Assembly: GCF_028882255.1 (NCBI RefSeq)
Contig: NZ_JARBUY010000002.1
Location: 322,342 to 386,341 of the forward strand
Length of the DNA stretch: 64,000 bases
Source of the DNA: Maribacter polysaccharolyticus
Lineage (GTDB): Bacteria; Bacteroidota; Bacteroidia; Flavobacteriales; Flavobacteriaceae
Direction: 5' to 3'
Part shown: one piece after another, positions 1 through 64,000 of the stretch
Numbering within the stretch: the first letter of the stretch is position 1
Layout of the letters: each line of letters opens with the position of its first letter
The notes under the pieces: model-generated
Databases searched by the model: none
The model's input: the letters and a program-made list of their open reading frames with translations, nothing else
Told to the model about the DNA's origin: nothing
Translations under genes and position numbers: made by a program

Positions 1-1
1 G

Positions 2-553
2 GGTAACTGTTTGGGAGCCATGTATGTCGTTGATGGTTATGGGGATTATTTACCGTCCGATGACGTGGTGTCTTTGTATGATGCCGATGATGCCCGTTTA
101 CAGGTTTTTATTGAAGATGAACTTTTGGCTGGTGATTATGCCCCATATAGGATGAATAAATACCCTGATGTATTGGGGTATGACAATACAAAGGTCATTC
201 GTCTTGCTGAAGTTTATCTGATCAGGGCTGAGGCCCGGGCCCAATTAGGTACCGATATTGCCGGTGCCCAAGAAGATTTGGACATGGTTCGCCAAAGGGC
301 CCTGCCAACCGCAGCAAATGTTACGGCCACCGGAGATGAACTGTTGGAGGAAATAATGCTTGAAAGAAGGTTGGAACTTTGTTTTGAGGGACATAGGTTG
401 TGGGATTTAATGAGATACAAGGAGGATATCGTAAGAAACGAGTGTACTGCCAGTATTTGCTATATACCCTACGGCGATGACACCAATATATTGCCGATAC
501 CCCAAGATGAAACAGATGTAAATCCTAACATTACACCAAATCCAGGATACTAG
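2..553 (+). CDS. RagB/SusD family outer-membrane lipoprotein, C-terminal part
   Basis: The reading frame is open from the left edge, so the gene starts outside the window and only about 183 C-terminal residues are present. The helical TPR-like segment RLAEVYLIRAEA, the later ERRLELCFEGHRLWDL block and the ending ITPNPGY are typical of SusD proteins. Such proteins sit on the outer surface over a SusC/TonB-dependent channel and capture the ligand, so a SusC gene is expected just upstream. The following genes encode amidohydrolase-type enzymes rather than glycoside hydrolases, which hints at a non-carbohydrate ligand (inference). Any TTG or ATG within this segment is internal, not a start. Confidence 0.93.
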   Translation, partial: GNCLGAMYVVDGYGDYLPSDDVVSLYDADDARLQVFIEDELLAGDYAPYRMNKYPDVLGYDNTKVIRLAEVYLIRAEARAQLGTDIAGAQEDLDMVRQRALPTAANVTATGDELLEEIMLERRLELCFEGHRLWDLMRYKEDIVRNECTASICYIPYGDDTNILPIPQDETDVNPNITPNPGY

Positions 554-678
554 GTTTTGTCGTTGATACTATAGTGTTACCATATACATTGATGAAACCT
601 TAACCGGTTTCATCAATGTTCACTATAAATCAAAGTGGTGGTTTTCAAATTTATTTAAATTAAGTGGATAACAGAAAA

Positions 679-1824
679 ATGAAAAAAACACGAAGAAACC
701 TAACCAAAATGCTATCTATGGGAGTTCTTTTCCCAGGTCAGGTGGCACAGTCCCTTTCCTCGATTTTAGAATCCATATCACCAGAGGAACATTCCTTTGA
801 TCTCTCGGTTGAGAATGGTATTAAAACCAACATTGAAAAGCTTTATAAGAACGCCATAGTCAATGATGGCCTGATCATTTCCCGAAATTGGAACGATGAT
901 TCGTTCAAGGCCCTTGCCCAATCGGGATATACGGGATTCAATGCTTCAGTGGATTCAGGAAGTTTGGAGAAAGGCATGAAAAACTTAACTCAATGGCAAA
1001 CCATCATAAAGGAAAATCCCGATCGATTGATCTTGGCAACAAGTGCCAATGATTATATCAAAGCCAAGAAAGAAGGTAAAGTAGCTGTTCTACTCGGTTT
1101 TCAGAATTCCACTATGGTTGGGAATTCGATCAAAAACCTGGATACCCTCTATGATGCCGGTATGCGTTGGATGCAATTGACATACAATCAGCGTAACTTA
1201 TTGGGTGACGGAAGCACCGAAAGGACAAATTGTGGCTTATCGGATTTTGGCCTCGAGGTGGTTGAGCGCATGAACGAATTGGGGATTATAATAGACCTGT
1301 CACATTGCGGTGAACAAACCACTAACGAAGGGATTGAGTTCAGTAAGACCCCAGTTTCGATAAATCACTCCATGTGTGAGGCACTGCACAGAAATCATCC
1401 AAGGGCCAAGACGGACGAACAGATCAAGGCCATGGCCGATAAAGGAGGTATCATAGGGATTATCTGTTTGGGATATATGATCGGACCGAACTTGGGTACC
1501 GATACGACCTTGGAAACCTATGTGGATCATATCGATCATGCCGTTAAGATTGGCGGAATCGATCATGTAGGGGTAGCCTCGGATTTTGCCATTCAAGGAT
1601 TGGAAGCAACAGGGGCAACCCGTGAAAATTGGTATGTGCCGCGCTTAACCCGTTTTAAGCCATCGTATAAGGTACAATGGCCACCGTGGATTCCTGAACT
1701 CGATAAACCGGATCGCTATTTACAAGTCGCCAAAGTCTTGGACAAAAGGGGCTACAGTACCGGGGATATCGAAAAGATATTGGGTCAAAACTGGTTGCGC
1801 TTTTATAACGAAACGTTGAAATAG
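679..1824 (+). CDS. M19 membrane-dipeptidase-like protein with altered metal site
   Basis: About 381 residues of the renal-dipeptidase (peptidase M19) fold. I chose ATG 679 over GTG 664 because it begins MKKTRRNLTK, a possible twin-arginine signal, followed by a short hydrophobic stretch. His209 and His230 lie 21 residues apart in DLSHCGEQT and INHSM, as the second-zinc histidines do in the family, and Asp302 in VASDF fits the catalytic Asp. However, the N-terminal HxD motif is absent (the segment reads DGLIISRNWNDD), and the bridging Glu of the usual EGG is Gln in GFQN. Normal binuclear zinc dipeptidase chemistry is therefore doubtful. It is followed 47 bp later by an amidohydrolase gene on the same strand. 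Confidence 0.82.
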   Translation: MKKTRRNLTKMLSMGVLFPGQVAQSLSSILESISPEEHSFDLSVENGIKTNIEKLYKNAIVNDGLIISRNWNDDSFKALAQSGYTGFNASVDSGSLEKGMKNLTQWQTIIKENPDRLILATSANDYIKAKKEGKVAVLLGFQNSTMVGNSIKNLDTLYDAGMRWMQLTYNQRNLLGDGSTERTNCGLSDFGLEVVERMNELGIIIDLSHCGEQTTNEGIEFSKTPVSINHSMCEALHRNHPRAKTDEQIKAMADKGGIIGIICLGYMIGPNLGTDTTLETYVDHIDHAVKIGGIDHVGVASDFAIQGLEATGATRENWYVPRLTRFKPSYKVQWPPWIPELDKPDRYLQVAKVLDKRGYSTGDIEKILGQNWLRFYNETLK

Positions 1825-1871
1825 GATTCCGTTCCCGACCTTTAAAAGAATAATAACACTTACTAATTGAT

Positions 1872-3872
1872 ATGAAAAACCTAATAACCACCTCACTTTT
1901 AATTCTATTTTTGACCATTAGTTGTAAAGAAACAAACCATACAGATCCTACAGGTTCCCAAGAAGTAGTGTACGAGGTGGTTTTTCGGGAAAGCCTGGCG
2001 GGAGAATATAAAAAAACGAAAACCGGGGACCATGATTTTGAATGCTATTATACCTATACGGATAGGGGACGGGGACCGGAGTATACCGAAAAGATCACGG
2101 TTAACGATCGCAACTACATCACGGCCCAATCCATCAAAGGTGTCAATTATCGTAAGGTTCCCGTAAACGAAGTTTTTTCGATTTCGGGAACTACTGCTTC
2201 TTGGGAGAATCCCAAAGGAAAGGACCAAGGGGAAATCAAGGGGGATGCGCTGTATTTTCGATATGACGGTTCTCCTGCCATTTATGAAATCCTTGCACAA
2301 CAACTATTGACATCGGAAACCGGAAAAGTGCGTCTTTTCCCTGAAGGGGAGGCCGAGTTGGTTAAAAAAATGGCATTGACCTTGGAGAATGGTACCGAAC
2401 TTGATCTATTGATGATCAAAGGGTTGGATATGGTTCCTACCTATTTATGGATGAAGGGGGATCAATTGGTCTGTAGTATCGCAGGAAACCTGCATGTGGT
2501 ACAAGAAGCCTATAAGTCCATGCGTTCCGAGATGAAAAAAATGCAGGACAGCGTAGAGGATGCTTATTTAATAGAGATTTCCGAAAAGCTGTCCCATGGC
2601 TTCAATAAGGCAGTGATAAGGAATGTGAACGTTTTTGGTGTAGATGGTACCCTACTGATGAACCAAGATGTTTTTGTAGACGGGGAAACCATCCAAGCGA
2701 TCCAAGCAACCGGTAAAAATGCCATTCCTGAAAATGCAGAGGTAATCGATGGTACCGGTAAGACTTTAATGCCGGGTATGTTCGATATGCATACGCATAA
2801 TGGCAAGTTCCGGGGAATATTGCATGTCGCCGGTGGTGTGACCTCGGTCCGGGATATGGCCAACAACAAACAACTGTATCAATTAAGGGATCAATTTGAA
2901 GCTAATGAGATCATTGGCCCGCATATCGTAACCTTTTGTGGGATAATCGATGGTCCTGGCCCCTATGCCAATCAACGTAATGTGGTGGAAACGCTGGAGG
3001 AAGGATTGGCAGAGATCCAGGATTATAAAGATTTAGGGTATCAACAGATCAAATTGTATAGTTCCATCAAACCTGAATGGGTAACCCCATTAACCGAAAA
3101 AGCACATGCACTTGGCATGCGGGTCAGTGGCCATATTCCCGCATTTATGACCGCCTCACAAGCCATCAATCAGGGTTATAATGAAATCCAACATATGAAT
3201 ATGTTGTTTTTGAATTTCCTGTCGGATACCATTGATACGAGAACGCCTTTGCGTTTTACCATGGTAGCGAAGCATGGGTTGGACCTTGATTTTGAATCCG
3301 AAGAATATCTCGAATTCATAGACCTCTTGAAAGCAAAGGATATTTTGATCGACCCCACAATGGGTGTTTTTGAAAATATGATCGTCGCCACTAAAGGGGA
3401 ACCGAGTCCTACCTATAGCGAGATCATGGGCAGGCTTCCCATTATCAGTCAACGTCAGTTTTATGCCGGTGGACTTCCGAAAACGGAGGAAACAACGCCC
3501 ATTTACAGGAAGAGCTATGATAATATGATTGCCGCCGTTTATGACCTATACAAGAAGGACGTGAAAATCGTTCCCGGTACCGATGGCATACCAGGTTTTT
3601 TATACCATCGTGAACTCGAGCTTTATGTAAAATCGGGCATTCCTGCCAATGAGGTGCTGCAATTGGCTACCATAAAATCCGCGGAAATCACTGGAGTGTC
3701 TGAATCTTACGGATCCATTGAAGCCGGTAAAAAGGCCGATCTTATTTTAGTGGACGGTAACCCTGTAGCGAACATAGGGGACATAAGAAGGGTGGAATGG
3801 ACGATGAAGGGGAGCAATCTCTTCTATGCCAAGGAGCTGTACAATGCGATGGGCATAAATCATTTTAAGTAA
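1872..3872 (+). CDS. Exported amidohydrolase-superfamily lipoprotein
   Basis: 666 residues. The start MKNLITTSLLILFLTISC is a lipoprotein signal with Cys18 as the lipidated residue. Residues ~20-240 are an N-terminal extension without a recognised family. From ~245 comes the metal-dependent hydrolase fold: His307 and His309 in DMHTH after LMPGMF, Lys394 in QIKLY (candidate carboxylated lysine), His421 in SGHIPAF and Asp571 in PGTDG. The C-terminal GKKADLILVDGNP strand is typical of imidazolonepropionase and prolidase-like members that open cyclic amides or cleave Xaa-Pro-type bonds. The substrate is not deducible. It is a paralogue of the protein at 5101-7146. Confidence 0.9.
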   Translation: MKNLITTSLLILFLTISCKETNHTDPTGSQEVVYEVVFRESLAGEYKKTKTGDHDFECYYTYTDRGRGPEYTEKITVNDRNYITAQSIKGVNYRKVPVNEVFSISGTTASWENPKGKDQGEIKGDALYFRYDGSPAIYEILAQQLLTSETGKVRLFPEGEAELVKKMALTLENGTELDLLMIKGLDMVPTYLWMKGDQLVCSIAGNLHVVQEAYKSMRSEMKKMQDSVEDAYLIEISEKLSHGFNKAVIRNVNVFGVDGTLLMNQDVFVDGETIQAIQATGKNAIPENAEVIDGTGKTLMPGMFDMHTHNGKFRGILHVAGGVTSVRDMANNKQLYQLRDQFEANEIIGPHIVTFCGIIDGPGPYANQRNVVETLEEGLAEIQDYKDLGYQQIKLYSSIKPEWVTPLTEKAHALGMRVSGHIPAFMTASQAINQGYNEIQHMNMLFLNFLSDTIDTRTPLRFTMVAKHGLDLDFESEEYLEFIDLLKAKDILIDPTMGVFENMIVATKGEPSPTYSEIMGRLPIISQRQFYAGGLPKTEETTPIYRKSYDNMIAAVYDLYKKDVKIVPGTDGIPGFLYHRELELYVKSGIPANEVLQLATIKSAEITGVSESYGSIEAGKKADLILVDGNPVANIGDIRRVEWTMKGSNLFYAKELYNAMGINHFK

Positions 3873-3926
3873 ACACGTCGCGAGGAGCTGCGTGAATCGG
3901 AATAATCATATTTAGCGGAAACAACA

Positions 3927-5048
3927 ATGAAACAGTTACAAATTTTATTTTTTTCACTCATGGTAGCCACGGGGTATAGCCAGTCTCCCGAATTCTTTAC
4001 CAGTGGTAGATTGATATTGGGTACCTATAAAGAACGTACGGCATCCATGGGGGTCGGTGATATCGATCAAGATGGGGATATGGATGTCCTAGTGGCCAAC
4101 GGTAGGCATTGGGCTGGTCAAAATCGTGTATTCTTCAATAATGGAAGAGGGGTATTTACCGTGTCGCAAGTTTTGGGAGATGAGCAGGAGACCAGTTATT
4201 CCACCGAGCTTGCCGATTTTGATAACGACGGTGATTTGGATGTGGCCGTAGGGAATGATATGGCCCCGAATTATATTTTTTTGAATGATGGTCAAGGCCA
4301 TTTTACCAAAGGGTCAATGTTCGGTGTGGCATATGCCCCGACAAGGAATATCGTGGTGGCCGATATTGATGGCGATGGCGATATGGATATTCTAATAACC
4401 AACCGCGGAAGGGAAAATGAGATATGCCTTAATGACGGAAAGGGCAATTTCACTAAATCCATAGGCTTCGGTTCCAAAAAAGATTCTACGATAGATGTCG
4501 AAGTGGCTGATATGGACGGTGATGGCCATAACGACCTTATTTTGGCCAATAGGGACGATCAACCCAATTTTGTTTATCTCAATGATGGCAACCTGAATTT
4601 CATCAAGGGAATACCCTACGGTACGGGTAAGGACAATACCAGATCCGTTGCTATCGCGGATATGGACGAAGATGGGTATTTGGATATTGTTACGGCCAAT
4701 ATCGGGGAGCCCAATGTCATTTATTTCGGGAGTAAAAATTCGGATTATAATAGGAAAATGGTTTTTGACGATAGTACGGATAAATCGTATTCTTTAAGTG
4801 TCTCGGATTTGGATATGGATGGTACGACGGATATCGTTATTGGCAACGTTAGGGGTTCCAACACCGTATTTCTGAACCAAGAGAATGGAAAAACTTGGAA
4901 AAAAATAGTGCTGAGCGATAAAAAATTCAGCACCTACGATATCATGGTCCGTGATTTGAACGGGGATGGTAAACCGGATATCATAGAAAGCAACTCTGAT
5001 GAACTCAATCTATATTATTTCAACAAATATGTGCCAAAGTTCCCCTGA
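3927..5048 (+). CDS. Exported VCBS/FG-GAP repeat protein
   Basis: 373 residues beginning with a signal peptide (MKQLQILFFSLMVATGYSQ). The rest is six to seven repeats of about 50 residues built around calcium-loop motifs such as DIDQDGDMDVLVAN, DFDNDGDLDVAVG, DIDGDGDMDILI and DLNGDGKPDII. These form a beta-propeller with Asp-rich Ca2+ sites, as in FG-GAP/VCBS proteins. No enzymatic domain is attached. Lying between two exported amidohydrolases in the same orientation, it is probably a surface binding or scaffold protein of this locus (inference). Confidence 0.9.
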   Translation: MKQLQILFFSLMVATGYSQSPEFFTSGRLILGTYKERTASMGVGDIDQDGDMDVLVANGRHWAGQNRVFFNNGRGVFTVSQVLGDEQETSYSTELADFDNDGDLDVAVGNDMAPNYIFLNDGQGHFTKGSMFGVAYAPTRNIVVADIDGDGDMDILITNRGRENEICLNDGKGNFTKSIGFGSKKDSTIDVEVADMDGDGHNDLILANRDDQPNFVYLNDGNLNFIKGIPYGTGKDNTRSVAIADMDEDGYLDIVTANIGEPNVIYFGSKNSDYNRKMVFDDSTDKSYSLSVSDLDMDGTTDIVIGNVRGSNTVFLNQENGKTWKKIVLSDKKFSTYDIMVRDLNGDGKPDIIESNSDELNLYYFNKYVPKFP

Positions 5049-5100
5049 GTTCATCGGATTGCTTTTTAATAAAATCTAAACCATATAAAATATATTGAAA

Positions 5101-7146
5101 ATGATTAAAAAAAATCATCCGTTTGTTGTAGTCGTAACCATGCTTTTGTTGGCGATTACTTCGTGTGCACCGGAATCTTCCCCAATGGATACCATTGAAA
5201 AAGAGGGTACGTTCATAGTACATAGAAGACAATCCCCAATAGGGGAGGAATCCTACGAAATACGTACCACCAAAGACTCCATAATCGTTACATCCCTGCA
5301 AGGTGAAAACGAACGGGGACGTGTTACCGGGGTGGTATCCGAATTGCGATTGACCAAGGATTTGGAACCGGTTTATTATAGCAGCAAAAGGATTTCCAAC
5401 GATACTACCAATATTTTGGAAGTGGAGAAAACAGGTCCTAACGAAATTACCATTTGGGAAAAACATTATGACAAGATCACTAAGGAAGTGGCTTCCCATT
5501 TCTTCCCATTGCACAGTAATATTCCTGCGGGTATTGAAATGATGCTGTACCATTATTATTTTAAGCTCGGACAAAAAAGCTTGCCCACTTTCCCCAGAGG
5601 GGAGGTAACGGTTACCCATACGGGGAAAGATACCGTAACTATAGGCGGAGCGCAAAAAATCCTTGACAGGTATGTTACCACGGGTATCAACTGGGGAGGC
5701 AGAACGGTATGGTTGGATGAATCGAAAAATTTGGTTGCACTGGTCAAGGCCAATACCCAGATCAGGGAAATGATCAGAAATGAATATGAAGAAGCCTTAC
5801 CGACCTTTATCCAGGGTAATGTAATGGAACAAATGGCCCAACTTTCCGAGTATACCGATAATTTGAAAGGTCCGGAATATCCTGTGATAGCTTTGGTTGG
5901 AGGTGATGTAGTGGATGGTGTCAGCGATACCGTCAAGGAAGACATGACGATAATCGTCGAAGAAGGTAAAATCGTTGAAATCGGGAAAAGGGAAGCTGTC
6001 AAGGTATCAAAAGGGGCCAAGGTAATCGATGTAACAGGAAAGACCTTGATTCCCGGGCTTTGGGATATGCATGCGCATTCGAACCAAGTACAATGGGCAC
6101 CTGCCTACTTGGCCGGGGGTGTAACCACGATCAGGGATAACGGTAATGAACTTGAATTCGCAACTGCTTTTAGGGATGCCATTGCCAAAGAAGGGGCTTT
6201 GGGCCCCGATATCCTTTTGGCGGGTATGACCGATGGCCCGGGAATTAAAGGGAATGGCGTGGTCCGTGCAAGATCGGAGGAGGAAGCCAAAGAAGTCGTG
6301 GCCTTGTACCATAAGAACGGCTACAAACAGATCAAGATCTATACTTCTATAGAACCTGGGGTTTTAAAAGTATTGGCCAAAGAGGCACATAAGGTGGGGA
6401 TGACCCTTACCGGTCATGTTCCGGCTGCTTTAGGCAATGCAATACCTGCCGTTGAGAGCGGTATGGATATGTTAAGCCATTACAATAGAATACTTACCCC
6501 ATTGTTTCCCGGCAAAGACGTGTCCGATCTTGGTACGTACTTTATGGCCGAAAATGAAATTACCGATGAACAGATCGATAAGGCCATTGCATTTTATCTG
6601 AAACACGGGACCGTATTGGATCCTACCCTTGGACTGGGGGCTGTCCGTACAATGCCAAAAGGCGATAAAATGGAGTCTATTGAGCCCGATGCCGGTAGAA
6701 TGGCCTATGAACTTTTTGAAGGAAAAAGGTTTCGAAGTGGTTTGGGTGAGGCACGTGCCAAAAAGTCAATGGACAACTTCCTGAAATCCGCAGAGGTTAT
6801 CGGTAAATTTTATAAAGCAGGAATCCCCGTGGTTGCCGGTACCGACAATTTCGCACCGGGATTCGGACTTTTCTTGGAGATAGAAACCTATCAAAAATAT
6901 GGTGGACTAACCCCGTTGGAAGCCATTAAAACGGCAACTATAATCCCTGCCACAGCGATGGGAATGGGCGATGTCACCGGTTCTTTGGAAGTTGGAAAAG
7001 AGGCCGATATTGCCATTTTGGATAAAAATCCATTGGAGGATATCGATAATATCAGAAGTGTATCCTCTGTAATGACCAATGGAAATTATTATGAGAGTGA
7101 AGCGCTATGGATAGCAGCGGATTTCAAACCCAATAGAGACCAATAG
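5101..7146 (+). CDS. Exported amidohydrolase-superfamily lipoprotein
   Basis: 681 residues from ATG 5101; an in-frame TTG at 5095 would add only two residues. The N-terminus MIKKNHPFVVVVTMLLLA then ITSC is a lipoprotein signal. After an N-terminal domain of about 250 residues the amidohydrolase barrel carries His324 and His326 (DMHAHS), Lys412 (QIKIYTS), His439 (TGHVPA) and Asp582 (AGTDNF), and ends with GKEADIAILDKNP. All five usual metal or acid positions of the prolidase/imidazolonase-like branch are present, so it should be active, unlike the M19-like neighbour. It shares layout with the protein at 1872-3872, so a duplication within the locus is likely. Confidence 0.9.
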   Translation: MIKKNHPFVVVVTMLLLAITSCAPESSPMDTIEKEGTFIVHRRQSPIGEESYEIRTTKDSIIVTSLQGENERGRVTGVVSELRLTKDLEPVYYSSKRISNDTTNILEVEKTGPNEITIWEKHYDKITKEVASHFFPLHSNIPAGIEMMLYHYYFKLGQKSLPTFPRGEVTVTHTGKDTVTIGGAQKILDRYVTTGINWGGRTVWLDESKNLVALVKANTQIREMIRNEYEEALPTFIQGNVMEQMAQLSEYTDNLKGPEYPVIALVGGDVVDGVSDTVKEDMTIIVEEGKIVEIGKREAVKVSKGAKVIDVTGKTLIPGLWDMHAHSNQVQWAPAYLAGGVTTIRDNGNELEFATAFRDAIAKEGALGPDILLAGMTDGPGIKGNGVVRARSEEEAKEVVALYHKNGYKQIKIYTSIEPGVLKVLAKEAHKVGMTLTGHVPAALGNAIPAVESGMDMLSHYNRILTPLFPGKDVSDLGTYFMAENEITDEQIDKAIAFYLKHGTVLDPTLGLGAVRTMPKGDKMESIEPDAGRMAYELFEGKRFRSGLGEARAKKSMDNFLKSAEVIGKFYKAGIPVVAGTDNFAPGFGLFLEIETYQKYGGLTPLEAIKTATIIPATAMGMGDVTGSLEVGKEADIAILDKNPLEDIDNIRSVSSVMTNGNYYESEALWIAADFKPNRDQ

Positions 7147-7174
7147 AATTAAGTAAGGGAAATAACAAGATATA

Positions 7175-8113
7175 ATGAACCACATAAAGGGATTTGTATT
7201 AAAATGTTTGGTTGCATTTAGCATCTTGGCAGGGATACAAAATGGATATGGCCAAGTGCTCAAAATGAAATATTTGGGTGTCGCCGGTTGGGAAATGACA
7301 GATGGGGAAACCACCATTTTGGTCGACCCCTATATTTCCAGGGTAAAATTACAAGGGAATCCCCGTTTTTATGGTGAAGGGGATACCCGTAGCATTTTCA
7401 CTGGGGATGACGTTTATGTATCGGACACCGTTGCCATTAATAAGGTAATTACAAAGGCCGATTATATTTTGGTGCACCACTCCCATGTGGATCATTTGGC
7501 AGACGTACCATATATCGCCAAAAAGACCGGGGCAGTGGTCATTGGCACCGAAACCAGTTGTACCATTTTAAGTGCTTATGGGGTTCCGCAAAAGCAATTG
7601 ATCAGGGTAAAAGGAGGAGAGGATTATCAGTTTGAAAAGTTTTCGGTCCGGGTGGTGCCTTCCCTTCATTCCGCTTTGGGTGATAAGAGGTATTTCAGTT
7701 CGGAGACCTATACGGATCCAGAAGCCCTTAAAGTTCCTTTAAAAGTCAATGAATTTGTGGAAGGGGGATCCCTCATGTTCTTGGTGCGTTTCAATTCGCA
7801 TAAGATCCTGACCTTCGGATCCATGAATTATATTGAAAGGGAAGTGGCCGGACTCCAACCCGATGTGCTGCTGCCGGGCATCAACCTATCTCGCTTGGAA
7901 ATCTATAACTATACTGAGCGATTGTTAACCCTTACCGGTTTCCCGAAAACGGTCATCCCGACACACTGGGATAATTTTAGGTTACCGTACGGGTATTCCC
8001 AAAAAGACCCCATTGAAAAAAAAGTGATGCCCTTTATTGATGAGGTAAAAGCGGTTTCCCCTGAAACGAATGTCATAATACCAAGGCATTTGGAAACAAT
8101 TACCATTGAATAA
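7175..8113 (+). CDS. Exported metallo-beta-lactamase-fold hydrolase
   Basis: 312 residues with an N-terminal signal peptide (about 1-26, ending NGYGQ). The zinc motif HSHVDH gives His102, His104, Asp106 and His107, preceded by a beta strand (KADYILV). A second conserved block near residues 223-227 reads FGSMN, and PTHWDNF near the C-terminus resembles the UlaG/YcbL-like branch of the MBL fold. Such enzymes hydrolyse lactones, phosphodiesters or amides, and the sequence does not decide which. It lies 28 bp after the second amidohydrolase and 56 bp before the creatininase-like gene, so it is likely co-transcribed. Confidence 0.87.
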   Translation: MNHIKGFVLKCLVAFSILAGIQNGYGQVLKMKYLGVAGWEMTDGETTILVDPYISRVKLQGNPRFYGEGDTRSIFTGDDVYVSDTVAINKVITKADYILVHHSHVDHLADVPYIAKKTGAVVIGTETSCTILSAYGVPQKQLIRVKGGEDYQFEKFSVRVVPSLHSALGDKRYFSSETYTDPEALKVPLKVNEFVEGGSLMFLVRFNSHKILTFGSMNYIEREVAGLQPDVLLPGINLSRLEIYNYTERLLTLTGFPKTVIPTHWDNFRLPYGYSQKDPIEKKVMPFIDEVKAVSPETNVIIPRHLETITIE

Positions 8114-8169
8114 TGGCAACACGATCTTAAAAAAAACAAATATTGATTTTCAAAATAAAATTAAACTAA

Positions 8170-9033
8170 ATGGCTGAAGCAGTTCAAACCAATCCACTGT
8201 GGAGAGAAAACAAGGTTAAGAATTATTTACCCCATATGACGGTTCCTGAGGTGGAATCATTTTTGACAAGGTCCGATATGGTCATTATCCCGATAGGGGC
8301 CTTGGAACAACATTCAAGCCATCTGCCTATTGGTACCGATTTTATCAATGGGAAGGAACTTTGTAAACTCATAGCCCAGGAGCGTGATATTTTAGTGGCT
8401 CCGGTGTTGATGGCCGGGCAGTCTCCTTATCATATGGCCTTTGCCGGAAGTATTACCTTAAGTGCCGAAACGATACTTAAAGTACATATGGAAACCGTTG
8501 AATCTTTGATCAGGCATGGGTTTAGGCGTTTTGTTTTTATGAATTCCCATGGAGGGAATACGGCAATCACCACATTTTTGGTAGATCAAATAAACCAAAA
8601 GACCTCTGCCGTGGCCGTTGATTACAGTGTGGCCATAAAACCTTTTTTGAAAGTAGGGAAGAAAGAAGAAGCCACGGCATTAGACCGTCATGCCGGTACG
8701 GGCGAAACCTCCAATTCGATGTATTTAATGCCGGACTTGGTGCAATTGGATAAGGCGACAACGCCAACATTGACCCTCCCGGAGCATTTGACCAAGATGC
8801 TTCCTGAAGTCATAAAGGAGGAACCCACGGCGAAGTTATTGTTTCTTTCGGAAGGCTTGAAAGCCAAGGACACGGGCAAGAAAACCTCAACCAAGGAAAT
8901 GACGACAACGGGGGTTTGGGGAACATTGAATCCCAATGAAGCTACCACGGAAAGAGGTGCGGAGAACATCAAAATCGAGGTTGAAGCCTTTATAGGTTTT
9001 ATTGATAAATGGAATGAACTGGTCAAAGCTTAA
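8170..9033 (+). CDS. Creatininase-family amidohydrolase
   Basis: 287 residues, the usual family length, with no signal peptide, so cytoplasmic. The family metal ligands are visible: Glu46, His48 and Asp57 in ALEQHSSHLPIGTD, His127 in MNSHGGN, and Glu179 in HAGTGETS. Creatininase-family enzymes hydrolyse cyclic or linear amides such as creatinine, 3-dehydro-scyllo-type amides, formamidopyrimidines and mycofactocin precursors. It is the only cytoplasmic hydrolase of this run and stands just before a carboxylate transporter, which suggests intracellular processing of an imported amide (inference). The usual EQHGPH is EQHSSH here. Confidence 0.9.
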   Translation: MAEAVQTNPLWRENKVKNYLPHMTVPEVESFLTRSDMVIIPIGALEQHSSHLPIGTDFINGKELCKLIAQERDILVAPVLMAGQSPYHMAFAGSITLSAETILKVHMETVESLIRHGFRRFVFMNSHGGNTAITTFLVDQINQKTSAVAVDYSVAIKPFLKVGKKEEATALDRHAGTGETSNSMYLMPDLVQLDKATTPTLTLPEHLTKMLPEVIKEEPTAKLLFLSEGLKAKDTGKKTSTKEMTTTGVWGTLNPNEATTERGAENIKIEVEAFIGFIDKWNELVKA

Positions 9034-9056
9034 GCGAAAACCTCGATTGTCCGAAA

Positions 9057-9140
9057 ATGGCCATTAACCGGGTGTGGAATGAAATTGAAGCCAAGAGACC
9101 CGGGAAAGCAATGAAAGGGTCATGGGGCGACTATAAATGA
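9057..9140 (+). other. Short open frame, possible gene remnant
   Basis: Between the creatininase-like gene and the transporter is a 27-codon ATG frame encoding NRVWNEIEAKRPGKAMKG and ending SWGDYK. It reads like the C-terminal tail of a larger protein rather than random sequence, and it begins 23 bp after the upstream stop. I cannot assign it. It may be a remnant of a deleted cluster gene or a chance frame. Confidence 0.2.
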
Positions 9141-9155
9141 ATAATTATTGATTGA

Positions 9156-10607
9156 ATGAGAATGAAAATATCGAAACGATTTTTAGGCTTGATTTCCGGG
9201 CCATTGGCCTTTTTCCTTATCCTTTTCTTTTTTCACCCTGAAGGGTTGAGTGATCAGGCAAATGCCGTTTTGGCTTCAGTGGCATGGATTGCCATTTGGT
9301 GGGTTACCGAGGCAATATCCATTATGGTTACGGCCTTAATGCCCATAGTACTTTTCCCTTTGACCGGAGGTTTGGCACTAAGTGCCACCACGGCATCCTA
9401 CGGTCACAAATACATTTATTTATATATCGGTGGGTTTATTCTCGCCATTGCCATTGAAAAATGGAACCTGCATAAAAGAATAGCCCTTTCGATAATCAAG
9501 ATCGTAGGTACGAATATCAATAGTATCATCCTTGGGTTCATGATAGCCACGGCATTATTGTCGATGTGGATTTCAAATACGGCTGCCGCCGTAATGATAT
9601 TGCCCATGGCCATGGCCATAGTTACCCAGTTACGGGATAACCCGAATACCATTGAAAACGAGAACACCATTTTTGGAAAAGCATTGATGTTGGCCATTGC
9701 CTATAGTGCTTCGATCGGAGGAATTGCCACATTGATAGGTACCCCGACCAACTTGGTGTTGGCCGGTGTCGTCCAGACTACTTTCGGTAAGGATATTACC
9801 TTTTCCCAATGGTTTGTCTTTGGGTTTCCGATTGCCGTGATTTTATTGTTCATCTGTTGGAAATACCTGACGGTTTACGCATTCAAATTCAAACAAAAGG
9901 CCTTCCCCGGAGGGCGTGCGGAAATCGATGCCCAATTAAAGGCCTTGGGTAAAATGTCTTATGAGGAAAAAGCCGTCCTAGTGGTTTTCTTTTTTGCGGC
10001 CTTGGCATGGATTTCACGTTCCTTTTTGCTCCAAAAAATAATTCCGTCACTTGATGATACGATCATAAGTATTATTGCAGCGGTCGTTTTGTTCATAATA
10101 CCTTCAAGTAAAAAAAGGGTAAAGTTGATTTCTTGGGAAGATGCGGTCAAGCTCCCTTGGGGAGTGGTCCTATTATTTGGAGGCGGTTTGGCATTGGCAT
10201 CAGGTTTTGAAAGTAGCGGACTTGCTTTGTGGATCGGAGGTAAATTGATTGCCTTGAAGACAGTGCCTTTTATTTTCCTTTTGATCATACTCATCGCAAC
10301 GGTCAATTTTTTAACAGAGATGACCTCAAATATCGCTACAACGGCCATGTTGTTGCCCGTACTCATATCTTTGGCCCCGGTATTGGGTGTCCATCCGTAT
10401 TACTTGATGATCGGTGCCACGGTAGCCGCGTCTTGTGCATTTATGTTACCGGTGGCCACCCCTGCCAATGCCGTGGTTTTTGGATCGGGGTATCTTAAAA
10501 TAAGCGATATGGTCAATAAGGGAATTTGGATGAACCTGATTTCCATTGTCATTTTGACCGCTTTTGTGTATTTCCTTCTTCCCTTGGTGTGGGATCTTGA
10601 AATGTAA
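9156..10607 (+). CDS. DASS/SLC13-type sodium-carboxylate symporter
   Basis: 483 residues and about 11-12 hydrophobic helices. The two signature Na+/substrate hairpins of divalent-anion:sodium symporters are present: WISNTAAAVMILP near residue 130 and TSNIATTAMLLP near 390, plus GTPTNLV near 200. These transporters take up C4-dicarboxylates, citrate or sulfate with Na+. ATG codons at 9156 and 9162 are both possible starts. As the last gene of the run after the creatininase-family gene, it may import or export a carboxylate substrate or product of the pathway (inference). Confidence 0.9.
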   Translation: MRMKISKRFLGLISGPLAFFLILFFFHPEGLSDQANAVLASVAWIAIWWVTEAISIMVTALMPIVLFPLTGGLALSATTASYGHKYIYLYIGGFILAIAIEKWNLHKRIALSIIKIVGTNINSIILGFMIATALLSMWISNTAAAVMILPMAMAIVTQLRDNPNTIENENTIFGKALMLAIAYSASIGGIATLIGTPTNLVLAGVVQTTFGKDITFSQWFVFGFPIAVILLFICWKYLTVYAFKFKQKAFPGGRAEIDAQLKALGKMSYEEKAVLVVFFFAALAWISRSFLLQKIIPSLDDTIISIIAAVVLFIIPSSKKRVKLISWEDAVKLPWGVVLLFGGGLALASGFESSGLALWIGGKLIALKTVPFIFLLIILIATVNFLTEMTSNIATTAMLLPVLISLAPVLGVHPYYLMIGATVAASCAFMLPVATPANAVVFGSGYLKISDMVNKGIWMNLISIVILTAFVYFLLPLVWDLEM

Positions 10608-11219
10608 ATATACTATCCTATTGGACGAATAATGGGGGTTGTATGACGGGGTTATGCAGGATTCCCCCTACTACCGGTATGGTTCTCTGGGTGGTGGCCC
10701 TAATGCGATAGAAGGTATCGACGGCACGATATCCCAAGGTATGCTGTGGATATGCCTTTTTGCGGAAAAGGGTAACAATTAGGTGCATTGATGGGCTACA
10801 GTTAGGGTCATGCTTCGTTTTTCCATGTCTTTTTAAGGCGGTAATAACACTGTGTGCCCGTGCTATTAATCCAATTTTTTATGGGGTAGTCAGGTTCTGG
10901 ATGTCACCAAGGTCGATTTCTTCGCCCTAGCAACCACCATTATTCGGCACAAGTTTTTAATTGTGAAGGCATTAAAAGATGAAAACCTTGGAATTGTTAA
11001 GGTTGGTGTTATTTTTAATGGGTGTTATTTTCTTACATTTGTTGAAAAAATACAACATACGAAAAAGACTACTTTTTAAAAAATAAGGACTAACCAAAAT
11101 AGGATACACCAAATCTCCGGTATTATTTCCGCAGCGGATATGGGTTTTGTACTACTTCACGCATATCCTATAAATACATATCAATAGATTTCTGGGTGCC
11201 TTTTAGATTTTTGATAGCA
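10608..11219. other. Intergenic region with one possible small membrane ORF
   Basis: About 610 bp without a convincing normal-size gene on either strand. It lies between the transporter stop and the receiver protein start, and no clear terminator hairpin was found. The only coding candidate is the short frame at 10979-11086, listed separately. Confidence 0.4.
10979..11086 (+). CDS. Possible 35-residue single-pass membrane peptide
   Basis: An ATG frame of 36 codons encodes a short hydrophobic helix (LRLVLFLMGVIFLHLL, residues 7-22) followed by a very basic tail (KKYNIRKRLLFKK). This has the look of a small inner-membrane protein with a positive-inside C-terminus. It stands alone, 890 bp before the RND operon end and 134 bp upstream of the receiver gene. 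Support is composition only; a chance frame is quite possible. Confidence 0.28.
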   Translation: MKTLELLRLVLFLMGVIFLHLLKKYNIRKRLLFKK

Positions 11220-11615
11220 ATGAAGATGGATACAGTGTGTATTATTGATGATGATCCGATTTATGTATACGGGACCAAAATATTATTGAATTATAACCGT
11301 AATTTTTGTTCGAATATCGTGGTATATGAAGATGGGCACGAGGCTTTGGTGAATTTAACCTCCATGGTCAAATCGGGAAGTACGTTTCCCGAGGTGATTT
11401 TTTTAGATCTAAATATGCCCATAATGGATGGATGGGAGTTTTTGGATGAATTTATCAAATTACCTTTTAAGACCAAACCCATCGTTTATGTGGTCAGTTC
11501 CACGATTGCCGAATGGGAAATAGAAAAAGCCAAGAGTTATGACATCGTGAAGGATTTTATATCGAAGCCGCTGTCGTTTGCCGTACTTGAGGATCTTTTT
11601 CAAAACAAGTATTGA
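11220..11615 (+). CDS. Single-domain response regulator (CheY-like receiver)
   Basis: 131 residues from ATG 11220; the upstream GTG at 11196 adds a poorly conserved extension. The receiver hallmarks are present: an acidic triplet Asp10-Asp12 (CIIDDDP), phosphoacceptor Asp63 in FLDLNMP, Ser/Thr in VVSST and Lys116 in SKPLS. There is no output domain, so it should act by protein-protein interaction or in a phosphorelay. No histidine kinase is adjacent. Stand-alone receivers of this type are common in Flavobacteriia, often partners of orphan hybrid kinases. Confidence 0.9.
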   Translation: MKMDTVCIIDDDPIYVYGTKILLNYNRNFCSNIVVYEDGHEALVNLTSMVKSGSTFPEVIFLDLNMPIMDGWEFLDEFIKLPFKTKPIVYVVSSTIAEWEIEKAKSYDIVKDFISKPLSFAVLEDLFQNKY

Positions 11616-11956
11616 TCGATTGTTCCAGAAATTTCTTTAGCGGTTACGAAGGTAGGAATATGCGTAGGTGATGACGTGGTATTTCGCTATAGGTACATTT
11701 ACGTAAATACCTTTAAACATTGCGATCAGGATATTCATCGTGGGGTCCCATACATTCAAGCGCTGGTAATCAAAACTTTATTTATTTTATGTTGGGCCTT
11801 ATCGGAATGGCATTATCCCTTTCATGATCTAAGACCTAGTTGAGTGAAAGCCAATGATTTATATTTTTGATTTTCCGGTTTATCCAGAGGTGGTTCCCAT
11901 TTAATTTTAGGCATTGCTTACTTGTCGGCTATAGCGGTATTTTTCGGGGCTTTGGT
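11616..11956. other. Convergent intergenic gap, nothing recognised
   Basis: 341 bp between the receiver gene and the 3' end of the RND pump gene, which converge here. I see no gene, no strong hairpin terminator and no repeat. Confidence 0.4.
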
Positions 11957-14900
11957 CTAAGAGACATCGACTTGTCTTACCGTTCTTCCCTTTAGTAACA
12001 TAAGTCGAATATCCTCTAACATCAAGTACAAACAAGGTACGATCACTAAGATGATCGTCGTGGCAAAAACGATTCCGAACCCCAAGGAAATGGCCATGGG
12101 GATCAAGTAGAAAGCCTGACTTGAAGTTTCCAGTATTATGGGGGCCAGGCCGCCAAAAGTGGTCATTGTCGTTAATATGATGGGCCTAAAACGGCGCAGG
12201 CCGGCCTCATGGATCGATTCGTAAATGGAGTTGCCTTCTTTTCTTTGTTTATTGGCATAATCGATCATGATCAATGAATCGTTGACCACGACCCCGGAGA
12301 GGGCAATTACGCCCATCAAACTGACCAAGGAGAGGTCATATCCCAGTAATATATGACCAATGACGGCTCCTACAATACCAAACGGAATGGCGGTCATAAC
12401 GATCAAGGGCTGTGTATAACTTGAAAAAGCGACGGCCAATAGGGCATAGATCAATAACATGGCGATCGTAAAACCTGCCTTTAGGGTATTGGTACTTTCC
12501 CGCATATCGGCCTGGCTCCCTTCAAAGGTCCATGTGATTCCCGGAAAATCGGCACGCAACTGTGGCAAGGTCTCACTTTGTACCGAAGCGATTACGCGAC
12601 CGACCGAATTGGCGGGCTCTACGTCCATACCTACATTCACGACCCTTCGGCCATCCCTACGGTTGATGCTGGTAAAGGCTTCCCGTTGTTCTATTTCGAC
12701 CACATCCATCAACGGAACTTCGACCCCACTGGGCGTTTGTATCAAGAAATTTTCCAGGTTTTTGATGTCCTTCCGTTCTTCCAGGGGCAATTTTACGCGT
12801 ACTTCGATTTCGTTCATGCCCCGTAATTGGCGTAACGCCAGGGCCCCAAAAAATCCGTCGCGCACCTGTCGGCCCACATCATCCGAGGTAAGCCCTAGAT
12901 TCCTGCCATGGGGTAGCAATTTAAAATCGTACTGCATTTTGCCCTTATTATAATTGTCGGTAACATCACGTGTGTTTGAGAAACCTTTCATGCGTTCCAC
13001 AAAAGCTGCACTGGCCCGTTCAAGTACATTGATATCCGAATGGCTTAGGTCGATACTAATGGCTTGCCTAGCCCCACCGGGGCCCCGTTCGGCTTCGAAG
13101 GTAATTTGGTCCACACCTTCAATATCACCGATATTATCACGCCATAGTGCAATTACTTCCCCTGCCGTAATGTCCCTTTGATCGGGCGGTAACATCACGA
13201 TTTCCACATCGATGAAATTTTGCCCTCTAACATTCGTCTTGATACCTTCGGCCACTTCATACAGATTGTGTTCCTCGAACATTCGCTGAGTGGCATCCGA
13301 AATGGCATGGGCCACCTTAGCGGCTTGATCGGGAGTCGTACCCACGGGCAATCGCACCCCAGCTTCTATTTCATCGGCAGCGACTTCCGGCATCATGATC
13401 ATTCCCATATGGCCACTATACCCGTATCCGCCAACAATTACCAAGAGGCTGATGGCGGCACTAAGGGTGATGTATCGATATTGCAAACATATGTCGAGAA
13501 ATGGACGGTATTTATTTTCGATAAACCGGTCGAAAGCCCTTGCGAAAGCGCGTTGATAGCCTTCCAATTTTAGGATCACTTGATTCTTGGTGCTTTCTTT
13601 TTTGAGATGTCCCAAATGGGAAGGAAGGATAAAGAGGGCCTCGAACAGGGATACGGCCAAAATGACAATGACCACGGCAGGCAGCGGTTGCCAGAATTTT
13701 CCGGTTTCCCCCGGCATAAATAGAAGGGGGACAAAGGCGATAATGGTGGTGACAATGCTGAAAACAACGGGTTTGGAAACATCTTTCGTTCCTGCGATGG
13801 CGGCCTCCATGGGACTAAGGCCTTTTTGGCGATATTCATATACATTTTCACCCACGACGATCGCATCATCGACCACGATGCCCAAGACGACTAAAAAGCC
13901 GAACATGGAAATCATATTGACACTGATCCCAATTAGGGGCAATAAGATCATTCCCCCGATAAAGGAAACCGTCATTCCCATCATGACCCAAAAGGCAAGG
14001 CGGTACTCCAAGTACAGTGTCAGTATCAGGAGTACGATGATAATGGCGAGCAATCCGTTTTCGGTAAGTAAGGATAGACGTTCGCGATAGTCTTCCGCAC
14101 GGTTGCTATCGGTTCGGAATTTTACCCCGGGGGGCAGTTGAAAGTCCTTTAGGATGGTTTCTACGGCATCGGCAATTTCCAGAGGCGATTGATCGCCAAT
14201 GCGGAAAATACGCAGTTCTACATAATTCTGCTGGTTGAATTGTCCGTGAAAACCGGTTTCTTCAAAGCCATCGGTTATCGTGGCAATATCCTTTAAGGCC
14301 ACACTGGCCCCTGAATCGGAAGAGACAATGGTAATATTTCCATACTCCTCGGCCCATTGTTTGCGCTCTTGCATACGTAGGAGGATCTCCCCACTTTGGG
14401 TCTGTACCGCCCCGGCAGGAACATCATTACTGCTCTGCCTGATAATATCGGCCACTTGCCCGAGTGTCAGGCCATACTTTTGTAAATTAATACGGGGTAT
14501 TTCAATTCGGGTCTCATAATCGGGTACATTGCCCAATTCCACTTGGGTGATCTTCGGGTTGTTCAAGAGGATGGTACGCAGGCGTTCGGCAAGCTGTCGC
14601 AGTGTCCAAATATCGGTACTTCCGTAAAGTCCAATTTGGAGCACATCCCTTTGTCGGGACTGCAGGCTCACTTCCGGTCGTTCGATATCATCGGGAAACG
14701 TACGGATTCTATTGATGGCCTGATCGATATCCTGAAAAGCCTTCATCCGCTCCGAGCCGGCAACCAATTCAATACTGATCTGACCGGACCCTTCATTGGC
14801 CTCCGAAACGATTTCCTTGATACCTTGCACCCCGCGCACGGCTTCTTCGACCGGCTGTAATACCCCTTGTTCCACTTCGGCAGGGGAGGCACCCGGATAG

Positions 14901-15097
14901 GCCACGGAAACTTCAACGAAATCGAGTTGAAACTCAGGAAACACCTCTTTTTGAATAGTGAACATGGTATATAGACCACCCCCCAAAAGCACGAGCATCA
15001 AAAGGTTCGTGGCGATTGAATTTCGTGCCATATACCCTATCACGCCTTCTTTTCTAGGTGTTTTCCCCTCGTTTTTATTGCCTTCGGCCATAACCAT
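11957..15097 (-). CDS. RND efflux pump inner-membrane subunit (AcrB family)
   Basis: 1046 residues, full length for the family. TM1 lies at about 27-45, two large periplasmic loops follow TM1 and TM7, and the pump has twelve predicted TM helices. TM4 contains the proton-relay pair Asp410-Asp411 in [14 protein letters not shown]. The sequence is of the hydrophobe/amphiphile type rather than a metal CusA type, since the CusA metal-methionine layout is not seen. It should exchange H+ for an amphiphilic substrate and work with the adaptor upstream. The start overlaps the adaptor stop by one base (TAATG), indicating coupling. It is the last gene of a three-gene efflux operon. Confidence 0.95.
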
Positions 15098-16305
15098 TAT
15101 TCTATTTGTTCCTTTTCACTGGTTGAGGTACGGGTACGCAATCCGATACCATTGGTCACGGTGCTTAAATCCGTGATAACGACTTTCTCCCCATGGGTTA
15201 GCCCCTTACGTATATAAGCATATTCGTCATCATTCAGAACTATATCGACCTCACGGATTTCCAGTTTTCCATCCTTCATGATCCAAACGGTTTCATTGCT
15301 TCTTACATAATCCCGTTTAAGGCGCACTACATCCGATATGGAATCGGCCTTTATTTTGACTTCCACAAAAGTGCCTATCATCAATTTTGGCCAACCTTTC
15401 ATATTTTCATTTTTCGCTAAGGGGTCAGCAACCTTTACCAATACTTGCGCTAGTCTGGTTTGGGCATCGAGGGCACCTATTTGTTTATCGAGGAATCCTT
15501 CGCGGTATTCCCCGGGGGTCCATGCGGTTTGATTTTCTATACGTACCGGAGAGCCTTTTTCGGCATCATCATCAGGAAAACCCAACCATTGTAATTTTGA
15601 TACGGGCACCGTGGCAACGACCCAATAGAAGTCGGTTCCGACAATACGGCCTAAGTCATCACCTGGGGACACTTGAGATCCTTGGGTCACGTTTTGGTTC
15701 AATATATGGGCATCAAAGGGGGCCCTGATAGTCGTGCGCTCAAGATTGAGCCTTGCCTGTTCTACCGAGGCCTTGGCGGCATTGATATTAGCCTTAACCG
15801 CATTCAACTGGGGTTTCCTAAGGACCAATTGGCGCTCTTCCTCAGATAGGGGGTTATCCCCAAAGAGGGAATCATCGGCAATCAGTGCCAAGTCTTGTTG
15901 TGCTATCTGTTGCCGCCCCATTTCTGTATCGAGTGTTGTTTGGGATTGTAGCAACGCGCTTTTTCGCAATTCGAGGGTATTGCGGTAGTCGGCCGGATCG
16001 ATTTGTAATAACATTTCGTTTTTCTTTACAAATCCACCAGGGACGAATGCGGCTGACCTACGGATTACTTGTCCTGCTACCAACGGACTTAAGGTAACAT
16101 CCTCTACCGGACGTACCGTTCCGGTTGCTACGATAACCGGCTCAAAGGTACCTTGGGTTGCCGGAAGGACATCGACCAACATGGCGGTCTCTACCGATGC
16201 GCCTTCCCTTTCGGCCTCGGGTTCGGTGGAAAAAATGAGGGTCGTCAAAACAATGCCGACCAACAGAATGCCCAAACAAATAAACAGTATTTTTTTGTTG
16301 CTCAT
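15097..16305 (-). CDS. RND periplasmic adaptor (AcrA/MFP family)
   Basis: About 402 residues from the ATG at 16305 ([12 protein letters not shown]). An upstream in-frame ATG at 16380 would overlap the preceding gene by about 60 bp and precede the obvious membrane anchor, so I reject it. Residues 5-28 form the N-terminal membrane anchor. The lipoyl/barrel halves, the alpha-hairpin ([14 protein letters not shown] through [11 protein letters not shown]) and the beta-barrel block [13 protein letters not shown] follow in usual order. It bridges the inner-membrane pump and the outer-membrane factor. Confidence 0.93.
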
Positions 16306-16321
16306 ATACGTGGTATTTCGT

Positions 16322-17719
16322 TCAATTTTCCAAAGTTCGGCCTGTATCGAATCCTCCGGCCAATGCCCGGTATAAGCCAATGCGAATGGCTATTCGTTGC
16401 GCCTGGGCGGCCACTTGGTCCCTGCGCAATTGTTGCTCTTGATCCAAACCTAGGAGTACATCGAGATACGGACTGAAACCGTTCAAAAATTCGATGCGCA
16501 ATTGCTTGTTGCTTTTTGTGGCAAGCTCTAGTTGCCGTTCAATATTTTCCAGTCTTCGCTGTTGCATGCGATCTTGGACCAGACCGTCTTCCACCTCTTG
16601 AAAGGCTGTTAGCGTTACTTGTCCGTATTCGTAAAGACGTTGGTTTTTTAGGGCCTCGGTCCTATCGACCTCCGCATTCAGTTGTCTGCCATAGAACAAA
16701 GGGGTCAATAAACTACCGGTCAATGAATAGGCCCAATTATCGAAAAGATTGTCAAAATTATTGGATCTCAATTGTCCTCTGGTCGAAAGGGAGAGGCTTG
16801 GGTATTTGGTACGCACTGCAGATGCCATATCCCGATCGGCAGCGAGAAGCAGGGCATAGGATTGTTGGATATCCGGTCTTCGTCGAATGAGTTCCAAGGG
16901 AAGTCCGGCTTGTGGCGGTTCGGGAAGGGCAGGTAGGTCTTTTTTTTCCAATGCAATGGTTTCCTGGGGTTGTCTACCTAACAGTACGGCCAATTGATGC
17001 TCCAAAAGGCGAACGTTGCTGCCAATGAGAAGGTGTTGCTCTTTGGTACTCTCCAACAGTTGTGCCTGTCGAAGGATGTCGACTGCCCTTATTTGCCCCC
17101 CCACAAAACGCGACCGTATTAATTTGATGATATCCTCATTTGTGGTGATCTGATTCTCCGTGATTCTCAATTGCTTTTTAGCGGCCAGTAGTCGGTAATA
17201 GGTGGTCGCGATTTCGGCGGAAATGGATATGGCCGCAGCACGGTAATCGTAAAGACTGGCCTCTGCCCTGAATTTTTCGGCCTGTACGGCGGTTTTTACC
17301 CGGCCCCAAAGATCAACCTCGTAGTTTGCCGATAAACCAAGCTGGGTATTTTCTCCTCCGGCAAAATCGGGTTCGGGAAAATTCCGGGCCGTTTGTGCAG
17401 ACGCTTCCATTTGGGGCCATTTGTCCGAAGTTTCCCTGGTTACCGTCGCCTTGGCCGCCAAAAAACTTTGCCAGGTCGCTGCCAGATCAAAGTTGGATGC
17501 CAAAGCGCTATCGATCAATCGGTTCAGGTTTTCATCTTCAAAAGCGGTCCACCATCGATCCTCTAAAACCACTTCTCCGGCATAAGAGAACTCCTGTATA
17601 TCCTCAATGGGCAGTGCCATGTTTGAAAATTTCGGAGAACATCCGAGTAGTAGGATACAGATAAATAGCGGTGAGGGTCTTGAAAACTTGAACGAATATT
17701 TCTCAGGTCTAAAAAGCAT
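16322..17719 (-). CDS. RND outer-membrane factor lipoprotein (TolC/OprM, NodT type)
   Basis: 465 residues. The N-terminus has a lipoprotein signal ending LLLGC. Two repeated outer-membrane-efflux-protein domains follow, with long amphipathic helices (SALASNFDLAATWQSFL and the equivalent second repeat starting near ELIRRRPDIQQSYALL). The LIRRRPDI motif is typical of NodT/OprM-type factors. It is the first gene of the efflux operon, with 16 bp before the adaptor start. No TetR or MarR regulator is encoded next to it; the AT-rich region upstream should hold the promoter. Confidence 0.94.
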   Translation of the reverse strand: MLFRPEKYSFKFSRPSPLFICILLLGCSPKFSNMALPIEDIQEFSYAGEVVLEDRWWTAFEDENLNRLIDSALASNFDLAATWQSFLAAKATVTRETSDKWPQMEASAQTARNFPEPDFAGGENTQLGLSANYEVDLWGRVKTAVQAEKFRAEASLYDYRAAAISISAEIATTYYRLLAAKKQLRITENQITTNEDIIKLIRSRFVGGQIRAVDILRQAQLLESTKEQHLLIGSNVRLLEHQLAVLLGRQPQETIALEKKDLPALPEPPQAGLPLELIRRRPDIQQSYALLLAADRDMASAVRTKYPSLSLSTRGQLRSNNFDNLFDNWAYSLTGSLLTPLFYGRQLNAEVDRTEALKNQRLYEYGQVTLTAFQEVEDGLVQDRMQQRRLENIERQLELATKSNKQLRIEFLNGFSPYLDVLLGLDQEQQLRRDQVAAQAQRIAIRIGLYRALAGGFDTGRTLEN

Positions 17720-18167
17720 GCTTTTTAAATTGTAAAGTTTTTAGTGCAACTAATTGATTGGTTATCAAATCGATGTCTTTAAATTAATGTTTTTAAATAA
17801 TTAATTAGTGAAGAAAATCTTAATTATCAATAAGAATATCGATTTTGGAGTGATTTATTTATAAAAAGATGGATTTATGAAACTATATTATGAGAATTGT
17901 GAAATGCTGATTTTATATCCCGGGATGGGATTTTTGGGTTGAATAAGGGAGGGCTTCGTACGATGCGTGTGGGTTGTTATAATAATGGTCGTAATGGGGT
18001 ATGGACCAGTTGCGCTTAATCGTGCGTATAATAGATGTCCTATGTACATTTTTTAGTTAAGGCACGAGCTGGTGCGCTGGCCTTCGACTCCCGTAGGCGC
18101 AATGAAACCGACCTTAGGAGGTATTACGAATACCGATAAAAATTCAATATAACTAAGTAATGAGTAA
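17720..18167. other. Divergent intergenic region upstream of the efflux operon
   Basis: AT-rich DNA (17720-17900) that should carry the efflux promoter on the minus strand. It becomes more GC-rich from about 18060 and includes a perfect 6-bp hairpin with a 3-nt loop (GGTATT/AATACC, 18120-18134). No gene is seen on either strand. The stretch lies outside the predicted left boundary of element B, so it should be native chromosome. Confidence 0.4.
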
Positions 18168-18191
18168 AAAAGCCACCAGAAGGTGGCTTTT
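18168..18191 (-). terminator. Rho-independent terminator, likely the original ssrA terminator
   Basis: Perfect 10-bp stem (AAAAGCCACC / GGTGGCTTTT) with a 4-nt loop and T-runs on both strands. It lies 3 bp from the 18195 copy of the tmRNA 3' end. This is where the tmRNA terminator would be if elements A and B were removed, so it is probably the ancestral one (inference). Confidence 0.75.
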
Positions 18192-18194
18192 AAA

Positions 18195-18208
18195 GTGGAG
18201 CCGGAGGG
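18195..18208. repeat. attachment-site copy 1 (chromosome/element B junction)
   Basis: GTGGAGCCGGAGGG, identical to the forward-strand sequence of the tmRNA 3' end at 47208-47221; the match extends one base (A). It marks the distal end of element B, where flanking sequence switches from chromosome to element. Confidence 0.75.
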
Positions 18209-18308
18209 AATCACCAAATAAAAAACCTCAATATCTTCAAATTACCGTAAATACTCTCATAGCCCTTTAAATACAATACTTTTTGATTAATTGAAATACT
18301 CAAAGGTA

Positions 18309-18341
18309 TTGAATAGTTTTGAATAAAATTGTATATCTTTG
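18309..18341 (+). promoter_or_regulatory. Predicted integrase promoter
   Basis: A Bacteroidetes-type promoter: TTG at 18309-18311, a 22-bp spacer, then the -7 box TATCTTTG (TAnnTTTG) at 18334-18341. It ends 30 bp before ATG 18371 and supports that start, since a start at 18329 would lie inside the promoter. Confidence 0.6.
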
Positions 18342-18370
18342 TATTCTACCGTACAAAAATAATACAAAAA

Positions 18371-19630
18371 ATGGCCTCAATCAATTTTCTTTACCGTTCC
18401 ACAAAGCCGGAATCTTATCTTAATTTGAGATTACTTTTTAGGATCCATTCGGATGGAATAAAGGATCATGTAATCGGAGCTAAAACAAAATTGAAAGTTT
18501 CAAAAGAATATTGGGTCAAGCAACACAATAAGAAATCAAAGGATATTGACATTATTAATAGACAAAAGGAGGTCAAGTCTGAATTAATGAAGATTGAGAG
18601 CTTTATCCTTGAGGAGTTTGAAAAAGAAAATCCTAGTCTAGTCAATAAGAAATGGCTTCAATCCAAACTTGAATTGTATTATAATCCTAAGGGTCAAAAG
18701 AGGTTCCCTAAGGATTTGGTAAGTTATATTGACTTTTATATTGAAGATCGTAAAAACGATATTTCAAAAGCCTCTGAAAAAAAGTTTAAAGTTGTTCAAA
18801 ACAAAATGGAACGGTTTCAAATTGAAAGAGGCTCTACCTTATTAATAGCGGAAATAGGAGGCGATTTTAAAAATGAATTTCAAGATTACTATTTAAAGGA
18901 AAAGTACTCTCAAAATACTATGAATAGGGAATTGAAATTTATAAAAACCTTCTGCCGTCATGCTCGTTACCATGGTTTGGAGGTTCATTTCCAACTTGAA
19001 GATATGAACCTCAAAAAAGAAACTATCAAAAGTCCTTACCTATCCTTTGAAGAGATTACTCAAATTGAAAAAGCAGAACTTGAAACTGAATATCAAGAAA
19101 ATGCTAGGGATTGGTTGATTATATCCTGTTTCACAGGTCAAAGGGTTTCAGACTTCTTAAGATTTGAATCCAATATGATAAGGGTTGAAGATGGTAAACA
19201 GCTTTTAGAGTTCAAACAACAAAAGACAGGGAAACTGATGACTATCCCGGTCCATTCAAAAGTAAAGGCCATACTTGAAAAGAGAGGCGGCGAGTTCCCT
19301 AGAAAAATATCCGATCAACGATACAATGAATATATCAAAGAGGTTTGTAAACTGGCCGGTATAAACGAAATGGTAACCGGAAGAAAGAAAGTTAATATCA
19401 ATCCAAATAAAAAGGAACGAGCCAAATACAGGGTCATTGAAGCTGAATATCCTAAATGGGATTTGGTTTCAAGTCATATCGGACGGCGCTCCTTCTGTAC
19501 TAATCACTACGGTAAAATACCTACTAGTCATTTGATGTATATTTCCGGCCATAGCACCGAAGCCTTATTTCTAGAATATATAGGTAAATCAAGCAAGGAT
19601 CTTGCTCTTGAATTGGCTAATTACTTTTAA
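18371..19630 (+). CDS. Tyrosine recombinase/integrase of element B
   Basis: 419 residues from ATG 18371 (MASINFLYRS). It has a Bacteroidetes-type N-terminal arm-binding domain (about 1-100), a SAM-like core-binding domain (about 105-215) and a catalytic domain. The catalytic residues are all visible: Arg258 (TGQRVSD), His369 and Arg372 (SSHIGRR), His394 (ISGHS) and nucleophile Tyr403 (FLEYIG). It should catalyse integration and excision at the tmRNA 3' end, because it lies immediately inside the 18195 att copy. Its stop codon touches the first 65-bp repeat. Unlike the element A integrase, it keeps the first catalytic Arg. Confidence 0.93.
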   Translation: MASINFLYRSTKPESYLNLRLLFRIHSDGIKDHVIGAKTKLKVSKEYWVKQHNKKSKDIDIINRQKEVKSELMKIESFILEEFEKENPSLVNKKWLQSKLELYYNPKGQKRFPKDLVSYIDFYIEDRKNDISKASEKKFKVVQNKMERFQIERGSTLLIAEIGGDFKNEFQDYYLKEKYSQNTMNRELKFIKTFCRHARYHGLEVHFQLEDMNLKKETIKSPYLSFEEITQIEKAELETEYQENARDWLIISCFTGQRVSDFLRFESNMIRVEDGKQLLEFKQQKTGKLMTIPVHSKVKAILEKRGGEFPRKISDQRYNEYIKEVCKLAGINEMVTGRKKVNINPNKKERAKYRVIEAEYPKWDLVSSHIGRRSFCTNHYGKIPTSHLMYISGHSTEALFLEYIGKSSKDLALELANYF

Positions 19631-19747
19631 GCAAAAAAATAAAGTTATGTTTTGGGCATCATTTTCTACATTTCCTACATGGTCCAATCAATTGAGCAAA
19701 AAAATAAAGTTATGTTTTGGGCATCATTTTCTACATTTCCTACATGG
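19630..19747 (+). repeat. Left array: two copies of a 65-bp repeat
   Basis: Copy 1 (19630-19682) and copy 2 (19695-19747) are identical over 53 bp, with a 65-bp period and a 12-bp linker between them. Each ends in two iterated 9-10-mers, TTTTCTACAT and TTCCTACAT. The same unit recurs in reverse orientation, three times, at 25467-25650. Possible roles are replication iterons, binding sites for an element protein or arm sites. Confidence 0.9.
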
Positions 19748-19780
19748 CTCTAAAATTAAATCACAGTAAATCAATACATT

Positions 19781-20044
19781 ATGAAAAACAACAAATATAC
19801 CCAACTACTAGAAAAGCTTCAACTTGAAAACCTTGACCATTCAATGAAATTTTTAAGCAGATACCAAAAAGAGGTACAAGAAATTGAATTGCTGCAAGGA
19901 AGACAAAGGGCCGTCAGGGTTCAGGAACTCAAAGCAATGTTCTTTGATGAGATCCTTGAAACCTCGGCCATTTACCGAGCGGTCCCAAAAGAATACAAAG
20001 GCTTATTCAAATCTGAATTTATTTCAATACTTACTATGGAATAA
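19781..20044 (+). CDS. Small hypothetical protein of element B
   Basis: 87 residues, rich in Glu, Lys and Gln and predicted largely helical (SRYQKEVQEIELLQGRQ). There is no signal peptide, membrane helix or recognised motif. It lies between the left 65-bp repeat array and a strong terminator, so it forms its own transcription unit, separate from the replication operon. It could be a DNA-binding or regulatory accessory protein, but nothing in the sequence settles that. Confidence 0.6.
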   Translation: MKNNKYTQLLEKLQLENLDHSMKFLSRYQKEVQEIELLQGRQRAVRVQELKAMFFDEILETSAIYRAVPKEYKGLFKSEFISILTME

Positions 20045-20068
20045 CCCTTGACCCTACGTTAAAAACAC

Positions 20069-20098
20069 AAGCCCCGGCCAAATGGTCGGGGCTTTTTA
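20069..20098 (+). terminator. Rho-independent terminator after the small ORF
   Basis: Stem AAGCCCCGGCC / GGTCGGGGCTT with loop AAAT and one mismatch, followed by a T-run, 24 bp after the stop at 20044. It isolates the small gene from the downstream operon. Confidence 0.85.
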
Positions 20099-20151
20099 TT
20101 CTTGGTTGAAAACGTTAGAAAACTCATAGCACCCTAACAAGCACTTACCCC

Positions 20152-20159
20152 TAAGTTTG
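20152..20159 (+). promoter_or_regulatory. -7 box of the element B replication operon
   Basis: TAAGTTTG matches TAnnTTTG and lies 54 bp upstream of ATG 20214. No good -33 element is visible at normal spacing, so activation may be needed. A GTTGC/GCAAC inverted repeat follows shortly downstream. Confidence 0.4.
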
Positions 20160-20213
20160 CTCCTGTAAATAGTTGCAGGCACCGCAACGGTTAACCATTT
20201 AAGAAATTAGACA

Positions 20214-20966
20214 ATGAAAAAACTTAAAGAGCTTGACAAGAATATTTTGATTGTCCACTACGACCGGGAAAGCTTCGGGGAGCTAACCGATGTTGTGTAT
20301 TGTATTTACACTTACGACGGCCAAAAAGACGAATACAGATCTTTTGAGTCGGACAACCTCAATTATACCGAATCGGATGCAATTCTGTCTTTCAAATGGG
20401 CGGTCGAGAGGGCCAAAAGGGACGGCAAGACTATTGTCCAGTGGAACCAAAACCGCCCGGAGTATGGTCCACAGCACTTGAACAATAGGTATTTACACCT
20501 GACAGGAAACCGATTAGATCTTGATTACGGTAAGGATCAAATCAATTTAGCCGGGTTGCTTTTCGATGTTTACGGGGACAAATACATCTCACACCCTAGA
20601 CTGGATAACCTCGTGGCCCTAAATGAATTTGATATCCAAATTGAAGGGCCTAAACAACTATACGCGAGACTGGCGCAAATCGTAAAAATATATTGGGCCG
20701 CCAAGGACGATACTCTAAAAACAAATATCGGTTTGGTGGATGCCCTCGAGCAAAAACAGGAAGTTATCGATCGTTTGAAGGCAGAATTGAAACTTTTAAA
20801 AACCAATGAGAAGATCCTGACCCGCGCCGAGGTTTTAGAAATGCTTGATATAAGCGATCGGACTCTTAGCTACTGGACAGCCAATTTTGAAATACCATTT
20901 ATAAGGATCGGGCGTCGCTTGTACTTTTTGAAATCTCAAATCCTTGAAAAACTTAACGAGCAATGA
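20214..20966 (+). CDS. Element protein with C-terminal excisionase-type HTH
   Basis: 250 residues. The N-terminal ~150 residues contain a pattern I associate from memory with a family of phage/plasmid proteins of unknown function: VQWNQNRPEYGPQHL, then a short Asp-rich strand, LLFDVYGDKYI and SHPRLDNL. Next comes a helical, coiled-coil-prone linker (ALEQKQEVIDRLKAELKLL). The C-terminus (about 200-250) is a MerR/excisionase winged helix: TRAEVLEMLDISDRTLSYW. It overlaps the next gene by 4 bp (ATGA). It is probably a regulator or replication accessory protein of the element. The enzymatic role of the N-terminus, if any, is unknown. Confidence 0.65.
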   Translation: MKKLKELDKNILIVHYDRESFGELTDVVYCIYTYDGQKDEYRSFESDNLNYTESDAILSFKWAVERAKRDGKTIVQWNQNRPEYGPQHLNNRYLHLTGNRLDLDYGKDQINLAGLLFDVYGDKYISHPRLDNLVALNEFDIQIEGPKQLYARLAQIVKIYWAAKDDTLKTNIGLVDALEQKQEVIDRLKAELKLLKTNEKILTRAEVLEMLDISDRTLSYWTANFEIPFIRIGRRLYFLKSQILEKLNEQ

Positions 20967-21238
20967 AAAAAACCATATTCACCCAAATAGATTTTGAGGA
21001 GCTAACCAAGGGCATTGCCGACGCCTTGGCGGATCGTTTCGGGTCAAATCCAAAGCCGGAAAGCGAAGAACCTGAGGAGGAACTTCTTACCCGGGAGGAG
21101 GCCGCTAAATTCTTGAAAATAGATCAATCCACCCTTTGGCACTGGACCAATAAAGGCCGGGTTACGGCCTATGCGATCGGATCAAGGAGGTATTACAAAA
21201 AAACGGAATTACTAACTAGTTTAAAACCGCTAAAATGA
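20963..21238 (+). CDS. Excisionase-family HTH protein
   Basis: 91 residues. An acidic N-terminus (PESEEPEEE) precedes a helix-turn-helix of the excisionase/MerR-like type: TREEAAKFLKIDQSTLWHW, then the wing GSRRYYKKTEL. It is related in design to the C-terminal domain of the preceding protein, so two such HTHs are adjacent. It is translationally coupled on both sides (4-bp overlaps). It is likely the recombination directionality factor or an operon regulator of element B. Confidence 0.85.
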   Translation: MKKTIFTQIDFEELTKGIADALADRFGSNPKPESEEPEEELLTREEAAKFLKIDQSTLWHWTNKGRVTAYAIGSRRYYKKTELLTSLKPLK

Positions 21239-22800
21239 ACCAAAACTTACTGACAGAGACAGAACAAATTAAAGCCCCGGCCAAGAAGGTCATGACCGGG
21301 GAGGATATCCTAGAGGAGCTGGGCAATAGTATTGAGGCGCTAGACTTCCTTCTGCTGGCTTTTCCCGAGAGCAGATTGACCATTGAAAAAATGGAGGAGT
21401 TAAGGCCCCGGGTAACTAACCCCGACGGGACACTTAACGAGGACAACGCCGAAGATCTAAAGGAATACCAAAAACTACAAAAGCAATTGGCGGGGTACAA
21501 GTTAACCCGCAACCATTACCTAGTTTTAGTTGTGGACCAACTCCTAAAGATTGCCGAGGCCAATGACTGGGGTTTATGTAAAAAGAACGGCTTTATTTAT
21601 GTATATAACGGTTCCTTTTGGAATGAAATAAGCAAAGAAGCCTTCCAATATTTCCTTGGGAATGTAGCCTTAAAAATGGGGGTCGAGAAATTCAAAGCGA
21701 AGATCTTCGGATTTAAGGACGATCTACATAAACAATTCATGTCGGAGGCTTATCTTCCGACCCCGCCCGAGGACAATAACAAGGTATTGATCAACTTGCA
21801 AAACGGCACCTTCGAGATTGGCCCGGATGGAAAGCAATTGAGGGAATTTAAGAGAGAGGACTTTGTTACTTATCAACTCCCATTTGACTACGACCCACAG
21901 GCCAAGGCGCGATTGTTCCAAAAGTATCTAGACGAGGTTATCCCGGACAAAGGCAAGCAGAATATTTTAGCCGAATACGCCGGGTATATATTCACGAAAA
22001 CCGAGGTTTTAAAACTCGAGAAAATGTTGATCCTTTACGGGTCCGGCGCCAATGGTAAGAGCGTATTCTTTGAAATTATCAACGCCTTATTAGGTTCTGA
22101 AAACGTCTCAAATTACAGCCTCCAAAGCTTGACCGATGAAAAGGGTTACCACAGAGCGAAGATTGCGAATAAGCTTGTTAACTACGCTAGCGAGATTAAC
22201 GGCAAATTGGAGGTCGATATTTTTAAGCAAATGGCCAGCGGGGAACCCATTGACGCCCGCCTTCCTTATGGTGAGCCTTTCATTATAAAGGATTATGCTA
22301 AATTGATCTTCAATAGCAATGATCTACCTAAGGATGTGGAACATTCGAACGCTTTTTTTAGGCGCTTCTTGATTATAGCCTTTGACGAAACCATCCCGGA
22401 GCATAAACAGGACCGGGACCTAGCAAATAAGATCATAGCTCGTGAACTTTCCGGCGTATTCAATTGGGTATTGGCTGGCCTAGACCGAATCCTAAAGAAT
22501 AGATCGTTCTCAAAATGTAAGGCGGTCGATAATGCCCGGGCATTATATGAAAAGGCCTCCGATAGTGTAAAGATGTTCATTGACGATTATAAATACAGGC
22601 CAGCGATCGACGATTATATCCCAATTAGCCAGCTTTACCCGGAGTACCGGAATTATTGCTTAGGCGACGGGTTCAGAGCTGTGAACAAATCCAACTTCAT
22701 TAAGAGGTTGAACCATCATAAGATTTTCACGAAACGAATGACCGTGGGAAACGTGGCTATGGTTAGCCGTAAAAAAACCGAGGACGATGAGCAATTTTAA
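21235..22800 (+). CDS. Phage/plasmid SF3 helicase-primase (D5/P4 family)
   Basis: 521 residues. The N-terminal ~140 residues are poorly conserved. A D5-N-like segment (QNGTFEIGPDG, LPFDYDP) precedes an SF3 helicase domain with Walker A GSGANGKS (Gly269-Ser276), Walker B region NYASEI and motif C IFNSNDLP. The C-terminal winged-helix portion (about 420-500) matches primase C-terminal domains. It should unwind the element origin during replication. This is the strongest evidence that element B replicates autonomously after excision. It overlaps the next gene by 14 bp. Confidence 0.9.
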   Translation: MNQNLLTETEQIKAPAKKVMTGEDILEELGNSIEALDFLLLAFPESRLTIEKMEELRPRVTNPDGTLNEDNAEDLKEYQKLQKQLAGYKLTRNHYLVLVVDQLLKIAEANDWGLCKKNGFIYVYNGSFWNEISKEAFQYFLGNVALKMGVEKFKAKIFGFKDDLHKQFMSEAYLPTPPEDNNKVLINLQNGTFEIGPDGKQLREFKREDFVTYQLPFDYDPQAKARLFQKYLDEVIPDKGKQNILAEYAGYIFTKTEVLKLEKMLILYGSGANGKSVFFEIINALLGSENVSNYSLQSLTDEKGYHRAKIANKLVNYASEINGKLEVDIFKQMASGEPIDARLPYGEPFIIKDYAKLIFNSNDLPKDVEHSNAFFRRFLIIAFDETIPEHKQDRDLANKIIARELSGVFNWVLAGLDRILKNRSFSKCKAVDNARALYEKASDSVKMFIDDYKYRPAIDDYIPISQLYPEYRNYCLGDGFRAVNKSNFIKRLNHHKIFTKRMTVGNVAMVSRKKTEDDEQF

Positions 22801-23881
22801 GTATAAATTGGACCCCGGCCCAGCAAAGCACTTTTGCCCGAATTGTGGTAAGCGGCGCTTGGTTCGGTATATTGATAGAACCACCGGGGAATATGTAGAG
22901 GACGCTGGCCTTGGCCGTTGCGATCGTGAGAGTGCTTGCGGTTATCATAAAGCGCCAAGCCTAGGCAAAAAATGCTATTTGGTCGAATGTATGGCCATAC
23001 GTTCGATTAGTGAAAAGGCCTATAAGATAACTGATAAACTTGGGGTCTTTGCCTTGGTTCCAAAATCCCAAGTATTGGAGCGCCTTGGCTCCGGCCATTG
23101 CTATATTACTGAATGGTTCTTAGAACAAACCCGCCTTTTTTATAATAAGAGCGATGTCAAATATTTTAGCCAAAAAGGCAAAGCAGTCGAAATGTTTAAG
23201 CCTTTAAAGCCTGCCATTGAAAAGAAGCCCAGCTTCCATAGTTTGGAATTGGTCCAAGACTATTTCCTAGATCAACGAAATAAGGACAACCTTACTATTT
23301 TTCTTGAATCCAAGTTCCCAAAGGGCAGGGTCGAAACGGTTTGCCGGGAGTATCTTCTTTCGGTTACAAATTCATATTGGCCAGCCTCAACCGTATTTTG
23401 GCAAATTGACGAGGCCGAGAGGGTACACGCTGGCAAGATTATGAACTATGATCCAATAACGGGCAAGCGGATCAAAGAGCCATTCCCCCGGATAAATTGG
23501 ATCCATAACGCTATAAAGGCCAAAGATTTCAAATTGAACCAATGTTTATTTGGCCAGCATTTACTTGCTACGGATTACGACTCGACAATCGGAATTGTAG
23601 AGAGCGAAAAAACAGCCCTCATCATGGCAATTTTGGAGCCTTCAATCCTATGGCTGGCAACAGGAAGTAAGCAGAATTTAAAGCCTTCAATGTTGAAACC
23701 CCTTAAAAATAGGGACGTGGTTCTATTTCCCGATAAAAGCGAGTTTCAAACGTGGAAAGAAAAGGCCCAAGGCATGGGCGAGGTCGGTATGACTTCAATT
23801 GCCGTTTCAACTAAATTGGAAAACAATAACGATCTGCCCGAAGGCGCTGATCTTGCAGATCTATACCTAAAGACTTTATAA
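22787..23881 (+). CDS. Zinc-finger/toprim-like DNA primase-related protein (DUF6371 type)
   Basis: 364 residues. An N-terminal zinc finger is formed by Cys17, Cys20, Cys45 and Cys51 (FCPNC, RCDRESAC). The C-terminal third resembles a toprim fold: IVESEKTALIMA supplies the acidic residue, and DVVLFPDKSEF the second acidic strand. This layout matches DUF6371-type proteins found with mobile-element helicases, probably the priming partner of the upstream SF3 protein (inference). Translation is coupled to the helicase gene through the overlap. Confidence 0.75.
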   Translation: MSNFKYKLDPGPAKHFCPNCGKRRLVRYIDRTTGEYVEDAGLGRCDRESACGYHKAPSLGKKCYLVECMAIRSISEKAYKITDKLGVFALVPKSQVLERLGSGHCYITEWFLEQTRLFYNKSDVKYFSQKGKAVEMFKPLKPAIEKKPSFHSLELVQDYFLDQRNKDNLTIFLESKFPKGRVETVCREYLLSVTNSYWPASTVFWQIDEAERVHAGKIMNYDPITGKRIKEPFPRINWIHNAIKAKDFKLNQCLFGQHLLATDYDSTIGIVESEKTALIMAILEPSILWLATGSKQNLKPSMLKPLKNRDVVLFPDKSEFQTWKEKAQGMGEVGMTSIAVSTKLENNNDLPEGADLADLYLKTL

Positions 23882-23882
23882 T

Positions 23883-24488
23883 ATGGGACAGAAATCGAGA
23901 CTACCTATAATTATCGACGAAGCGCCCCAGCTTAGGGCGGCTTTCCTGAACAAGTGCGGCTTTTTTAAAGAGGGCCATATTACCGGGGGATCCTTCGAGC
24001 TGGCCTTGAATGATGGAAATATCCTAAAGGTTCGGATCGTGGCCATATTTACAAACGGCGAATCAAAAGTCATACTTCAATATGATTGGGCCGGGCAGTC
24101 CGTTAGGGAGCAAATAGAATTGACCTCCCGCCGGTGCAATTTGGCGACCGGAGGCAATATTTATGGTTTTGTCTGCCCATATTCCGGGAAACGGGCGAGA
24201 AAGCTAATTTTTGTGCATGGTCGGTTCATGCATTTGGAATTGGTGCCGGGTGGCTTGTATAGATCACAAACGAGGTCACACAAATGGCGGGATATGGACC
24301 GCCGATATAAGTCTTATTTGGAAATGGATGAGATCCTTGCGGAACTGAAAAAACCACACTTCAAAAAATCCCATTTAGGTAAGCCAACGAAAAGATACCT
24401 CCGATTGCTTGAACGATTGCAAGAAGCTCGGGCGGTGGACCCCAACGAGGTTTTGCAAGCTGTCAAAGCATGGGGCAAAAGAAAATAA
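23883..24488 (+). CDS. Element protein with degenerate zinc-ribbon motif
   Basis: 201 residues starting one base after the preceding stop. The middle resembles a zinc-ribbon protein common in phages and plasmids (pattern W-CP-CG-R, then LY, then CxxC and YRSQ). Here only Cys98 of CPYSGKR remains; the rest of the motif survives as KLIFVHGRF and GLYRSQTRSHKW. The N-terminus is a beta-rich domain (SFELALNDGN, VILQYDWAG). The zinc site has probably been lost. Function unknown; the basic C-terminus would suit nucleic-acid binding. Confidence 0.6.
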   Translation: MGQKSRLPIIIDEAPQLRAAFLNKCGFFKEGHITGGSFELALNDGNILKVRIVAIFTNGESKVILQYDWAGQSVREQIELTSRRCNLATGGNIYGFVCPYSGKRARKLIFVHGRFMHLELVPGGLYRSQTRSHKWRDMDRRYKSYLEMDEILAELKKPHFKKSHLGKPTKRYLRLLERLQEARAVDPNEVLQAVKAWGKRK

Positions 24489-24517
24489 AGTAATTATTAA
24501 TTCTAAACTAAATAAAC

Positions 24518-25261
24518 ATGAGTACAGTAAGCAGTATTGACAAAGCGAACAAAGAGCGCGAAAAAGCAAGGCACGCAAAAGCAAAGGAGGTTGTAAAGGC
24601 CTTAACCGCCAGCCTGCCGGAACCCGACTTTAATCCTAATTGGGATCAAGGGCCATTAAAAAATGCCATTGCCGAGGCGGCTTTTGATTCGGCCCTGGAA
24701 AATAGTGTAGTTTTTGAAATGGTCGACGAGCATAATCTTAAAGCCCATTACCAGGGCGGCGGTATCAAAATTCAACTGGCCGATCTTGAAGATGTGGCAA
24801 AAACCCTTTTTGATTGGTCCGGGGTTGCACACCGCATAGAGAACCCCGGTGCCGCTACCCTTTATCACATGATTTCATTGAAGGCCATGTTCTATAAAAT
24901 GGAAAAAGGTAAACAAAAGAACTCCGCTACCTACTTAAAGGAGATGACCGCGAAGGTTATCGAAGGCGGTTTGACCATGGAGGAAGGTGCCAGCCGGGAC
25001 GAACATAAAGAGCAATTTGTTCTATACTTGGTAAATGTCGCCGAGGAGCTGGGTATTCAATTTTTCCGGGATAAGAAACGCAACCTTCTTTTGAATTGTA
25101 GTGATGTGAAATTCGGGTTGAAACCTTTGGGGGAAAAAGAAGCCTTGCCCTATTTTAAGGATATGGTCGAAAACGGCCCCATGGGCGGGCGGTTGATCGG
25201 GTCCAAAGCGCCCGGACAGATTTTGGGAATGTTCACGGCCAAAATGCCATTGGTCAAATAA
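24518..25261 (+). CDS. Hypothetical protein of element B
   Basis: 247 residues, no signal peptide or membrane helix. The N-terminus is a basic helix (DKANKEREKARHAKAK) followed by an alpha/beta region. I do not recognise a family. It is the last gene of the element B operon, 29 bp after its neighbour, and is followed by a terminator. Given its position it may be a replication or regulation accessory factor, but this rests on context only. Confidence 0.6.
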   Translation: MSTVSSIDKANKEREKARHAKAKEVVKALTASLPEPDFNPNWDQGPLKNAIAEAAFDSALENSVVFEMVDEHNLKAHYQGGGIKIQLADLEDVAKTLFDWSGVAHRIENPGAATLYHMISLKAMFYKMEKGKQKNSATYLKEMTAKVIEGGLTMEEGASRDEHKEQFVLYLVNVAEELGIQFFRDKKRNLLLNCSDVKFGLKPLGEKEALPYFKDMVENGPMGGRLIGSKAPGQILGMFTAKMPLVK

Positions 25262-25284
25262 TACTCTCTGTCATGTTTGGTTTG

Positions 25285-25320
25285 CCCCTTGCGCCGTTCT
25301 TAATGGTGTGAGGGGTTTTT
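25285..25320 (+). terminator. Terminator of the element B operon
   Basis: An 11-bp stem with G-U pairs (CCCCTTGCGCC / GGTGTGAGGGG), a 9-nt loop and a T5 tail, 23 bp after the final gene. Confidence 0.75.
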
Positions 25321-25711
25321 GGTATTTATATAGTCTACTGATTTAGTAGGGTAATCAATCCCTTAAGGCTATTCGGCCCGAAAAGGTGCTTCGGGACCTA
25401 TTCGCCCGGGCGGGACCCCGCGCCGGGGCCGTGGATGGACCGGGGGAGGGGGTCTAAATCTCAAATCATGTAGGAAATGCACGAAATGATGCCCGAAACA
25501 TAACTTTATTTTTTTGCTCAATTGATCGGACCATGTAGGAAATGCACGAAATGATGCCCAAAACATAACTTTATTTTTTTTGCTAAGTTGATCGGACCAT
25601 GTAGGAAATGTAGAAAATGATGCTCAAAACATAACTTTTATTTTTTTGCTCAATCGCAGAAATAGCCTTTAAATTCTATTACAGTACATTAATCGTACAA
25701 AACTAAAAACA
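25321..25711. other. Non-coding right end of element B: GC-rich hairpin block and repeats
   Basis: No gene. The stretch 25370-25455 is strikingly GC-rich compared with the AT-rich element and contains a CCCCG/CGGGG hairpin (25416-25428). The three right-hand 65-bp repeats follow directly. Together they look like a control region such as an origin (inference). Confidence 0.5.
25467..25650 (-). repeat. Right array: three inverted copies of the 65-bp repeat
   Basis: Copies at 25467-25518, 25531-25584 and 25597-25650, period 65-66 bp. They are the reverse complement of the units at 19630-19747, with a few substitutions (for example CGTGCAT in place of TCTACAT in two copies). The 12-bp linker is also largely conserved. 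With the left pair they bracket the replication operon in inverted orientation. Confidence 0.9.
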
Positions 25712-25754
25712 AAAAAATCCTAAATAGCTATTAATAAGTCATTTAGGATTTTTT
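25712..25754 (-). terminator. Rho-independent terminator at the element A/B junction
   Basis: Perfect 14-bp stem (AAAAAATCCTAAAT / ATTTAGGATTTTTT) with a 15-nt loop, 3 bp from the 25758 att copy. It is placed to terminate tmRNA transcription when element B alone is inserted; element B probably supplied it. Confidence 0.75.
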
Positions 25755-25757
25755 GTG

Positions 25758-25771
25758 GTGGAGCCGGAGGG
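25758..25771. repeat. attachment-site copy 2 (element B/element A junction)
   Basis: GTGGAGCCGGAGGG, identical to the tmRNA 3'-end core. The following bases (TCTAGAACC) keep GAACC in the same register as the tmRNA T-arm, so this copy retains more degenerate tmRNA sequence than copy 1. Confidence 0.75.
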
Positions 25772-25830
25772 TCTAGAACCTATCTCTGAAAACGCCTGTG
25801 TACAGGGCTTTTGGTAGTTTTTATTTTTTA

Positions 25831-25849
25831 TACTCACCGAATAGGTGAC
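25831..25849. repeat. Element A left arm repeat
   Basis: TACTCACCGAATAGGTGAC contains the perfect inverted repeat TCACC/GGTGA. A direct copy differing at one base, TACTCACCGAATAGGTCAC, lies near the other end at 47087. It is a candidate integrase arm site. Confidence 0.65.
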
Positions 25850-25976
25850 TTTTTAATAACTCAACCAGATTTTTTACTGTAAATAATTAAAAACTGAGGC
25901 CAGATTTGCTTCTGCCCCAAGTAAACTAATAGTGCATTTTGGTACTAAAAAGTATAAGAGTTGACAGTAATTAATT

Positions 25977-26231
25977 ATGATATCTACCATTCATAAACTT
26001 TTTATTTTAAAGGAAAATGGAGTAATTAATTAAACTGCGCTTAAAGAGATTACTCATCTCTGCCTAGTAGAACCTACAGTTATAAGATGTTGAATTTTTA
26101 AAAACAGTTTGAGTTCCGTAAAAGGTCAAATAACGAAACTAGTAAAAGAGACCACGAACAGGACAGCCTCTAAAAAGGTATTTTATATTTTAGAAATGGT
26201 ACTGGAAAACGGCAATTTTAAAGAATTGTAG
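25977..26231 (+). pseudogene. Broken small helix-turn-helix-like gene
   Basis: One frame from ATG 25977 to TAG 26229 reads through 85 codons with two internal stops (a TAA after ENGVIN, a TGA after VIRC). Between stops it is protein-like: LKEITHLCLVEPTVIRC, then IFKNSLSSVKGQITKLV, then KKVFYILEMVLENGNF. The layout resembles a small winged-helix regulator such as MarR (weak resemblance). It lies just inside the left end of element A and is probably a decayed gene. Confidence 0.35.
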
Positions 26232-26298
26232 TTTTGAAAATGAGTTTGAAAATAAAAAGAACCCTATTCTCTATCCTATTTCCTTTTTAACTGAAGAA

Positions 26299-27210
26299 TC
26301 AGTTCAAATTTCGAAATTCACTAGGCGAGTGCCCTACCCTTTGTTTAAAGAGCCTTGTGAAATGTTGTGGATATTTAAACCCTAATTCATATGCTATCTC
26401 ACTTAAAGATTTTGATGGATCAAATACGCGTTCCTTAGCAACTTCTATCAGCTTGTTCTGGATGTACTCTTGGGCCGATTTTCCAGTTTCCTTTTTCACC
26501 AAATCTCCAAAATAGTTGGGCGAAAGGTGCAAGCGATCCGCAAAGTAACCCACAGTTGGAGTTCCATGCTTTTGTGGTTTATCGGATGAAAAGTACTGGC
26601 TCAACAAAACATCGAATCTCTCCAAAGAACCTATATTTTCTACCTCTCGTGTAATGAATTGTCTATCATAAAAACGAGTGCAATAATCCAAAAAGAGTTC
26701 AATGTTGGCTACGATCAACTTTTTACTATGCTTGTCCAAGTTTTGTTCCAACTCAAACTGTATTTTTTCAAGTAGACTTAGAATTACCTTCCGTTCTTTA
26801 GCCGAAAGGTGTAGCGCTTCATTGCTTGAATAGGAGAAAAAACTATAGCTATGTAATTTTTTGCCCAATTCCGTACCTATCAATAAATCAGGATGGAACA
26901 GTATTGCATACCCCTTGGGTACATAATCAGGGTCAAAACCACTTAATTCAATAGTTTGGCCGGGAGCCATAAATACAAGGGTTCCCTCATCATAATCATA
27001 GGGTTTACCCCCGTATCGCATTTTACATCCCTTGGCATCCTTCAAGAAAACAGCATAGCAATTATAATGAAAGGCATCATAGTTTTTGTTTTCGTAGCCT
27101 TCTTTGTTTACGTTCTCAAAATCAACGATACCCACCAAAGGGTGCAACACCTCTTGTTTTCTCAAATTAAGGTAATCTCCAACGGTATCTATGTGCAGTA
27201 CATTTTTCAT
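26299..27210 (-). CDS. AraC-family transcriptional regulator of the cargo operons
   Basis: 303 residues. The N-terminal ~190 residues form a cupin-like sensing domain (HYNCYAVFLKDAKG, GTLVFMAPGQTIELSG). The C-terminal ~95 residues have the two AraC helix-turn-helix motifs (TVGYFADRLHLSPNYFGDLV, then SLSEIAYELGFKYPQHFTRL) and the family ending PSEFRNLN. It is divergent from the aldo/keto reductase operon with 230 bp between. A pair of direct repeats in that gap recurs before the second cargo operon, so it likely activates both (inference). A degraded relic of a similar protein lies at 32358-32530. Confidence 0.92.
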   Translation of the reverse strand: MKNVLHIDTVGDYLNLRKQEVLHPLVGIVDFENVNKEGYENKNYDAFHYNCYAVFLKDAKGCKMRYGGKPYDYDEGTLVFMAPGQTIELSGFDPDYVPKGYAILFHPDLLIGTELGKKLHSYSFFSYSSNEALHLSAKERKVILSLLEKIQFELEQNLDKHSKKLIVANIELFLDYCTRFYDRQFITREVENIGSLERFDVLLSQYFSSDKPQKHGTPTVGYFADRLHLSPNYFGDLVKKETGKSAQEYIQNKLIEVAKERVFDPSKSLSEIAYELGFKYPQHFTRLFKQRVGHSPSEFRNLN

Positions 27211-27275
27211 TGACCTCTAATTTTTGTTAAAGATAAGCCATTGATTACCAGTAATTCAAACGGTTATTATAAAAT

Positions 27276-27341
27276 CCGTAATAGTGGTAGGTATAACCGT
27301 AATTTGGGTAAGTCTTTTTGGTTTTTGGCCCACTACTTTTG
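27276..27341 (+). promoter_or_regulatory. Operator pair and -7 box of cargo operon 1
   Basis: Two direct repeats, CCGTAATAGTGGTA (27276-27289) and CCGTAATTTGGGTA (27297-27310), period 21 bp, i.e. two helical turns. Then come 23 bp and the -7 box TACTTTTG (27334-27341). The same arrangement with the same 23-bp spacing occurs at 32708-32773. Direct half-sites two turns apart overlapping the -33 region are typical of AraC-type activators. Confidence 0.7.
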
Positions 27342-27437
27342 TATCAAACCAATAATAGGGAACAAGATTTCGGCCACTATCTTTATCCGTAAAGTTTAAA
27401 ACATGATGAACTGATTGGGATAATCTTTAAAAAATAA

Positions 27438-28424
<987 letters not shown>

Positions 28425-28458
28425 TAAGTAGCGAAAAATTAAAAATAATAGTAATAGG

Positions 28459-29196
28459 ATGAAACAGCTTATAACAATTGGTATCGCCATAGTGACTACT
28501 GCGTTTCTTGGTGTTACAAATCATGTGAATGCCCAATTCAAGGATAATACAACCGTGAATTTGGATGCTAAGCAACAATCGATCATTACCATCGCATCGC
28601 TGACCGCAAAAGGCGACCTGCAAACTTTGGAATCCGCTTTAACGGAAGGTCTGGATGCCGGATTGACAGTAAGCGAAATCAAGGAAGTTATGGTGCATCT
28701 ATATGCCTATTGTGGATTTCCAAGGAGCCTGCGTGGTTTACGGACTTTTATCAAAGTTTTGGACGAACGCAAGGCCGAAGGAGTTGAAGATCAGCTAGGA
28801 GCGGAAGCTACTCCAATAGAAGATAATCGTACAAAATACGAACGGGGAAAAGTTAATTTGGAAACCTTGCTACACGCCAAATTGGATGGCCCGCCTGCCG
28901 ATTATGCCCAATTCGCCCCAATCATCGAAGTCTTTTTGAAGGAGCATCTGTTTGCGGATATTTTTGATCGGGACATTTTGGATTATCAGCAAAGGGAACT
29001 GGTCACGGTTTCCGTTCTGGCAACGATCGGCGGTGTGGAACCCATGTTGCGTTCGCATATGAACATCTGTTTAATACAGGGCATCACGCCAACTCAATTA
29101 CAGGAATTAGTGGATGTGGTGGGAAAAAATATAGATCATGAAAAAATCGATTCGGCCAAAAAAGTATTGAACGAATTATTGGAATCTAAAAAGTAG
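28459..29196 (+). CDS. Exported carboxymuconolactone-decarboxylase-like protein
   Basis: 245 residues. A signal peptide (about 1-25, ending NHVNAQ) precedes two CMD-type helical domains: TIASLTAKGDLQTLESAL through MVHLYAYCGFP, and LVTVSVLATIGGVEPMLRSHM. The AhpD-type CxxC pair is absent, so peroxidase function is unlikely. Fused double-CMD proteins of this type accompany aldo/keto reductases and cupins in many Bacteroidetes. The periplasmic location is unusual for gamma-carboxymuconolactone decarboxylase itself. It lies 34 bp after the AKR gene. Confidence 0.88.
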   Translation: MKQLITIGIAIVTTAFLGVTNHVNAQFKDNTTVNLDAKQQSIITIASLTAKGDLQTLESALTEGLDAGLTVSEIKEVMVHLYAYCGFPRSLRGLRTFIKVLDERKAEGVEDQLGAEATPIEDNRTKYERGKVNLETLLHAKLDGPPADYAQFAPIIEVFLKEHLFADIFDRDILDYQQRELVTVSVLATIGGVEPMLRSHMNICLIQGITPTQLQELVDVVGKNIDHEKIDSAKKVLNELLESKK

Positions 29197-29203
29197 TAAG
29201 GAA

Positions 29204-30262
29204 ATGAAATATATAGGATTATTCATTTTAATGAGTATGTTATCAATACATCAGTCGATTAGGGCACAAAGCGAAAAAAACCCTTTTGGATTGGTATATG
29301 AGGGAGCAATTACGGAGAATGTGGATGGAAAAGTCAACATACATCCTGTTACCTACAAACTGAACGGAATCGATATTGCGGCCAATGTTTATACACCAGC
29401 CAATTATGACCGGACAAATAAATATCCGGCAATAACAATTGCACATCCTAACGGAGGGATAAAGGAACAGACAGCAGGCCTATATGCACAGCATTTGGCA
29501 GAGGCCGGTTATATTACCATTACGGCAGATGCTGCTTATCAGGGTGCAAGTGGGGGCCAGCCGCGCCATACGGACAAACCCCAATTTCGTACCGAAGATA
29601 TCCGAGGAATGGCCGATTTTATTTCACAGTATCCTGGGGTCGATAGAGAACGTTTAGGTGCTTTGGGCATTTGTGGCGGCGGAGGCTATACGTTGAAAGC
29701 GGTTCAATCGGATAAACGGTTTAAATCGGTGGCAACCCTGAGTATGTTCAATACAGGAATTGTACGAAAAAATGGCTTTTTGAATTCGCAGATTTCGACC
29801 ATTCAAGAAAGGCTAAAGCAAGCTTCAAAGGCAAGAGCACAGGAGGCTGGAGGCGGCGAAATCGTTTATTCCGGTGTAGACGGTATTACCGACGAAGAAC
29901 TAGCAAAAGTTTCAACGCTTTTTTATCGTCAAGGCTATGAATATTATTTTAGGACCCACGCCCACCCCAATTCGACTTTTCTTTACACCACAAGCAGTTT
30001 AATGGATTTAATGGCCTGGGATGCTACCGACGATATTGACCTCATAGACCAACCTTTATTAATGATTGCTGGCAGCAATGCCCAAACATTATATTTGACA
30101 ATGGATGCTTTTCCGATAGCGACCAATTCGAAAAGCAAGGAATTGTTCCTTATCGAAGGTGCTACCCATATAGAAACCTATTGGAAGCCAGAATATGTGA
30201 ATCAAGCAGTAAATAAATTAGTGGACTTTTACCAAAACCATCTTTCAACTACAGACCTATGA
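29204..30262 (+). CDS. Exported dienelactone-hydrolase-like alpha/beta hydrolase
   Basis: 352 residues with signal peptide MKYIGLFILMSMLSIHQS ending RAQS. The nucleophile elbow is LGICGGG, giving Cys157 in place of the usual Ser, as in dienelactone hydrolases; His is in EGATHIETYW near residue 324. The fold (VYTPANYDR, AITIAHPNGG) fits the YcjY/DLH-like group. It probably cleaves a lactone or ester in the periplasm. It overlaps the next gene by 4 bp. Confidence 0.87.
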   Translation: MKYIGLFILMSMLSIHQSIRAQSEKNPFGLVYEGAITENVDGKVNIHPVTYKLNGIDIAANVYTPANYDRTNKYPAITIAHPNGGIKEQTAGLYAQHLAEAGYITITADAAYQGASGGQPRHTDKPQFRTEDIRGMADFISQYPGVDRERLGALGICGGGGYTLKAVQSDKRFKSVATLSMFNTGIVRKNGFLNSQISTIQERLKQASKARAQEAGGGEIVYSGVDGITDEELAKVSTLFYRQGYEYYFRTHAHPNSTFLYTTSSLMDLMAWDATDDIDLIDQPLLMIAGSNAQTLYLTMDAFPIATNSKSKELFLIEGATHIETYWKPEYVNQAVNKLVDFYQNHLSTTDL

Positions 30263-30750
30263 ACAGAAAAAATCTTTTAGCGATTATATTGATGGGAACG
30301 TTTATATTTTCCTGCAAGCAAGCAGCCGAGAAAAATCAAACCGTCGATTTGAGTTCCCAACAAGAATTGATTTTTCCGAAAGGGGATAAGGTAACGAACA
30401 ACAATTTCATTGGCGATGTTTGGGTACATATGCAAGTGATGGCGGATAGTGTGAACCAAAATTCAGTGGGAACGGTAACCTTTGATCCCGGGGCTAGGTC
30501 CAACTGGCATTCACATCCCAACGGACAGATAATTATGTCTTTAGATGGCGAAGGCTATTATCAGGAAAAGGGTAGTGAGAAAAGAATACTACGAAAAGGC
30601 GATGTGGTCAAATGCCCTGCAAACACACCACATTGGCACGGTGCAAGCGCAGAAAAACCGTTCATACAAATCGCTATAACAAGCAGAGTTGACGGTCCAA
30701 CGGAATGGCTAGATCCTGTGACCGAAGAACAATATTTAAATGGAAATTAA
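30259..30750 (+). CDS. Cupin-domain lipoprotein
   Basis: 163 residues. The signal MNRKNLLAIILMGTFIFSC has a lipobox Cys19. A single cupin domain follows, with metal-ligand histidines in NWHSHPNGQ and HWHGAS and the GEGYYQEKG loop. It resembles quercetinase-like or TehB-like cupins acting on small ligands or quinones. The cupin half of the protein at 32815-33660 is a clear paralogue (FP-G start, same WH-HP-GQ and HWHGA blocks). It is coupled to the DLH-like gene by a 4-bp overlap. Confidence 0.9.
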   Translation: MNRKNLLAIILMGTFIFSCKQAAEKNQTVDLSSQQELIFPKGDKVTNNNFIGDVWVHMQVMADSVNQNSVGTVTFDPGARSNWHSHPNGQIIMSLDGEGYYQEKGSEKRILRKGDVVKCPANTPHWHGASAEKPFIQIAITSRVDGPTEWLDPVTEEQYLNGN

Positions 30751-30789
30751 GAAGTACCTCTATACTTTCAAATTAATAAAATCTTAGTG

Positions 30790-31884
30790 ATGAAAAATAT
30801 CAAGACAACATTGTTATTGCTTTTAATGGTTCAATTATTGGTAAATGATGCTTATGCTCAAAAGCAACCCGTTACCCTTGTAGAGCAAGGCAGCTTTGCA
30901 GTTGGTGGAAGCATTAAATCTAGCCCCGGTACTTTTGACCCAATTACCCATGGGGCATTCAACCCTTCCAATCAGGCTACCGAAGGACAAACCTTGCATG
31001 GAGACCATGCCACTGTTTTTTATCAAATTCCTGATAGTGCAAAAAAATTACCCTTGGTTTTTTGGCATGGGTATGGACAGAGCATGCGTACTTGGCAAAC
31101 GACCCCAGATGGCAGGGAGGGGTTTCAAACGCTATTTTTAAGGCGTAATTTTCCCATATACCTTATTGACCAGCCCCGTAGAGGATTATCAGGAAGGAGC
31201 ACGGAACCTACTACGATTTCAGCAGCCACGGATGATCAGTTGTGGTTTGGGATATTCAGATTGGGGACGGGAAGCACATTTTATCCAGATGTTCAGTTTT
31301 CTGATGATCCAGGGGCTTTGAACCAGTTCTTTAGGCAAATTACCCCGGATACTGGACCATTGAACATCAACCTTAACATAGAGGCGGTTTCCACTCTGTT
31401 CGATAAGATTGGACCAGGTGTTTTGGTTACCCATTCCCATAGTGGCGGCCAAGGTTGGTTGACGGCCTTAAAAAATAGGAACATCAAGGGCATTGCATCC
31501 TATGAACCCGGTAGTAATTTTGTCTTTCCGGAAGGGGAAGTCCCTGAGACCATTCCCTATGTGGGAGGAGCATTAAGTGCGAGAAGCGTACCCATGACAG
31601 CGTTTAAACGATTGACGGAAATACCCATTATTATTTATTATGGGGATTATATACCCAACGAACCTGTGGAGCATCCTGGCCAGGAACAATGGCGTGCAGC
31701 CTTGCAAATGGCAAAGCTTTGGACGGCCACGGTGAACAAGCATGGGGGTGATGCCACATTGGTACACCTTCCAGAAAAGGGCCTAAAGGGAAATACCCAT
31801 TTTCCAATGTCCGACCTGAACAATGAAAAGGTGGCCGTATTGTTAGCGGAATGGCTAAAGGAAAAAGGATTGGATAAAAAATGA
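30790..31884 (+). CDS. Exported alpha/beta hydrolase
   Basis: 364 residues from ATG 30790; a GTG at 30787 is directly adjacent and less likely. A signal peptide is present (about 1-23, ending NDAYAQ). The oxyanion strand LPLVFWHGYGQ and nucleophile region VTHSHSGGQGW place the Ser in the turn THSHSGG; a His occurs in KGNTHFPMSD near the end. It is related to secreted esterases annotated as alpha/beta fold hydrolases in flavobacteria. The substrate is unknown but should be an ester or lactone, given the neighbouring DLH-like enzyme. Confidence 0.87.
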   Translation: MKNIKTTLLLLLMVQLLVNDAYAQKQPVTLVEQGSFAVGGSIKSSPGTFDPITHGAFNPSNQATEGQTLHGDHATVFYQIPDSAKKLPLVFWHGYGQSMRTWQTTPDGREGFQTLFLRRNFPIYLIDQPRRGLSGRSTEPTTISAATDDQLWFGIFRLGTGSTFYPDVQFSDDPGALNQFFRQITPDTGPLNINLNIEAVSTLFDKIGPGVLVTHSHSGGQGWLTALKNRNIKGIASYEPGSNFVFPEGEVPETIPYVGGALSARSVPMTAFKRLTEIPIIIYYGDYIPNEPVEHPGQEQWRAALQMAKLWTATVNKHGGDATLVHLPEKGLKGNTHFPMSDLNNEKVAVLLAEWLKEKGLDKK

Positions 31885-31888
31885 TACT

Positions 31889-32320
31889 ATGCTGACTAAA
31901 AAATTGGGGCTGTTATTGGTATTACTGCATCTGTCTTTAATTGGTTTGGGGCAAAGCGATGATGCCCTAAAGGCGGATACTGATCAAGGAAAAATGATGG
32001 TTCGCATTGCGGAACTTGAAATTGGGACGGACTATCTGGATGAATATTTAGAGATACTGAAAGAGGAATCGGAAGCATCACTTATGCTGGAGCCCGGGGT
32101 AATCTGTATTTACCCCATGTTTCAAAAGGAAAATCCTACACAGATACGACTTTTGGAAATTTATGCCAATAAGGAAGCTTACGAATCACATTTGAAAACA
32201 CCTCATTTTCAAAAGTATAAAACAACCACAGCAGAAATGGTAAAAGATTTAAAACTGATTGATATGGAAGCTATTGATCCTGAATCGATGTCGATGGTTT
32301 TTAAAAAATACAAGTTCTAG
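31889..32320 (+). CDS. Exported antibiotic-biosynthesis-monooxygenase-fold (ABM) protein
   Basis: 143 residues with a signal peptide (about 1-22, GLGQS). The remainder is a ferredoxin-like ABM/YgiN domain: MMVRIAELEIGTDYLDEYL, LEPGVICIYPMF, IRLLEIYANKEAYESHLKTP. Family members oxidise quinols or aromatics without metal or flavin; others are heme-degrading. It is the last gene of cargo operon 1, 4 bp after the hydrolase. Confidence 0.87.
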   Translation: MLTKKLGLLLVLLHLSLIGLGQSDDALKADTDQGKMMVRIAELEIGTDYLDEYLEILKEESEASLMLEPGVICIYPMFQKENPTQIRLLEIYANKEAYESHLKTPHFQKYKTTTAEMVKDLKLIDMEAIDPESMSMVFKKYKF

Positions 32321-32357
32321 TTCGAAATTGGCGAATAACTTTGGATGCTGGAAACTA

Positions 32358-32530
32358 TTAGTTCAACATCCGATACTCCAGAGGGATATACCCCACCATT
32401 TTCTTAAAAAGTCTTTTGAAATGCTGTGGATATAAAAATCAAGGTCGCATGCAATTTTATTTAATGATTTATCAGGGGTCGGATATTTTTGTTTCGCTAC
32501 CTGAATCAGGTTATCCTGAATGTTTTTCTT
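32358..32530 (-). pseudogene. Relic of an AraC-family HTH domain
   Basis: On the minus strand this segment decodes, with a frameshift, to DNLIQVAKQKYPTPDKS, LNKIACDLDF, then FKRLFKKMVGYIPLEYRMLN and a stop. It parallels the C-terminus of the intact regulator at 26299-27210 (KLIEVAKERVFDPSKSLSEI, LFKQRVGHSPSEFRNLN). The N-terminal half is gone. It precedes cargo operon 2 just as the intact gene precedes operon 1, so the regulator-promoter module was probably duplicated and this regulator lost. Confidence 0.7.
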
Positions 32531-32707
32531 TCATCTAACTTCTTTCTGTTAAATCATGTTCACCATTCAGTGGGTACACCGCACCTAAATTTAAATTTGG
32601 AACAATAATCATCGACCCATATCTAATCTTTTGTGTTGGACAGAGAAGAAAACTGTTGTTCGAATTTAGTTAATGCTTTGTGAGCAAATGGTTTACACCC
32701 CTGAAAT
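32531..32707. other. Remaining upstream region of cargo operon 2
   Basis: Between the AraC relic and the operator pair. It may contain further remains of the decayed regulator gene, but no readable frame was found. Confidence 0.3.
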
Positions 32708-32773
32708 CCGTAATAATGGTAGGTAAATCCGTAATTGTGGTAAGCCTATCCTATGAATTATACCATAGCTTTG
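32708..32773 (+). promoter_or_regulatory. Operator pair and -7 box of cargo operon 2
   Basis: Direct repeats CCGTAATAATGGTA (32708-32721) and CCGTAATTGTGGTA (32729-32742), period 21 bp, then 23 bp and TAGCTTTG (32766-32773). The half-sites and the 23-bp spacing to the -7 box match operon 1, although surrounding sequence differs. This is good evidence for one shared AraC-type activator. Confidence 0.7.
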
Positions 32774-32814
32774 GCAAAGGTAATTTATAATCTAAATCAA
32801 TTAAATAAAACAAA

Positions 32815-33660
32815 ATGAGAGCATTATTGATAGGCTTATTTATAGGTGTGCTAAGCATATCTTCCTTTGCGCAAGAAGCTATTTTTCCGATGGGGGCAAA
32901 AGCGAAAAACATACACCATACCGGTGATATTTGGCTTACGCATGTTGTAGATGCTGATGAAACTTTTAAACATAACGTAGCCCAAGCGGTTTCAGCACCT
33001 GGAGCATTTCTCAATTGGCATTTACATCCAGACGGCCAACAATTGTTGATCACTAACGGAGTTGGTTTTTATCAGGAAAAAGGCAAGGAAGTACAAGTGA
33101 TGCGCGCTGGTGATGTAATCAAATGCCTTCCCAACATAGAACATTGGCATGGTGCCACTCCTAAAAGTGCAGTAACCTATTTGGCGATAGGTGGTAGCAC
33201 ACCCACCAAATGGACAGACGAACTTAGTGTTGAGGATTATAACAAAATACCGCTTCCTGAAATTAACAATTCAAGTCTTGAAAATGAGATCAAGGAACTT
33301 TCCAAAGCCAAATGGAAATGGATGGCTGATAAGGATGTGGACAAGTTGGCCAATTTGTTTCATGACAAATCAAGGTTTGTACACATGAGCGGCTCCTGGA
33401 AAAAGGACAGGGAACTGGAAATCATCGAGACGGGAAGCATTTGGTATAAAAATGCCGATATACACGATGTGGTCGTGGAAACTATTGATGATAACACCGT
33501 GGTACTTTGGAATAGAATAACCCTTACGGCCCATGTCCGGGGAAATGACGTCACAACGGAATTTACCGTGACCGAATTCTATAAAAAAGAAGGCGACGAT
33601 TGGAAATTATTGGACCTCACCTTTAGCAGCGTTCGTGATACTCATGAAATTGCGCATTAA
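32815..33660 (+). CDS. Exported cupin-DUF4440/SnoaL fusion protein
   Basis: 281 residues with a signal peptide (about 1-19, SSFAQE). Residues ~20-140 form a cupin domain (NWHLHPDGQ, HWHGATP) paralogous to the lipoprotein at 30259-30750. Residues ~155-281 form an NTF2-like DUF4440 domain (KWKWMADKDVDKL, FVHMSGSW, VVLWNRITL) that closely resembles the whole next protein. A cupin fused to an NTF2-like domain suggests sequential or coupled action on one small substrate (inference). It is the first gene of cargo operon 2. Confidence 0.9.
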   Translation: MRALLIGLFIGVLSISSFAQEAIFPMGAKAKNIHHTGDIWLTHVVDADETFKHNVAQAVSAPGAFLNWHLHPDGQQLLITNGVGFYQEKGKEVQVMRAGDVIKCLPNIEHWHGATPKSAVTYLAIGGSTPTKWTDELSVEDYNKIPLPEINNSSLENEIKELSKAKWKWMADKDVDKLANLFHDKSRFVHMSGSWKKDRELEIIETGSIWYKNADIHDVVVETIDDNTVVLWNRITLTAHVRGNDVTTEFTVTEFYKKEGDDWKLLDLTFSSVRDTHEIAH

Positions 33661-33683
33661 TACATCAGAACAAATACAATATA

Positions 33684-34130
33684 ATGAACAAAAATATATT
33701 ATTAGGCTTATTGCTTATGCTGATTACAGGACAAGTCGCCCTTGCCCAATCGACTGATTTAGAAAAGGAAATCAGGGAGCTGTCCACCCAAAAATGGCAA
33801 TGGATGGCCGATAAGGATGCGGACAAATTGGAAGACCTTTTTCATGACAAGGCAAAATTTGTACACATGGGCGGTACGTGGGGGAAGGACCGCGAAGTAG
33901 ACATCATTAGAGGTGGGTTTATTCACTACAAAAAGGCCGATGTCCATGAAGTCATGGTCGAAGTCTTGAATGATAATACCGTTATATTGTGGAACCAAAT
34001 TACGCTGCTGGCCGTAGTCGGCAGCAATGAAGTGACCAATCCCTTCATGGTAACGGAAGTTTATGTAAAGGAGAATAACACTTGGAAATTGGCCGATCTG
34101 ACCTTTAGCAAAACAATGTCTAGGGAATAA
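33684..34130 (+). CDS. Exported DUF4440/SnoaL-like protein
   Basis: 148 residues: signal peptide (about 1-21, GQVALAQ) plus one NTF2-like domain (KWQWMADKDADKLEDLFHD, FVHMGGTWGKDRE, VILWNQITL). It is strongly similar along its length to the C-terminal half of the upstream fusion protein, so one arose from the other by tandem duplication. The family includes polyketide cyclases, isomerases and non-enzymatic binding proteins; function is not predictable. It lies 23 bp downstream of the fusion gene. Confidence 0.9.
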   Translation: MNKNILLGLLLMLITGQVALAQSTDLEKEIRELSTQKWQWMADKDADKLEDLFHDKAKFVHMGGTWGKDREVDIIRGGFIHYKKADVHEVMVEVLNDNTVILWNQITLLAVVGSNEVTNPFMVTEVYVKENNTWKLADLTFSKTMSRE

Positions 34131-34160
34131 CTTGAACAACGTAGTTTAATAAACACAAAA

Positions 34161-35780
34161 ATGAAAAAACACATTTTAGGATTGGTGGTACTCCTTGGAG
34201 TTACTATTTCTGCGCAAGAAAGTGCACCCAAAGTAAAGACCGAATTAGGGGTAATTCGAGGTGTCCATGAAGATGGTGTAGCTAGTTTTAAGGGAATACC
34301 GTTTGCTGCTCCACCAGTTGGTCAGTTCCGTTGGAGGGCCCCTCAAACATTATCCCCCTGGGAAGGTGAATTGGATGCCACGGAATATGGTGCCAATTGT
34401 GCACAGTCCGGATGGGGCGGGGCACCGGGAACCATTAGTGAAGGTTCATCCGAGGATTGCCTGTACCTAAATGTGTGGAAACCCGGGGATGCAAATACGG
34501 GTGCGAACCTGCCCGTCATGGTTTGGATTCATGGTGGAGGCTTTGTCGGTGGAAGTGGTTCCGGAGCTGGAATCGCGGGTGATGAATTTGTTAAGAAGGG
34601 AGTGATTTTAATCACCATCAATTACCGTTTGGGTCGTTTGGGGCATTTTGCATTTCCAGCATTGAGTGCCGAACATCCTGAAGAACATAAAGGCAGTTAT
34701 GCCTATATGGACCAAATTGCAGCACTGCAATGGGTGCAAAAGAACATTGCCGCTTTTGGTGGTAATCCTGATAACGTAACCATATTCGGCTTTTCCGCAG
34801 GTGGAGTATCTGTACACTCTTTAATGACCATTCCAGATGCGAAGGGACTTTTCCATAAGGCCATAAGTGAATCTGGTGGAGCCCGTGATGGGGTCCTTAC
34901 CGGAAGGCCTATACAGGAAGAAAATGCCTCCCCTTTTTATCCAGTTTCCGCGGAGACCATTGGAATTAACTTTGCCCATAAACAGGGTATAGAAGGTACG
35001 GATGCCGATGCCTTGGCCAAGTTACGAGCATTGCCGGTGGAAAAAATTGTGGATGGCGGACAGGAAACGGATGGTGAAGGTGGTCCAAGAACGTATTCAG
35101 GACCTATTTTGGATGGTTCGTTGGTGGTAGAAACAGCTGAAAGTGCCTACAACGCTGGTAGACAAATGCAAATACCGTTGATAATCGGTTCTAACAGCGC
35201 CGAAATCGGGGGTGGCTTTGTCAACAACAGTAAGACAAAAGAAGAACTGTTTTCACTTTTTGGCGAGTTTAAGGAGGAAGCACAAGCTGCCTATGATCCT
35301 GATGGCACCAAAGATTTTGAAGAGGTGATTACCAAGTTCAATACCGATTGGGTATGGGGAGAATCGGGACGTTTTGCCGCAAGGGCTCTCGCGGAACAAG
35401 GGGAACCCACGTTTATTTACCATTTTGGTTTTGTACCCGAACTTATGAAGGAAAGAATGAAATACGGTGCCGGCCATGGTTCCGAAGTTGGCTATGTGTT
35501 TAATAATCTTGATGCACGTTGGGGTAATCCAGAGACAACTCCTGAAGATAAAAAAGTGGCGGAAATCATGAATTGGTACTGGGTAAATTTCGCCAAGAAC
35601 GGAAACCCGAATGGAGATGGATTACCAAACTGGCCAGTCTATACTAAAAATGAAGGTGAAATTATGGATATACAGTTAGATGGTGAAGCCGTTGGAAAAC
35701 CAGATCCAAGAAAAGCGAGATTGGATGTCATTGAAAAGGGTGTCAAATTGAGAAACGAACTACAATCACGAGGAATTTAG
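34161..35780 (+). CDS. Exported type-B carboxylesterase
   Basis: 539 residues with a signal peptide (about 1-18, TISAQ). It shows the carboxylesterase/cholinesterase fold. The oxyanion hole is HGGGF (about 124-128), the nucleophile Ser212 sits in GFSAGG (family usual G-E-S-A-G), an acid lies in NSAEIG and the catalytic His in GAGHGSEVGYVF. The SEDCLYLNVW block is the family signature. It would hydrolyse carboxylic esters in the periplasm. It follows the DUF4440 gene by 30 bp. Confidence 0.93.
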   Translation: MKKHILGLVVLLGVTISAQESAPKVKTELGVIRGVHEDGVASFKGIPFAAPPVGQFRWRAPQTLSPWEGELDATEYGANCAQSGWGGAPGTISEGSSEDCLYLNVWKPGDANTGANLPVMVWIHGGGFVGGSGSGAGIAGDEFVKKGVILITINYRLGRLGHFAFPALSAEHPEEHKGSYAYMDQIAALQWVQKNIAAFGGNPDNVTIFGFSAGGVSVHSLMTIPDAKGLFHKAISESGGARDGVLTGRPIQEENASPFYPVSAETIGINFAHKQGIEGTDADALAKLRALPVEKIVDGGQETDGEGGPRTYSGPILDGSLVVETAESAYNAGRQMQIPLIIGSNSAEIGGGFVNNSKTKEELFSLFGEFKEEAQAAYDPDGTKDFEEVITKFNTDWVWGESGRFAARALAEQGEPTFIYHFGFVPELMKERMKYGAGHGSEVGYVFNNLDARWGNPETTPEDKKVAEIMNWYWVNFAKNGNPNGDGLPNWPVYTKNEGEIMDIQLDGEAVGKPDPRKARLDVIEKGVKLRNELQSRGI

Positions 35781-35824
35781 TCCATTTTTTGGATTTTAAA
35801 ATATTACGATAACAGCATATTGGC

Positions 35825-36949
35825 ATGGAAAAGAATAGTAATTCAGTAAACAGAAGAAATTTTATATCGAAATCTGCCCTTTTGGGAGCGGGTATAGTGG
35901 CAAGCCCACTGGCTTTTGCCAATGGGAAAAATGCACTTGATAAAATTGAGGGTTTAAAAACAGCTTCCAGCCCTGAGAAGCGAATGCTGGGCGCATTGGA
36001 AGTCTCGCCAATTGGGTTAGGTTGTATGAGCATGAAAAGTGGCAGCTACAATCCACCAAGGGATACCAAGGATATGATTCCCGTAATCCGTGGGGCTTAT
36101 GATTTGGGCGTTACTTTTTTTGATACGGCCGAAGTGTACGGCCCGTTTACAGATGAGGAATTGGTTGGTGAGGCACTGCAGCCCATTAGGGACAAAGTGG
36201 TCATTGCCAGTAAATTCGGGTTTGAGCTTTCGACCGGAAGTCGTGGGGCAAGAAATAGCAGGCCAGAAAATATAAGAAAAGCGGTTGAAGGTATGCTGAA
36301 ACGCCTTCGTACCGATCGTATCGATTTGTTGTACCTACATCGTTTGGACCCAAACGTTCCGATTGAGGACGTTGCCGGAATGGTCAAGGATTTGATAAAG
36401 GAAGGGAAGGCGCTCCATTTCGGACTTTCAGAAGTTTCCCCCACAACCATACGAAAGGCCCACTCCATACAGCCTGTTGCTGCTTTGCAAAGTGAATATT
36501 CTTTGATACAACGTGCTCTTGAAAATGAAGTTATTGATATCTGTGGAGAATTAGGAATTGGTTTTGTTCCTTGGGGACCGGTCTGTCGCGGATTTTTGGG
36601 CGATAAGTTCAACGAGCATAGCCGTTTTTCAAGTGATTCCCGCTTATCTCAAGTGCCCTATTTTACACCGGAAGCTATTGAAGCGCACATGGAGGTGCTC
36701 ACGTTGGTACGCGAATGGGGACGAAAAAAAGATGCCACTCCGGCCCAAATAGCTTTGGCTTGGGTCATGGCACAAAAACCTTTTATTGTTCCTATTCCAG
36801 GAACTACGAAACTGCATCATGTAAAACAAAACCAAGGTGCACTGAACGTTACTTTCTCCGATACGGAATTAAAGGAATTCAGGAATGCTTTGGAGAAGAT
36901 ACAACTGGTAGGTGTCCGTGGCCCGGAAACTGCCTTGATAGACCAATAG
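35825..36949 (+). CDS. Tat-exported aldo/keto reductase
   Basis: 374 residues. The N-terminus carries a twin-arginine signal (NRRNFISKSALLGAGIVA). The barrel has the tetrad Asp100, Tyr105 (FFDTAEVYG), Lys130 (ASKFGF) and His172 (LLYLHRLD). It is a paralogue of the cytoplasmic AKR at 27441 (same [25 protein letters not shown] and IPGTTK blocks). Export of an NADPH-dependent enzyme with cofactor bound is exactly what Tat allows. It is interesting that the element carries both versions. Confidence 0.93.
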   Translation: MEKNSNSVNRRNFISKSALLGAGIVASPLAFANGKNALDKIEGLKTASSPEKRMLGALEVSPIGLGCMSMKSGSYNPPRDTKDMIPVIRGAYDLGVTFFDTAEVYGPFTDEELVGEALQPIRDKVVIASKFGFELSTGSRGARNSRPENIRKAVEGMLKRLRTDRIDLLYLHRLDPNVPIEDVAGMVKDLIKEGKALHFGLSEVSPTTIRKAHSIQPVAALQSEYSLIQRALENEVIDICGELGIGFVPWGPVCRGFLGDKFNEHSRFSSDSRLSQVPYFTPEAIEAHMEVLTLVREWGRKKDATPAQIALAWVMAQKPFIVPIPGTTKLHHVKQNQGALNVTFSDTELKEFRNALEKIQLVGVRGPETALIDQ

Positions 36950-36991
36950 AAGGACACGCCAAAAAAAACTGTAGTTATCGATTTTAAAAAT

Positions 36992-37375
36992 ATGGATTCT
37001 TCCCTCTCAACAAATCAAAAAACCTATACTCATATAGCCGAAAATTTTTTGATGCAACTGAGGGAACAATTCCCCATATCAGAGGACACACAACGCATAA
37101 AGTTGCGTAAAGCTTCAGATTTTGCGGAAATATTAAATATTCATGTAAACTCTTTGAACAGAGTTGTAAAATTATATACTGGTAAAACGACTACCCAAAA
37201 TATTAATGAACGTTTCATTAAGGAAGCGAGGGGATTGCTCAAAAGAAATGACTGGTCAATTACTACCATAGCCACGGTCCTAGGCTTTATGGAAGTAAAT
37301 CATTTTAGCGCCTTTTTCAAAAAACATGTAGGATATACGCCAACAGATTACAGGAAATTAAAGATCAAAAAATGA
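36992..37375 (+). CDS. Short AraC-type HTH regulator
   Basis: 127 residues, essentially only the AraC DNA-binding domain with a ~35-residue lead. The first helix-turn-helix is DFAEILNIHVNSLNRVVKLY and the second ITTIATVLGFMEVNHFSAFF, ending YTPTDYRKLK. There is no sensing domain. It overlaps the flavodoxin gene by 4 bp, so it is co-transcribed and may regulate locally or assist the larger AraC protein. Confidence 0.88.
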   Translation: MDSSLSTNQKTYTHIAENFLMQLREQFPISEDTQRIKLRKASDFAEILNIHVNSLNRVVKLYTGKTTTQNINERFIKEARGLLKRNDWSITTIATVLGFMEVNHFSAFFKKHVGYTPTDYRKLKIKK

Positions 37376-37974
37376 TAGTGAGCCGTTGGATATTTATTGT
37401 TTTCTTGGTATCCGGATGGTGCAGTGCCCAAGGGTCCCTGAATGAAGCTGACAACATTCTTATCGTATATCTATCAAGAACGAAAAACACTAAGGTTGTG
37501 GCCGAAATGATCCATGAAAATGTGGGCGGCGATGTGGTGGCACTGGAATTAAAAAATCCTTATCCGCAAAACTACAAGTCGATTGTGGCACAAGTGGCAG
37601 AAGAAAATCGCACCGGGTTTCTTCCGCCCCTAAAAACACAGATAAATATGGACAAGTATGATACCGTTTTTTTAGGCTTCCCCACATGGGGAATGCAACT
37701 GCCTCCACCAATTAAAAGCTTTTTGACCCGGCACGACCTTAAGGATAAAACGGTCATTCCTTTTAACACTAATGCTGGGTACGGTATTGGAAGTAGCTTT
37801 AGAACGGTGGAAAGCCTTTGCTCCGATTGCAACATTTTAGAAGGGTTTTCGGTAACCGGGGGTATTGAGAGGGATGGAATTTACTTGGCCATAAAAGGGA
37901 ACCGTAAAGTAGAAGTGAAAGAATTACTTGTGGAATGGCTTGAAAAGATTAAACCCCTGACTATCAAAAACTAA
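37372..37974 (+). CDS. Exported flavodoxin-like protein
   Basis: 200 residues. The signal peptide (MIVSRWIFIVFLVSGWCSAQ) precedes a flavodoxin fold: ILIVYLSRTKNTKVVAEMI corresponds to the FMN phosphate loop (usual T-x-T/S-G-x-T), then FLGFPTWGMQLPPPIKSFL. A periplasmic flavodoxin is unusual because FMN would need export or a flavin transferase. It may donate electrons to neighbouring exported oxidoreductases such as the molybdoenzyme (inference). Confidence 0.85.
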   Translation: MIVSRWIFIVFLVSGWCSAQGSLNEADNILIVYLSRTKNTKVVAEMIHENVGGDVVALELKNPYPQNYKSIVAQVAEENRTGFLPPLKTQINMDKYDTVFLGFPTWGMQLPPPIKSFLTRHDLKDKTVIPFNTNAGYGIGSSFRTVESLCSDCNILEGFSVTGGIERDGIYLAIKGNRKVEVKELLVEWLEKIKPLTIKN

Positions 37975-38070
37975 AAACAATTAGGATTTTGACAAAGTAG
38001 GTTAAAACTGTTTGAATTTCGTAGGCAACACCCAATATATAATCTTTATTTTTAAGTAAATTTTTTAAAA

Positions 38071-38535
38071 ATGGCAATATTCAACTTAAATATTAACGGA
38101 TCGGAACACAGTGTAGATGTTGATTCAAATACTCCAATGCTATGGGTGCTAAGAGACCATATTAAATTGGTAGGTACTAAATATGGTTGCGGTATCGCTC
38201 AATGTGGTGCCTGTACGGTGCATTTAGGTGACAATGCGGTACGTTCTTGCCAATTACCTGTTTCTGCTGTTGGGGAGCAAAAAATCACGACCATTGAAGG
38301 ACTGTCGGAACATGGTGATCATCCTGTACAAAAAGCTTGGCTGGAAATCGATGTACCCCAATGCGGATATTGCCAGGCAGGGCAGATAATGTCGGCCTCG
38401 GCCTTGTTGAAAAGGAATCCCAATCCGTCGGACGAAGAAATTGAAAGCGCTATGAACGGGAATATCTGTAGGTGTGGAACGTATACGCGAATCAAAAAAG
38501 CAATAAAAACAGCCGCTAGTTCGGAAAACGTTTAA
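38071..38535 (+). CDS. iorA: [2Fe-2S] subunit of an isoquinoline 1-oxidoreductase-type molybdoenzyme
   Basis: 154 residues, the usual length of IorA/small subunits of the xanthine-oxidase family. A plant-type [2Fe-2S] cluster is formed by [15 protein letters not shown] and the Cys in VRSCQ. A second cluster is formed by CGYCQAGQ and [12 protein letters not shown] in the four-helix domain. It transfers electrons from the molybdenum site. It has no signal and is presumably exported bound to the Tat-targeted large subunit encoded 16 bp downstream. Confidence 0.94.
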
Positions 38536-38551
38536 TTAAAAAATTTAGGAG

Positions 38552-40810
38552 ATGACAAAGCTAAAGACGCATATGGGACGTAGGGCCTTTATCAAGAATA
38601 CAAGTTTGGCAAGTGGCGGTTTGGTACTTGGCTTTAGTATTTTAAACTCCTGCAAGTCTGAGCAGGCAAAAGAGATAGCGGTCAGGGAAATGCCCAAGGA
38701 ATGGTTCGAGATGAATTCGTATTTGAAAATCGGTGATAATGGGGTTGTAACCATTTATACGCCCAATCCGGAATTCGGTCAGAATATCAGGACATCCATG
38801 CCCATGTTGGTGGCAGAAGAGTTGGATGTGGATTGGAAAGACGTGCTAGTGGAACAAGCACCCTATCATGCAGACAAATATGGATTTCAATTTACGGGGG
38901 GCAGTAGGGGAATAAGTGCCCGATGGGAGCCGCTTAGAATGGCCGGAGCAACCGCAAGGCAGATGTTGATAGCGGCGGCGGCAGAAACCTGGCAGGTACC
39001 CAAGGAAGAGATTACCGCAGAAGCAGGAGTATTACAACATGCAGCCACCAAAAAATCGGCCGGTTACGGAGAAATGGCTTCAGTTGCAGCAACACTTACC
39101 GTACCCGAAGAAGTACAACTAAAAGAGGTAAAGGATTTTAAACTGGTCAGCCGTTCGCAAAAAAATGTAGATGCAAAAAGCATTGTAACCGGTAGGCCTC
39201 TATTTGGCATGGATATTCAAGAGGAAGGAATGTTGATCGCCATGATCGAACATCCACCAGCTTTTGGTTTGACCTTAAAATCAGTGGATGGTGAAGCGGC
39301 TAAAGCCCTACCTGGAATCAAGGATGTGGTTACGATCAAGAGTTTTAAGGACGGATATGAAAAAGGCGGTTTCGACACCAACGCTTTTCCTGAATTGGTT
39401 GCGATAGTGGGCAACTCTACTTGGGAGGTGATGCAAGCTAAAAAGAAATTAAAAGTTGAATGGCAACCCATTACCGCCTATTCGGAAACAATCGCTGGGT
39501 TTGGTGGAAAACAAACGATTAACATTCCCGCAGGACTGGAATCTACCACGACCCATAAATCACAAATGGAAGCACTTGCTGCAAAACCGGGAAAAGTTGT
39601 CCGAAAAGATGGAAATCCAGAAGTAGCCTTTAAAAATGCAACAACGGTTTTGGAAAGAAGTTACTCGGCGCCTTTTCTTGCTCATAATAACATGGAGCCC
39701 TTGAATGCTTTTGCCCATGTAGCGGGTGATAAGGCGAAAATTGCAGCGCCAATACAGATTCCGTCTTTGATCATCCCTACCATTGCTAGTAGTCTGGGAA
39801 TACCGAAAGAGAATATTGAGATGGACCTTCCAAGAATGGGCGGTGGTTTTGGCCGCAAGGCCTATGCCCACTTTGTAGTGGAAGCGGCCCTGATTTCACA
39901 AAAAGTCAATGCACCTATCAAGTTAGTATATAGCCGTGAAGACGATATGACCAATGGAATTTATCGCCCAACCTATCACGCAACCTATCGCGCGGCTTTT
40001 GATGAAAACAATAATTTAACGGCATTACATGTTAAAGCAGGCGGGGTGCCGGAGAGTCCATTGTTCGCCAATCGTTTTCCGGCAGGGGCCATTGATAATT
40101 ATATGGCAGAAGAGTGGACCATTGATTCCAACATTACCATAGGTGCCTTTAGAGCTCCACGATCTAATTTTATGGCCGGTGCCGAACAAGCGTTCTTGGA
40201 TGAAGTTGCTGAAACCATGGGCAAGGACGCCATTCAATTTCGCTTGGACCTGCTAAAACGCGCCAAGGAAAATCCTGTAGGCGAACGGAATGATTATGAT
40301 GCTGATAGGTACGCCGGAGTCCTGGAATTGGTTCGTGAAAAATCGGCTTGGAAAGAAAATGATGCAACAAAACATCGAGGAGTATCGGCCTATTTTTGCC
40401 ATAACTCCTATGCGGCGCATGTACTAGATTTAAAGATGGAGAATGGTAAACCTGTTGTTGAAAAAGTAGTTTGTGCCATTGATTGTGGGGTTGTGATAAA
40501 TCCTGATGCGGCAACAAACATGGCCGAGGGAGCCATTACCGATGGTATTGGTAACGCCTTTTATGGGGAATTGACCTTTCAGGATGGGGTACCACAGAAA
40601 AACAATTTCCACCAATACCAAATGATCCGTATGAAAGAGGCACCGAAAGAAATCGACGTACATTTTGTGCAGAATGAAATCGACCCAACGGGTATGGGAG
40701 AACCGCCATTTCCCCCTGTTTTTGGAGCGGTGGCCAATGCATTGTACAAAGCAACGGGCCAACGGCATTATGAGCAACCTTTTGTTACTGGAAAGCAAAT
40801 AGTAGGATAA
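38552..40810 (+). CDS. iorB: Molybdopterin-binding subunit of an isoquinoline 1-oxidoreductase-type enzyme
   Basis: 752 residues. The Tat signal GRRAFIKNTSLASGGLVLG is followed by SILNSC, so it could become a membrane-attached lipoprotein. The aldehyde-oxidase/xanthine-dehydrogenase molybdenum domain is complete, including MGGGFGRKAY, GAFRAPRSNF and the C-terminal GMGEPPFPPVFGAVANAL, which holds the catalytic Glu. The family hydroxylates N-heteroaromatics or aldehydes with water as oxygen source. No FAD subunit, cytochrome or cofactor-maturation gene is in the window, so the host must supply MCD cofactor. Confidence 0.94.
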   Translation: MTKLKTHMGRRAFIKNTSLASGGLVLGFSILNSCKSEQAKEIAVREMPKEWFEMNSYLKIGDNGVVTIYTPNPEFGQNIRTSMPMLVAEELDVDWKDVLVEQAPYHADKYGFQFTGGSRGISARWEPLRMAGATARQMLIAAAAETWQVPKEEITAEAGVLQHAATKKSAGYGEMASVAATLTVPEEVQLKEVKDFKLVSRSQKNVDAKSIVTGRPLFGMDIQEEGMLIAMIEHPPAFGLTLKSVDGEAAKALPGIKDVVTIKSFKDGYEKGGFDTNAFPELVAIVGNSTWEVMQAKKKLKVEWQPITAYSETIAGFGGKQTINIPAGLESTTTHKSQMEALAAKPGKVVRKDGNPEVAFKNATTVLERSYSAPFLAHNNMEPLNAFAHVAGDKAKIAAPIQIPSLIIPTIASSLGIPKENIEMDLPRMGGGFGRKAYAHFVVEAALISQKVNAPIKLVYSREDDMTNGIYRPTYHATYRAAFDENNNLTALHVKAGGVPESPLFANRFPAGAIDNYMAEEWTIDSNITIGAFRAPRSNFMAGAEQAFLDEVAETMGKDAIQFRLDLLKRAKENPVGERNDYDADRYAGVLELVREKSAWKENDATKHRGVSAYFCHNSYAAHVLDLKMENGKPVVEKVVCAIDCGVVINPDAATNMAEGAITDGIGNAFYGELTFQDGVPQKNNFHQYQMIRMKEAPKEIDVHFVQNEIDPTGMGEPPFPPVFGAVANALYKATGQRHYEQPFVTGKQIVG

Positions 40811-41267
40811 CCGATTATAACTAACTTAACGGTTGACCTTTAATAAACAGCTATATACAAACGTTCATTTATTGCCGGATTCATTTTTTGAAAGATGGTC
40901 TTAAGAATTGAACCTTTTTTAGGACATTACAATGAAACTATTTTCAGATGACTAGCTTTTTGGCTTTGAACTGCTTTCATTTTCTTTATAATTCAATTTT
41001 TAATTGTTAATAACTCAAAATCCTTCTGTTTTAAACATATTTCAAATTGTATCATTTGAATCGTTTTGGAACCAAATGAAATTATCCAAATTTTATTTGG
41101 TTCGATTTGTACTGATTTAACATAAGTAAATGATAATCAATATTTTGTGAATAAAAATCCATATATAATCGAGTTTTAGCACCTCCCTGCAATTACCTTT
41201 ATCCATAGAATTCTACAAAGGAAAACAAAAGCGCTTTTGTTCATTTATTAATTTTAAAAAGAAACAA
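40811..41267. other. AT-rich spacer between cargo and element A backbone
   Basis: 457 bp without a gene. It includes a 9-bp inverted repeat GAACCAAAT/ATTTGGTTC (41069-41103) and the 18-bp palindrome listed next. The backbone promoter should lie here. Confidence 0.5.
41224..41241. promoter_or_regulatory. Perfect 18-bp palindrome upstream of the excisionase gene
   Basis: AACAAAAGCGCTTTTGTT, centred 35 bp before ATG 41268. Its position suits an operator controlling the excisionase and mobilization genes. No regulator can be assigned. Confidence 0.55.
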
Positions 41268-41552
41268 ATGGACACTATTTTAATCTTTGAACGACTTGAT
41301 CGTTTGGAAAGGCTATTAACGGCTAATAAAGAGGTACTCACCTTCGAGGAGACCTGTGACTATACCGGAATATCAAGGAGCTATCTTTACAAACTAACGG
41401 CCTCGGGAAATATTCCGCATTCAAAGCCCAACGGTAAGATGATCTTCTTCGAGAAATGCAAACTCAACGATTGGCTTCTCCAGAACAGCAGAAAGTCGCA
41501 TGCCGAAATTACCGACGATACACTTAAGTACACTTTCAAAAATAGAAGGTGA
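41268..41552 (+). CDS. Excisionase-family HTH protein of element A
   Basis: 94 residues. It has a helical N-terminus, then an excisionase/MerR-type motif TFEETCDYTGISRSYLYKL, followed by a wing (IPHSKPNGKMIFF) and FEKCKLNDWL. Such proteins act as recombination directionality factors or early regulators in Bacteroidetes mobilizable elements. Its stop overlaps the ATG of the VapE-like gene (TGATG), so translation is coupled. Confidence 0.88.
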   Translation: MDTILIFERLDRLERLLTANKEVLTFEETCDYTGISRSYLYKLTASGNIPHSKPNGKMIFFEKCKLNDWLLQNSRKSHAEITDDTLKYTFKNRR

Positions 41553-42745
41553 TGGACTCGCTAGGTAATGGCGAACAACTTTACCATGTAAAGGACGCCA
41601 AGAAAAAGACGGTCTACGACTATACCATGGAATATTTGGAGAGTAAGTATGACATTACATTTAACGAGATATCGCACGACTTCCAGATCGGGTTCAAAGC
41701 TTCCAAGGAATGGAAATATCTGAACCTGAATTCCCTGATCATCGAACTGGCGAAAGCGGGCATCGATATCCCCAATGGGAAATTGGAAACCCTGATCCGG
41801 TCGGAATGGATCCCAAAATGCAATCCCATCCGGGAATATTTTGAAAACCTCCCTAAATGGGATGGTCAGGATTATATACTAAAATTAGCCTCCTATGTAC
41901 CGACCTATGAGAAGGAAGCCTTTGAATATCATTTCAAGAAATGGCTGGTACGGACGATAAAATGTGCGTTGGAGGTACACTATTTCAACAAACAGGCCTT
42001 CGTACTGTCCCATCAGGGGCAGAACTCCGGTAAATCGACCTGGTGCCGGTTCCTATGTCCCCCTGAGCTAGCAGAATATATGGCCGAGGACATTAGTAAC
42101 GACAAGGATGCCAGGATACAGCTTTGCCGGAACTTTCTTTACAATCTGGACGAGCTGGCCGTACTTTCGAAAAAGGATGTGAATGCGCTAAAGTCCTTTT
42201 TCTCAAAGACCTTTATCAATGAACGATTGCCCTATGACAGAAAGAATACTACGCTACCTAGAATATGTTCCTTTGTAGGCTCTACTAATATGGCCTCATT
42301 TTTAAATGATGAGACCGGCTCCGTTCGCTGGCTCTGTTTTGAATTAAAAGGGAAAATCGATTTTGGGTATTCGAAGGAAGTTGATATTAATAGGGTTTGG
42401 TCACAGGCGTATTATCTCGCTTACACAGACCCAAACTTTAATCCTGAACTTTCCATTAAGGATATCCAAGAGAACGAGGAGCGGAACAAGAAGTACACTA
42501 AGCTCACCACGGAAGAGGAACTAGTTTCCAAATATTTTGAAAAGTCCGACAACATCGATGATTTTGTTACCGCCTCAGATGTACTGGTCAAACTCAGCTG
42601 CCTAAACCTTCGCCTGAACCAGATAAACTTGGGACGGGCATTATCCGGATTCAATTTTCAAAGGATAAAGCACCCCAAACGACAGGTGTACGGATATCTG
42701 GCCAAACCCATTTTTGGAAAGACACCTTGGGAGGTTGAACTTTAG
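41552..42745 (+). CDS. VapE/VirE-family P-loop ATPase (SF3-like helicase)
   Basis: 397 residues from ATG 41552 (overlapping the upstream TGA); the adjacent GTG 41549 is less likely. Walker A is GQNSGKST (Gly156-Thr163), Walker B lies in FLYNLDEL and the SF3-like Asn motif in FVGSTNMASF. The N-terminal ~120 residues contain the helical PIREYFENLPKWDGQDYI block typical of virulence-associated-E proteins. It is likely the replicative helicase of the excised element together with the toprim primase that follows. Confidence 0.9.
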   Translation: MDSLGNGEQLYHVKDAKKKTVYDYTMEYLESKYDITFNEISHDFQIGFKASKEWKYLNLNSLIIELAKAGIDIPNGKLETLIRSEWIPKCNPIREYFENLPKWDGQDYILKLASYVPTYEKEAFEYHFKKWLVRTIKCALEVHYFNKQAFVLSHQGQNSGKSTWCRFLCPPELAEYMAEDISNDKDARIQLCRNFLYNLDELAVLSKKDVNALKSFFSKTFINERLPYDRKNTTLPRICSFVGSTNMASFLNDETGSVRWLCFELKGKIDFGYSKEVDINRVWSQAYYLAYTDPNFNPELSIKDIQENEERNKKYTKLTTEEELVSKYFEKSDNIDDFVTASDVLVKLSCLNLRLNQINLGRALSGFNFQRIKHPKRQVYGYLAKPIFGKTPWEVEL

Positions 42746-42969
42746 AAAAGGCGAAAAACGAGCTACCTATTTACCTCAAGGACCTGTATCTCCACACTAG
42801 CGGGAGCTACCTTAAGGTAAGATATATAAACAACTAGTTACCTAGGTATTACCAAACCTACCTTATTCGGTAAGATGGGTAAGGTCAAATTTATACCCAC
42901 CTAAGCCCTGAACGCCAATAAATACGGATGTAGGTAGTAAGGTAACCTAAATCAGATAAAAAGAGGCTG
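42746..42969. repeat. Dense TACC/GGTA motif cluster, candidate replication origin or operator
   Basis: Within ~200 bp there are seven TACC and six GGTA 4-mers, many in short inverted pairs (CTACCTTAAGGTAAG, TTACCTAGGTATTACC, CTACCTTATTCGGTAAG). No ORF. It lies between the helicase and primase genes. Such iterated sites could bind an initiator or repressor. Confidence 0.5.
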
Positions 42970-43926
42970 ATGAAAGAAAAAAGAACAAATAGACTATCGT
43001 GTGAAAGAGCCCGAGCTTTTCCCATCGAAAAAGAGCTGGCAAAACTCGGGCACTTTCCGACCAAGGAGAACGAAAAGGAAGCTTGGTATCTGAGCCCTTT
43101 CCGCTCAGAGACCCAAGCCTCTTTCAAGGTGTCCAAGAGACTTAATAGATGGTACGACCATGGGGAAGGAACCGGTGGAAATGTTATCGACCTGGTATGT
43201 AGAATGAGACAATGCACCGTAAAAGAAGCTTTACGAATAATCGGAGAGGATAAGAACTCTTTTTTATTTCAACAGCGGCCCAATTTTAAGGTGGAACAAC
43301 AGGATAAGATATCCGTAAAAGAAGTCAAGGAACTTACCCATTATGCTTTGCGGCGTTATTTAAGTTCCAGATCTATTTCAACCGCAACCGCGAAGAAATA
43401 CATTAGTGAGGTCCATTATAGTTTTAAGAATAAGAACTACTTCGCCATCGGTTTTAAAAACGATTCCGGGGGATGGGAACTTCGTAACAAATATTATAAG
43501 AACTGTAGTTCGCCTAAGGACATCACCCACATCAAAAAAGGAAACGGAAAACTCATCGTTACCGAAGGCGTGTTCGACTTACTATCCCTTCTTAGCTATA
43601 ATGAAATTTTTGAAGCAGAGTATGATTTTTTGGTCCTGAACTCAACTGCTTTCGTTTCAAAAGCAATGGAAATAATGAAAGGTTATTTGCAAATCGACCT
43701 TTACTTGGATAACGATCCGAATGGAAGAAGGACGACCCAACAATTAATGGCCCGTTCCACAAACTGCCTTGACATATCAATGCTTTACGAAGGGTTCAAG
43801 GATATGAACGAATGGCTGGTAAATTATGCTAAAAAGGGACTTGGTCAGGAAGCGCGAGATGTGTCTTTGTTGCCACAAAGGCAAACTCGCTTTACTCCCG
43901 ATGGTCGCAAAGAAAAAGAAAAATGA
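42970..43926 (+). CDS. Toprim/CHC2-like DNA primase of element A
   Basis: 318 residues. The N-terminal region keeps the CHC2-domain context (FRSETQASFKVSKRLNRWYD, GTGGNVIDLVC) but lacks the zinc Cys residues. A toprim domain follows with Glu in LIVTEGVFDLLSLL and the Asp pair in DLYLDNDPNG. This layout is common in Bacteroidetes mobilizable transposons, next to VapE-like ATPases. It primes replication or the complementary strand after transfer (inference). Confidence 0.88.
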   Translation: MKEKRTNRLSCERARAFPIEKELAKLGHFPTKENEKEAWYLSPFRSETQASFKVSKRLNRWYDHGEGTGGNVIDLVCRMRQCTVKEALRIIGEDKNSFLFQQRPNFKVEQQDKISVKEVKELTHYALRRYLSSRSISTATAKKYISEVHYSFKNKNYFAIGFKNDSGGWELRNKYYKNCSSPKDITHIKKGNGKLIVTEGVFDLLSLLSYNEIFEAEYDFLVLNSTAFVSKAMEIMKGYLQIDLYLDNDPNGRRTTQQLMARSTNCLDISMLYEGFKDMNEWLVNYAKKGLGQEARDVSLLPQRQTRFTPDGRKEKEK

Positions 43927-44228
43927 AAAGGACCTATATCAAGTTCCGGTGCTCCATCTACGAGAAAAAACTGCTCAGGAAAAGAGCGGAACGGGCGGGA
44001 CTTTCCCTCTCCGAATATTGCCGTAGCTCCGCTTTCGGAAATGCCGTTATCGAAAGATTGACCGAGGAACAATCGGACCATTATAAAATGCTAGTGAAGT
44101 ATAAGGGGAACTTTAACCGGATCGGGAATATGTTCAGGAAACACAATCCTAAACTGGCTAGCGAGGTGGAGCAACTGGCGGAGGAAATACGCAAGCACCT
44201 TTATAATTTCAGAAGAACAAAGCAATGA
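43923..44228 (+). CDS. mobC: MobC-type relaxosome protein
   Basis: 101 residues. The N-terminus is a ribbon-helix-helix-like segment (KRTYIKFRCSIYEKKLLRKR, SLSEYCRSSAFG), and the C-terminal helix NRIGNMFRKHNPKLASEVEQ matches bacterial MobC. It binds oriT and assists the relaxase. It overlaps the primase gene and the MobA gene by 4 bp each. Confidence 0.87.
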   Translation: MKRTYIKFRCSIYEKKLLRKRAERAGLSLSEYCRSSAFGNAVIERLTEEQSDHYKMLVKYKGNFNRIGNMFRKHNPKLASEVEQLAEEIRKHLYNFRRTKQ

Positions 44229-45094
44229 TAGGAAAGGGAACGTCCATAGCACATACGGGCACAAGTATCGATTACGGTTGGAACCAGGAGAAGGATGTGG
44301 AAATCGTTTTCAGCCAACATTTGGCCGGTAACAGTCCCCAAGAGATCACCGAGGAGTTCAGGTTGATACAGGAAGAGAACACCCGTTGCCAAAAGAACAC
44401 CTTGAGCTTTATCCTCAGTCCGACACAAGAGGATGGTAGGAACCTTTCCAAGGAACAGTTAGGGGAACTGACCCAAAAGTTCATCAAGGAAATGGGGTTA
44501 AAGGAGCGGCAGGCCATCGCCTTTGTCCATAGGGACAAGGCACATACCCATGTTCATTTGTACGTAAACCGTATCGGTTTCGATGGCAAGGCCTACAATG
44601 ACAGTTTTATAGGGAAGCGTAGCCAATTGGCCGCCGAGAACGTGGCCAAGGAAATGGGGCTGACCACGGTCAAGGAAGTACAATTGGAAAAGGAACTGGA
44701 TTCCATAAAAATCCGTCTTGAAATAAAGGCCATACATCATAAAGTAATGGAGAGCGACAGGCCAAAAACATTGGACTCCTACATCAAGGCCATGCAGGAA
44801 AGGAACGTGGAGGTCATCCCGACCATTAATAAAGCGAACATGTTACAGGGATTCCGGTTCCAATATGAGGGCCATAACTTCAAGGCCAGTGAGGTACACC
44901 GCTCTATGTCCGGGGGAAGAATCATGGCACAACTTTCCCAGAACAAAGGGATTGTAAAACCAAAGGAAGTCGGAAAATTGGTCCAGCTTATGGGGAAAAC
45001 CGTGGAAATGAGCACCAATCTTGTAACGAGCATCGCCAAGAACATCATCAAAAAAACCATCAAAAGGGCCATCGATACTGGAATAGGATTTTAA
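44225..45094 (+). CDS. mobA: MobA relaxase (MOBP-type mobilization nuclease)
   Basis: 289 residues, a compact relaxase domain. The histidine metal motif is HRDKAHTHVHLYVNR, with His102, His107, His109 and His111. Tyr17 in HTGTSIDYGWN is a candidate nicking residue. The relaxase C-terminal half (KTLDSYIKAMQERNVEV, GFRFQYEGHNFKASEVH) matches Bacteroidetes mobilizable elements. It should nick oriT and pilot the strand through a helper conjugation system, as no mating-pair genes are present. Confidence 0.92.
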   Translation: MIGKGTSIAHTGTSIDYGWNQEKDVEIVFSQHLAGNSPQEITEEFRLIQEENTRCQKNTLSFILSPTQEDGRNLSKEQLGELTQKFIKEMGLKERQAIAFVHRDKAHTHVHLYVNRIGFDGKAYNDSFIGKRSQLAAENVAKEMGLTTVKEVQLEKELDSIKIRLEIKAIHHKVMESDRPKTLDSYIKAMQERNVEVIPTINKANMLQGFRFQYEGHNFKASEVHRSMSGGRIMAQLSQNKGIVKPKEVGKLVQLMGKTVEMSTNLVTSIAKNIIKKTIKRAIDTGIGF

Positions 45095-45108
45095 AAAAAC
45101 AAGAAGCT

Positions 45109-45582
45109 ATGGGATATAAAAAACTGGACGAAGTAATGGAACTGCTCACAGACGAGTTGGATGGGTTCAACAAGTCCATCGTTAGATTGGAAAGGTTGAC
45201 CCAAAATACGGACAACATCAAAGTGATACCCGACACTACCGAAATCGAACGATTGCTCCAAGAGCATTTGAATTCCGAGAAGGTAAATACCGAAAGGCTT
45301 CAGGAATCCCTTCAGGTTATTACGGTGCAGATTTCAAAAGCAAGATTGGTTCCGAAAATACAACAATGGATTCAATACTCGATTTGGTTCATTTCCTTGG
45401 TCATCATAGGATACCTGGCCCTGCAGGTATCCCGAATCGAGGAAGTCCAGGAAAGGGCCTTTACCGAGGGAGGGAAAGAAGTAATCTCTGACCTGAGAGG
45501 GTATTTTGACCAGAATCCCGGGCATTACGAATCGTACCGGAAATGGTTAACGAAAAAAGATAGTGTTCCAAACCGAAAGTAG
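45109..45582 (+). CDS. Small membrane protein accompanying MobA
   Basis: 157 residues. A helical N-terminal part (about 1-80, coiled-coil-prone) precedes one transmembrane helix (WFISLVIIGYLALQV, about 88-105), then a charged C-terminus. It lies 14 bp after mobA. Similar small anchored proteins follow relaxase genes in other Bacteroidetes mobilizable units. It may tether the relaxosome to the membrane (inference). The exact family is not recognised. Confidence 0.75.
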   Translation: MGYKKLDEVMELLTDELDGFNKSIVRLERLTQNTDNIKVIPDTTEIERLLQEHLNSEKVNTERLQESLQVITVQISKARLVPKIQQWIQYSIWFISLVIIGYLALQVSRIEEVQERAFTEGGKEVISDLRGYFDQNPGHYESYRKWLTKKDSVPNRK

Positions 45583-45593
45583 GGTGCGCCCTA

Positions 45594-45641
45594 TGGAATT
45601 TTTGCTTTACGCTTATCTGCCGGAACACTACAAAAATTCCA
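45594..45641. other. Perfect 11-bp inverted repeat, candidate oriT or convergent terminator
   Basis: TGGAATTTTTG (45594-45604) and CAAAAATTCCA (45631-45641) with a 26-nt loop, beside a short AGGG/CCCT pair at 45581-45592. It sits between the 3' ends of the mob genes and the integrase, so it may terminate both; an oriT stem is an alternative. Confidence 0.5.
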
Positions 45642-45720
45642 CAGGATCCAGGCGCAGAAAAGTTATGGTAAGATTTGGGTTTAAATGGTTACTTGATATA
45701 CCTCTAGTTGAAAATGAATT

Positions 45721-46971
45721 TTACGATTCACTTGTTTTTTTGATGTGCTTATTATCCATATCTGCCAACTTTTCTTTTAAAATCGCCATATCATACTCTA
45801 CTTTTTTGCTTATGATTTTAGCGTAATGTTGCGTGGTCCGCAAATTTTTATGACCTAACATTTTACCCACAGTCTCTATTGGCACCCCATTAGAAAGAGT
45901 AACCGTAGTAGCAAATGTATGCCGAGCGAGGTGTGTCGTTAGATTCTTTTCTATGCCACAAAGGTTCGCTATTTCCTTTAGGTAAGCATTGGATTTCTGG
46001 TTGCTCAAAACGGGAAGTACACATTCTCCATTGACAACTTTAGGATGGTTTTTATACTTTTCTAAAATAGCTTCTGCAGTGGGTAAAATTGGAATACCCA
46101 ATTTCGATTTTGTTTTGGTACGCTCGGCCTGAATCCATAAACTACCATCAATATGGCGAACGATATTATCCTGATTCAACTTTTGCACATCAATATAGGA
46201 AAGTCCGGTGTAGCAACAGAATACGAACATGTCACGTACTACATTTAGACGATCGCCTTCTATTTCTTTTTCTTTTAAGTCTTGTAGTTCCTCTTTGGAA
46301 AGAAAATCACGCTCCACAGTTTTAAATTGAACCTTGTAGTTATAGAATGGATCTTTGGATATCCAGTCATTGGCGACTGCCATTCGGATGATTTTTTTAA
46401 AATTGTTGACATATTTCAAAGCCGAATTATGATTGCAGGCTTTGGTTATTTTTAAAAAGTACTCGAACCCTTTAATAAACCTTAAATTGACATCACGAAC
46501 TGGAACATCGTCCTTCCGGTATTCGGTCCTTAAGAACTCTTTCACATGTTTTTCGGTGGTGTGATATCTCTTCCAAGTACCAAGGGCAAATTCAACCCCG
46601 ACCAATTTTTCCATCTGCAGGTTATGTTCTTCAAAGAGCTGTACCAGCATTTTAATTTTTTCTCCTTTGCCTACGTAAAGGTTTTTTATGTCCGAAGAGT
46701 TAAAGGGTCTGCCTTCGTCAACAAGTCGAGCATGAATCTTATTTATTTTGTTTCTGACAGCATCTAAATATGAATTCAATTCGTTTGCTTCGAGGTTCGT
46801 TCCGCGGGTTTTTCCCGTTCTGGCATTCCATTTTTCAGGATCAACTTTACGGGAAATACTCAATTCGCTACGTTGCCCATTAACTGTCAAACGCAGGTAT
46901 ATTGGTACTTTCACGTCTTTTTCAAAATGTTTTCCTTTGAGGTAAAATAACTGTGAGAAAGAATGGCTCAT
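45721..46971 (-). CDS. Tyrosine integrase of element A, ArgI replaced
   Basis: 416 residues. It has a Bacteroidetes-type arm-binding domain (1-95), a SAM-like domain (100-205) and a catalytic domain. His347 and Arg350 (THLARHTF), His374 (LGHKN) and nucleophile Tyr383 (QHYAKI) are present, but the first catalytic Arg is Ser258 in YTGLSYIDV, where XerC-like enzymes have TGLR. The same Ser replacement is known in the IntDOT integrase of CTnDOT (established knowledge). It lies immediately inside the tmRNA junction and reads away from it, as expected for an ssrA-targeting integrase. Confidence 0.93.
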   Translation of the reverse strand: MSHSFSQLFYLKGKHFEKDVKVPIYLRLTVNGQRSELSISRKVDPEKWNARTGKTRGTNLEANELNSYLDAVRNKINKIHARLVDEGRPFNSSDIKNLYVGKGEKIKMLVQLFEEHNLQMEKLVGVEFALGTWKRYHTTEKHVKEFLRTEYRKDDVPVRDVNLRFIKGFEYFLKITKACNHNSALKYVNNFKKIIRMAVANDWISKDPFYNYKVQFKTVERDFLSKEELQDLKEKEIEGDRLNVVRDMFVFCCYTGLSYIDVQKLNQDNIVRHIDGSLWIQAERTKTKSKLGIPILPTAEAILEKYKNHPKVVNGECVLPVLSNQKSNAYLKEIANLCGIEKNLTTHLARHTFATTVTLSNGVPIETVGKMLGHKNLRTTQHYAKIISKKVEYDMAILKEKLADMDNKHIKKTSES

Positions 46972-47150
46972 TTTAAATATCTTTTTAACAGAAATAAAGG
47001 TACAAAAAAGGAAAATACAAGTTTCATAATTAACATTATATCAGTTAATTACAAGGAAATCGGTGAGTGTTTTTTTAATTAAAAAGTACTCACCGAATAG
47101 GTCACATAAAATACGGTTTCAAAACGATTTAAATGAAACCGTATAAAATG
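46972..47150. other. Element A right-end non-coding region (integrase promoter and arm sites)
   Basis: No gene. It contains the integrase promoter region on the minus strand, CGGTGAGT near 47061 (inverse of the arm motif), the TACTCACCGAATAGGT arm copy (47087-47102), and a perfect 10-bp inverted repeat ATACGGTTTC/GAAACCGTAT (47111-47144). Confidence 0.5.
47087..47105. repeat. Element A right arm repeat
   Basis: TACTCACCGAATAGGTCAC, matching 25831-25849 at 18 of 19 positions, in the same orientation, near the other end of element A. Confidence 0.65.
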
Positions 47151-47185
47151 AAAAACCCTGTTAATCATACGATTACAGGGTTTTT
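47151..47185 (-). terminator. tmRNA terminator supplied by element A
   Basis: Perfect 11-bp stem AAAAACCCTGT / ACAGGGTTTTT with a 13-nt loop, 23 bp beyond the tmRNA 3' end on the minus strand. It lies inside element A, so it replaces the displaced host terminator. Confidence 0.85.
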
Positions 47186-47207
47186 AAATAGTTTTGGTAC
47201 TATTCTA

Positions 47208-47221
47208 GTGGAGCCGGAGGG
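47208..47221. repeat. attachment-site copy 3 (tmRNA 3' end/element A junction)
   Basis: GTGGAGCCGGAGGG, corresponding to the acceptor stem and start of the T-arm of tmRNA. It is the intact target half; copies at 18195 and 25758 mark older or distal junctions. Confidence 0.8.
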
Positions 47222-47604
47222 AGTCGAACCCTCGTCCAAACAAGCAATTACAAAGCTTTCTACATGTTTAGTTTCCAATTGGTTTTCGATATGTACCTGA
47301 CCGGAAACAGCCTAATACATACTTAGCTTCTTAAGATTTTTGTGCCACTAGCGAAGCCTTAGTGGCCTTATATCGACATTTATGGTGCTCCTTATTGAAT
47401 CGCCGTCGACAGAGGCTATTCAGGAACATCTCGCTTTCCCGCCTTGCGGGAACGAGGCTAAATCCTACTGTAATTCAGATTAAGCGGCAAGAGCGTAATT
47501 ATTTTCGCCAATTAAAAGTGTGGAAAATGAGATTAACGAGCTGTATCCCAGCGCTCGACATGCTTACATTGCCATTGGTCTCGCTGTCAAAACCGGTCGG
47601 CCCC
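47209..47604 (-). ncRNA. ssrA: Transfer-messenger RNA
   Basis: 396 nt on the minus strand. The 5' end GGGGCCGACCGGTTTTGACA and the 3' end CGGCTCC pair to form the acceptor stem, with discriminator A at 47209; CCA is not encoded. The T-arm GGGTTCGACTCCC is adjacent. The tag ORF at 47480-47509 reads GENNYALAA then TAA, the usual Bacteroidetes tag. It rescues stalled ribosomes. Its 3' end is the integration target for elements A and B; element insertion leaves the mature RNA intact. Confidence 0.97.
47480..47509 (-). other. tmRNA tag-peptide reading frame
   Basis: Resume codon GGC followed by codons for GENNYALAA and stop TAA. The ending ALAA is the expected proteolysis signal. Confidence 0.95.
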
Positions 47605-47957
47605 TTCAATGAGATAGGCTCGCTTTGCGGGCCTTGATCAAATTTATCCCACCATGGCGAGAATATTTTGAACTCAATGATTTTTTTCAAAGAACTATTC
47701 CAAACCAACCTCGAAAAGAACCTAGCTTTCAAGTGCTTTGAGAAGTTGGGCGTTACCCCTTGAAAGCTGTCGCTTTATCGGGGTCGGGCTTTCGGGGGTA
47801 CACGGTACCCACCTCAATCCCTAACGCAGCCTACCGTCATTTGCATTTTGGCAGGCAAGGCAGCAAAGGTAACATTTATATGTCAATGCCCATAAAAGTT
47901 TGCGTACCCATTCTATTCGGCTTATTTTAGAACAAATTTTATACCAAATTCAAATTT
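47605..47957. other. Divergent gap upstream of ssrA with a possible structured element
   Basis: 353 bp with no ORF of note. It carries the ssrA promoter on the minus strand and the start region of the dehydrogenase gene on the plus strand. A potential RNA-like fold is listed at 47750-47827. Confidence 0.4.
47750..47827 (-). ncRNA. Candidate structured RNA or REP-like element
   Basis: On the minus strand an outer stem GCGTTA/TAACGC encloses two hairpins: GGGTAC/GTACCC with a 3-nt loop, and GAAAGC/GCTTTC around CCCGACCCCGATAAAG. I recall similar intergenic sequences (GAAAGCCCGACCC) in other Flavobacteriia, but cannot name the family. It could be a repeat, an attenuator or a small RNA. Confidence 0.35.
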
Positions 47958-49163
47958 ATGCGATTCGGAATCATTCAAGAACGTAAAAACCCACCAGATA
48001 GGCGTGTTGTCCTCGCTCCAGAGGCCTGCCAAAAAGTCCTTGCGACCTATCCCAAAGCGGAAATAATCGTCGAACCTTCCCCCATAAGGGTGTTCGCCGA
48101 TAAGGAATATCAAGAAGCCGGTATCCAAGTTGCTTCAAAAATGGAAGACTGCGATGTGCTGTTGGGGGTAAAGGAAGTGCCCATTGCGAACTTGATCCCG
48201 AACAAGAAGTATTTTTTCTTTTCCCATACGATCAAAAAGCAACCCTACAATAGAAAGTTGCTTCAGGCCATTCTTGAAAAGAATATCGAAATGTACGATC
48301 ATGAAGTCATTACCAATGAAAAGGGAATGCGCTTGGTGGCCTTTGGTAGGTATGCTGGTATTGTGGGCGCTTACAATGGTTTTCGTGCATACGGACTAAA
48401 ACATGGATTGTATACCATGCCCAAAGCAGCGGAATTGGCCGACCGGCAATCCCTGATAGCGGAATTGCAAAAAATACCTTTGCCCAATATCAAAATTCTG
48501 TTGACCGGAAAGGGTAGGGTTGGCAATGGTGCCCGTGAAATGTTGTTGGGCATGAACATGCGAGAGGTTGCCGTGGAGGAGTATCTCGATGGGGACTTTG
48601 AAGAACCCGTATTCTGTCAAATCGATGTATTGGATTATAACCAACGAAAAGACGGCACCTCGGGCATTGAGACCGACTTTTTTAAAAATCCGCAAGAATA
48701 CAAATCCAACTTTTTTCGATTTGCCAAAGTGACCGATTTTTTTATCGCTGGCCATTTTTTTGGTGATGGTGCCCCATTTTTGTTTACTCGTGAAGATGCC
48801 AAGCATCCAAAATTCAGGATAAATACCGTGGCCGATATCAGTTGTGATATCGATGGTCCCGTAGCGTGTACCTTAAAGGCATCGACCATAGCCGATCCTA
48901 TTTATGGGTACGACCCCCAATCCGAATCCGAGACCGATTATAAAGGGGACAAGGCCATTGCGGTTATGGCCGTGGATAACCTTCCGGCCGAATTGCCCCG
49001 CGATGCCAGTGGAGGGTTTGGGGAGGCTTTTGTGGCCCACGTCATACCGGCTTTCTTTAATGATGACAAAGATGGGATACTAGAGCGCGCCCGAATGACC
49101 GCAAATGGGAAATTGACGCCACGCTATGCCTATTTGCAGGATTTCGTGGATGGGAAGGAGTAA
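47958..49163 (+). CDS. Saccharopine/alanine-dehydrogenase-like NAD(P) oxidoreductase
   Basis: 401 residues. The N-terminal AlaDH/PNT-like domain begins RFGIIQERKNPPDRRVVLAP with the Arg and Lys typical of lysine-forming saccharopine dehydrogenases and alanine dehydrogenases. A Rossmann motif GKGRVGNG (Gly184-Gly191) follows, then DISCDIDGPVACTL, which resembles LYS1-type enzymes. It probably oxidises an opine- or imine-type amino acid derivative with NAD. It is a monocistronic core gene just outside element A, divergent from ssrA. Confidence 0.85.
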   Translation: MRFGIIQERKNPPDRRVVLAPEACQKVLATYPKAEIIVEPSPIRVFADKEYQEAGIQVASKMEDCDVLLGVKEVPIANLIPNKKYFFFSHTIKKQPYNRKLLQAILEKNIEMYDHEVITNEKGMRLVAFGRYAGIVGAYNGFRAYGLKHGLYTMPKAAELADRQSLIAELQKIPLPNIKILLTGKGRVGNGAREMLLGMNMREVAVEEYLDGDFEEPVFCQIDVLDYNQRKDGTSGIETDFFKNPQEYKSNFFRFAKVTDFFIAGHFFGDGAPFLFTREDAKHPKFRINTVADISCDIDGPVACTLKASTIADPIYGYDPQSESETDYKGDKAIAVMAVDNLPAELPRDASGGFGEAFVAHVIPAFFNDDKDGILERARMTANGKLTPRYAYLQDFVDGKE

Positions 49164-49239
49164 TGCAGGAATCATACAGAAACCAAGGCATTGATCGATC
49201 GGCACCTTAAGAATACGTTTTACCAGTAATGGGCCTTCC

Positions 49240-50061
49240 CTATTTCAAGGTATTCACCGTCTTTCTAAGTAGAACTAAATTGGTCAATAGTTTTTCCAAA
49301 TGATCTAAATGAAGCATATTGGCACCATCGCTCTTGGCATTTGCCGGGTCAAAATGGGTTTCCAAAAAGAGTCCATCGACTCCAGTGGCAATTCCTGCCC
49401 GGGCTATGGTTTCGATCATGTCGGGCCGTCCACCGGTTACACCGGAAGATTGGTTGGGTTGTTGTAGGGAGTGGGTTACGTCCAAGACGACCGGTGCATA
49501 TTGCTTCATCGTCGGTATTCCCCTAAAATCGACGATCATATCCTGGTATCCGAACATCGTTCCCCGATCGGTAAGCATCACCTGTTCGTTTCCGGAATCC
49601 GTTACCTTTTTAACGGCATGTTGCATACTTTCCGGACTCATGAACTGTCCCTTTTTAAGGTTTACGACTTTTCCTGTTTTTGCGGCAGCAACGACCAAAT
49701 CGGTCTGGCGTACCAAGAATGCCGGTATCTGGAGTACATCAACATATTCCGCAGCCATATGTGCATCTGATATTTCGTGGATATCGGTAACCGTTGGCAC
49801 CTCGAAAGTCTCGGATACTTTGCGTAATATCCTCAATGCCTTTTCATCACCTATACCGGTAAAGGAGTCCACCCGGCTACGGTTCGCCTTTTTAAAACTG
49901 CCCTTGAAAATATAAGGGATTTCGAGTTTATGGGTAATCGCTACGACCTTTTCGGCTATGCGCAAGGCCATATCCTCACCTTCTATGGCGCAGGGTCCCG
50001 CAAGCAGGAAGAAATTGTCGTTGGTTGTATATTTCAATTGGGGAATCGATCCTAATTTCAT
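49240..50061 (-). CDS. kdsA: 3-deoxy-D-manno-octulosonate-8-phosphate synthase
   Basis: 273 residues, the normal KdsA length. Signature segments are LLAGPCAIEGEDMALRIA, KGSFKKANRSRVDSFTGIG, PTVTDIHE and VTHSLQQPNQSSGVTGGRPD. It condenses phosphoenolpyruvate with arabinose-5-phosphate to make KDO-8-P for lipopolysaccharide. The Asn in KKANRS is the residue that distinguishes metal-independent KDO8PS; I infer that type. Cytoplasmic, monocistronic. Confidence 0.96.
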   Translation of the reverse strand: MKLGSIPQLKYTTNDNFFLLAGPCAIEGEDMALRIAEKVVAITHKLEIPYIFKGSFKKANRSRVDSFTGIGDEKALRILRKVSETFEVPTVTDIHEISDAHMAAEYVDVLQIPAFLVRQTDLVVAAAKTGKVVNLKKGQFMSPESMQHAVKKVTDSGNEQVMLTDRGTMFGYQDMIVDFRGIPTMKQYAPVVLDVTHSLQQPNQSSGVTGGRPDMIETIARAGIATGVDGLFLETHFDPANAKSDGANMLHLDHLEKLLTNLVLLRKTVNTLK

Positions 50062-50182
50062 GCCTTAAATATTATGGGGCAAAGATACGTGTTTTTGTTA
50101 CTCGAAAATATTTCTAGAATGTTCTCAAAATCAATTCATTAAGAATTAATGTCGTTTTATGACGAACTATGGAAAATAGCAG

Positions 50183-50190
50183 TATCTTTG
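50183..50190 (+). promoter_or_regulatory. -7 box of typA
   Basis: TATCTTTG matches TAnnTTTG, 35 bp upstream of the typA start. Confidence 0.5.
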
Positions 50191-50225
50191 CGCGCTGCAA
50201 ATGGCCGCGCATTTAAATATAAGTT

Positions 50226-52025
50226 ATGTCGACAACAAAGAATATCGCGATAATCGCACACGTAGACCACGGTAAGACGACCTTGGTAGATAAAATTATG
50301 CACCATTGTCAATTGTTCAGGGACAATCAGGACACTGGGGAACTGATCCTGGATAATAATGATTTGGAACGTGAACGTGGAATAACCATTGTATCAAAGA
50401 ACGTTTCCGTAACCTATAAGGGTACGAAAATCAATATCATCGATACTCCCGGTCACGCCGATTTCGGGGGTGAGGTAGAACGTGTTTTGAATATGGCCGA
50501 TGGCGTACTCCTGTTGGTCGATGCTTTTGAAGGGCCCATGCCGCAAACACGATTCGTATTGCAAAAAGCGATAGACCTTGGCTTGAAACCCTGTGTGGTG
50601 ATCAACAAGGTGGATAAGGAAAATTGTACCCCTGAGGAAGTACATGAAAAAGTATTTGATCTGATGTTCGAATTGGGCGCAGAGGAATGGCAATTGGATT
50701 TCCCAACCGTTTATGGTTCCGCAAAGAACAATTGGATGAGCGAGGATTGGAAAAACGAAACCGATTCCATTGAGCCTTTATTGGATATGGTCATTGAACA
50801 TGTGCCAACCTTTGAGACTAAAGAGGGGAACACCCAAATGTTGATTACCTCGTTGGACTTCTCTTCCTTTACGGGGAGGATTGCCATCGGAAGATTGCAA
50901 CGTGGAAGTCTTAAGGAAGGACAGCAAATTTCCTTGGTAAAACGCGATGGGAGTATAGTAAAATCGAAGATCAAAGAGTTGTTTACTTTTGAAGGTTTGG
51001 GAAGGATCAAGGTGAAGGAAGTGGCTACAGGGGATATCTGTGCCATAGTCGGACTTGAAGGTTTCGAGATCGGGGATACCATTGCCGATTACGAAAACCC
51101 TGAGGGTCTAAAGACCATTGCCATTGATGAGCCTACCATGAGTATGTTGTTCACCATTAACGATAGTCCGTTTTTCGGGAAGGATGGTAAATTCGTCACA
51201 TCGAGACATATTAAGGAACGTCTACAAAAAGAGTTGGAAAAGAATTTGGCCTTACGGGTCGAAGAGACCGATAGCGCCGATAAATTCATGGTGTTCGGCC
51301 GGGGGGTATTGCATCTTTCCGTATTGATCGAGACCATGAGAAGGGAAGGTTATGAATTGCAGATAGGTCAGCCCCAAGTGATCATAAGGGAAATCGACGG
51401 TGTAAAATGTGAACCGGTTGAACAATTGACCATCGATTTACCCGAGGATGTTTCCGGTAAAGCCGTTGAAATGGTATCCATTCGAAAAGGGGAAATGACC
51501 AGTATGGAAGCAAGAGGTAGCCGTATGCATTGTGAGTTCATTATTCCTTCAAGAGGAATTATCGGTCTGCGAAACCAATTATTGACCGCTACGGCAGGTG
51601 AAGCCATCATGGCACATCGATTTTTTGAATATCAACCCATGAAAGGGGATGTACCCCAAAGACAGAATGGTTCTTTGGTTTCTATGGAAACTGGTAAGGC
51701 GATTCCTTATTCCATCGATAAATTACAGGATAGGGGCAAGTTTTTCGTCGATCCGGGAGAAGATATTTATGAAGGACAGGTCATCGGTGAAAATTCACGT
51801 GGCGATGATATGACCATCAACATTACGAAAACCAAAAAACTTTCAAACGTACGTTCGTCAGGAGCTGATGATAAGGCAAAAATCGTACCTGCCATCAAAT
51901 TCTCTTTGGAAGAAGCCTTGGAATATATTCAGAAAGATGAATATGTTGAGGTGACCCCGAACTATTTACGACTTCGAAAAATCTACCTTAAAGAGGTAGA
52001 TAGAAAACGGTATAAAATAGCTTAA
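50226..52025 (+). CDS. typA: Ribosome-associated GTPase TypA/BipA
   Basis: 599 residues, normal for the family. The GTPase motifs are G1 AHVDHGKTTL, G2 RGITI, G3 DTPGHADFGG and G4 NKVDKE. Domains II-V follow, including the BipA-specific C-terminal region (SRGIIGLRNQLLTATAGEA). It acts on 70S ribosomes in ribosome assembly and stress adaptation. It is followed by a strong terminator. Confidence 0.97.
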   Translation: MSTTKNIAIIAHVDHGKTTLVDKIMHHCQLFRDNQDTGELILDNNDLERERGITIVSKNVSVTYKGTKINIIDTPGHADFGGEVERVLNMADGVLLLVDAFEGPMPQTRFVLQKAIDLGLKPCVVINKVDKENCTPEEVHEKVFDLMFELGAEEWQLDFPTVYGSAKNNWMSEDWKNETDSIEPLLDMVIEHVPTFETKEGNTQMLITSLDFSSFTGRIAIGRLQRGSLKEGQQISLVKRDGSIVKSKIKELFTFEGLGRIKVKEVATGDICAIVGLEGFEIGDTIADYENPEGLKTIAIDEPTMSMLFTINDSPFFGKDGKFVTSRHIKERLQKELEKNLALRVEETDSADKFMVFGRGVLHLSVLIETMRREGYELQIGQPQVIIREIDGVKCEPVEQLTIDLPEDVSGKAVEMVSIRKGEMTSMEARGSRMHCEFIIPSRGIIGLRNQLLTATAGEAIMAHRFFEYQPMKGDVPQRQNGSLVSMETGKAIPYSIDKLQDRGKFFVDPGEDIYEGQVIGENSRGDDMTINITKTKKLSNVRSSGADDKAKIVPAIKFSLEEALEYIQKDEYVEVTPNYLRLRKIYLKEVDRKRYKIA

Positions 52026-52027
52026 CG

Positions 52028-52062
52028 AAAAAACCCGAACATCATGTTCGGGTTTTTTTTTG
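52028..52062 (+). terminator. Terminator after typA
   Basis: Stem AACCCGAACAT / ATGTTCGGGTT with a 1-nt spacer and a long T-run, just after the stop codon. Confidence 0.9.
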
Positions 52063-52124
52063 TCAAAATTTGAAAGGTTCTTCGTCTTGGAACGACTGTA
52101 CTTTTTCAATCTAAAATATAACGG

Positions 52125-53024
52125 ATGAAAGTATTGATAGCAGGCTTGCTCACAACGGTAATCGTTTTGAATTCATGTAAGGAGCAACCCAAAGCCCAAA
52201 AGCAGGTGACCCAAGAAACGAACAAGGAAATGGTTAAGGATTTTAGGGTACCCGAATCATGGGTCGATAACCGTGTTTCCAAAGCGAAGGCGAAACTTGA
52301 AAAAACAGAGGCAGGCAAAATCGTTTGGGCAGCCATGGAAGCACATGGCGGATTGAAAAATTGGTATGGCAATGGGGCATTGGCTTTTCGATTCAATTAC
52401 CAGCCCCTGTCCGGAAGTACACAACGGGACAGTTATCAAGTATTGGATGTGTGGCGCAATAGGGCCGTTCATACCAGCGCTACGGACCCTAGTGCTAAAT
52501 ATGGTTGGGATGGGGAAACAGCTTGGGTACAGGCCAAGGATTCCACTGCCTTTGCTTACGATACCAAATTTTGGGCATTGACACCTCTATATCTAATGGG
52601 CCATCCTTTTGTTTTGGATGGGGAAGGGGTTATTTTGGAATTGTTGCCAGAAACGACCTATAAAAACAAGGCCAATGATGTGGTAAAAGTAACTTTCGAG
52701 GCAGGAACGGGTGATGCTCCGGATGACTATTATATTTTACAGTTTGACAAAGAGACGCATGAATTGACGGCAACTCGATATATAGTTTCTTATCCGGAAT
52801 ATTTCAAGGATGGGGGGCACAATCCCGAAAAATTCATGGAAGTGGGGGAGCTGGTTGATGTAAGCGGGGTTCTATTGCCAAAAGAACTGAAAACCCATTG
52901 GACGACCAAAGAAGGAACGCAAGGTGAATATATTACACAAATCGATATTACCGATATGCATTTTGTAAAAGATATTGGGGAGGATTTCTTTGCGGTCCCT
53001 GAAAATGCAACCCTTATTGAATAA
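52125..53024 (+). CDS. Exported lipoprotein, DUF6503-like
   Basis: 299 residues. The lipoprotein signal is MKVLIAGLLTTVIVLNSC (Cys18). The mature part resembles LolA/DUF6503-type beta-barrel lipoproteins of Flavobacteriia: AHGGLKNWYGNGALAFRFNY, ATDPSAKYGWDGETAWVQ, KLTFE-type strands and VPENATLIE at the end. It is probably a periplasmic or outer-membrane lipid-binding protein (inference). It ends in a bidirectional hairpin shared with the convergent kinase gene. Confidence 0.8.
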   Translation: MKVLIAGLLTTVIVLNSCKEQPKAQKQVTQETNKEMVKDFRVPESWVDNRVSKAKAKLEKTEAGKIVWAAMEAHGGLKNWYGNGALAFRFNYQPLSGSTQRDSYQVLDVWRNRAVHTSATDPSAKYGWDGETAWVQAKDSTAFAYDTKFWALTPLYLMGHPFVLDGEGVILELLPETTYKNKANDVVKVTFEAGTGDAPDDYYILQFDKETHELTATRYIVSYPEYFKDGGHNPEKFMEVGELVDVSGVLLPKELKTHWTTKEGTQGEYITQIDITDMHFVKDIGEDFFAVPENATLIE

Positions 53025-53043
53025 GGGCTTTCCCCAAGCCCTT
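53023..53043. terminator. Bidirectional terminator
   Basis: Perfect 8-bp stem AAGGGCTT / AAGCCCTT with a 5-nt loop between two convergent genes. It is followed by T-rich sequence on the plus strand. Confidence 0.8.
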
Positions 53044-53832
53044 TTATTTTACTTTGGTTTCCGTGATGGGATATTCCACGACAAAATCCTTGGGGGCCTT
53101 GTGCATGGCGGCTGCTGCAGCACCGATAATTCCGGCCTCATTGCGTAATTCGGCTGGGATGACAGGCGTTTCAATGGTTATTCGGTGTTTGAATTGATCG
53201 TATTTTTTAGAGGTGCCACCACCCAGTATGATGAGGTCCGGGGCGGTTAGAAGTTCTACCAGTCCTAAAAATACATTAAAGCGCTTACCCCATTTATCAT
53301 AACTGAGGTCTTCACGTTCCTTGGCGGCAGCGGAGGCCCAGGATTCTATTTTCATGAATTTCTTGTACGGGATATGGCCCAGTTCAATATTGGGGATAAG
53401 TTCCCCATCATAGAACGCCCCACTACCGAGGCCGGTGCCGATGGTAATCATCATGACCAATCCCATTTTACCTTTACCGGAACCATAGTTCATGGTGGCA
53501 TATCCTGCAGCATCGGCATCATTGATCACGGTTACCGGAAGCCCCGTGGCGTTGCTGAACAATTCTTGTGCATTGACCCCTAACCATTTTTTGTGCAAGT
53601 TACCCGTAGATTTGCAGATTCCTTTTTTTATTACCGTTGGGAATCCTATTCCAATAGGTCCTTTGTGGTTGAAATGGTCCACGATTTCTTTCACCACTTT
53701 GGCCATTTCCTTGGGTTTTCTTGAAGGAGGGGTCGGGATCCGATGTCGTTTGGACAACATTTCACCTGTTACTGAATCTACCAAGGCCCCTTTCATTCCG
53801 GAACCTCCAATATCTATACCAAGAACTACCAT
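53044..53832 (-). CDS. ppgK: ROK-family polyphosphate glucokinase
   Basis: 262 residues. The ATP/polyphosphate-binding loop is LGIDIGGSGMKGALVD; NDADAAGYA carries the catalytic Asp, and GTGLGSGAFYDGELIPNIELG is the ROK signature. The KWLGVNAQ and LYQFKH-type C-terminus matches PpgK enzymes, which phosphorylate glucose with inorganic polyphosphate or ATP. The usual ROK zinc-binding Cys cluster is absent, as in PpgK. Cytoplasmic. Confidence 0.92.
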   Translation of the reverse strand: MVVLGIDIGGSGMKGALVDSVTGEMLSKRHRIPTPPSRKPKEMAKVVKEIVDHFNHKGPIGIGFPTVIKKGICKSTGNLHKKWLGVNAQELFSNATGLPVTVINDADAAGYATMNYGSGKGKMGLVMMITIGTGLGSGAFYDGELIPNIELGHIPYKKFMKIESWASAAAKEREDLSYDKWGKRFNVFLGLVELLTAPDLIILGGGTSKKYDQFKHRITIETPVIPAELRNEAGIIGAAAAAMHKAPKDFVVEYPITETKVK

Positions 53833-53925
53833 GTGTGCAATTTGTGTTTCGTTCGCAAATTAATAAAAAGAATCGGCTATAGAAAAAGAGCTTTCATGTA
53901 ATGTGGGCCAAATGATAGAACTACA

Positions 53926-53956
53926 AACAAAAAAAAGGGCTCTAAGCCCCTTTTTT
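53926..53956 (-). terminator. Terminator of the 53960-54268 gene
   Basis: Stem around AAAGGGCTCTAAGCCCCTTT with T-runs on either side, just past the minus-strand gene stop. Confidence 0.65.
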
Positions 53957-53959
53957 CTG

Positions 53960-54268
53960 TTATTGGATCATTTTTAGTCCGATAATGGTATTTACGGCAA
54001 ATTCCTCATCTAGTTCATCGGTCTCGGTCTCGGAAATATATTCTACACTGAATAATTTCCCTTTATACGTATCGTCGGTCAAGTCATGACTTTCAAGCGC
54101 TTCTTCGGAAACATGTTGAAATTCAATGGAAAATCCGTCGGAATCGATAAAATGGTATAGACCATCTTCATAGCCATCATAAGTAGCGGTTATTTTTTCA
54201 GATTCCTGTACGGTGGCCCCTCCGAGGCCGGTAACGATCAAAAGCAAGGTTATAAAAATTGTTTTCAT
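53960..54268 (-). CDS. Small exported acidic protein
   Basis: 102 residues. A signal peptide (about 1-21, ending GGATVQE) precedes a very acidic, beta-strand-rich domain (ATYDGYEDGLYHFIDSDGFS, SETETDELDEEFAV). There is no recognised family and no Cys. Monocistronic, divergent from the large gene at 54723. It is likely a periplasmic protein of unknown role. Confidence 0.75.
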   Translation of the reverse strand: MKTIFITLLLIVTGLGGATVQESEKITATYDGYEDGLYHFIDSDGFSIEFQHVSEEALESHDLTDDTYKGKLFSVEYISETETDELDEEFAVNTIIGLKMIQ

Positions 54269-54722
54269 GATAATAGGTATTGATTTATAATTGAACTGAA
54301 TGTAACTTTAGGTCTGTATAAAGTCAGGCTCCCAACCGGTAGTCTAACTTTGTTAGAGGAATCTACCTCACCGTGTAATTAAAAAGGAAGGGGATACGAA
54401 TAGGCTTATGGGCTAAAAAGGCAACTCCCAACACCCGGTTTTTTTCAATAAAACAGGGCGGTATCGAAGTGCGTAATAGACTACCTGATGATAGGTAGGA
54501 TCCTATTGGTTCCATACGGTATCAAAAGCAAAATTAGTGATGCTTTTGCACAACAAATGAAATACTTTTTTTTGATTTTCAATAGTTTTTTAGCTTTTTT
54601 TTATACATTGATATAGTGTTGTAAATAATTGTAATATAGTGGGTTATTGTCTTTTTTTTGGGTGTGGGGCCTTGTTGGTGGCTTATGTGTTGAAATAGGC
54701 ACTATCTTTAGGCATCTTTAAT
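54269..54722. other. Intergenic region upstream of the phosphohistidine/ATP-grasp gene
   Basis: 454 bp without a gene. It holds an 8-bp inverted repeat CAAAAGCA/TGCTTTTG (54523-54548), very T-rich DNA (54560-54660) and a -7-like box TATCTTTA (54703-54710) 13 bp before the start. That is close for a promoter and suggests a very short leader. Confidence 0.45.
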
Positions 54723-57647
54723 ATGAACTGTATGTGCATTAAGAATTTTTGCGTTGTAATTTTTGTTCTCGGTTTGGTGAATTCCGTGTGGTCACAAAAA
54801 GAAATTCCGGTAACCAAGTTAGTCGAACAGGTAGCTCGCTATAAAGGTGATGTACGGGGGCCATATAAGGATATTCGCTGGTTTTGTGCCGATGGGAGTA
54901 TCCGTGCACCAAAGGATCCATGTCCGGATAATATCGGTCCGGGGGTTCAGCATGCACGATATAAGGATGAAGTAGTGACCTTGGGAAACGAGCACCATAT
55001 TTATTTGGGGCAAATCTTGGCATATACCGATGTTGATGCCTTTTGGGATGCCGATTTCAACCATTCCCGATTAAAACAGTATCAGCTTGAAAAGTACTTA
55101 AAGTCCGTCGACAATGGATGGATACTGCAAAAAGGTCAATTTTACCGGGGATCTGTACAGGTGGAAGATGAGGAAGCTTGGGGAATTGCATTTTATAAAT
55201 GGCTTTTGGCGAAGGACGATGCCTTGAAACGGAATTATTTCTTAATACGCCAATCCTTGAAGGATATCCCGCATAGTGGGGACGATGACGTTGCCCAGAA
55301 AATGCGTAGCCAGTCCAAAGTGATTTCCGATGAATTTTTGCCTTTCATGGATCTAAGGGTAAAGATCCATGGGCAGCCGGAGGTTGCCGATATCGCAAAA
55401 GTGAAAAATTTCCAACAGAAATACAGGGCTGAACTTAGTTCCGGTACCAATAAAAAAATCGATGACCTCATAGCGACCATGACCATTTTTTTTAAACCGG
55501 TTGATATTGCCAAACTAGAACAAAATGCGCCTTTGTTAAAAGGTACGCCCTTGGGGAATTCCATTGAAAGGTTCATGGCCGATAATGGTTCAGGGACCCT
55601 CCCGTCAATTTTGATTTCCGATGCTTCCCAGTTGCTGTATAAGATCCGTGATGGGATTTTAAGTGAGAAACGGCCATTGGCCAGGTTGCAGTTATTGGAC
55701 GTTTCATTGAAGTTGGAAGAGATCATTTTTAAAAATGCCCAGCAATGGGAGCCAAAGAGCCTAAAAGAGCAATTGGAAAAAATATGTTACTTGGGAACGG
55801 CATCTACCGGTGCAGGATATTTGGAACTATGGGAATGGGAACAGTTGGAAGAAGTCTTAAGTCAATCTGAAAAAGAATCGATGTCGCTTGCGGAATTGAC
55901 CACTTTTATGGAAACGGCACGTGGTGCGGTAGAATGGAGTGCAGCCATGGTCAAGGCCAATTATCAGGAAGTGGTGAACATGTACGCCCAATTCGAACCT
56001 CTGGCCTACGGCTTTATTGATGATCGCATACGGGGCTCCATCGCTTTGCATTTAGGCAAGAGTGTTGGGGAATTGGGCGATTTCATGGCCATAGAGTCTG
56101 CCATTTCCAATGCGGTGATGGATATTCCTGGCCAAAGTACCCTACGTGGACTCAATCCAGGGTATGCTTTTGGGGAGTTGGTTGTTGTGTCCGGGTCCCC
56201 GGAAGCGGTTGAGGTTTCTTCGGATAAGATCTATGTCTTTCAAAGATCGCCGTCCGATTTGAAACCAGTGGCCGGAATTGCCACCGTCGCGGAGGGGAAT
56301 ATGGTCTCGCATGTACAATTGCTCGCACGCAATTTGGGAATACCCAATGCGGCCCTTTCCGATGAAAACCTACAAAGTCTTAAACGGTATAACGGACAAA
56401 AGGTTTTCTATGCGGTTTCCGGTAAAGGAAATGTGATCATAAAACCGGAGGCTCAAATGACCTCCCAAGAACAGGGACTTTTTGTGAAAAAGGAGCGAAG
56501 TAGTGAAAAGATCGAGGTACCCGTGGGGCAAATTCGTTTGGACCAAAGGCAAATATTGAACCTTCGAAATGTCGATGCCCATGATTCGGGCAAGCTATGT
56601 GGGCCAAAAGCAGCCAATTTGGGGCAGTTAAAGAAGATGTTTCCGGATAAGGTCGTAGAAGGACTGGTTATCCCTTTTGGGATTTTTCGCGAGCATATGG
56701 ATCAGGAAATGCCGGGTCGATCCATTTCCTATTGGCAATTTTTGAATGATATGTTCGACCAGGCAGAGAAAATGGTTGCCAACCGAATTCCAGAGGCCGA
56801 GATCGAGAAATACCAATTGGATCAATTGGCGACCCTAAGGGAGGCGATAAAGAAAATGCCATTGAAGACAGACTTCCTCGCCCAATTAAATACGGATTTC
56901 AAAACCGTATTAGGACAACCTTTGGGTGAAATCCCCGTATTTCTTAGAAGCGATACCAATATGGAAGATCTTAAGGAATTTACGGGTGCAGGCCTTAACC
57001 TTACCTTGTTCAATGTTCTGGATAGGGAAAGGATATTGAATGGGATAAAGGATGTTTGGGCATCTCCCTATACTGAGCGAAGTTTTAAATGGCGCCAAAA
57101 ATATTTATTGAATCCAGAGAACGTATTCCCGTCCATACTGGTCATTCCATCGGTAGATGTTGATTATTCCGGCGTATTGATCACAAAGGGAATCAATTCG
57201 GGCGCGGAAAAAGACCTGACCATTGCATTCAGTAGAGGGGCTGGTGGGGCCGTTGATGGCCAATCGGCAGAAACCTATACGGTATTTCATGATGGTGGTT
57301 ACCGTCTTTTGGCCCCGGCAAGGGAAACCTATTATAACCGACTGCCAAATACCGGGGGCATTGGTAAAAAATCGGCCACTTTTGAAAAACCGATAATCAA
57401 TGCGCGGAATATGAATGACATAAAAGAATTGGCACAGGTTATTCGTACCACCCTGCCCGAGGAAACGGAGTCCGATTATATTGGGGCCTACGATGTGGAA
57501 TTGGGGTTCCAGGATGATAAACTGTGGCTTTTCCAAATCCGTCCATTCGTAGAGAACAAAAAGGCTTTGAGTTCCGAATACCTGGAATCCATAACGCCTA
57601 AAATGAATATGAATAAAGAAATCCCACTTTCAAAAAAACTCCAATGA
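54723..57647 (+). CDS. Exported phosphohistidine/ATP-grasp (GWD/PEP-synthase-like) protein
   Basis: 974 residues with a signal peptide (about 1-25, VNSVWSQ). Residues ~26-470 have no recognised fold. A phosphohistidine swivel domain follows, with His530 in GNMVSHVQLLARNLGIPNA, a counterpart of the TSHAAVVAR motif of PEP-utilising enzymes. Then comes the PPDK/PEP-synthase ATP-grasp domain: GPKAANLGQLKK (from Gly627), FLRSDTNMEDL (Arg742, Asp749) and the ending LWLFQIRPF. The order pHis then ATP-grasp matches glucan water dikinase rather than PEP synthase, and no PEP-binding barrel follows. Activity outside the cytoplasm is puzzling because ATP is absent there. It overlaps the next gene by 4 bp. 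Confidence 0.88.
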   Translation: MNCMCIKNFCVVIFVLGLVNSVWSQKEIPVTKLVEQVARYKGDVRGPYKDIRWFCADGSIRAPKDPCPDNIGPGVQHARYKDEVVTLGNEHHIYLGQILAYTDVDAFWDADFNHSRLKQYQLEKYLKSVDNGWILQKGQFYRGSVQVEDEEAWGIAFYKWLLAKDDALKRNYFLIRQSLKDIPHSGDDDVAQKMRSQSKVISDEFLPFMDLRVKIHGQPEVADIAKVKNFQQKYRAELSSGTNKKIDDLIATMTIFFKPVDIAKLEQNAPLLKGTPLGNSIERFMADNGSGTLPSILISDASQLLYKIRDGILSEKRPLARLQLLDVSLKLEEIIFKNAQQWEPKSLKEQLEKICYLGTASTGAGYLELWEWEQLEEVLSQSEKESMSLAELTTFMETARGAVEWSAAMVKANYQEVVNMYAQFEPLAYGFIDDRIRGSIALHLGKSVGELGDFMAIESAISNAVMDIPGQSTLRGLNPGYAFGELVVVSGSPEAVEVSSDKIYVFQRSPSDLKPVAGIATVAEGNMVSHVQLLARNLGIPNAALSDENLQSLKRYNGQKVFYAVSGKGNVIIKPEAQMTSQEQGLFVKKERSSEKIEVPVGQIRLDQRQILNLRNVDAHDSGKLCGPKAANLGQLKKMFPDKVVEGLVIPFGIFREHMDQEMPGRSISYWQFLNDMFDQAEKMVANRIPEAEIEKYQLDQLATLREAIKKMPLKTDFLAQLNTDFKTVLGQPLGEIPVFLRSDTNMEDLKEFTGAGLNLTLFNVLDRERILNGIKDVWASPYTERSFKWRQKYLLNPENVFPSILVIPSVDVDYSGVLITKGINSGAEKDLTIAFSRGAGGAVDGQSAETYTVFHDGGYRLLAPARETYYNRLPNTGGIGKKSATFEKPIINARNMNDIKELAQVIRTTLPEETESDYIGAYDVELGFQDDKLWLFQIRPFVENKKALSSEYLESITPKMNMNKEIPLSKKLQ

Positions 57648-58906
57648 ACAAAATCATACACTTTCCACTGCTGTTTTTTTTCTGTTCCGCGTTTACCACG
57701 TTACCCTATTATCCCATTGATGGTTATGAACATACGGGTATTAAGCGATTGAAGCGTTTGGAGTTGATAAAAAGTGGGGAAATCAAAAATACGACACCAC
57801 TACCTGCAGGGGCGTTCAAATCGTATAGTGAAATTCAATTGAACCTGATTTCCAGAAAACAGGATAGTGCACCGGCTTTGATGACGATCGATACCGATTT
57901 CCAAAAAGAAATAAACCAACTTTTCCGCGGTCTTGATAAAAGTTATTCCCTGACCGTTCTCGATATTTCCGATGTCGGTCATATCAGGTATGCAGAACGT
58001 AATGAAACGGCAGGTTACCAACCGGGGAGTGTGGGTAAAGTGGCGGTTCTCAACGGATTGTTCGTACAGCTGGCCAAAATATTCCCTGATTCTTGGGAAA
58101 AACGTACCGAATTATTGCGGAACAAATCGGTTAAGGCTGGGGTTTGGGGACTTACCGATGAGCATACCATCCCCATTTACAATATCGAAAAGAATACACT
58201 GGTTAAACGACAGGTTATTGCCAGTGATGTTTTTACCCTGTACGAATGGACCGATCACATGTTGTCGGTCAGTAACAATGGGGCGGCGAGTATCGTGTGG
58301 AGAGAGGTTATGTTGATGGCTGCTTTTGGCGAAAAGTATCCCGATTTGACCCAAGAGGAAAGTGATGCTTATTTTAAAGAGACCCCACGGAAAGAATTGA
58401 CCGACCTGGGAAATGACGTCGTGAACCTCCCTTTACGCGATTTGGGGATTACTGCCGATGAATGGCGATTGGGTAGTTTTTTTACCCGTGGGGCCAATAC
58501 CTATGTGGGTGATAAAGGAGGGAGTATCGGTACTCCTTATGGTATAATGAAATTTTTGATCCAGTTGGAGCAGGGAAATGTCGTTGATGAAGCGAGTAGT
58601 CTCGAAATGAAGCGTCTCATGTATATGACAGATCGAAGGATACGATATGCCCAAGCACCTGCCTTAAAGGAAGCAGCTGTTTATTTTAAATCGGGAAGTC
58701 TATATAAATGCGATAGGAGCAAAGGGGAGGAATGTGGAAAATATATGGGGAACGTCTCCAATTTCATGAACTCCGTCGCAATCATCGAACACCCTGATAA
58801 TTGCAATTATATGGTAGTGCTGATGACCAATGTGCTACGGAAAAATTCCGCTTCGGACCATATGTATCTGGCCGGGAATATCGACAAATTGATACGGATG
58901 GATTAG
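57644..58906 (+). CDS. Exported class-A beta-lactamase-like serine hydrolase
   Basis: 420 residues with an N-terminal signal (about 1-18). The three penicillin-binding motifs are visible: Ser129-xx-Lys132 (GSVGK), Ser210-Asn-Asn (VSNNGA) and Lys349-Ser-Gly (KSGS). The protein is ~100 residues longer than a typical class A enzyme, mainly N-terminal. It is coupled to the phosphohistidine gene by a 4-bp overlap, so the two probably act together. It could be a DD-peptidase, esterase or amide hydrolase; a true beta-lactamase role is not shown. Confidence 0.85.
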   Translation: MNKIIHFPLLFFFCSAFTTLPYYPIDGYEHTGIKRLKRLELIKSGEIKNTTPLPAGAFKSYSEIQLNLISRKQDSAPALMTIDTDFQKEINQLFRGLDKSYSLTVLDISDVGHIRYAERNETAGYQPGSVGKVAVLNGLFVQLAKIFPDSWEKRTELLRNKSVKAGVWGLTDEHTIPIYNIEKNTLVKRQVIASDVFTLYEWTDHMLSVSNNGAASIVWREVMLMAAFGEKYPDLTQEESDAYFKETPRKELTDLGNDVVNLPLRDLGITADEWRLGSFFTRGANTYVGDKGGSIGTPYGIMKFLIQLEQGNVVDEASSLEMKRLMYMTDRRIRYAQAPALKEAAVYFKSGSLYKCDRSKGEECGKYMGNVSNFMNSVAIIEHPDNCNYMVVLMTNVLRKNSASDHMYLAGNIDKLIRMD

Positions 58907-58957
58907 CAAGCACATGGGTAATAAGGATTCAAGGATGGCGTTCCCATTATCCTTGGG

Positions 58958-59875
58958 CTAGTTTTTTGCCAAAGATTTCCCATTTAAGAGAACTTTTTCA
59001 ACGGGTTTTACCAAATCCCGGATAATCTGCTCCCCATTGGGGTCATCGATAAGCGCTACGAGGATATAACGCCTGTTGGGATTTTCGCCCCAAACCAAAA
59101 TGGAATCGGAATGAAAGGTTTTCCAAGAACCCGATTTTCGGAACAATCGGGCATTGGGGGCAATTTGATCCAAGGTGTTGACGAATTTGTGATGCAATTC
59201 CGGGTCTTCCATGATAGCAAGGATCTGCTTTGAGCGCCTTTCATTGACCAATTTCCCAAAGGCCAATAAGTAATAGTATCTGCAAACCTGTGTTACCGTG
59301 GCTGCATGACTCAGGTTTTTCAAGGGTTCTCTATGGGTGTCTCCGCCCCCGCCATAGCGTTTGCCAACCCAAAGTCCCCCGCCTTTGTTTTCATCATAAA
59401 ACCCATATTTTGGATCGGTCATTACGGCTTCTATTTTTTCATAGCCTACACGGTCTATCATTCGGGTCGATGCCGCATTGTTCGATTTGCTGATCATCAG
59501 GCGCATGTCTTTCCTTACTTCGGATGTTTCTTTCAGTTCGCCTTTATCAATGGCGTCCATGGCCGATAGGAGAATGGCGATTTTCGGTAAACTGGCGGCA
59601 TACATCATGTGGTTACCATTTACCCGGGCGAACCTTACCTCATCCGGATCGCGTAGGTCTACGATACCAACGGCCATTTTCTTTTGGGCAATCAGTTGGT
59701 TCCATTTGGGATGGGCCATTAATTCCTTTTCCAAATCGTGCTGCAAGGATCCTTCCAATAGACTATATAGGGGCTTTATTTTCGCATCATCACTACTAAT
59801 GGGCAACTGGTTTTGGGCATTGAGGCCCATGGAGACTACAGTAAAGGATAATATAAAGAATAGCGTTTTTTTCAT
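58958..59875 (-). CDS. Exported class-A beta-lactamase-like serine hydrolase
   Basis: 305 residues from MKKTLFFILSF (ATG 59875); an in-frame ATG at 59887 adds only four residues. A signal peptide is present (about 1-20, GLNAQ). Motifs: Ser95-xx-Lys98 (ASLPK), SNN at about 131-133 (KSNNAAS) and KSGS near the C-terminus. It has the usual class A length and is convergent with the longer serine hydrolase at 57644, with only 51 bp between. Two such paralogues beside each other suggest shared or sequential cell-wall-type substrates (inference). Confidence 0.87.
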   Translation of the reverse strand: MKKTLFFILSFTVVSMGLNAQNQLPISSDDAKIKPLYSLLEGSLQHDLEKELMAHPKWNQLIAQKKMAVGIVDLRDPDEVRFARVNGNHMMYAASLPKIAILLSAMDAIDKGELKETSEVRKDMRLMISKSNNAASTRMIDRVGYEKIEAVMTDPKYGFYDENKGGGLWVGKRYGGGGDTHREPLKNLSHAATVTQVCRYYYLLAFGKLVNERRSKQILAIMEDPELHHKFVNTLDQIAPNARLFRKSGSWKTFHSDSILVWGENPNRRYILVALIDDPNGEQIIRDLVKPVEKVLLNGKSLAKN

Positions 59876-59887
59876 TGTTTTTACCAT

Positions 59888-60142
59888 GTTTTGAAAATGT
59901 ACTCAAAAGTATACAAACGACTGGTCCGTAGTGTGTTAAAATTTTGTTGATGCCAAATATTTGCAATCCGAACAAAATAGCTTATTTCCAATGGTTTTGT
60001 AAAAATGGTATGTTAAATTTTAATCGATCCTTGTGGAAATGTACTACCTATGTACCTTGTTTGCCAATGGATTTTTCATTGGATTAAAAAGAGTGGACTT
60101 AAAAAAAATACATATCTTAAATGGGTAAACCAATTCTGCCAA
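59888..60142. other. Divergent intergenic region
   Basis: 255 bp between divergent genes. It contains promoters for both by position; I see no clear motif. An upstream in-frame ATG at 60050 exists but gives an implausible 31-residue extension. Confidence 0.4.
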
Positions 60143-61204
60143 ATGAATCTAAAAGACGGGGTAAAAACTGCTGAGAACAAGGTTTCTTCCGAGGCCGACG
60201 AATTAAGTACCTTCGTCAGGGATAAGGGAAAATCGCTGGTTGATAGGCTCGAAAGCTACGAGGATATCATCAATTTGGAAATAGGGGACACCGGGTTGAA
60301 TCGGGCCAGGACCTTGGAACGCGAATTCGGGATACGACAGTTGTATATCAAATACGAAGGGGATAACCCAACAGGTACCCAAAAAGACCGTATTGCCTTT
60401 GCCCAGATCTATGACGCCTTACGAAGGGAATACGATGTAGTGTCCTTGGCCACTTGTGGTAATTATGGGGTAGCCATGGCCTTAGCGGCAAATTTGGCGG
60501 GTCTCGCCTGCAAGATTTTTATTCCGGAAAGTTACCATACCGACCGTATTGCGGAAATGGAAGACCTTGGTTCCGAAATCATAAGGCTTCCCGGAAGTTA
60601 TGAGGATGTTGTTGTAAAAAGCAGTGTGATGGCCATGGAAAACAATTGGTATGATGCCAACCCTGGGGGCTCTAACACCCCCCTGCAAATCTCGGCCTAT
60701 TCACAGATTGCCAATGAAATCTATGAAGATCTGGGCGATGCCCCAAAATACTGTGCGGTTCCGGTTTCGAACGGTACATTGATCGCCGGTATTTATAGGG
60801 GATTCGTAAGTTTATACAAAAGAGGGAAAACATCCCAAATCCCAAAAATGATTGCCGCTTCCTCAAGTCGAAAGAACCCCATAGTGCAATCCTTTATTTT
60901 GGGGTTGGATCATTGCAGGGATTTGAACCCAAATGCCATAAGGGAGACCAAGTATAACGAGCCATTGATCAATTGGCATAGTTTTGATGGGGAAGAGGCC
61001 CTATATGCATTGAGGGAGTCGAATGGGGAAGCCTATAATATCAGTGACAGGAAAATGAAGGAAATGACTTCCCTGTTGGGAAAAAAGGAAGGATTTAAAA
61101 TACTGCCAGCGGCAACGGTCGGACTGATAGCGCTTCTTGAATTGGATGAAAAATTGAATTTTGAACCAGGCCGTTTCGTGGCGGTTTTAACGGCTAAATA
61201 TTAA
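60143..61204 (+). CDS. Threonine-synthase-like PLP-dependent enzyme
   Basis: 353 residues from ATG 60143 (MNLKDGVKTAEN). It is a fold-type II PLP enzyme. The PLP lysine lies in NPTGTQKDR (GTQKDR matching the threonine-synthase GSFKDR motif), the cofactor loop is ATCGNYGVAMALAANLAG and a C-terminal segment KILPAATVGLIAL caps it. It performs beta- or gamma-elimination/replacement on an amino acid, perhaps an O-phospho- or O-acyl-amino acid. It is the first gene of an operon with a DUF1611 protein, a PP-loop protein and a creatininase-family enzyme. Confidence 0.88.
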   Translation: MNLKDGVKTAENKVSSEADELSTFVRDKGKSLVDRLESYEDIINLEIGDTGLNRARTLEREFGIRQLYIKYEGDNPTGTQKDRIAFAQIYDALRREYDVVSLATCGNYGVAMALAANLAGLACKIFIPESYHTDRIAEMEDLGSEIIRLPGSYEDVVVKSSVMAMENNWYDANPGGSNTPLQISAYSQIANEIYEDLGDAPKYCAVPVSNGTLIAGIYRGFVSLYKRGKTSQIPKMIAASSSRKNPIVQSFILGLDHCRDLNPNAIRETKYNEPLINWHSFDGEEALYALRESNGEAYNISDRKMKEMTSLLGKKEGFKILPAATVGLIALLELDEKLNFEPGRFVAVLTAKY

Positions 61205-61210
61205 AGGAAA

Positions 61211-62284
61211 ATGAATAAAACAATTGATGGTAAGGCCCTTGTTTATTGTGAAGGTGCTTTTAACACACCTAATGGAAAGACAGCCCATGGGTTGGTCCGT
61301 TTTACCGAACGCTATGAGGTCGTAGGGGTCTTGGATGCAAAATATGCCGGCCAGGATGCCGGTACCGTTTTAGATGGTAAAGCCAACGGCATTCCCATCT
61401 TTTCGAACATTGAGGAAGCTGTTGAACAACTTTCCGATGGCAATGGCCCAAAAACCCTTGTTATCGGTTTGGCCCCCGATGGGGGGCGTTTGCCCGTCGA
61501 GGCGATGGGAACCATAAAAACTGCGCTTCGGAAGGGATGGAACGTCGATAGCGGATTGCACGACTTTTTGACCAATGATCCCGATATGGTCCGTTTGGCA
61601 AAGGAGCATGGAGGTAGGATCCGCGATGTACGTAAGACCCCGGATCGGGATGAACTTCATTTTTTTACGGGGGATATCGAAAAGGTAGATTGCCTTAAAC
61701 TGGCCATTTTAGGAACCGATTCCGCCTTAGGGAAACGCACCACTGCTTGGATTTTAGTCCACGCCTTTCGCAATGCGGGTCTAAAGGCCGAAATGGTGGG
61801 TACCGGGCAAACGGCTTGGATGCAAGGGGCCAAGTACAGTATGGTCATGGACAGTTGTATCAATGATTTTGTGTCTGGTGAAATAGAACACGCTGTTGTT
61901 AGTGCCTATGAAAATGAAAATCCGGATGTCATCGTTATTGAAGGGCAGGGGAGCCTTATGAACCCGGCGTATCCGGGGGGATTCGAAATATTGGCCGCCG
62001 GTCGTCCCGATTTTGTGATCATGCAACATGCCCCGAAAAGGGTTGAGTACGACGGTTTTCCAGGCTATAGACTTCATTCGCTCAAAGAACAGATCAATGC
62101 CGTTGAGGTGATATCGGGGAAAAAGGTCATTGCTGTAACGGTAAACCATGAGTTGATGGGCAGTGATGAAGAAATTAAGGAGGCCTGCAAGAATATTACC
62201 CTGGAGACCAAACTGCCCGCTTTTGATGTTTTGCGATTCGGGGCAGAACCCCTTATAGCGATCTTAAAGGAACACTTGAAATGA
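61211..62284 (+). CDS. DUF1611/DgcN-like P-loop protein
   Basis: 357 residues, the usual DUF1611 length. An N-terminal Rossmann-like domain (DAKYAGQDAGTVLDGKANGI) is followed by a Walker-A loop GTDSALGKRTT (Gly168-Thr178), a Walker-B-like IVIEGQGSLMNPAY and a C-terminal alpha/beta part. DgcN, of this family, acts in D-glutamate catabolism with the epimerase DgcA, and DUF1611 genes often neighbour L-Ala-D/L-Glu epimerases (established). It overlaps the next gene by 4 bp and starts 6 bp after the previous stop. Confidence 0.87.
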   Translation: MNKTIDGKALVYCEGAFNTPNGKTAHGLVRFTERYEVVGVLDAKYAGQDAGTVLDGKANGIPIFSNIEEAVEQLSDGNGPKTLVIGLAPDGGRLPVEAMGTIKTALRKGWNVDSGLHDFLTNDPDMVRLAKEHGGRIRDVRKTPDRDELHFFTGDIEKVDCLKLAILGTDSALGKRTTAWILVHAFRNAGLKAEMVGTGQTAWMQGAKYSMVMDSCINDFVSGEIEHAVVSAYENENPDVIVIEGQGSLMNPAYPGGFEILAAGRPDFVIMQHAPKRVEYDGFPGYRLHSLKEQINAVEVISGKKVIAVTVNHELMGSDEEIKEACKNITLETKLPAFDVLRFGAEPLIAILKEHLK

Positions 62285-63801
62285 TATCCGCTAGCGCACT
62301 TGTGGTTTTTCCCAAACTCTCGGTACACGACATCACTGTGGAACCCAAGAGGGTAAAAGCCACTTATACGATCGTAAAGCAGGATGGATCCCATGTTTCA
62401 AATGAGTTGATCTATTCCTATGACAAGGTGTATTTCGATGGGAAAAATGCCGAAGATGTTAATTTGGCATCCATGATGTTGGCACAGGTGGCCCTGAATT
62501 ACGGACTCTTTTTTGAAACCATTCAGTTTGATGGCCTGTATGAAGAGGTGGATAAAAGCTTCCTTAGGGATATGATGGAGAATACCTCAAGGGAAATACT
62601 GGTCAATAAATTCCTGCATAAGAATGAATTTTTAAAACCTCCTTTCGATACCCTTCAAACGGAAAAGCTCAAGCGATATACCGCAGCACAAATCGAATTC
62701 ATAAATACCCGATATGCCCCATTAAAGGTTGAAAGGAAACCCATTGAAACGGATAAAAACCGTTATGCGATTTTAAGTAGTGGGGGAAAAGACAGTCTGT
62801 TGACCTATGGGATCATAAAGGAAATCGGGGATGCCCATCCGGTATTTATCAATGAATCGGGTAGGCATTGGTTCACCGCGGTCAATTCGCATAAATATTA
62901 TAAGGAAATCGAGCCCAATACGGCAAAACCTTGGTGCAATAGTGATCGCATCTTTAATTGGATGGTGAAACAGATGCCTTTTATCAAAGAAAACTTTCAG
63001 AATATCAGGGCCGATATTTATCCCATTCGTTTATGGACCGTGGCAGTTTTTCTTTTTGGGACCCTTCCAATCGTACGTAAACGCCATATCGGGAACGTAC
63101 TTATCGGGAACGAGTATGATACCACGGTAAAGGGGAACCATGGGGGAATATCACATTACAATTCCTTGTATGACCAAAGTAAATATTTTGACAATGCCCT
63201 TACACGCTATTATAAGAAGAAGGGTTGGGACCTTTATCAATATTCGATCTTAAGAAGCCTATCCGAACTGCTGATATTGAAAGTGTTGGTAAAACGCTAT
63301 CCCGACTTACAGGCCCATCAGGTGTCCTGTCATGCCGCCCATGAAAAAAACGGCAGGATGTTGCCTTGTGGAAATTGTGAAAAGTGTCGGCGAATCGTGG
63401 GAATGTTGAAGGCATTGGACGAAGACCCCAAACGATGTGGGTATACCCAAGAACAGATAGAAAAAGGGTTGAAGGCATTGTCGGCCCGCAGTGTAAAACA
63501 AATCGGTAGCGATGCCGCCCATCTGTATTACCTGTTGGTAGAAAAAGGGTTGATCGATAAAACCGGCCATACCCTGAAATTGGCAAAGGAGCATCCGGAA
63601 ATCGTGAAGCTACGGTTTGATAATGAACGAAGTATGATGAACGATTTGCCTATGCAAATCCGTAAACCACTTTTTAAAATTTTATCAAAATATTCAGAAG
63701 GCACCGTACGGTTACATGACCGAAAATGGCATACCTTCACCCTACGGAATGAGGATTATGAAATCCCTTATTTTTTAAATAATAACGATGGAATCAAATA
63801 A
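62281..63801 (+). CDS. PP-loop ATPase with QueC-like Cys cluster (MurL-like)
   Basis: 506 residues. The PP-loop SSGGKDSLLTYG (Gly168, Gly169, Lys170, Asp171, Ser172) activates a carboxyl or carbonyl by adenylation. A Cys set follows: Cys350, Cys363, Cys366 and Cys369 (SCHAAHE, LPCGNCEKC), like the zinc site of QueC. The combination fits MurL, the UDP-MurNAc-L-Ala-L-Glu epimerase that uses ATP, but other PP-loop amidases or ligases are possible. The N-terminal ~150 residues are of unknown fold. It sits between DUF1611 and creatininase genes, with 4-bp and 14-bp overlaps. Confidence 0.72.
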   Translation: MISASALVVFPKLSVHDITVEPKRVKATYTIVKQDGSHVSNELIYSYDKVYFDGKNAEDVNLASMMLAQVALNYGLFFETIQFDGLYEEVDKSFLRDMMENTSREILVNKFLHKNEFLKPPFDTLQTEKLKRYTAAQIEFINTRYAPLKVERKPIETDKNRYAILSSGGKDSLLTYGIIKEIGDAHPVFINESGRHWFTAVNSHKYYKEIEPNTAKPWCNSDRIFNWMVKQMPFIKENFQNIRADIYPIRLWTVAVFLFGTLPIVRKRHIGNVLIGNEYDTTVKGNHGGISHYNSLYDQSKYFDNALTRYYKKKGWDLYQYSILRSLSELLILKVLVKRYPDLQAHQVSCHAAHEKNGRMLPCGNCEKCRRIVGMLKALDEDPKRCGYTQEQIEKGLKALSARSVKQIGSDAAHLYYLLVEKGLIDKTGHTLKLAKEHPEIVKLRFDNERSMMNDLPMQIRKPLFKILSKYSEGTVRLHDRKWHTFTLRNEDYEIPYFLNNNDGIK

Positions 63802-64000
63802 TAAAAGGTCTGGTTTTCTCTGGGAAGAATTTACCTGGCCAGAAATTGAAGCTTATTTAAAAACCGTTGATACGGTTATTTTACCCTGTGGGGCCATTGA
63901 ACAACATGGACCGCATTTGCCTTTGGATGTTGATTATTTTGATGCCAAATACATGGCCTTTAAAGTGGCCGAAGCCTGCAGTGACCCCAAACCCCTGGTA
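63788..64000 (+). CDS. Creatininase-family amidohydrolase, N-terminal part
   Basis: 71 codons to the window edge. The family metal motif is complete in this part: CGAIEQHGPHLPLDVD, giving Glu, His and Asp ligands; the rest of the active site lies beyond the window. It overlaps the PP-loop gene by 14 bp, so it belongs to the same operon. It is the second creatininase-family gene of the window; this copy keeps the standard EQHGPH, unlike the EQHSSH of the first. Confidence 0.9.
   Translation, partial: MESNNKRSGFLWEEFTWPEIEAYLKTVDTVILPCGAIEQHGPHLPLDVDYFDAKYMAFKVAEACSDPKPLV

Follow-up and report, generated by a model that had tools for sequence, protein, structure and literature searches.

Why should a 65-bp repeat stand in inverted arrays on either side of a helicase operon? 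In the 64-kb window analysed here, a stretch of 64,000 nucleotides from Maribacter polysaccharolyticus, two tandem copies of the unit lie at 19,633-19,747 and three inverted near-copies at 25,466-25,646, so the arrays first described as flanking the SF3 helicase operon are real. The operon belongs to element B, a 7.56-kb integrative element; it and another element sit in tandem at the ssrA 3' end. Its att cores, at 18,195 and 25,758, are two of three exact genome copies of GTGGAGCCGGAGGG, the third lying in the ssrA 3' end at 47,208 (Table 1). The integrase does lie outside the left array, as originally predicted, yet it is within the element, between the two att cores. The ends of element B have GTACAA-type words in common, and GTACGRT-type pairs occur upstream of at least seven related integrases without the helicase. 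As regards the partition-like site among the first suggestions, no match to ParA or ParB families was found in the eight genes of element B.

Table 1. Features of element B and its integration target, with positions in the window.
Feature	Position	Strand	Evidence
Left att core (GTGGAGCCGGAGGG), copy of ssrA 3' end	18195-18208		Exact genome copies
Left-end integrase-type repeat (CCGTACAAAAATAATACAAAA), candidate Int arm or promoter site, distinct from the 65-bp unit	18340-18370		Sequence
Tyrosine integrase	18371-19630	+	Phage_int_SAM_5 33.4 bits; Phage_integrase 22.7 bits (below cut-off 27.1); phrog_1 8.1e-22
Putative left origin half (ori1-like), 2 units	19633-19747	+	Profile and sequence; begins 3 bp past int stop
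87-aa ORF	19781-20044	+	Without family match
250-aa protein, C-terminal HTH_17	20214-20966	+	HTH_17 2.1e-7
91-aa HTH_17 protein, AlpA/excisionase-like	20963-21238	+	TIGR01764 5e-6, 26.8 bits (below cut-off 28.8)
SF3 helicase, P4 family (D5_N, DUF5906, Pox_D5 C-terminus), likely initiator	21235-22800	+	TIGR01613 169.7 bits (cut-off 108.7)
Zn-ribbon and DUF6371 protein, putative primase-like partner	22787-23881	+	DUF6371 4.3e-56; Zn_ribbon_16 1.4e-19
201-aa ORF	23883-24488	+	Relatives in L024, L027, L029, L031 (15 loci compared)
247-aa ORF	24518-25261	+	Relative in L024 only, among 15 loci compared
Putative right origin half (crr-like), 3 inverted units	25466-25646	-	Profile and sequence; end 112 bp from right att core
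Right-end integrase-type repeat (TACATTAATCGTACAAAA)	25680-25705		Sequence
Hairpin then T run, terminator-like (unscored, from the sequence)	25712-25755		Similar hairpins beside att in L024-L026
Right att core, junction with next element	25758-25771		Exact genome copies
Intact ssrA (tmRNA), integration target	47208-47604	-	Third att core copy in its 3' end

Each unit combines an A/T tract with three 9-bp iterons, and the iterated 9-10-mers noted earlier inside the repeat resolve into these iterons, set at a 9-bp step (TCATTTTCTACATTTCCTACAT). The left units (19633-19682 and 19698-19747) are identical over 50 nt at a spacing of 65 bp, and the minus-strand units of the right array (25466-25515, 25531-25580 and 25597-25646) are spaced 65 and 66 bp apart. 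Paired with each other, the arrays give an inverted match of 114 nt at 93% complementarity, its arms separated by 5,720 nt. When the window was scanned with a 50-column family profile, whose training set includes the window's own units, the five matches of at least 11 bits were exactly the five units (44.9-49.5 bits); the shuffle maximum for this profile was 11.0 bits, over 1.6 Mb of other loci. Nor is the repeat scattered elsewhere in the genome, a pattern once raised as speaking against its link to this element: BLAST of the left array against its own 4.76-Mb genome gave three matches, all to itself or to the right array. The linkers between units, originally described as conserved, are near-repeats conserved in part only. 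Since three close relatives carry one or two units per side, the tandem copies in element B look like recent amplification. A CRISPR array is rejected, in agreement with the original prediction, as the linkers are near-repeats and no cas family was matched among the element's eight genes.

A search for the unit in other Bacteroidetes elements with the same operon, proposed at the outset, assigned an inverted unit pair in 29 of 41 P4-family SF3 helicase loci across the phylum. No such pair was found in 26 loci with related integrases but without this helicase, nine of which were also scanned over ~15 kb; isolated weak profile matches occurred in two of the 26 (L071, 16.6 and 10.2 bits; L079, 10.8 bits). 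In a profile-free pair search, a score of at least 15 was reached by 19 of 42 entries (the 41 helicase loci and phage contig L080), by 0 of 9 integrase-only loci and by 1 of 1,020 shuffles. The fixed profile, applied to 24 held-out phylum loci at a threshold of 10 bits, returned eight convergent pairs and one pair in reverse order. Finally, L134, a 4.6-kb and probably circular contig with a 125-bp exact terminal repeat, carries the helicase, DUF6371 and the inverted pair, along with a TerS-like ORF (phrog_309, 6.2e-10); no integrase was found on it. By these sequence comparisons, the unit tracks the P4-family SF3 helicase and not the integrase. Of the roles first suggested for the arrays, a bipartite origin is thus well supported: the unit follows the helicase, is missing at the 26 integrase-only loci and is kept on L134, where no integrase was found.

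The assigned pairs occur in two layouts. In the compact layout (13 loci), the pair lies directly 3' of the helicase gene, as in PICIs, and in the eight compact loci where both units are profile matches, the starts of the two inverted units are 91-151 bp apart. In the split layout (16 loci), one half lies just downstream of int, with the left unit starting within -8 to +94 bp of the last int sense codon in 15 of 16. The other half stands 93-114 bp from att in nine of the 13 split loci with a mapped att, att having been mapped in split loci only. Such positions would also suit integrase arm sites, or synapsis sites joining the element ends, a reading that we consider very improbable. An arm site is rejected because the unit pair is absent beside related integrases that lack the replication module (26 loci), and L134 has units with no integrase found. 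The synapsis site of the original prediction is likewise disfavoured: the five compact loci with a profile-found integrase (L029, L034, L035, L117 and L122) have no unit after int, and a separate 10-11-bp repeat pair, which changes with the integrase, is present at both ends in the eight split elements examined (weakest in L115).

Two further readings were weighed. Inverted repeats of 114 nt at 93% could recombine, and the arrays were initially considered as possible boundaries of an invertible segment. We disfavour this option as extremely improbable, given that the order and direction of int, plus unit, helicase and minus unit are constant in 16 of 16 split loci, and that, at the thresholds used, 11 of the 15 other split loci carry a single unit per side. 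Alternatively, the units may be operators for AlpA-like HTH regulators that control int and the rep operon: direct repeats are often bound by regulators, genes for HTH_17 proteins lie close to the left array, and nine of 15 relatives have a detected relative of one or both HTH proteins. This too is improbable, as the right half is placed either downstream of the operon or between the helicase and DUF6371 genes rather than on the operon's promoter side, and four loci (L029, L030, L032 and L036) have units and no detected HTH relative, although diverged ones could be missed.

A variant within the origin reading treats a single array as the complete origin, with the other serving as a copy-number (incompatibility) locus and pairing with it by handcuffing. 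Iteron arrays on either side of the rep gene are a known control layout in P1 (oriR/incA). Among iteron replicons, V. cholerae ori2, P1 oriR/incA and F carry control iterons; they resemble element B in placing direct repeats for initiator binding at two or more sites near rep, and differ from it in initiator class, in their iterons and in having no att/int link. Handcuffing is described for V. cholerae ori2 (PMC6090056). The unequal arrays of element B, two units against three, would be in keeping with this division of labour. However, the compact inverted pairs and the single units per side in most other split loci fit two halves of one origin better, and we regard a separate control locus as possible but rather unlikely.

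The iterons of the two halves change together. Iteron letters differ among elements, while left and right halves agree within each element: with each pair in its best register, the left and right iteron blocks of one element share 21.1 of 24 positions, and those of different elements 15.2 (0 of 20,000 permutations). The left units of L115 and L116 came from a search that required left-right similarity; the 13 elements with both halves found by profile, which leave out L112, L115 and L116, gave 20.9 within and 16.1 between. In five of 16 elements (L024, L025, L030, L070 and L114), the own right half was outscored by that of another element.

Twelve of the 41 helicase loci have no assigned pair. 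L111 and L124 show a single unit on cut contigs, L033 has plus units only, L127 has a low-scoring pair in reverse order, and no pair was accepted in L028, L037, L113, L118, L119, L121, L123 and L128. Units are also absent from viral contig L133 and from phage contig L080. Some loci called compact have extra isolated matches (L034, 22.0 bits; L036, 13.3; L108, 15.1). A leave-one-out profile run on 953 kb of shuffled sequence gave top scores of 19.2, 13.0, 12.6 and 11.6 bits, and low-scoring halves such as those of L035 (11.8), L036 (12.0) and L038 (12.1) are individually insecure, since shuffles reach comparable bits. The profile-free search stayed below its mark of 15 in L024 (14; shuffle maximum 11), L028, L033, L035-L038 and others. 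In a second pair search, L036 and L038 scored 25, reached by three of 40 shuffles each, so their assignments rest on profile matches; L028 (30), L113 (26) and L124 (24), all above their 40 shuffles, and L037 (32, reached by 1 of 40) are not counted as assigned. The pairs of L107-L110 and L122 were first spotted by eye and then scored by a search written afterwards, and a search for a 5-nt core with few mismatches recovered only part of the pairs.

The E. coli satellite phage P4, with its bipartite origin (ori and crr) and alpha primase-helicase, is among the known systems closest to element B. The P4 annotation places iterons both at crr, beside attP, and at ori, on the far side of the alpha operon. 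Element B shares this circular order, which runs ori, AlpA-type gene, operon, helicase, second iteron site, Int-type repeats, attP and int. The element B helicase passes the P4-family model (Table 1), and in both systems iterons lie at two places around the helicase operon, one of them near attP; the distance to the core is 194 bp for the start of crr and 112 bp in element B. The crr iterons are likewise 9 bp apart, and TTCAC-N4-TTCAC is confined within P4 to the two crr repeats. The differences are as follows. Firstly, primase and helicase are fused in P4, whereas element B has a separate Zn-ribbon/DUF6371 protein after the helicase. Secondly, the late genes and cos of P4 lie between int and ori, an interval that is empty in element B. 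Thirdly, the annotated crr and ori of P4 lie ~4.5 kb from each other and attP is not between them, so their distance would presumably be the same before and after excision. Finally, the iteron letters are not those of element B: the top score of the family profile on P4, in the second crr repeat, was -2.3 bits against a shuffle maximum of 9.1, and a TTCAC-type profile test for the P4 iteron sequence gave 7.0 against a shuffle maximum of 15.9. With no match above shuffles, kinship with P4 at the DNA level is not supported.

PICI origins (PMC6092414) comprise two iteron sets just 3' of rep and A/T-rich DNA, and the 13 compact loci similarly have two iteron sets and A/T-rich DNA directly 3' of the initiator gene. 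In the PICI/SaPI arrangement, the iterons flank the A/T region, whereas here the iterons face inward and the A/T tracts lie outside. The pair of element B is, in addition, split, and terS was not found among its eight genes.

In broader searches, megablast of the 6.1-kb region against plasmids gave no match, and tblastn gave 17 plasmid records at 25.8-30.3% identity and 63 phage records, the best-ranked among the matches listed being L080 (47.6% helicase identity). Searched for alone, the helicase had one distant match (L007) in the genome-contig scan and none in the viral-contig scan; the solved-structure search gave a weak picornavirus 2C match only. In the accessible portions of the open-access literature on P4 crr, on PICIs and satellites in the phylum and on DUF6371, nothing was recognised as this origin.

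Several lines of evidence converge on an origin: the anatomy of the unit, the att sites, recurrence across the phylum, linkage to the helicase, left-right co-variation, the pair on the probably circular L134, where no integrase was found, and the P4-like order. On these grounds, the arrays are very probably the iteron-type origin region of element B, itself a P4-like integrative element. The A/T tract of each unit would be the likely melting site, and the three iterons the likely binding site of the SF3 helicase/initiator, perhaps aided by the DUF6371 or an HTH protein; the iterons could instead be bound by the HTH proteins. The excised circle would receive two helicase assemblies at the inverted halves, loaded via DNA looping or independently, with the left half as the putative positional counterpart of P4 ori and the right half that of crr. 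We lean slightly towards both halves being required.

On the predicted excised circle, the path from unit through att and int to unit measures 1,522-1,635 bp in eight of nine end-split loci (2,504 bp in L112), and the same units are 5.0-10.6 kb apart in the integrated form. Tentatively, and on balance doubtfully, the integrated element may keep one part of the origin at each end, to be assembled by excision with the halves ~1.5 kb apart. If so, replication would be coupled to excision, which would bring the halves together, and would be prevented from firing within the chromosome. Whether excision licenses replication is a testable question, raised by the position of one half beside att and of the other beside int.

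The best reading is that element B carries a P4-like bipartite iteron origin, and the arrangement recurs, with matching but changing repeats, in related elements of the phylum. The co-changing left and right iterons make initiator-iteron recognition testable by comparison, and because the group holds both PICI-like compact and P4-like split layouts, how the two are related can be examined inside a single helicase family. For a group of integrative elements and phage-like contigs found across a bacterial phylum, with replication genes known by DUF names, the unit offers a candidate origin defined at the sequence level.

The two repeat arrays predicted to flank the SF3 helicase operon proved to be real and lie where they were placed. 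On the left, the two units do not differ over 50 nt; on the right stand three near-copies in inverted orientation. The two arrays match each other, inverted, over 114 nt at 93%. Each unit consists of an A/T tract with a consensus of approximately AAAAAAATAAAGTTTTGTTTT, followed by three iterons at a 9-bp step. Genome-wide scatter, which the original prediction had named as an argument against a link to this element family, was not seen: in the 21 contigs (4.76 Mb) of the organism's genome, the arrays' sequence matches only the arrays themselves, and a 50-column family profile of the unit has five matches of at least 11 bits in the 64-kb window, which are the five units. The genome has three copies of the 14-mer GTGGAGCCGGAGGG, each within the window (18,195; 25,758; and 47,208, in the ssrA 3' end), the first two of which delimit element B, an integrative element. 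Its integrase gene does lie outside the left array, as proposed, but within element B, adjoining the left att. Its 8 genes include no recognisable relaxase or phage structural gene. A second element with its own integrase and relaxase stands between element B and ssrA.

Features of the region around element B and of selected loci from other genomes and viral contigs
Feature	Coordinates	Strand	Observations
RND-type efflux genes	11957-17719		directly outside left att of element B; AcrB-family pump by Pfam, two neighbours assigned by reading ORFs only
Element B	18,195-25,758		7.56 kb; integrase, 87-aa ORF, two HTH_17 proteins, P4-family SF3 helicase, Zn-ribbon/DUF6371 protein, two ORFs without assigned function
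Left array	19633-19747	+
G+C-rich stretch	25385-25455		very G+C-rich, operon end to right array, in A+T-rich surroundings; a G-rich stretch lies on the corresponding side of the right unit in L024 (close relative)
Right array	25466-25646	-
Hairpin and T run	25712-25755		integrase-type repeat on one side, att core on the other; similar hairpins at the equivalent position in L024-L026
Second element	25,758-47,208		also encodes VapE-like and Toprim/CHC2 proteins; cargo includes carboxylesterase and molybdopterin-binding protein; aldo/keto reductase-like genes assigned by reading ORFs only
Second element relaxase	44225-45094		MbpB/MobB-like
Second element integrase	45721-46971
L127 (held-out locus)	6508 and 6904		helicase-forward; the one reverse-order pair among 24 held-out loci (minus before plus), low scores, both upstream of helicase
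L034 (helicase locus)	L034:16271		helicase-forward; isolated 22.0-bit match far from the locus's compact pair; shuffle maximum 19.2
L131 (viral contig)	L131:1-11029		int - unit - helicase - DUF6371 module in element B's arrangement; downstream portal-, head-, small and large terminase-like ORFs, by reading ORFs only
L134 (viral contig)	L134:2824-3288		TerS-like ORF (phrog_309, 6.2e-10)

Relatives of the helicase were sought in 397 family, 296 order and 395 phylum genomes, each sample a draw from a larger group. The family yielded 16 places including the window (15 genomes matched), the order one new place and the phylum 24, for a total of 41 helicase loci, window included. The unit was found beside related SF3 helicases, as the original prediction had suggested looking for; for example, three close relatives (L024-L026; helicase 66-68% and integrase 52-60% identical to those of element B) carry one unit directly after int and one or two inverted units adjoining the other att. 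A leave-one-out profile (at least 11 bits; exceeded by shuffled sequence four times in 953 kb) matched in both orientations in 14 of the 17 family and order loci. With a fixed profile (at least 10 bits; shuffle maximum 11.0 in 1.6 Mb), convergent pairs were found in 8/24 held-out phylum loci (L105, L106, L112, L114, L117, L120, L125 and L126), the minus unit of L112 scoring 10.8 bits. A profile-free search, seeking only inverted pairs of 9-bp iteron triplets that follow A/T-rich DNA, scored at least 15 in 19/42 entries (the 41 loci plus L080) versus 1/1,020 shuffles. A separate search, confined to DNA around the helicase 3' end and with a mark of at least 28 and above all 40 shuffles, was passed by L029, L034, L035, L105-L110, L117, L122 and L028. 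Overall, we assigned 16 of the 41 loci as split (plus unit after int, minus unit elsewhere) and 13 as compact (inverted pair 3' of the helicase gene; L036 and L038 by profile matches alone), 12 being without assignment, L028, which has no profile match, standing outside the 29 assigned loci.

The unit tracks the helicase and not the integrase. Related integrases occur in 37/397 genomes at 40 places, 30 of which were analysed at the DNA level; the helicase is present at four (the window, L040, L047 and L052). Over the 26 places without it (35 entries and 244 kb, nine places being also covered over ~15 kb), the leave-one-out profile set detected no unit pairs, with isolated weak matches at L071 and L079, and the first profile detected no unit. 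The profile-free search reached 15 in 0/9 integrase-only loci. Unit pairs are present at helicase loci whose integrases are quite different.

A tyrosine integrase gene precedes the left unit in all 16 split loci, eight of these integrases being missed by our own profile and confirmed with Pfam. In 15, the left unit begins between -8 and +94 bp relative to the final sense codon of int; in L112, it lies 615 bp past int, after a 167-aa ORF. No tRNA was found at L120, L125 or L126, so att is mapped in 13/16; in nine of these a tRNA or tmRNA att is 93-114 bp away from the right unit, and in L027, L030, L031 and L032 the right unit is 1.6-2.8 kb inside att. L070 has a second minus unit in the helicase/DUF6371 gap. 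In the eight elements examined, a distinct 10-11-bp repeat pair, common to both ends (weakest in L115), stands between unit and att and changes with the integrase, suggesting candidate Int sites separate from the units. On the 41-row helicase tree, split and compact layouts require at least three changes, and the clade in which the split group L030-L032 is nested also includes compact loci; the forks above this group are supported at 98/98 and 92/95.

The iteron cores vary among elements (TACAT, TTCAC, CCACT, CCATT, GACAT, TACAC, GCACA), and the two halves vary together. In the best register, left and right iteron blocks of the 16 split elements agree at 21.1/24 positions within an element versus 15.2 between elements, a level reached by 0/20,000 permutations, likewise after close relatives were thinned (13 elements). 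Restriction to the 13 elements with both halves found by profile gave 20.9 versus 16.1 (0/20,000). A/T tracts co-vary more weakly (17.8 versus 14.2), and in 5/16 split elements the own right half is outscored by another element's. Co-variation shows that the halves stay alike within an element, not by itself why, because local duplication or gene conversion between halves could add to the likeness.

A helicase alignment search found six viral contigs. One, L134, is probably a 4,609-bp circle, given its 125-bp exact terminal repeat; it encodes the helicase, DUF6371, the TerS-like ORF and a 64-aa ORF with weak excisionase likeness (phrog_66, 0.0017), and no integrase was found on the 4.6-kb contig. 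Its inverted pair (37.3 and 30.8 bits) shows the same iterons in both halves. One possibility is that L134 is a satellite of very small size and marks its own DNA for helper packaging. The compact layout is seen in L132 and L135; only a plus unit, after int, is present in the portion read of L130 and L131; and the profile search found no unit in L133. The int - unit - helicase - DUF6371 module may also be carried by phages or capsid-bearing elements.

In the P4 annotation, the circular order is ori (iterons) - excisionase/AlpA-type gene - operon - alpha - crr (iterons) - Int arm repeats - attP - int. Element B follows this order, its ori-like array coming directly after int. In P4, TTCAC-N4-TTCAC is confined to the two crr repeats, with an A/T tract ahead of it. 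Neither the family profile nor a profile of TTCAC-type units matches P4 above shuffles, so these profiles do not show that the DNA sites share an ancestor. Compact loci resemble the layout of PICI origins, described as two iteron sets immediately 3' of the initiator gene (PMC6092414).

Judging from sequence, the helicase would most likely bind the iterons, its C-terminal Pox_D5-like domain being a candidate, the A/T tract would melt, and the two inverted halves would load two helicase assemblies. The halves may act by looping, independent loading or mutual inhibition. A two-part iteron origin of a P4-family helicase is of a known kind. Within the open-access literature searched, what is new is its sequence definition in this phylum, the occurrence of both layouts within a single helicase family, the match between halves and their regular positions beside int and att.

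On the excised circle, the path between the units via att and int would be 1,522-1,635 bp in eight of nine end-split loci (2,504 bp in L112), whereas via the operon the same units are 5.0-10.6 kb apart. This short path allows a bolder, in our judgement unlikely, reading in which excision would bring the origin halves together and so assemble the origin. According to the P4 map, excision should leave the ori-crr distance unchanged; an excision-assembled origin, if true, would therefore set these elements apart from P4.
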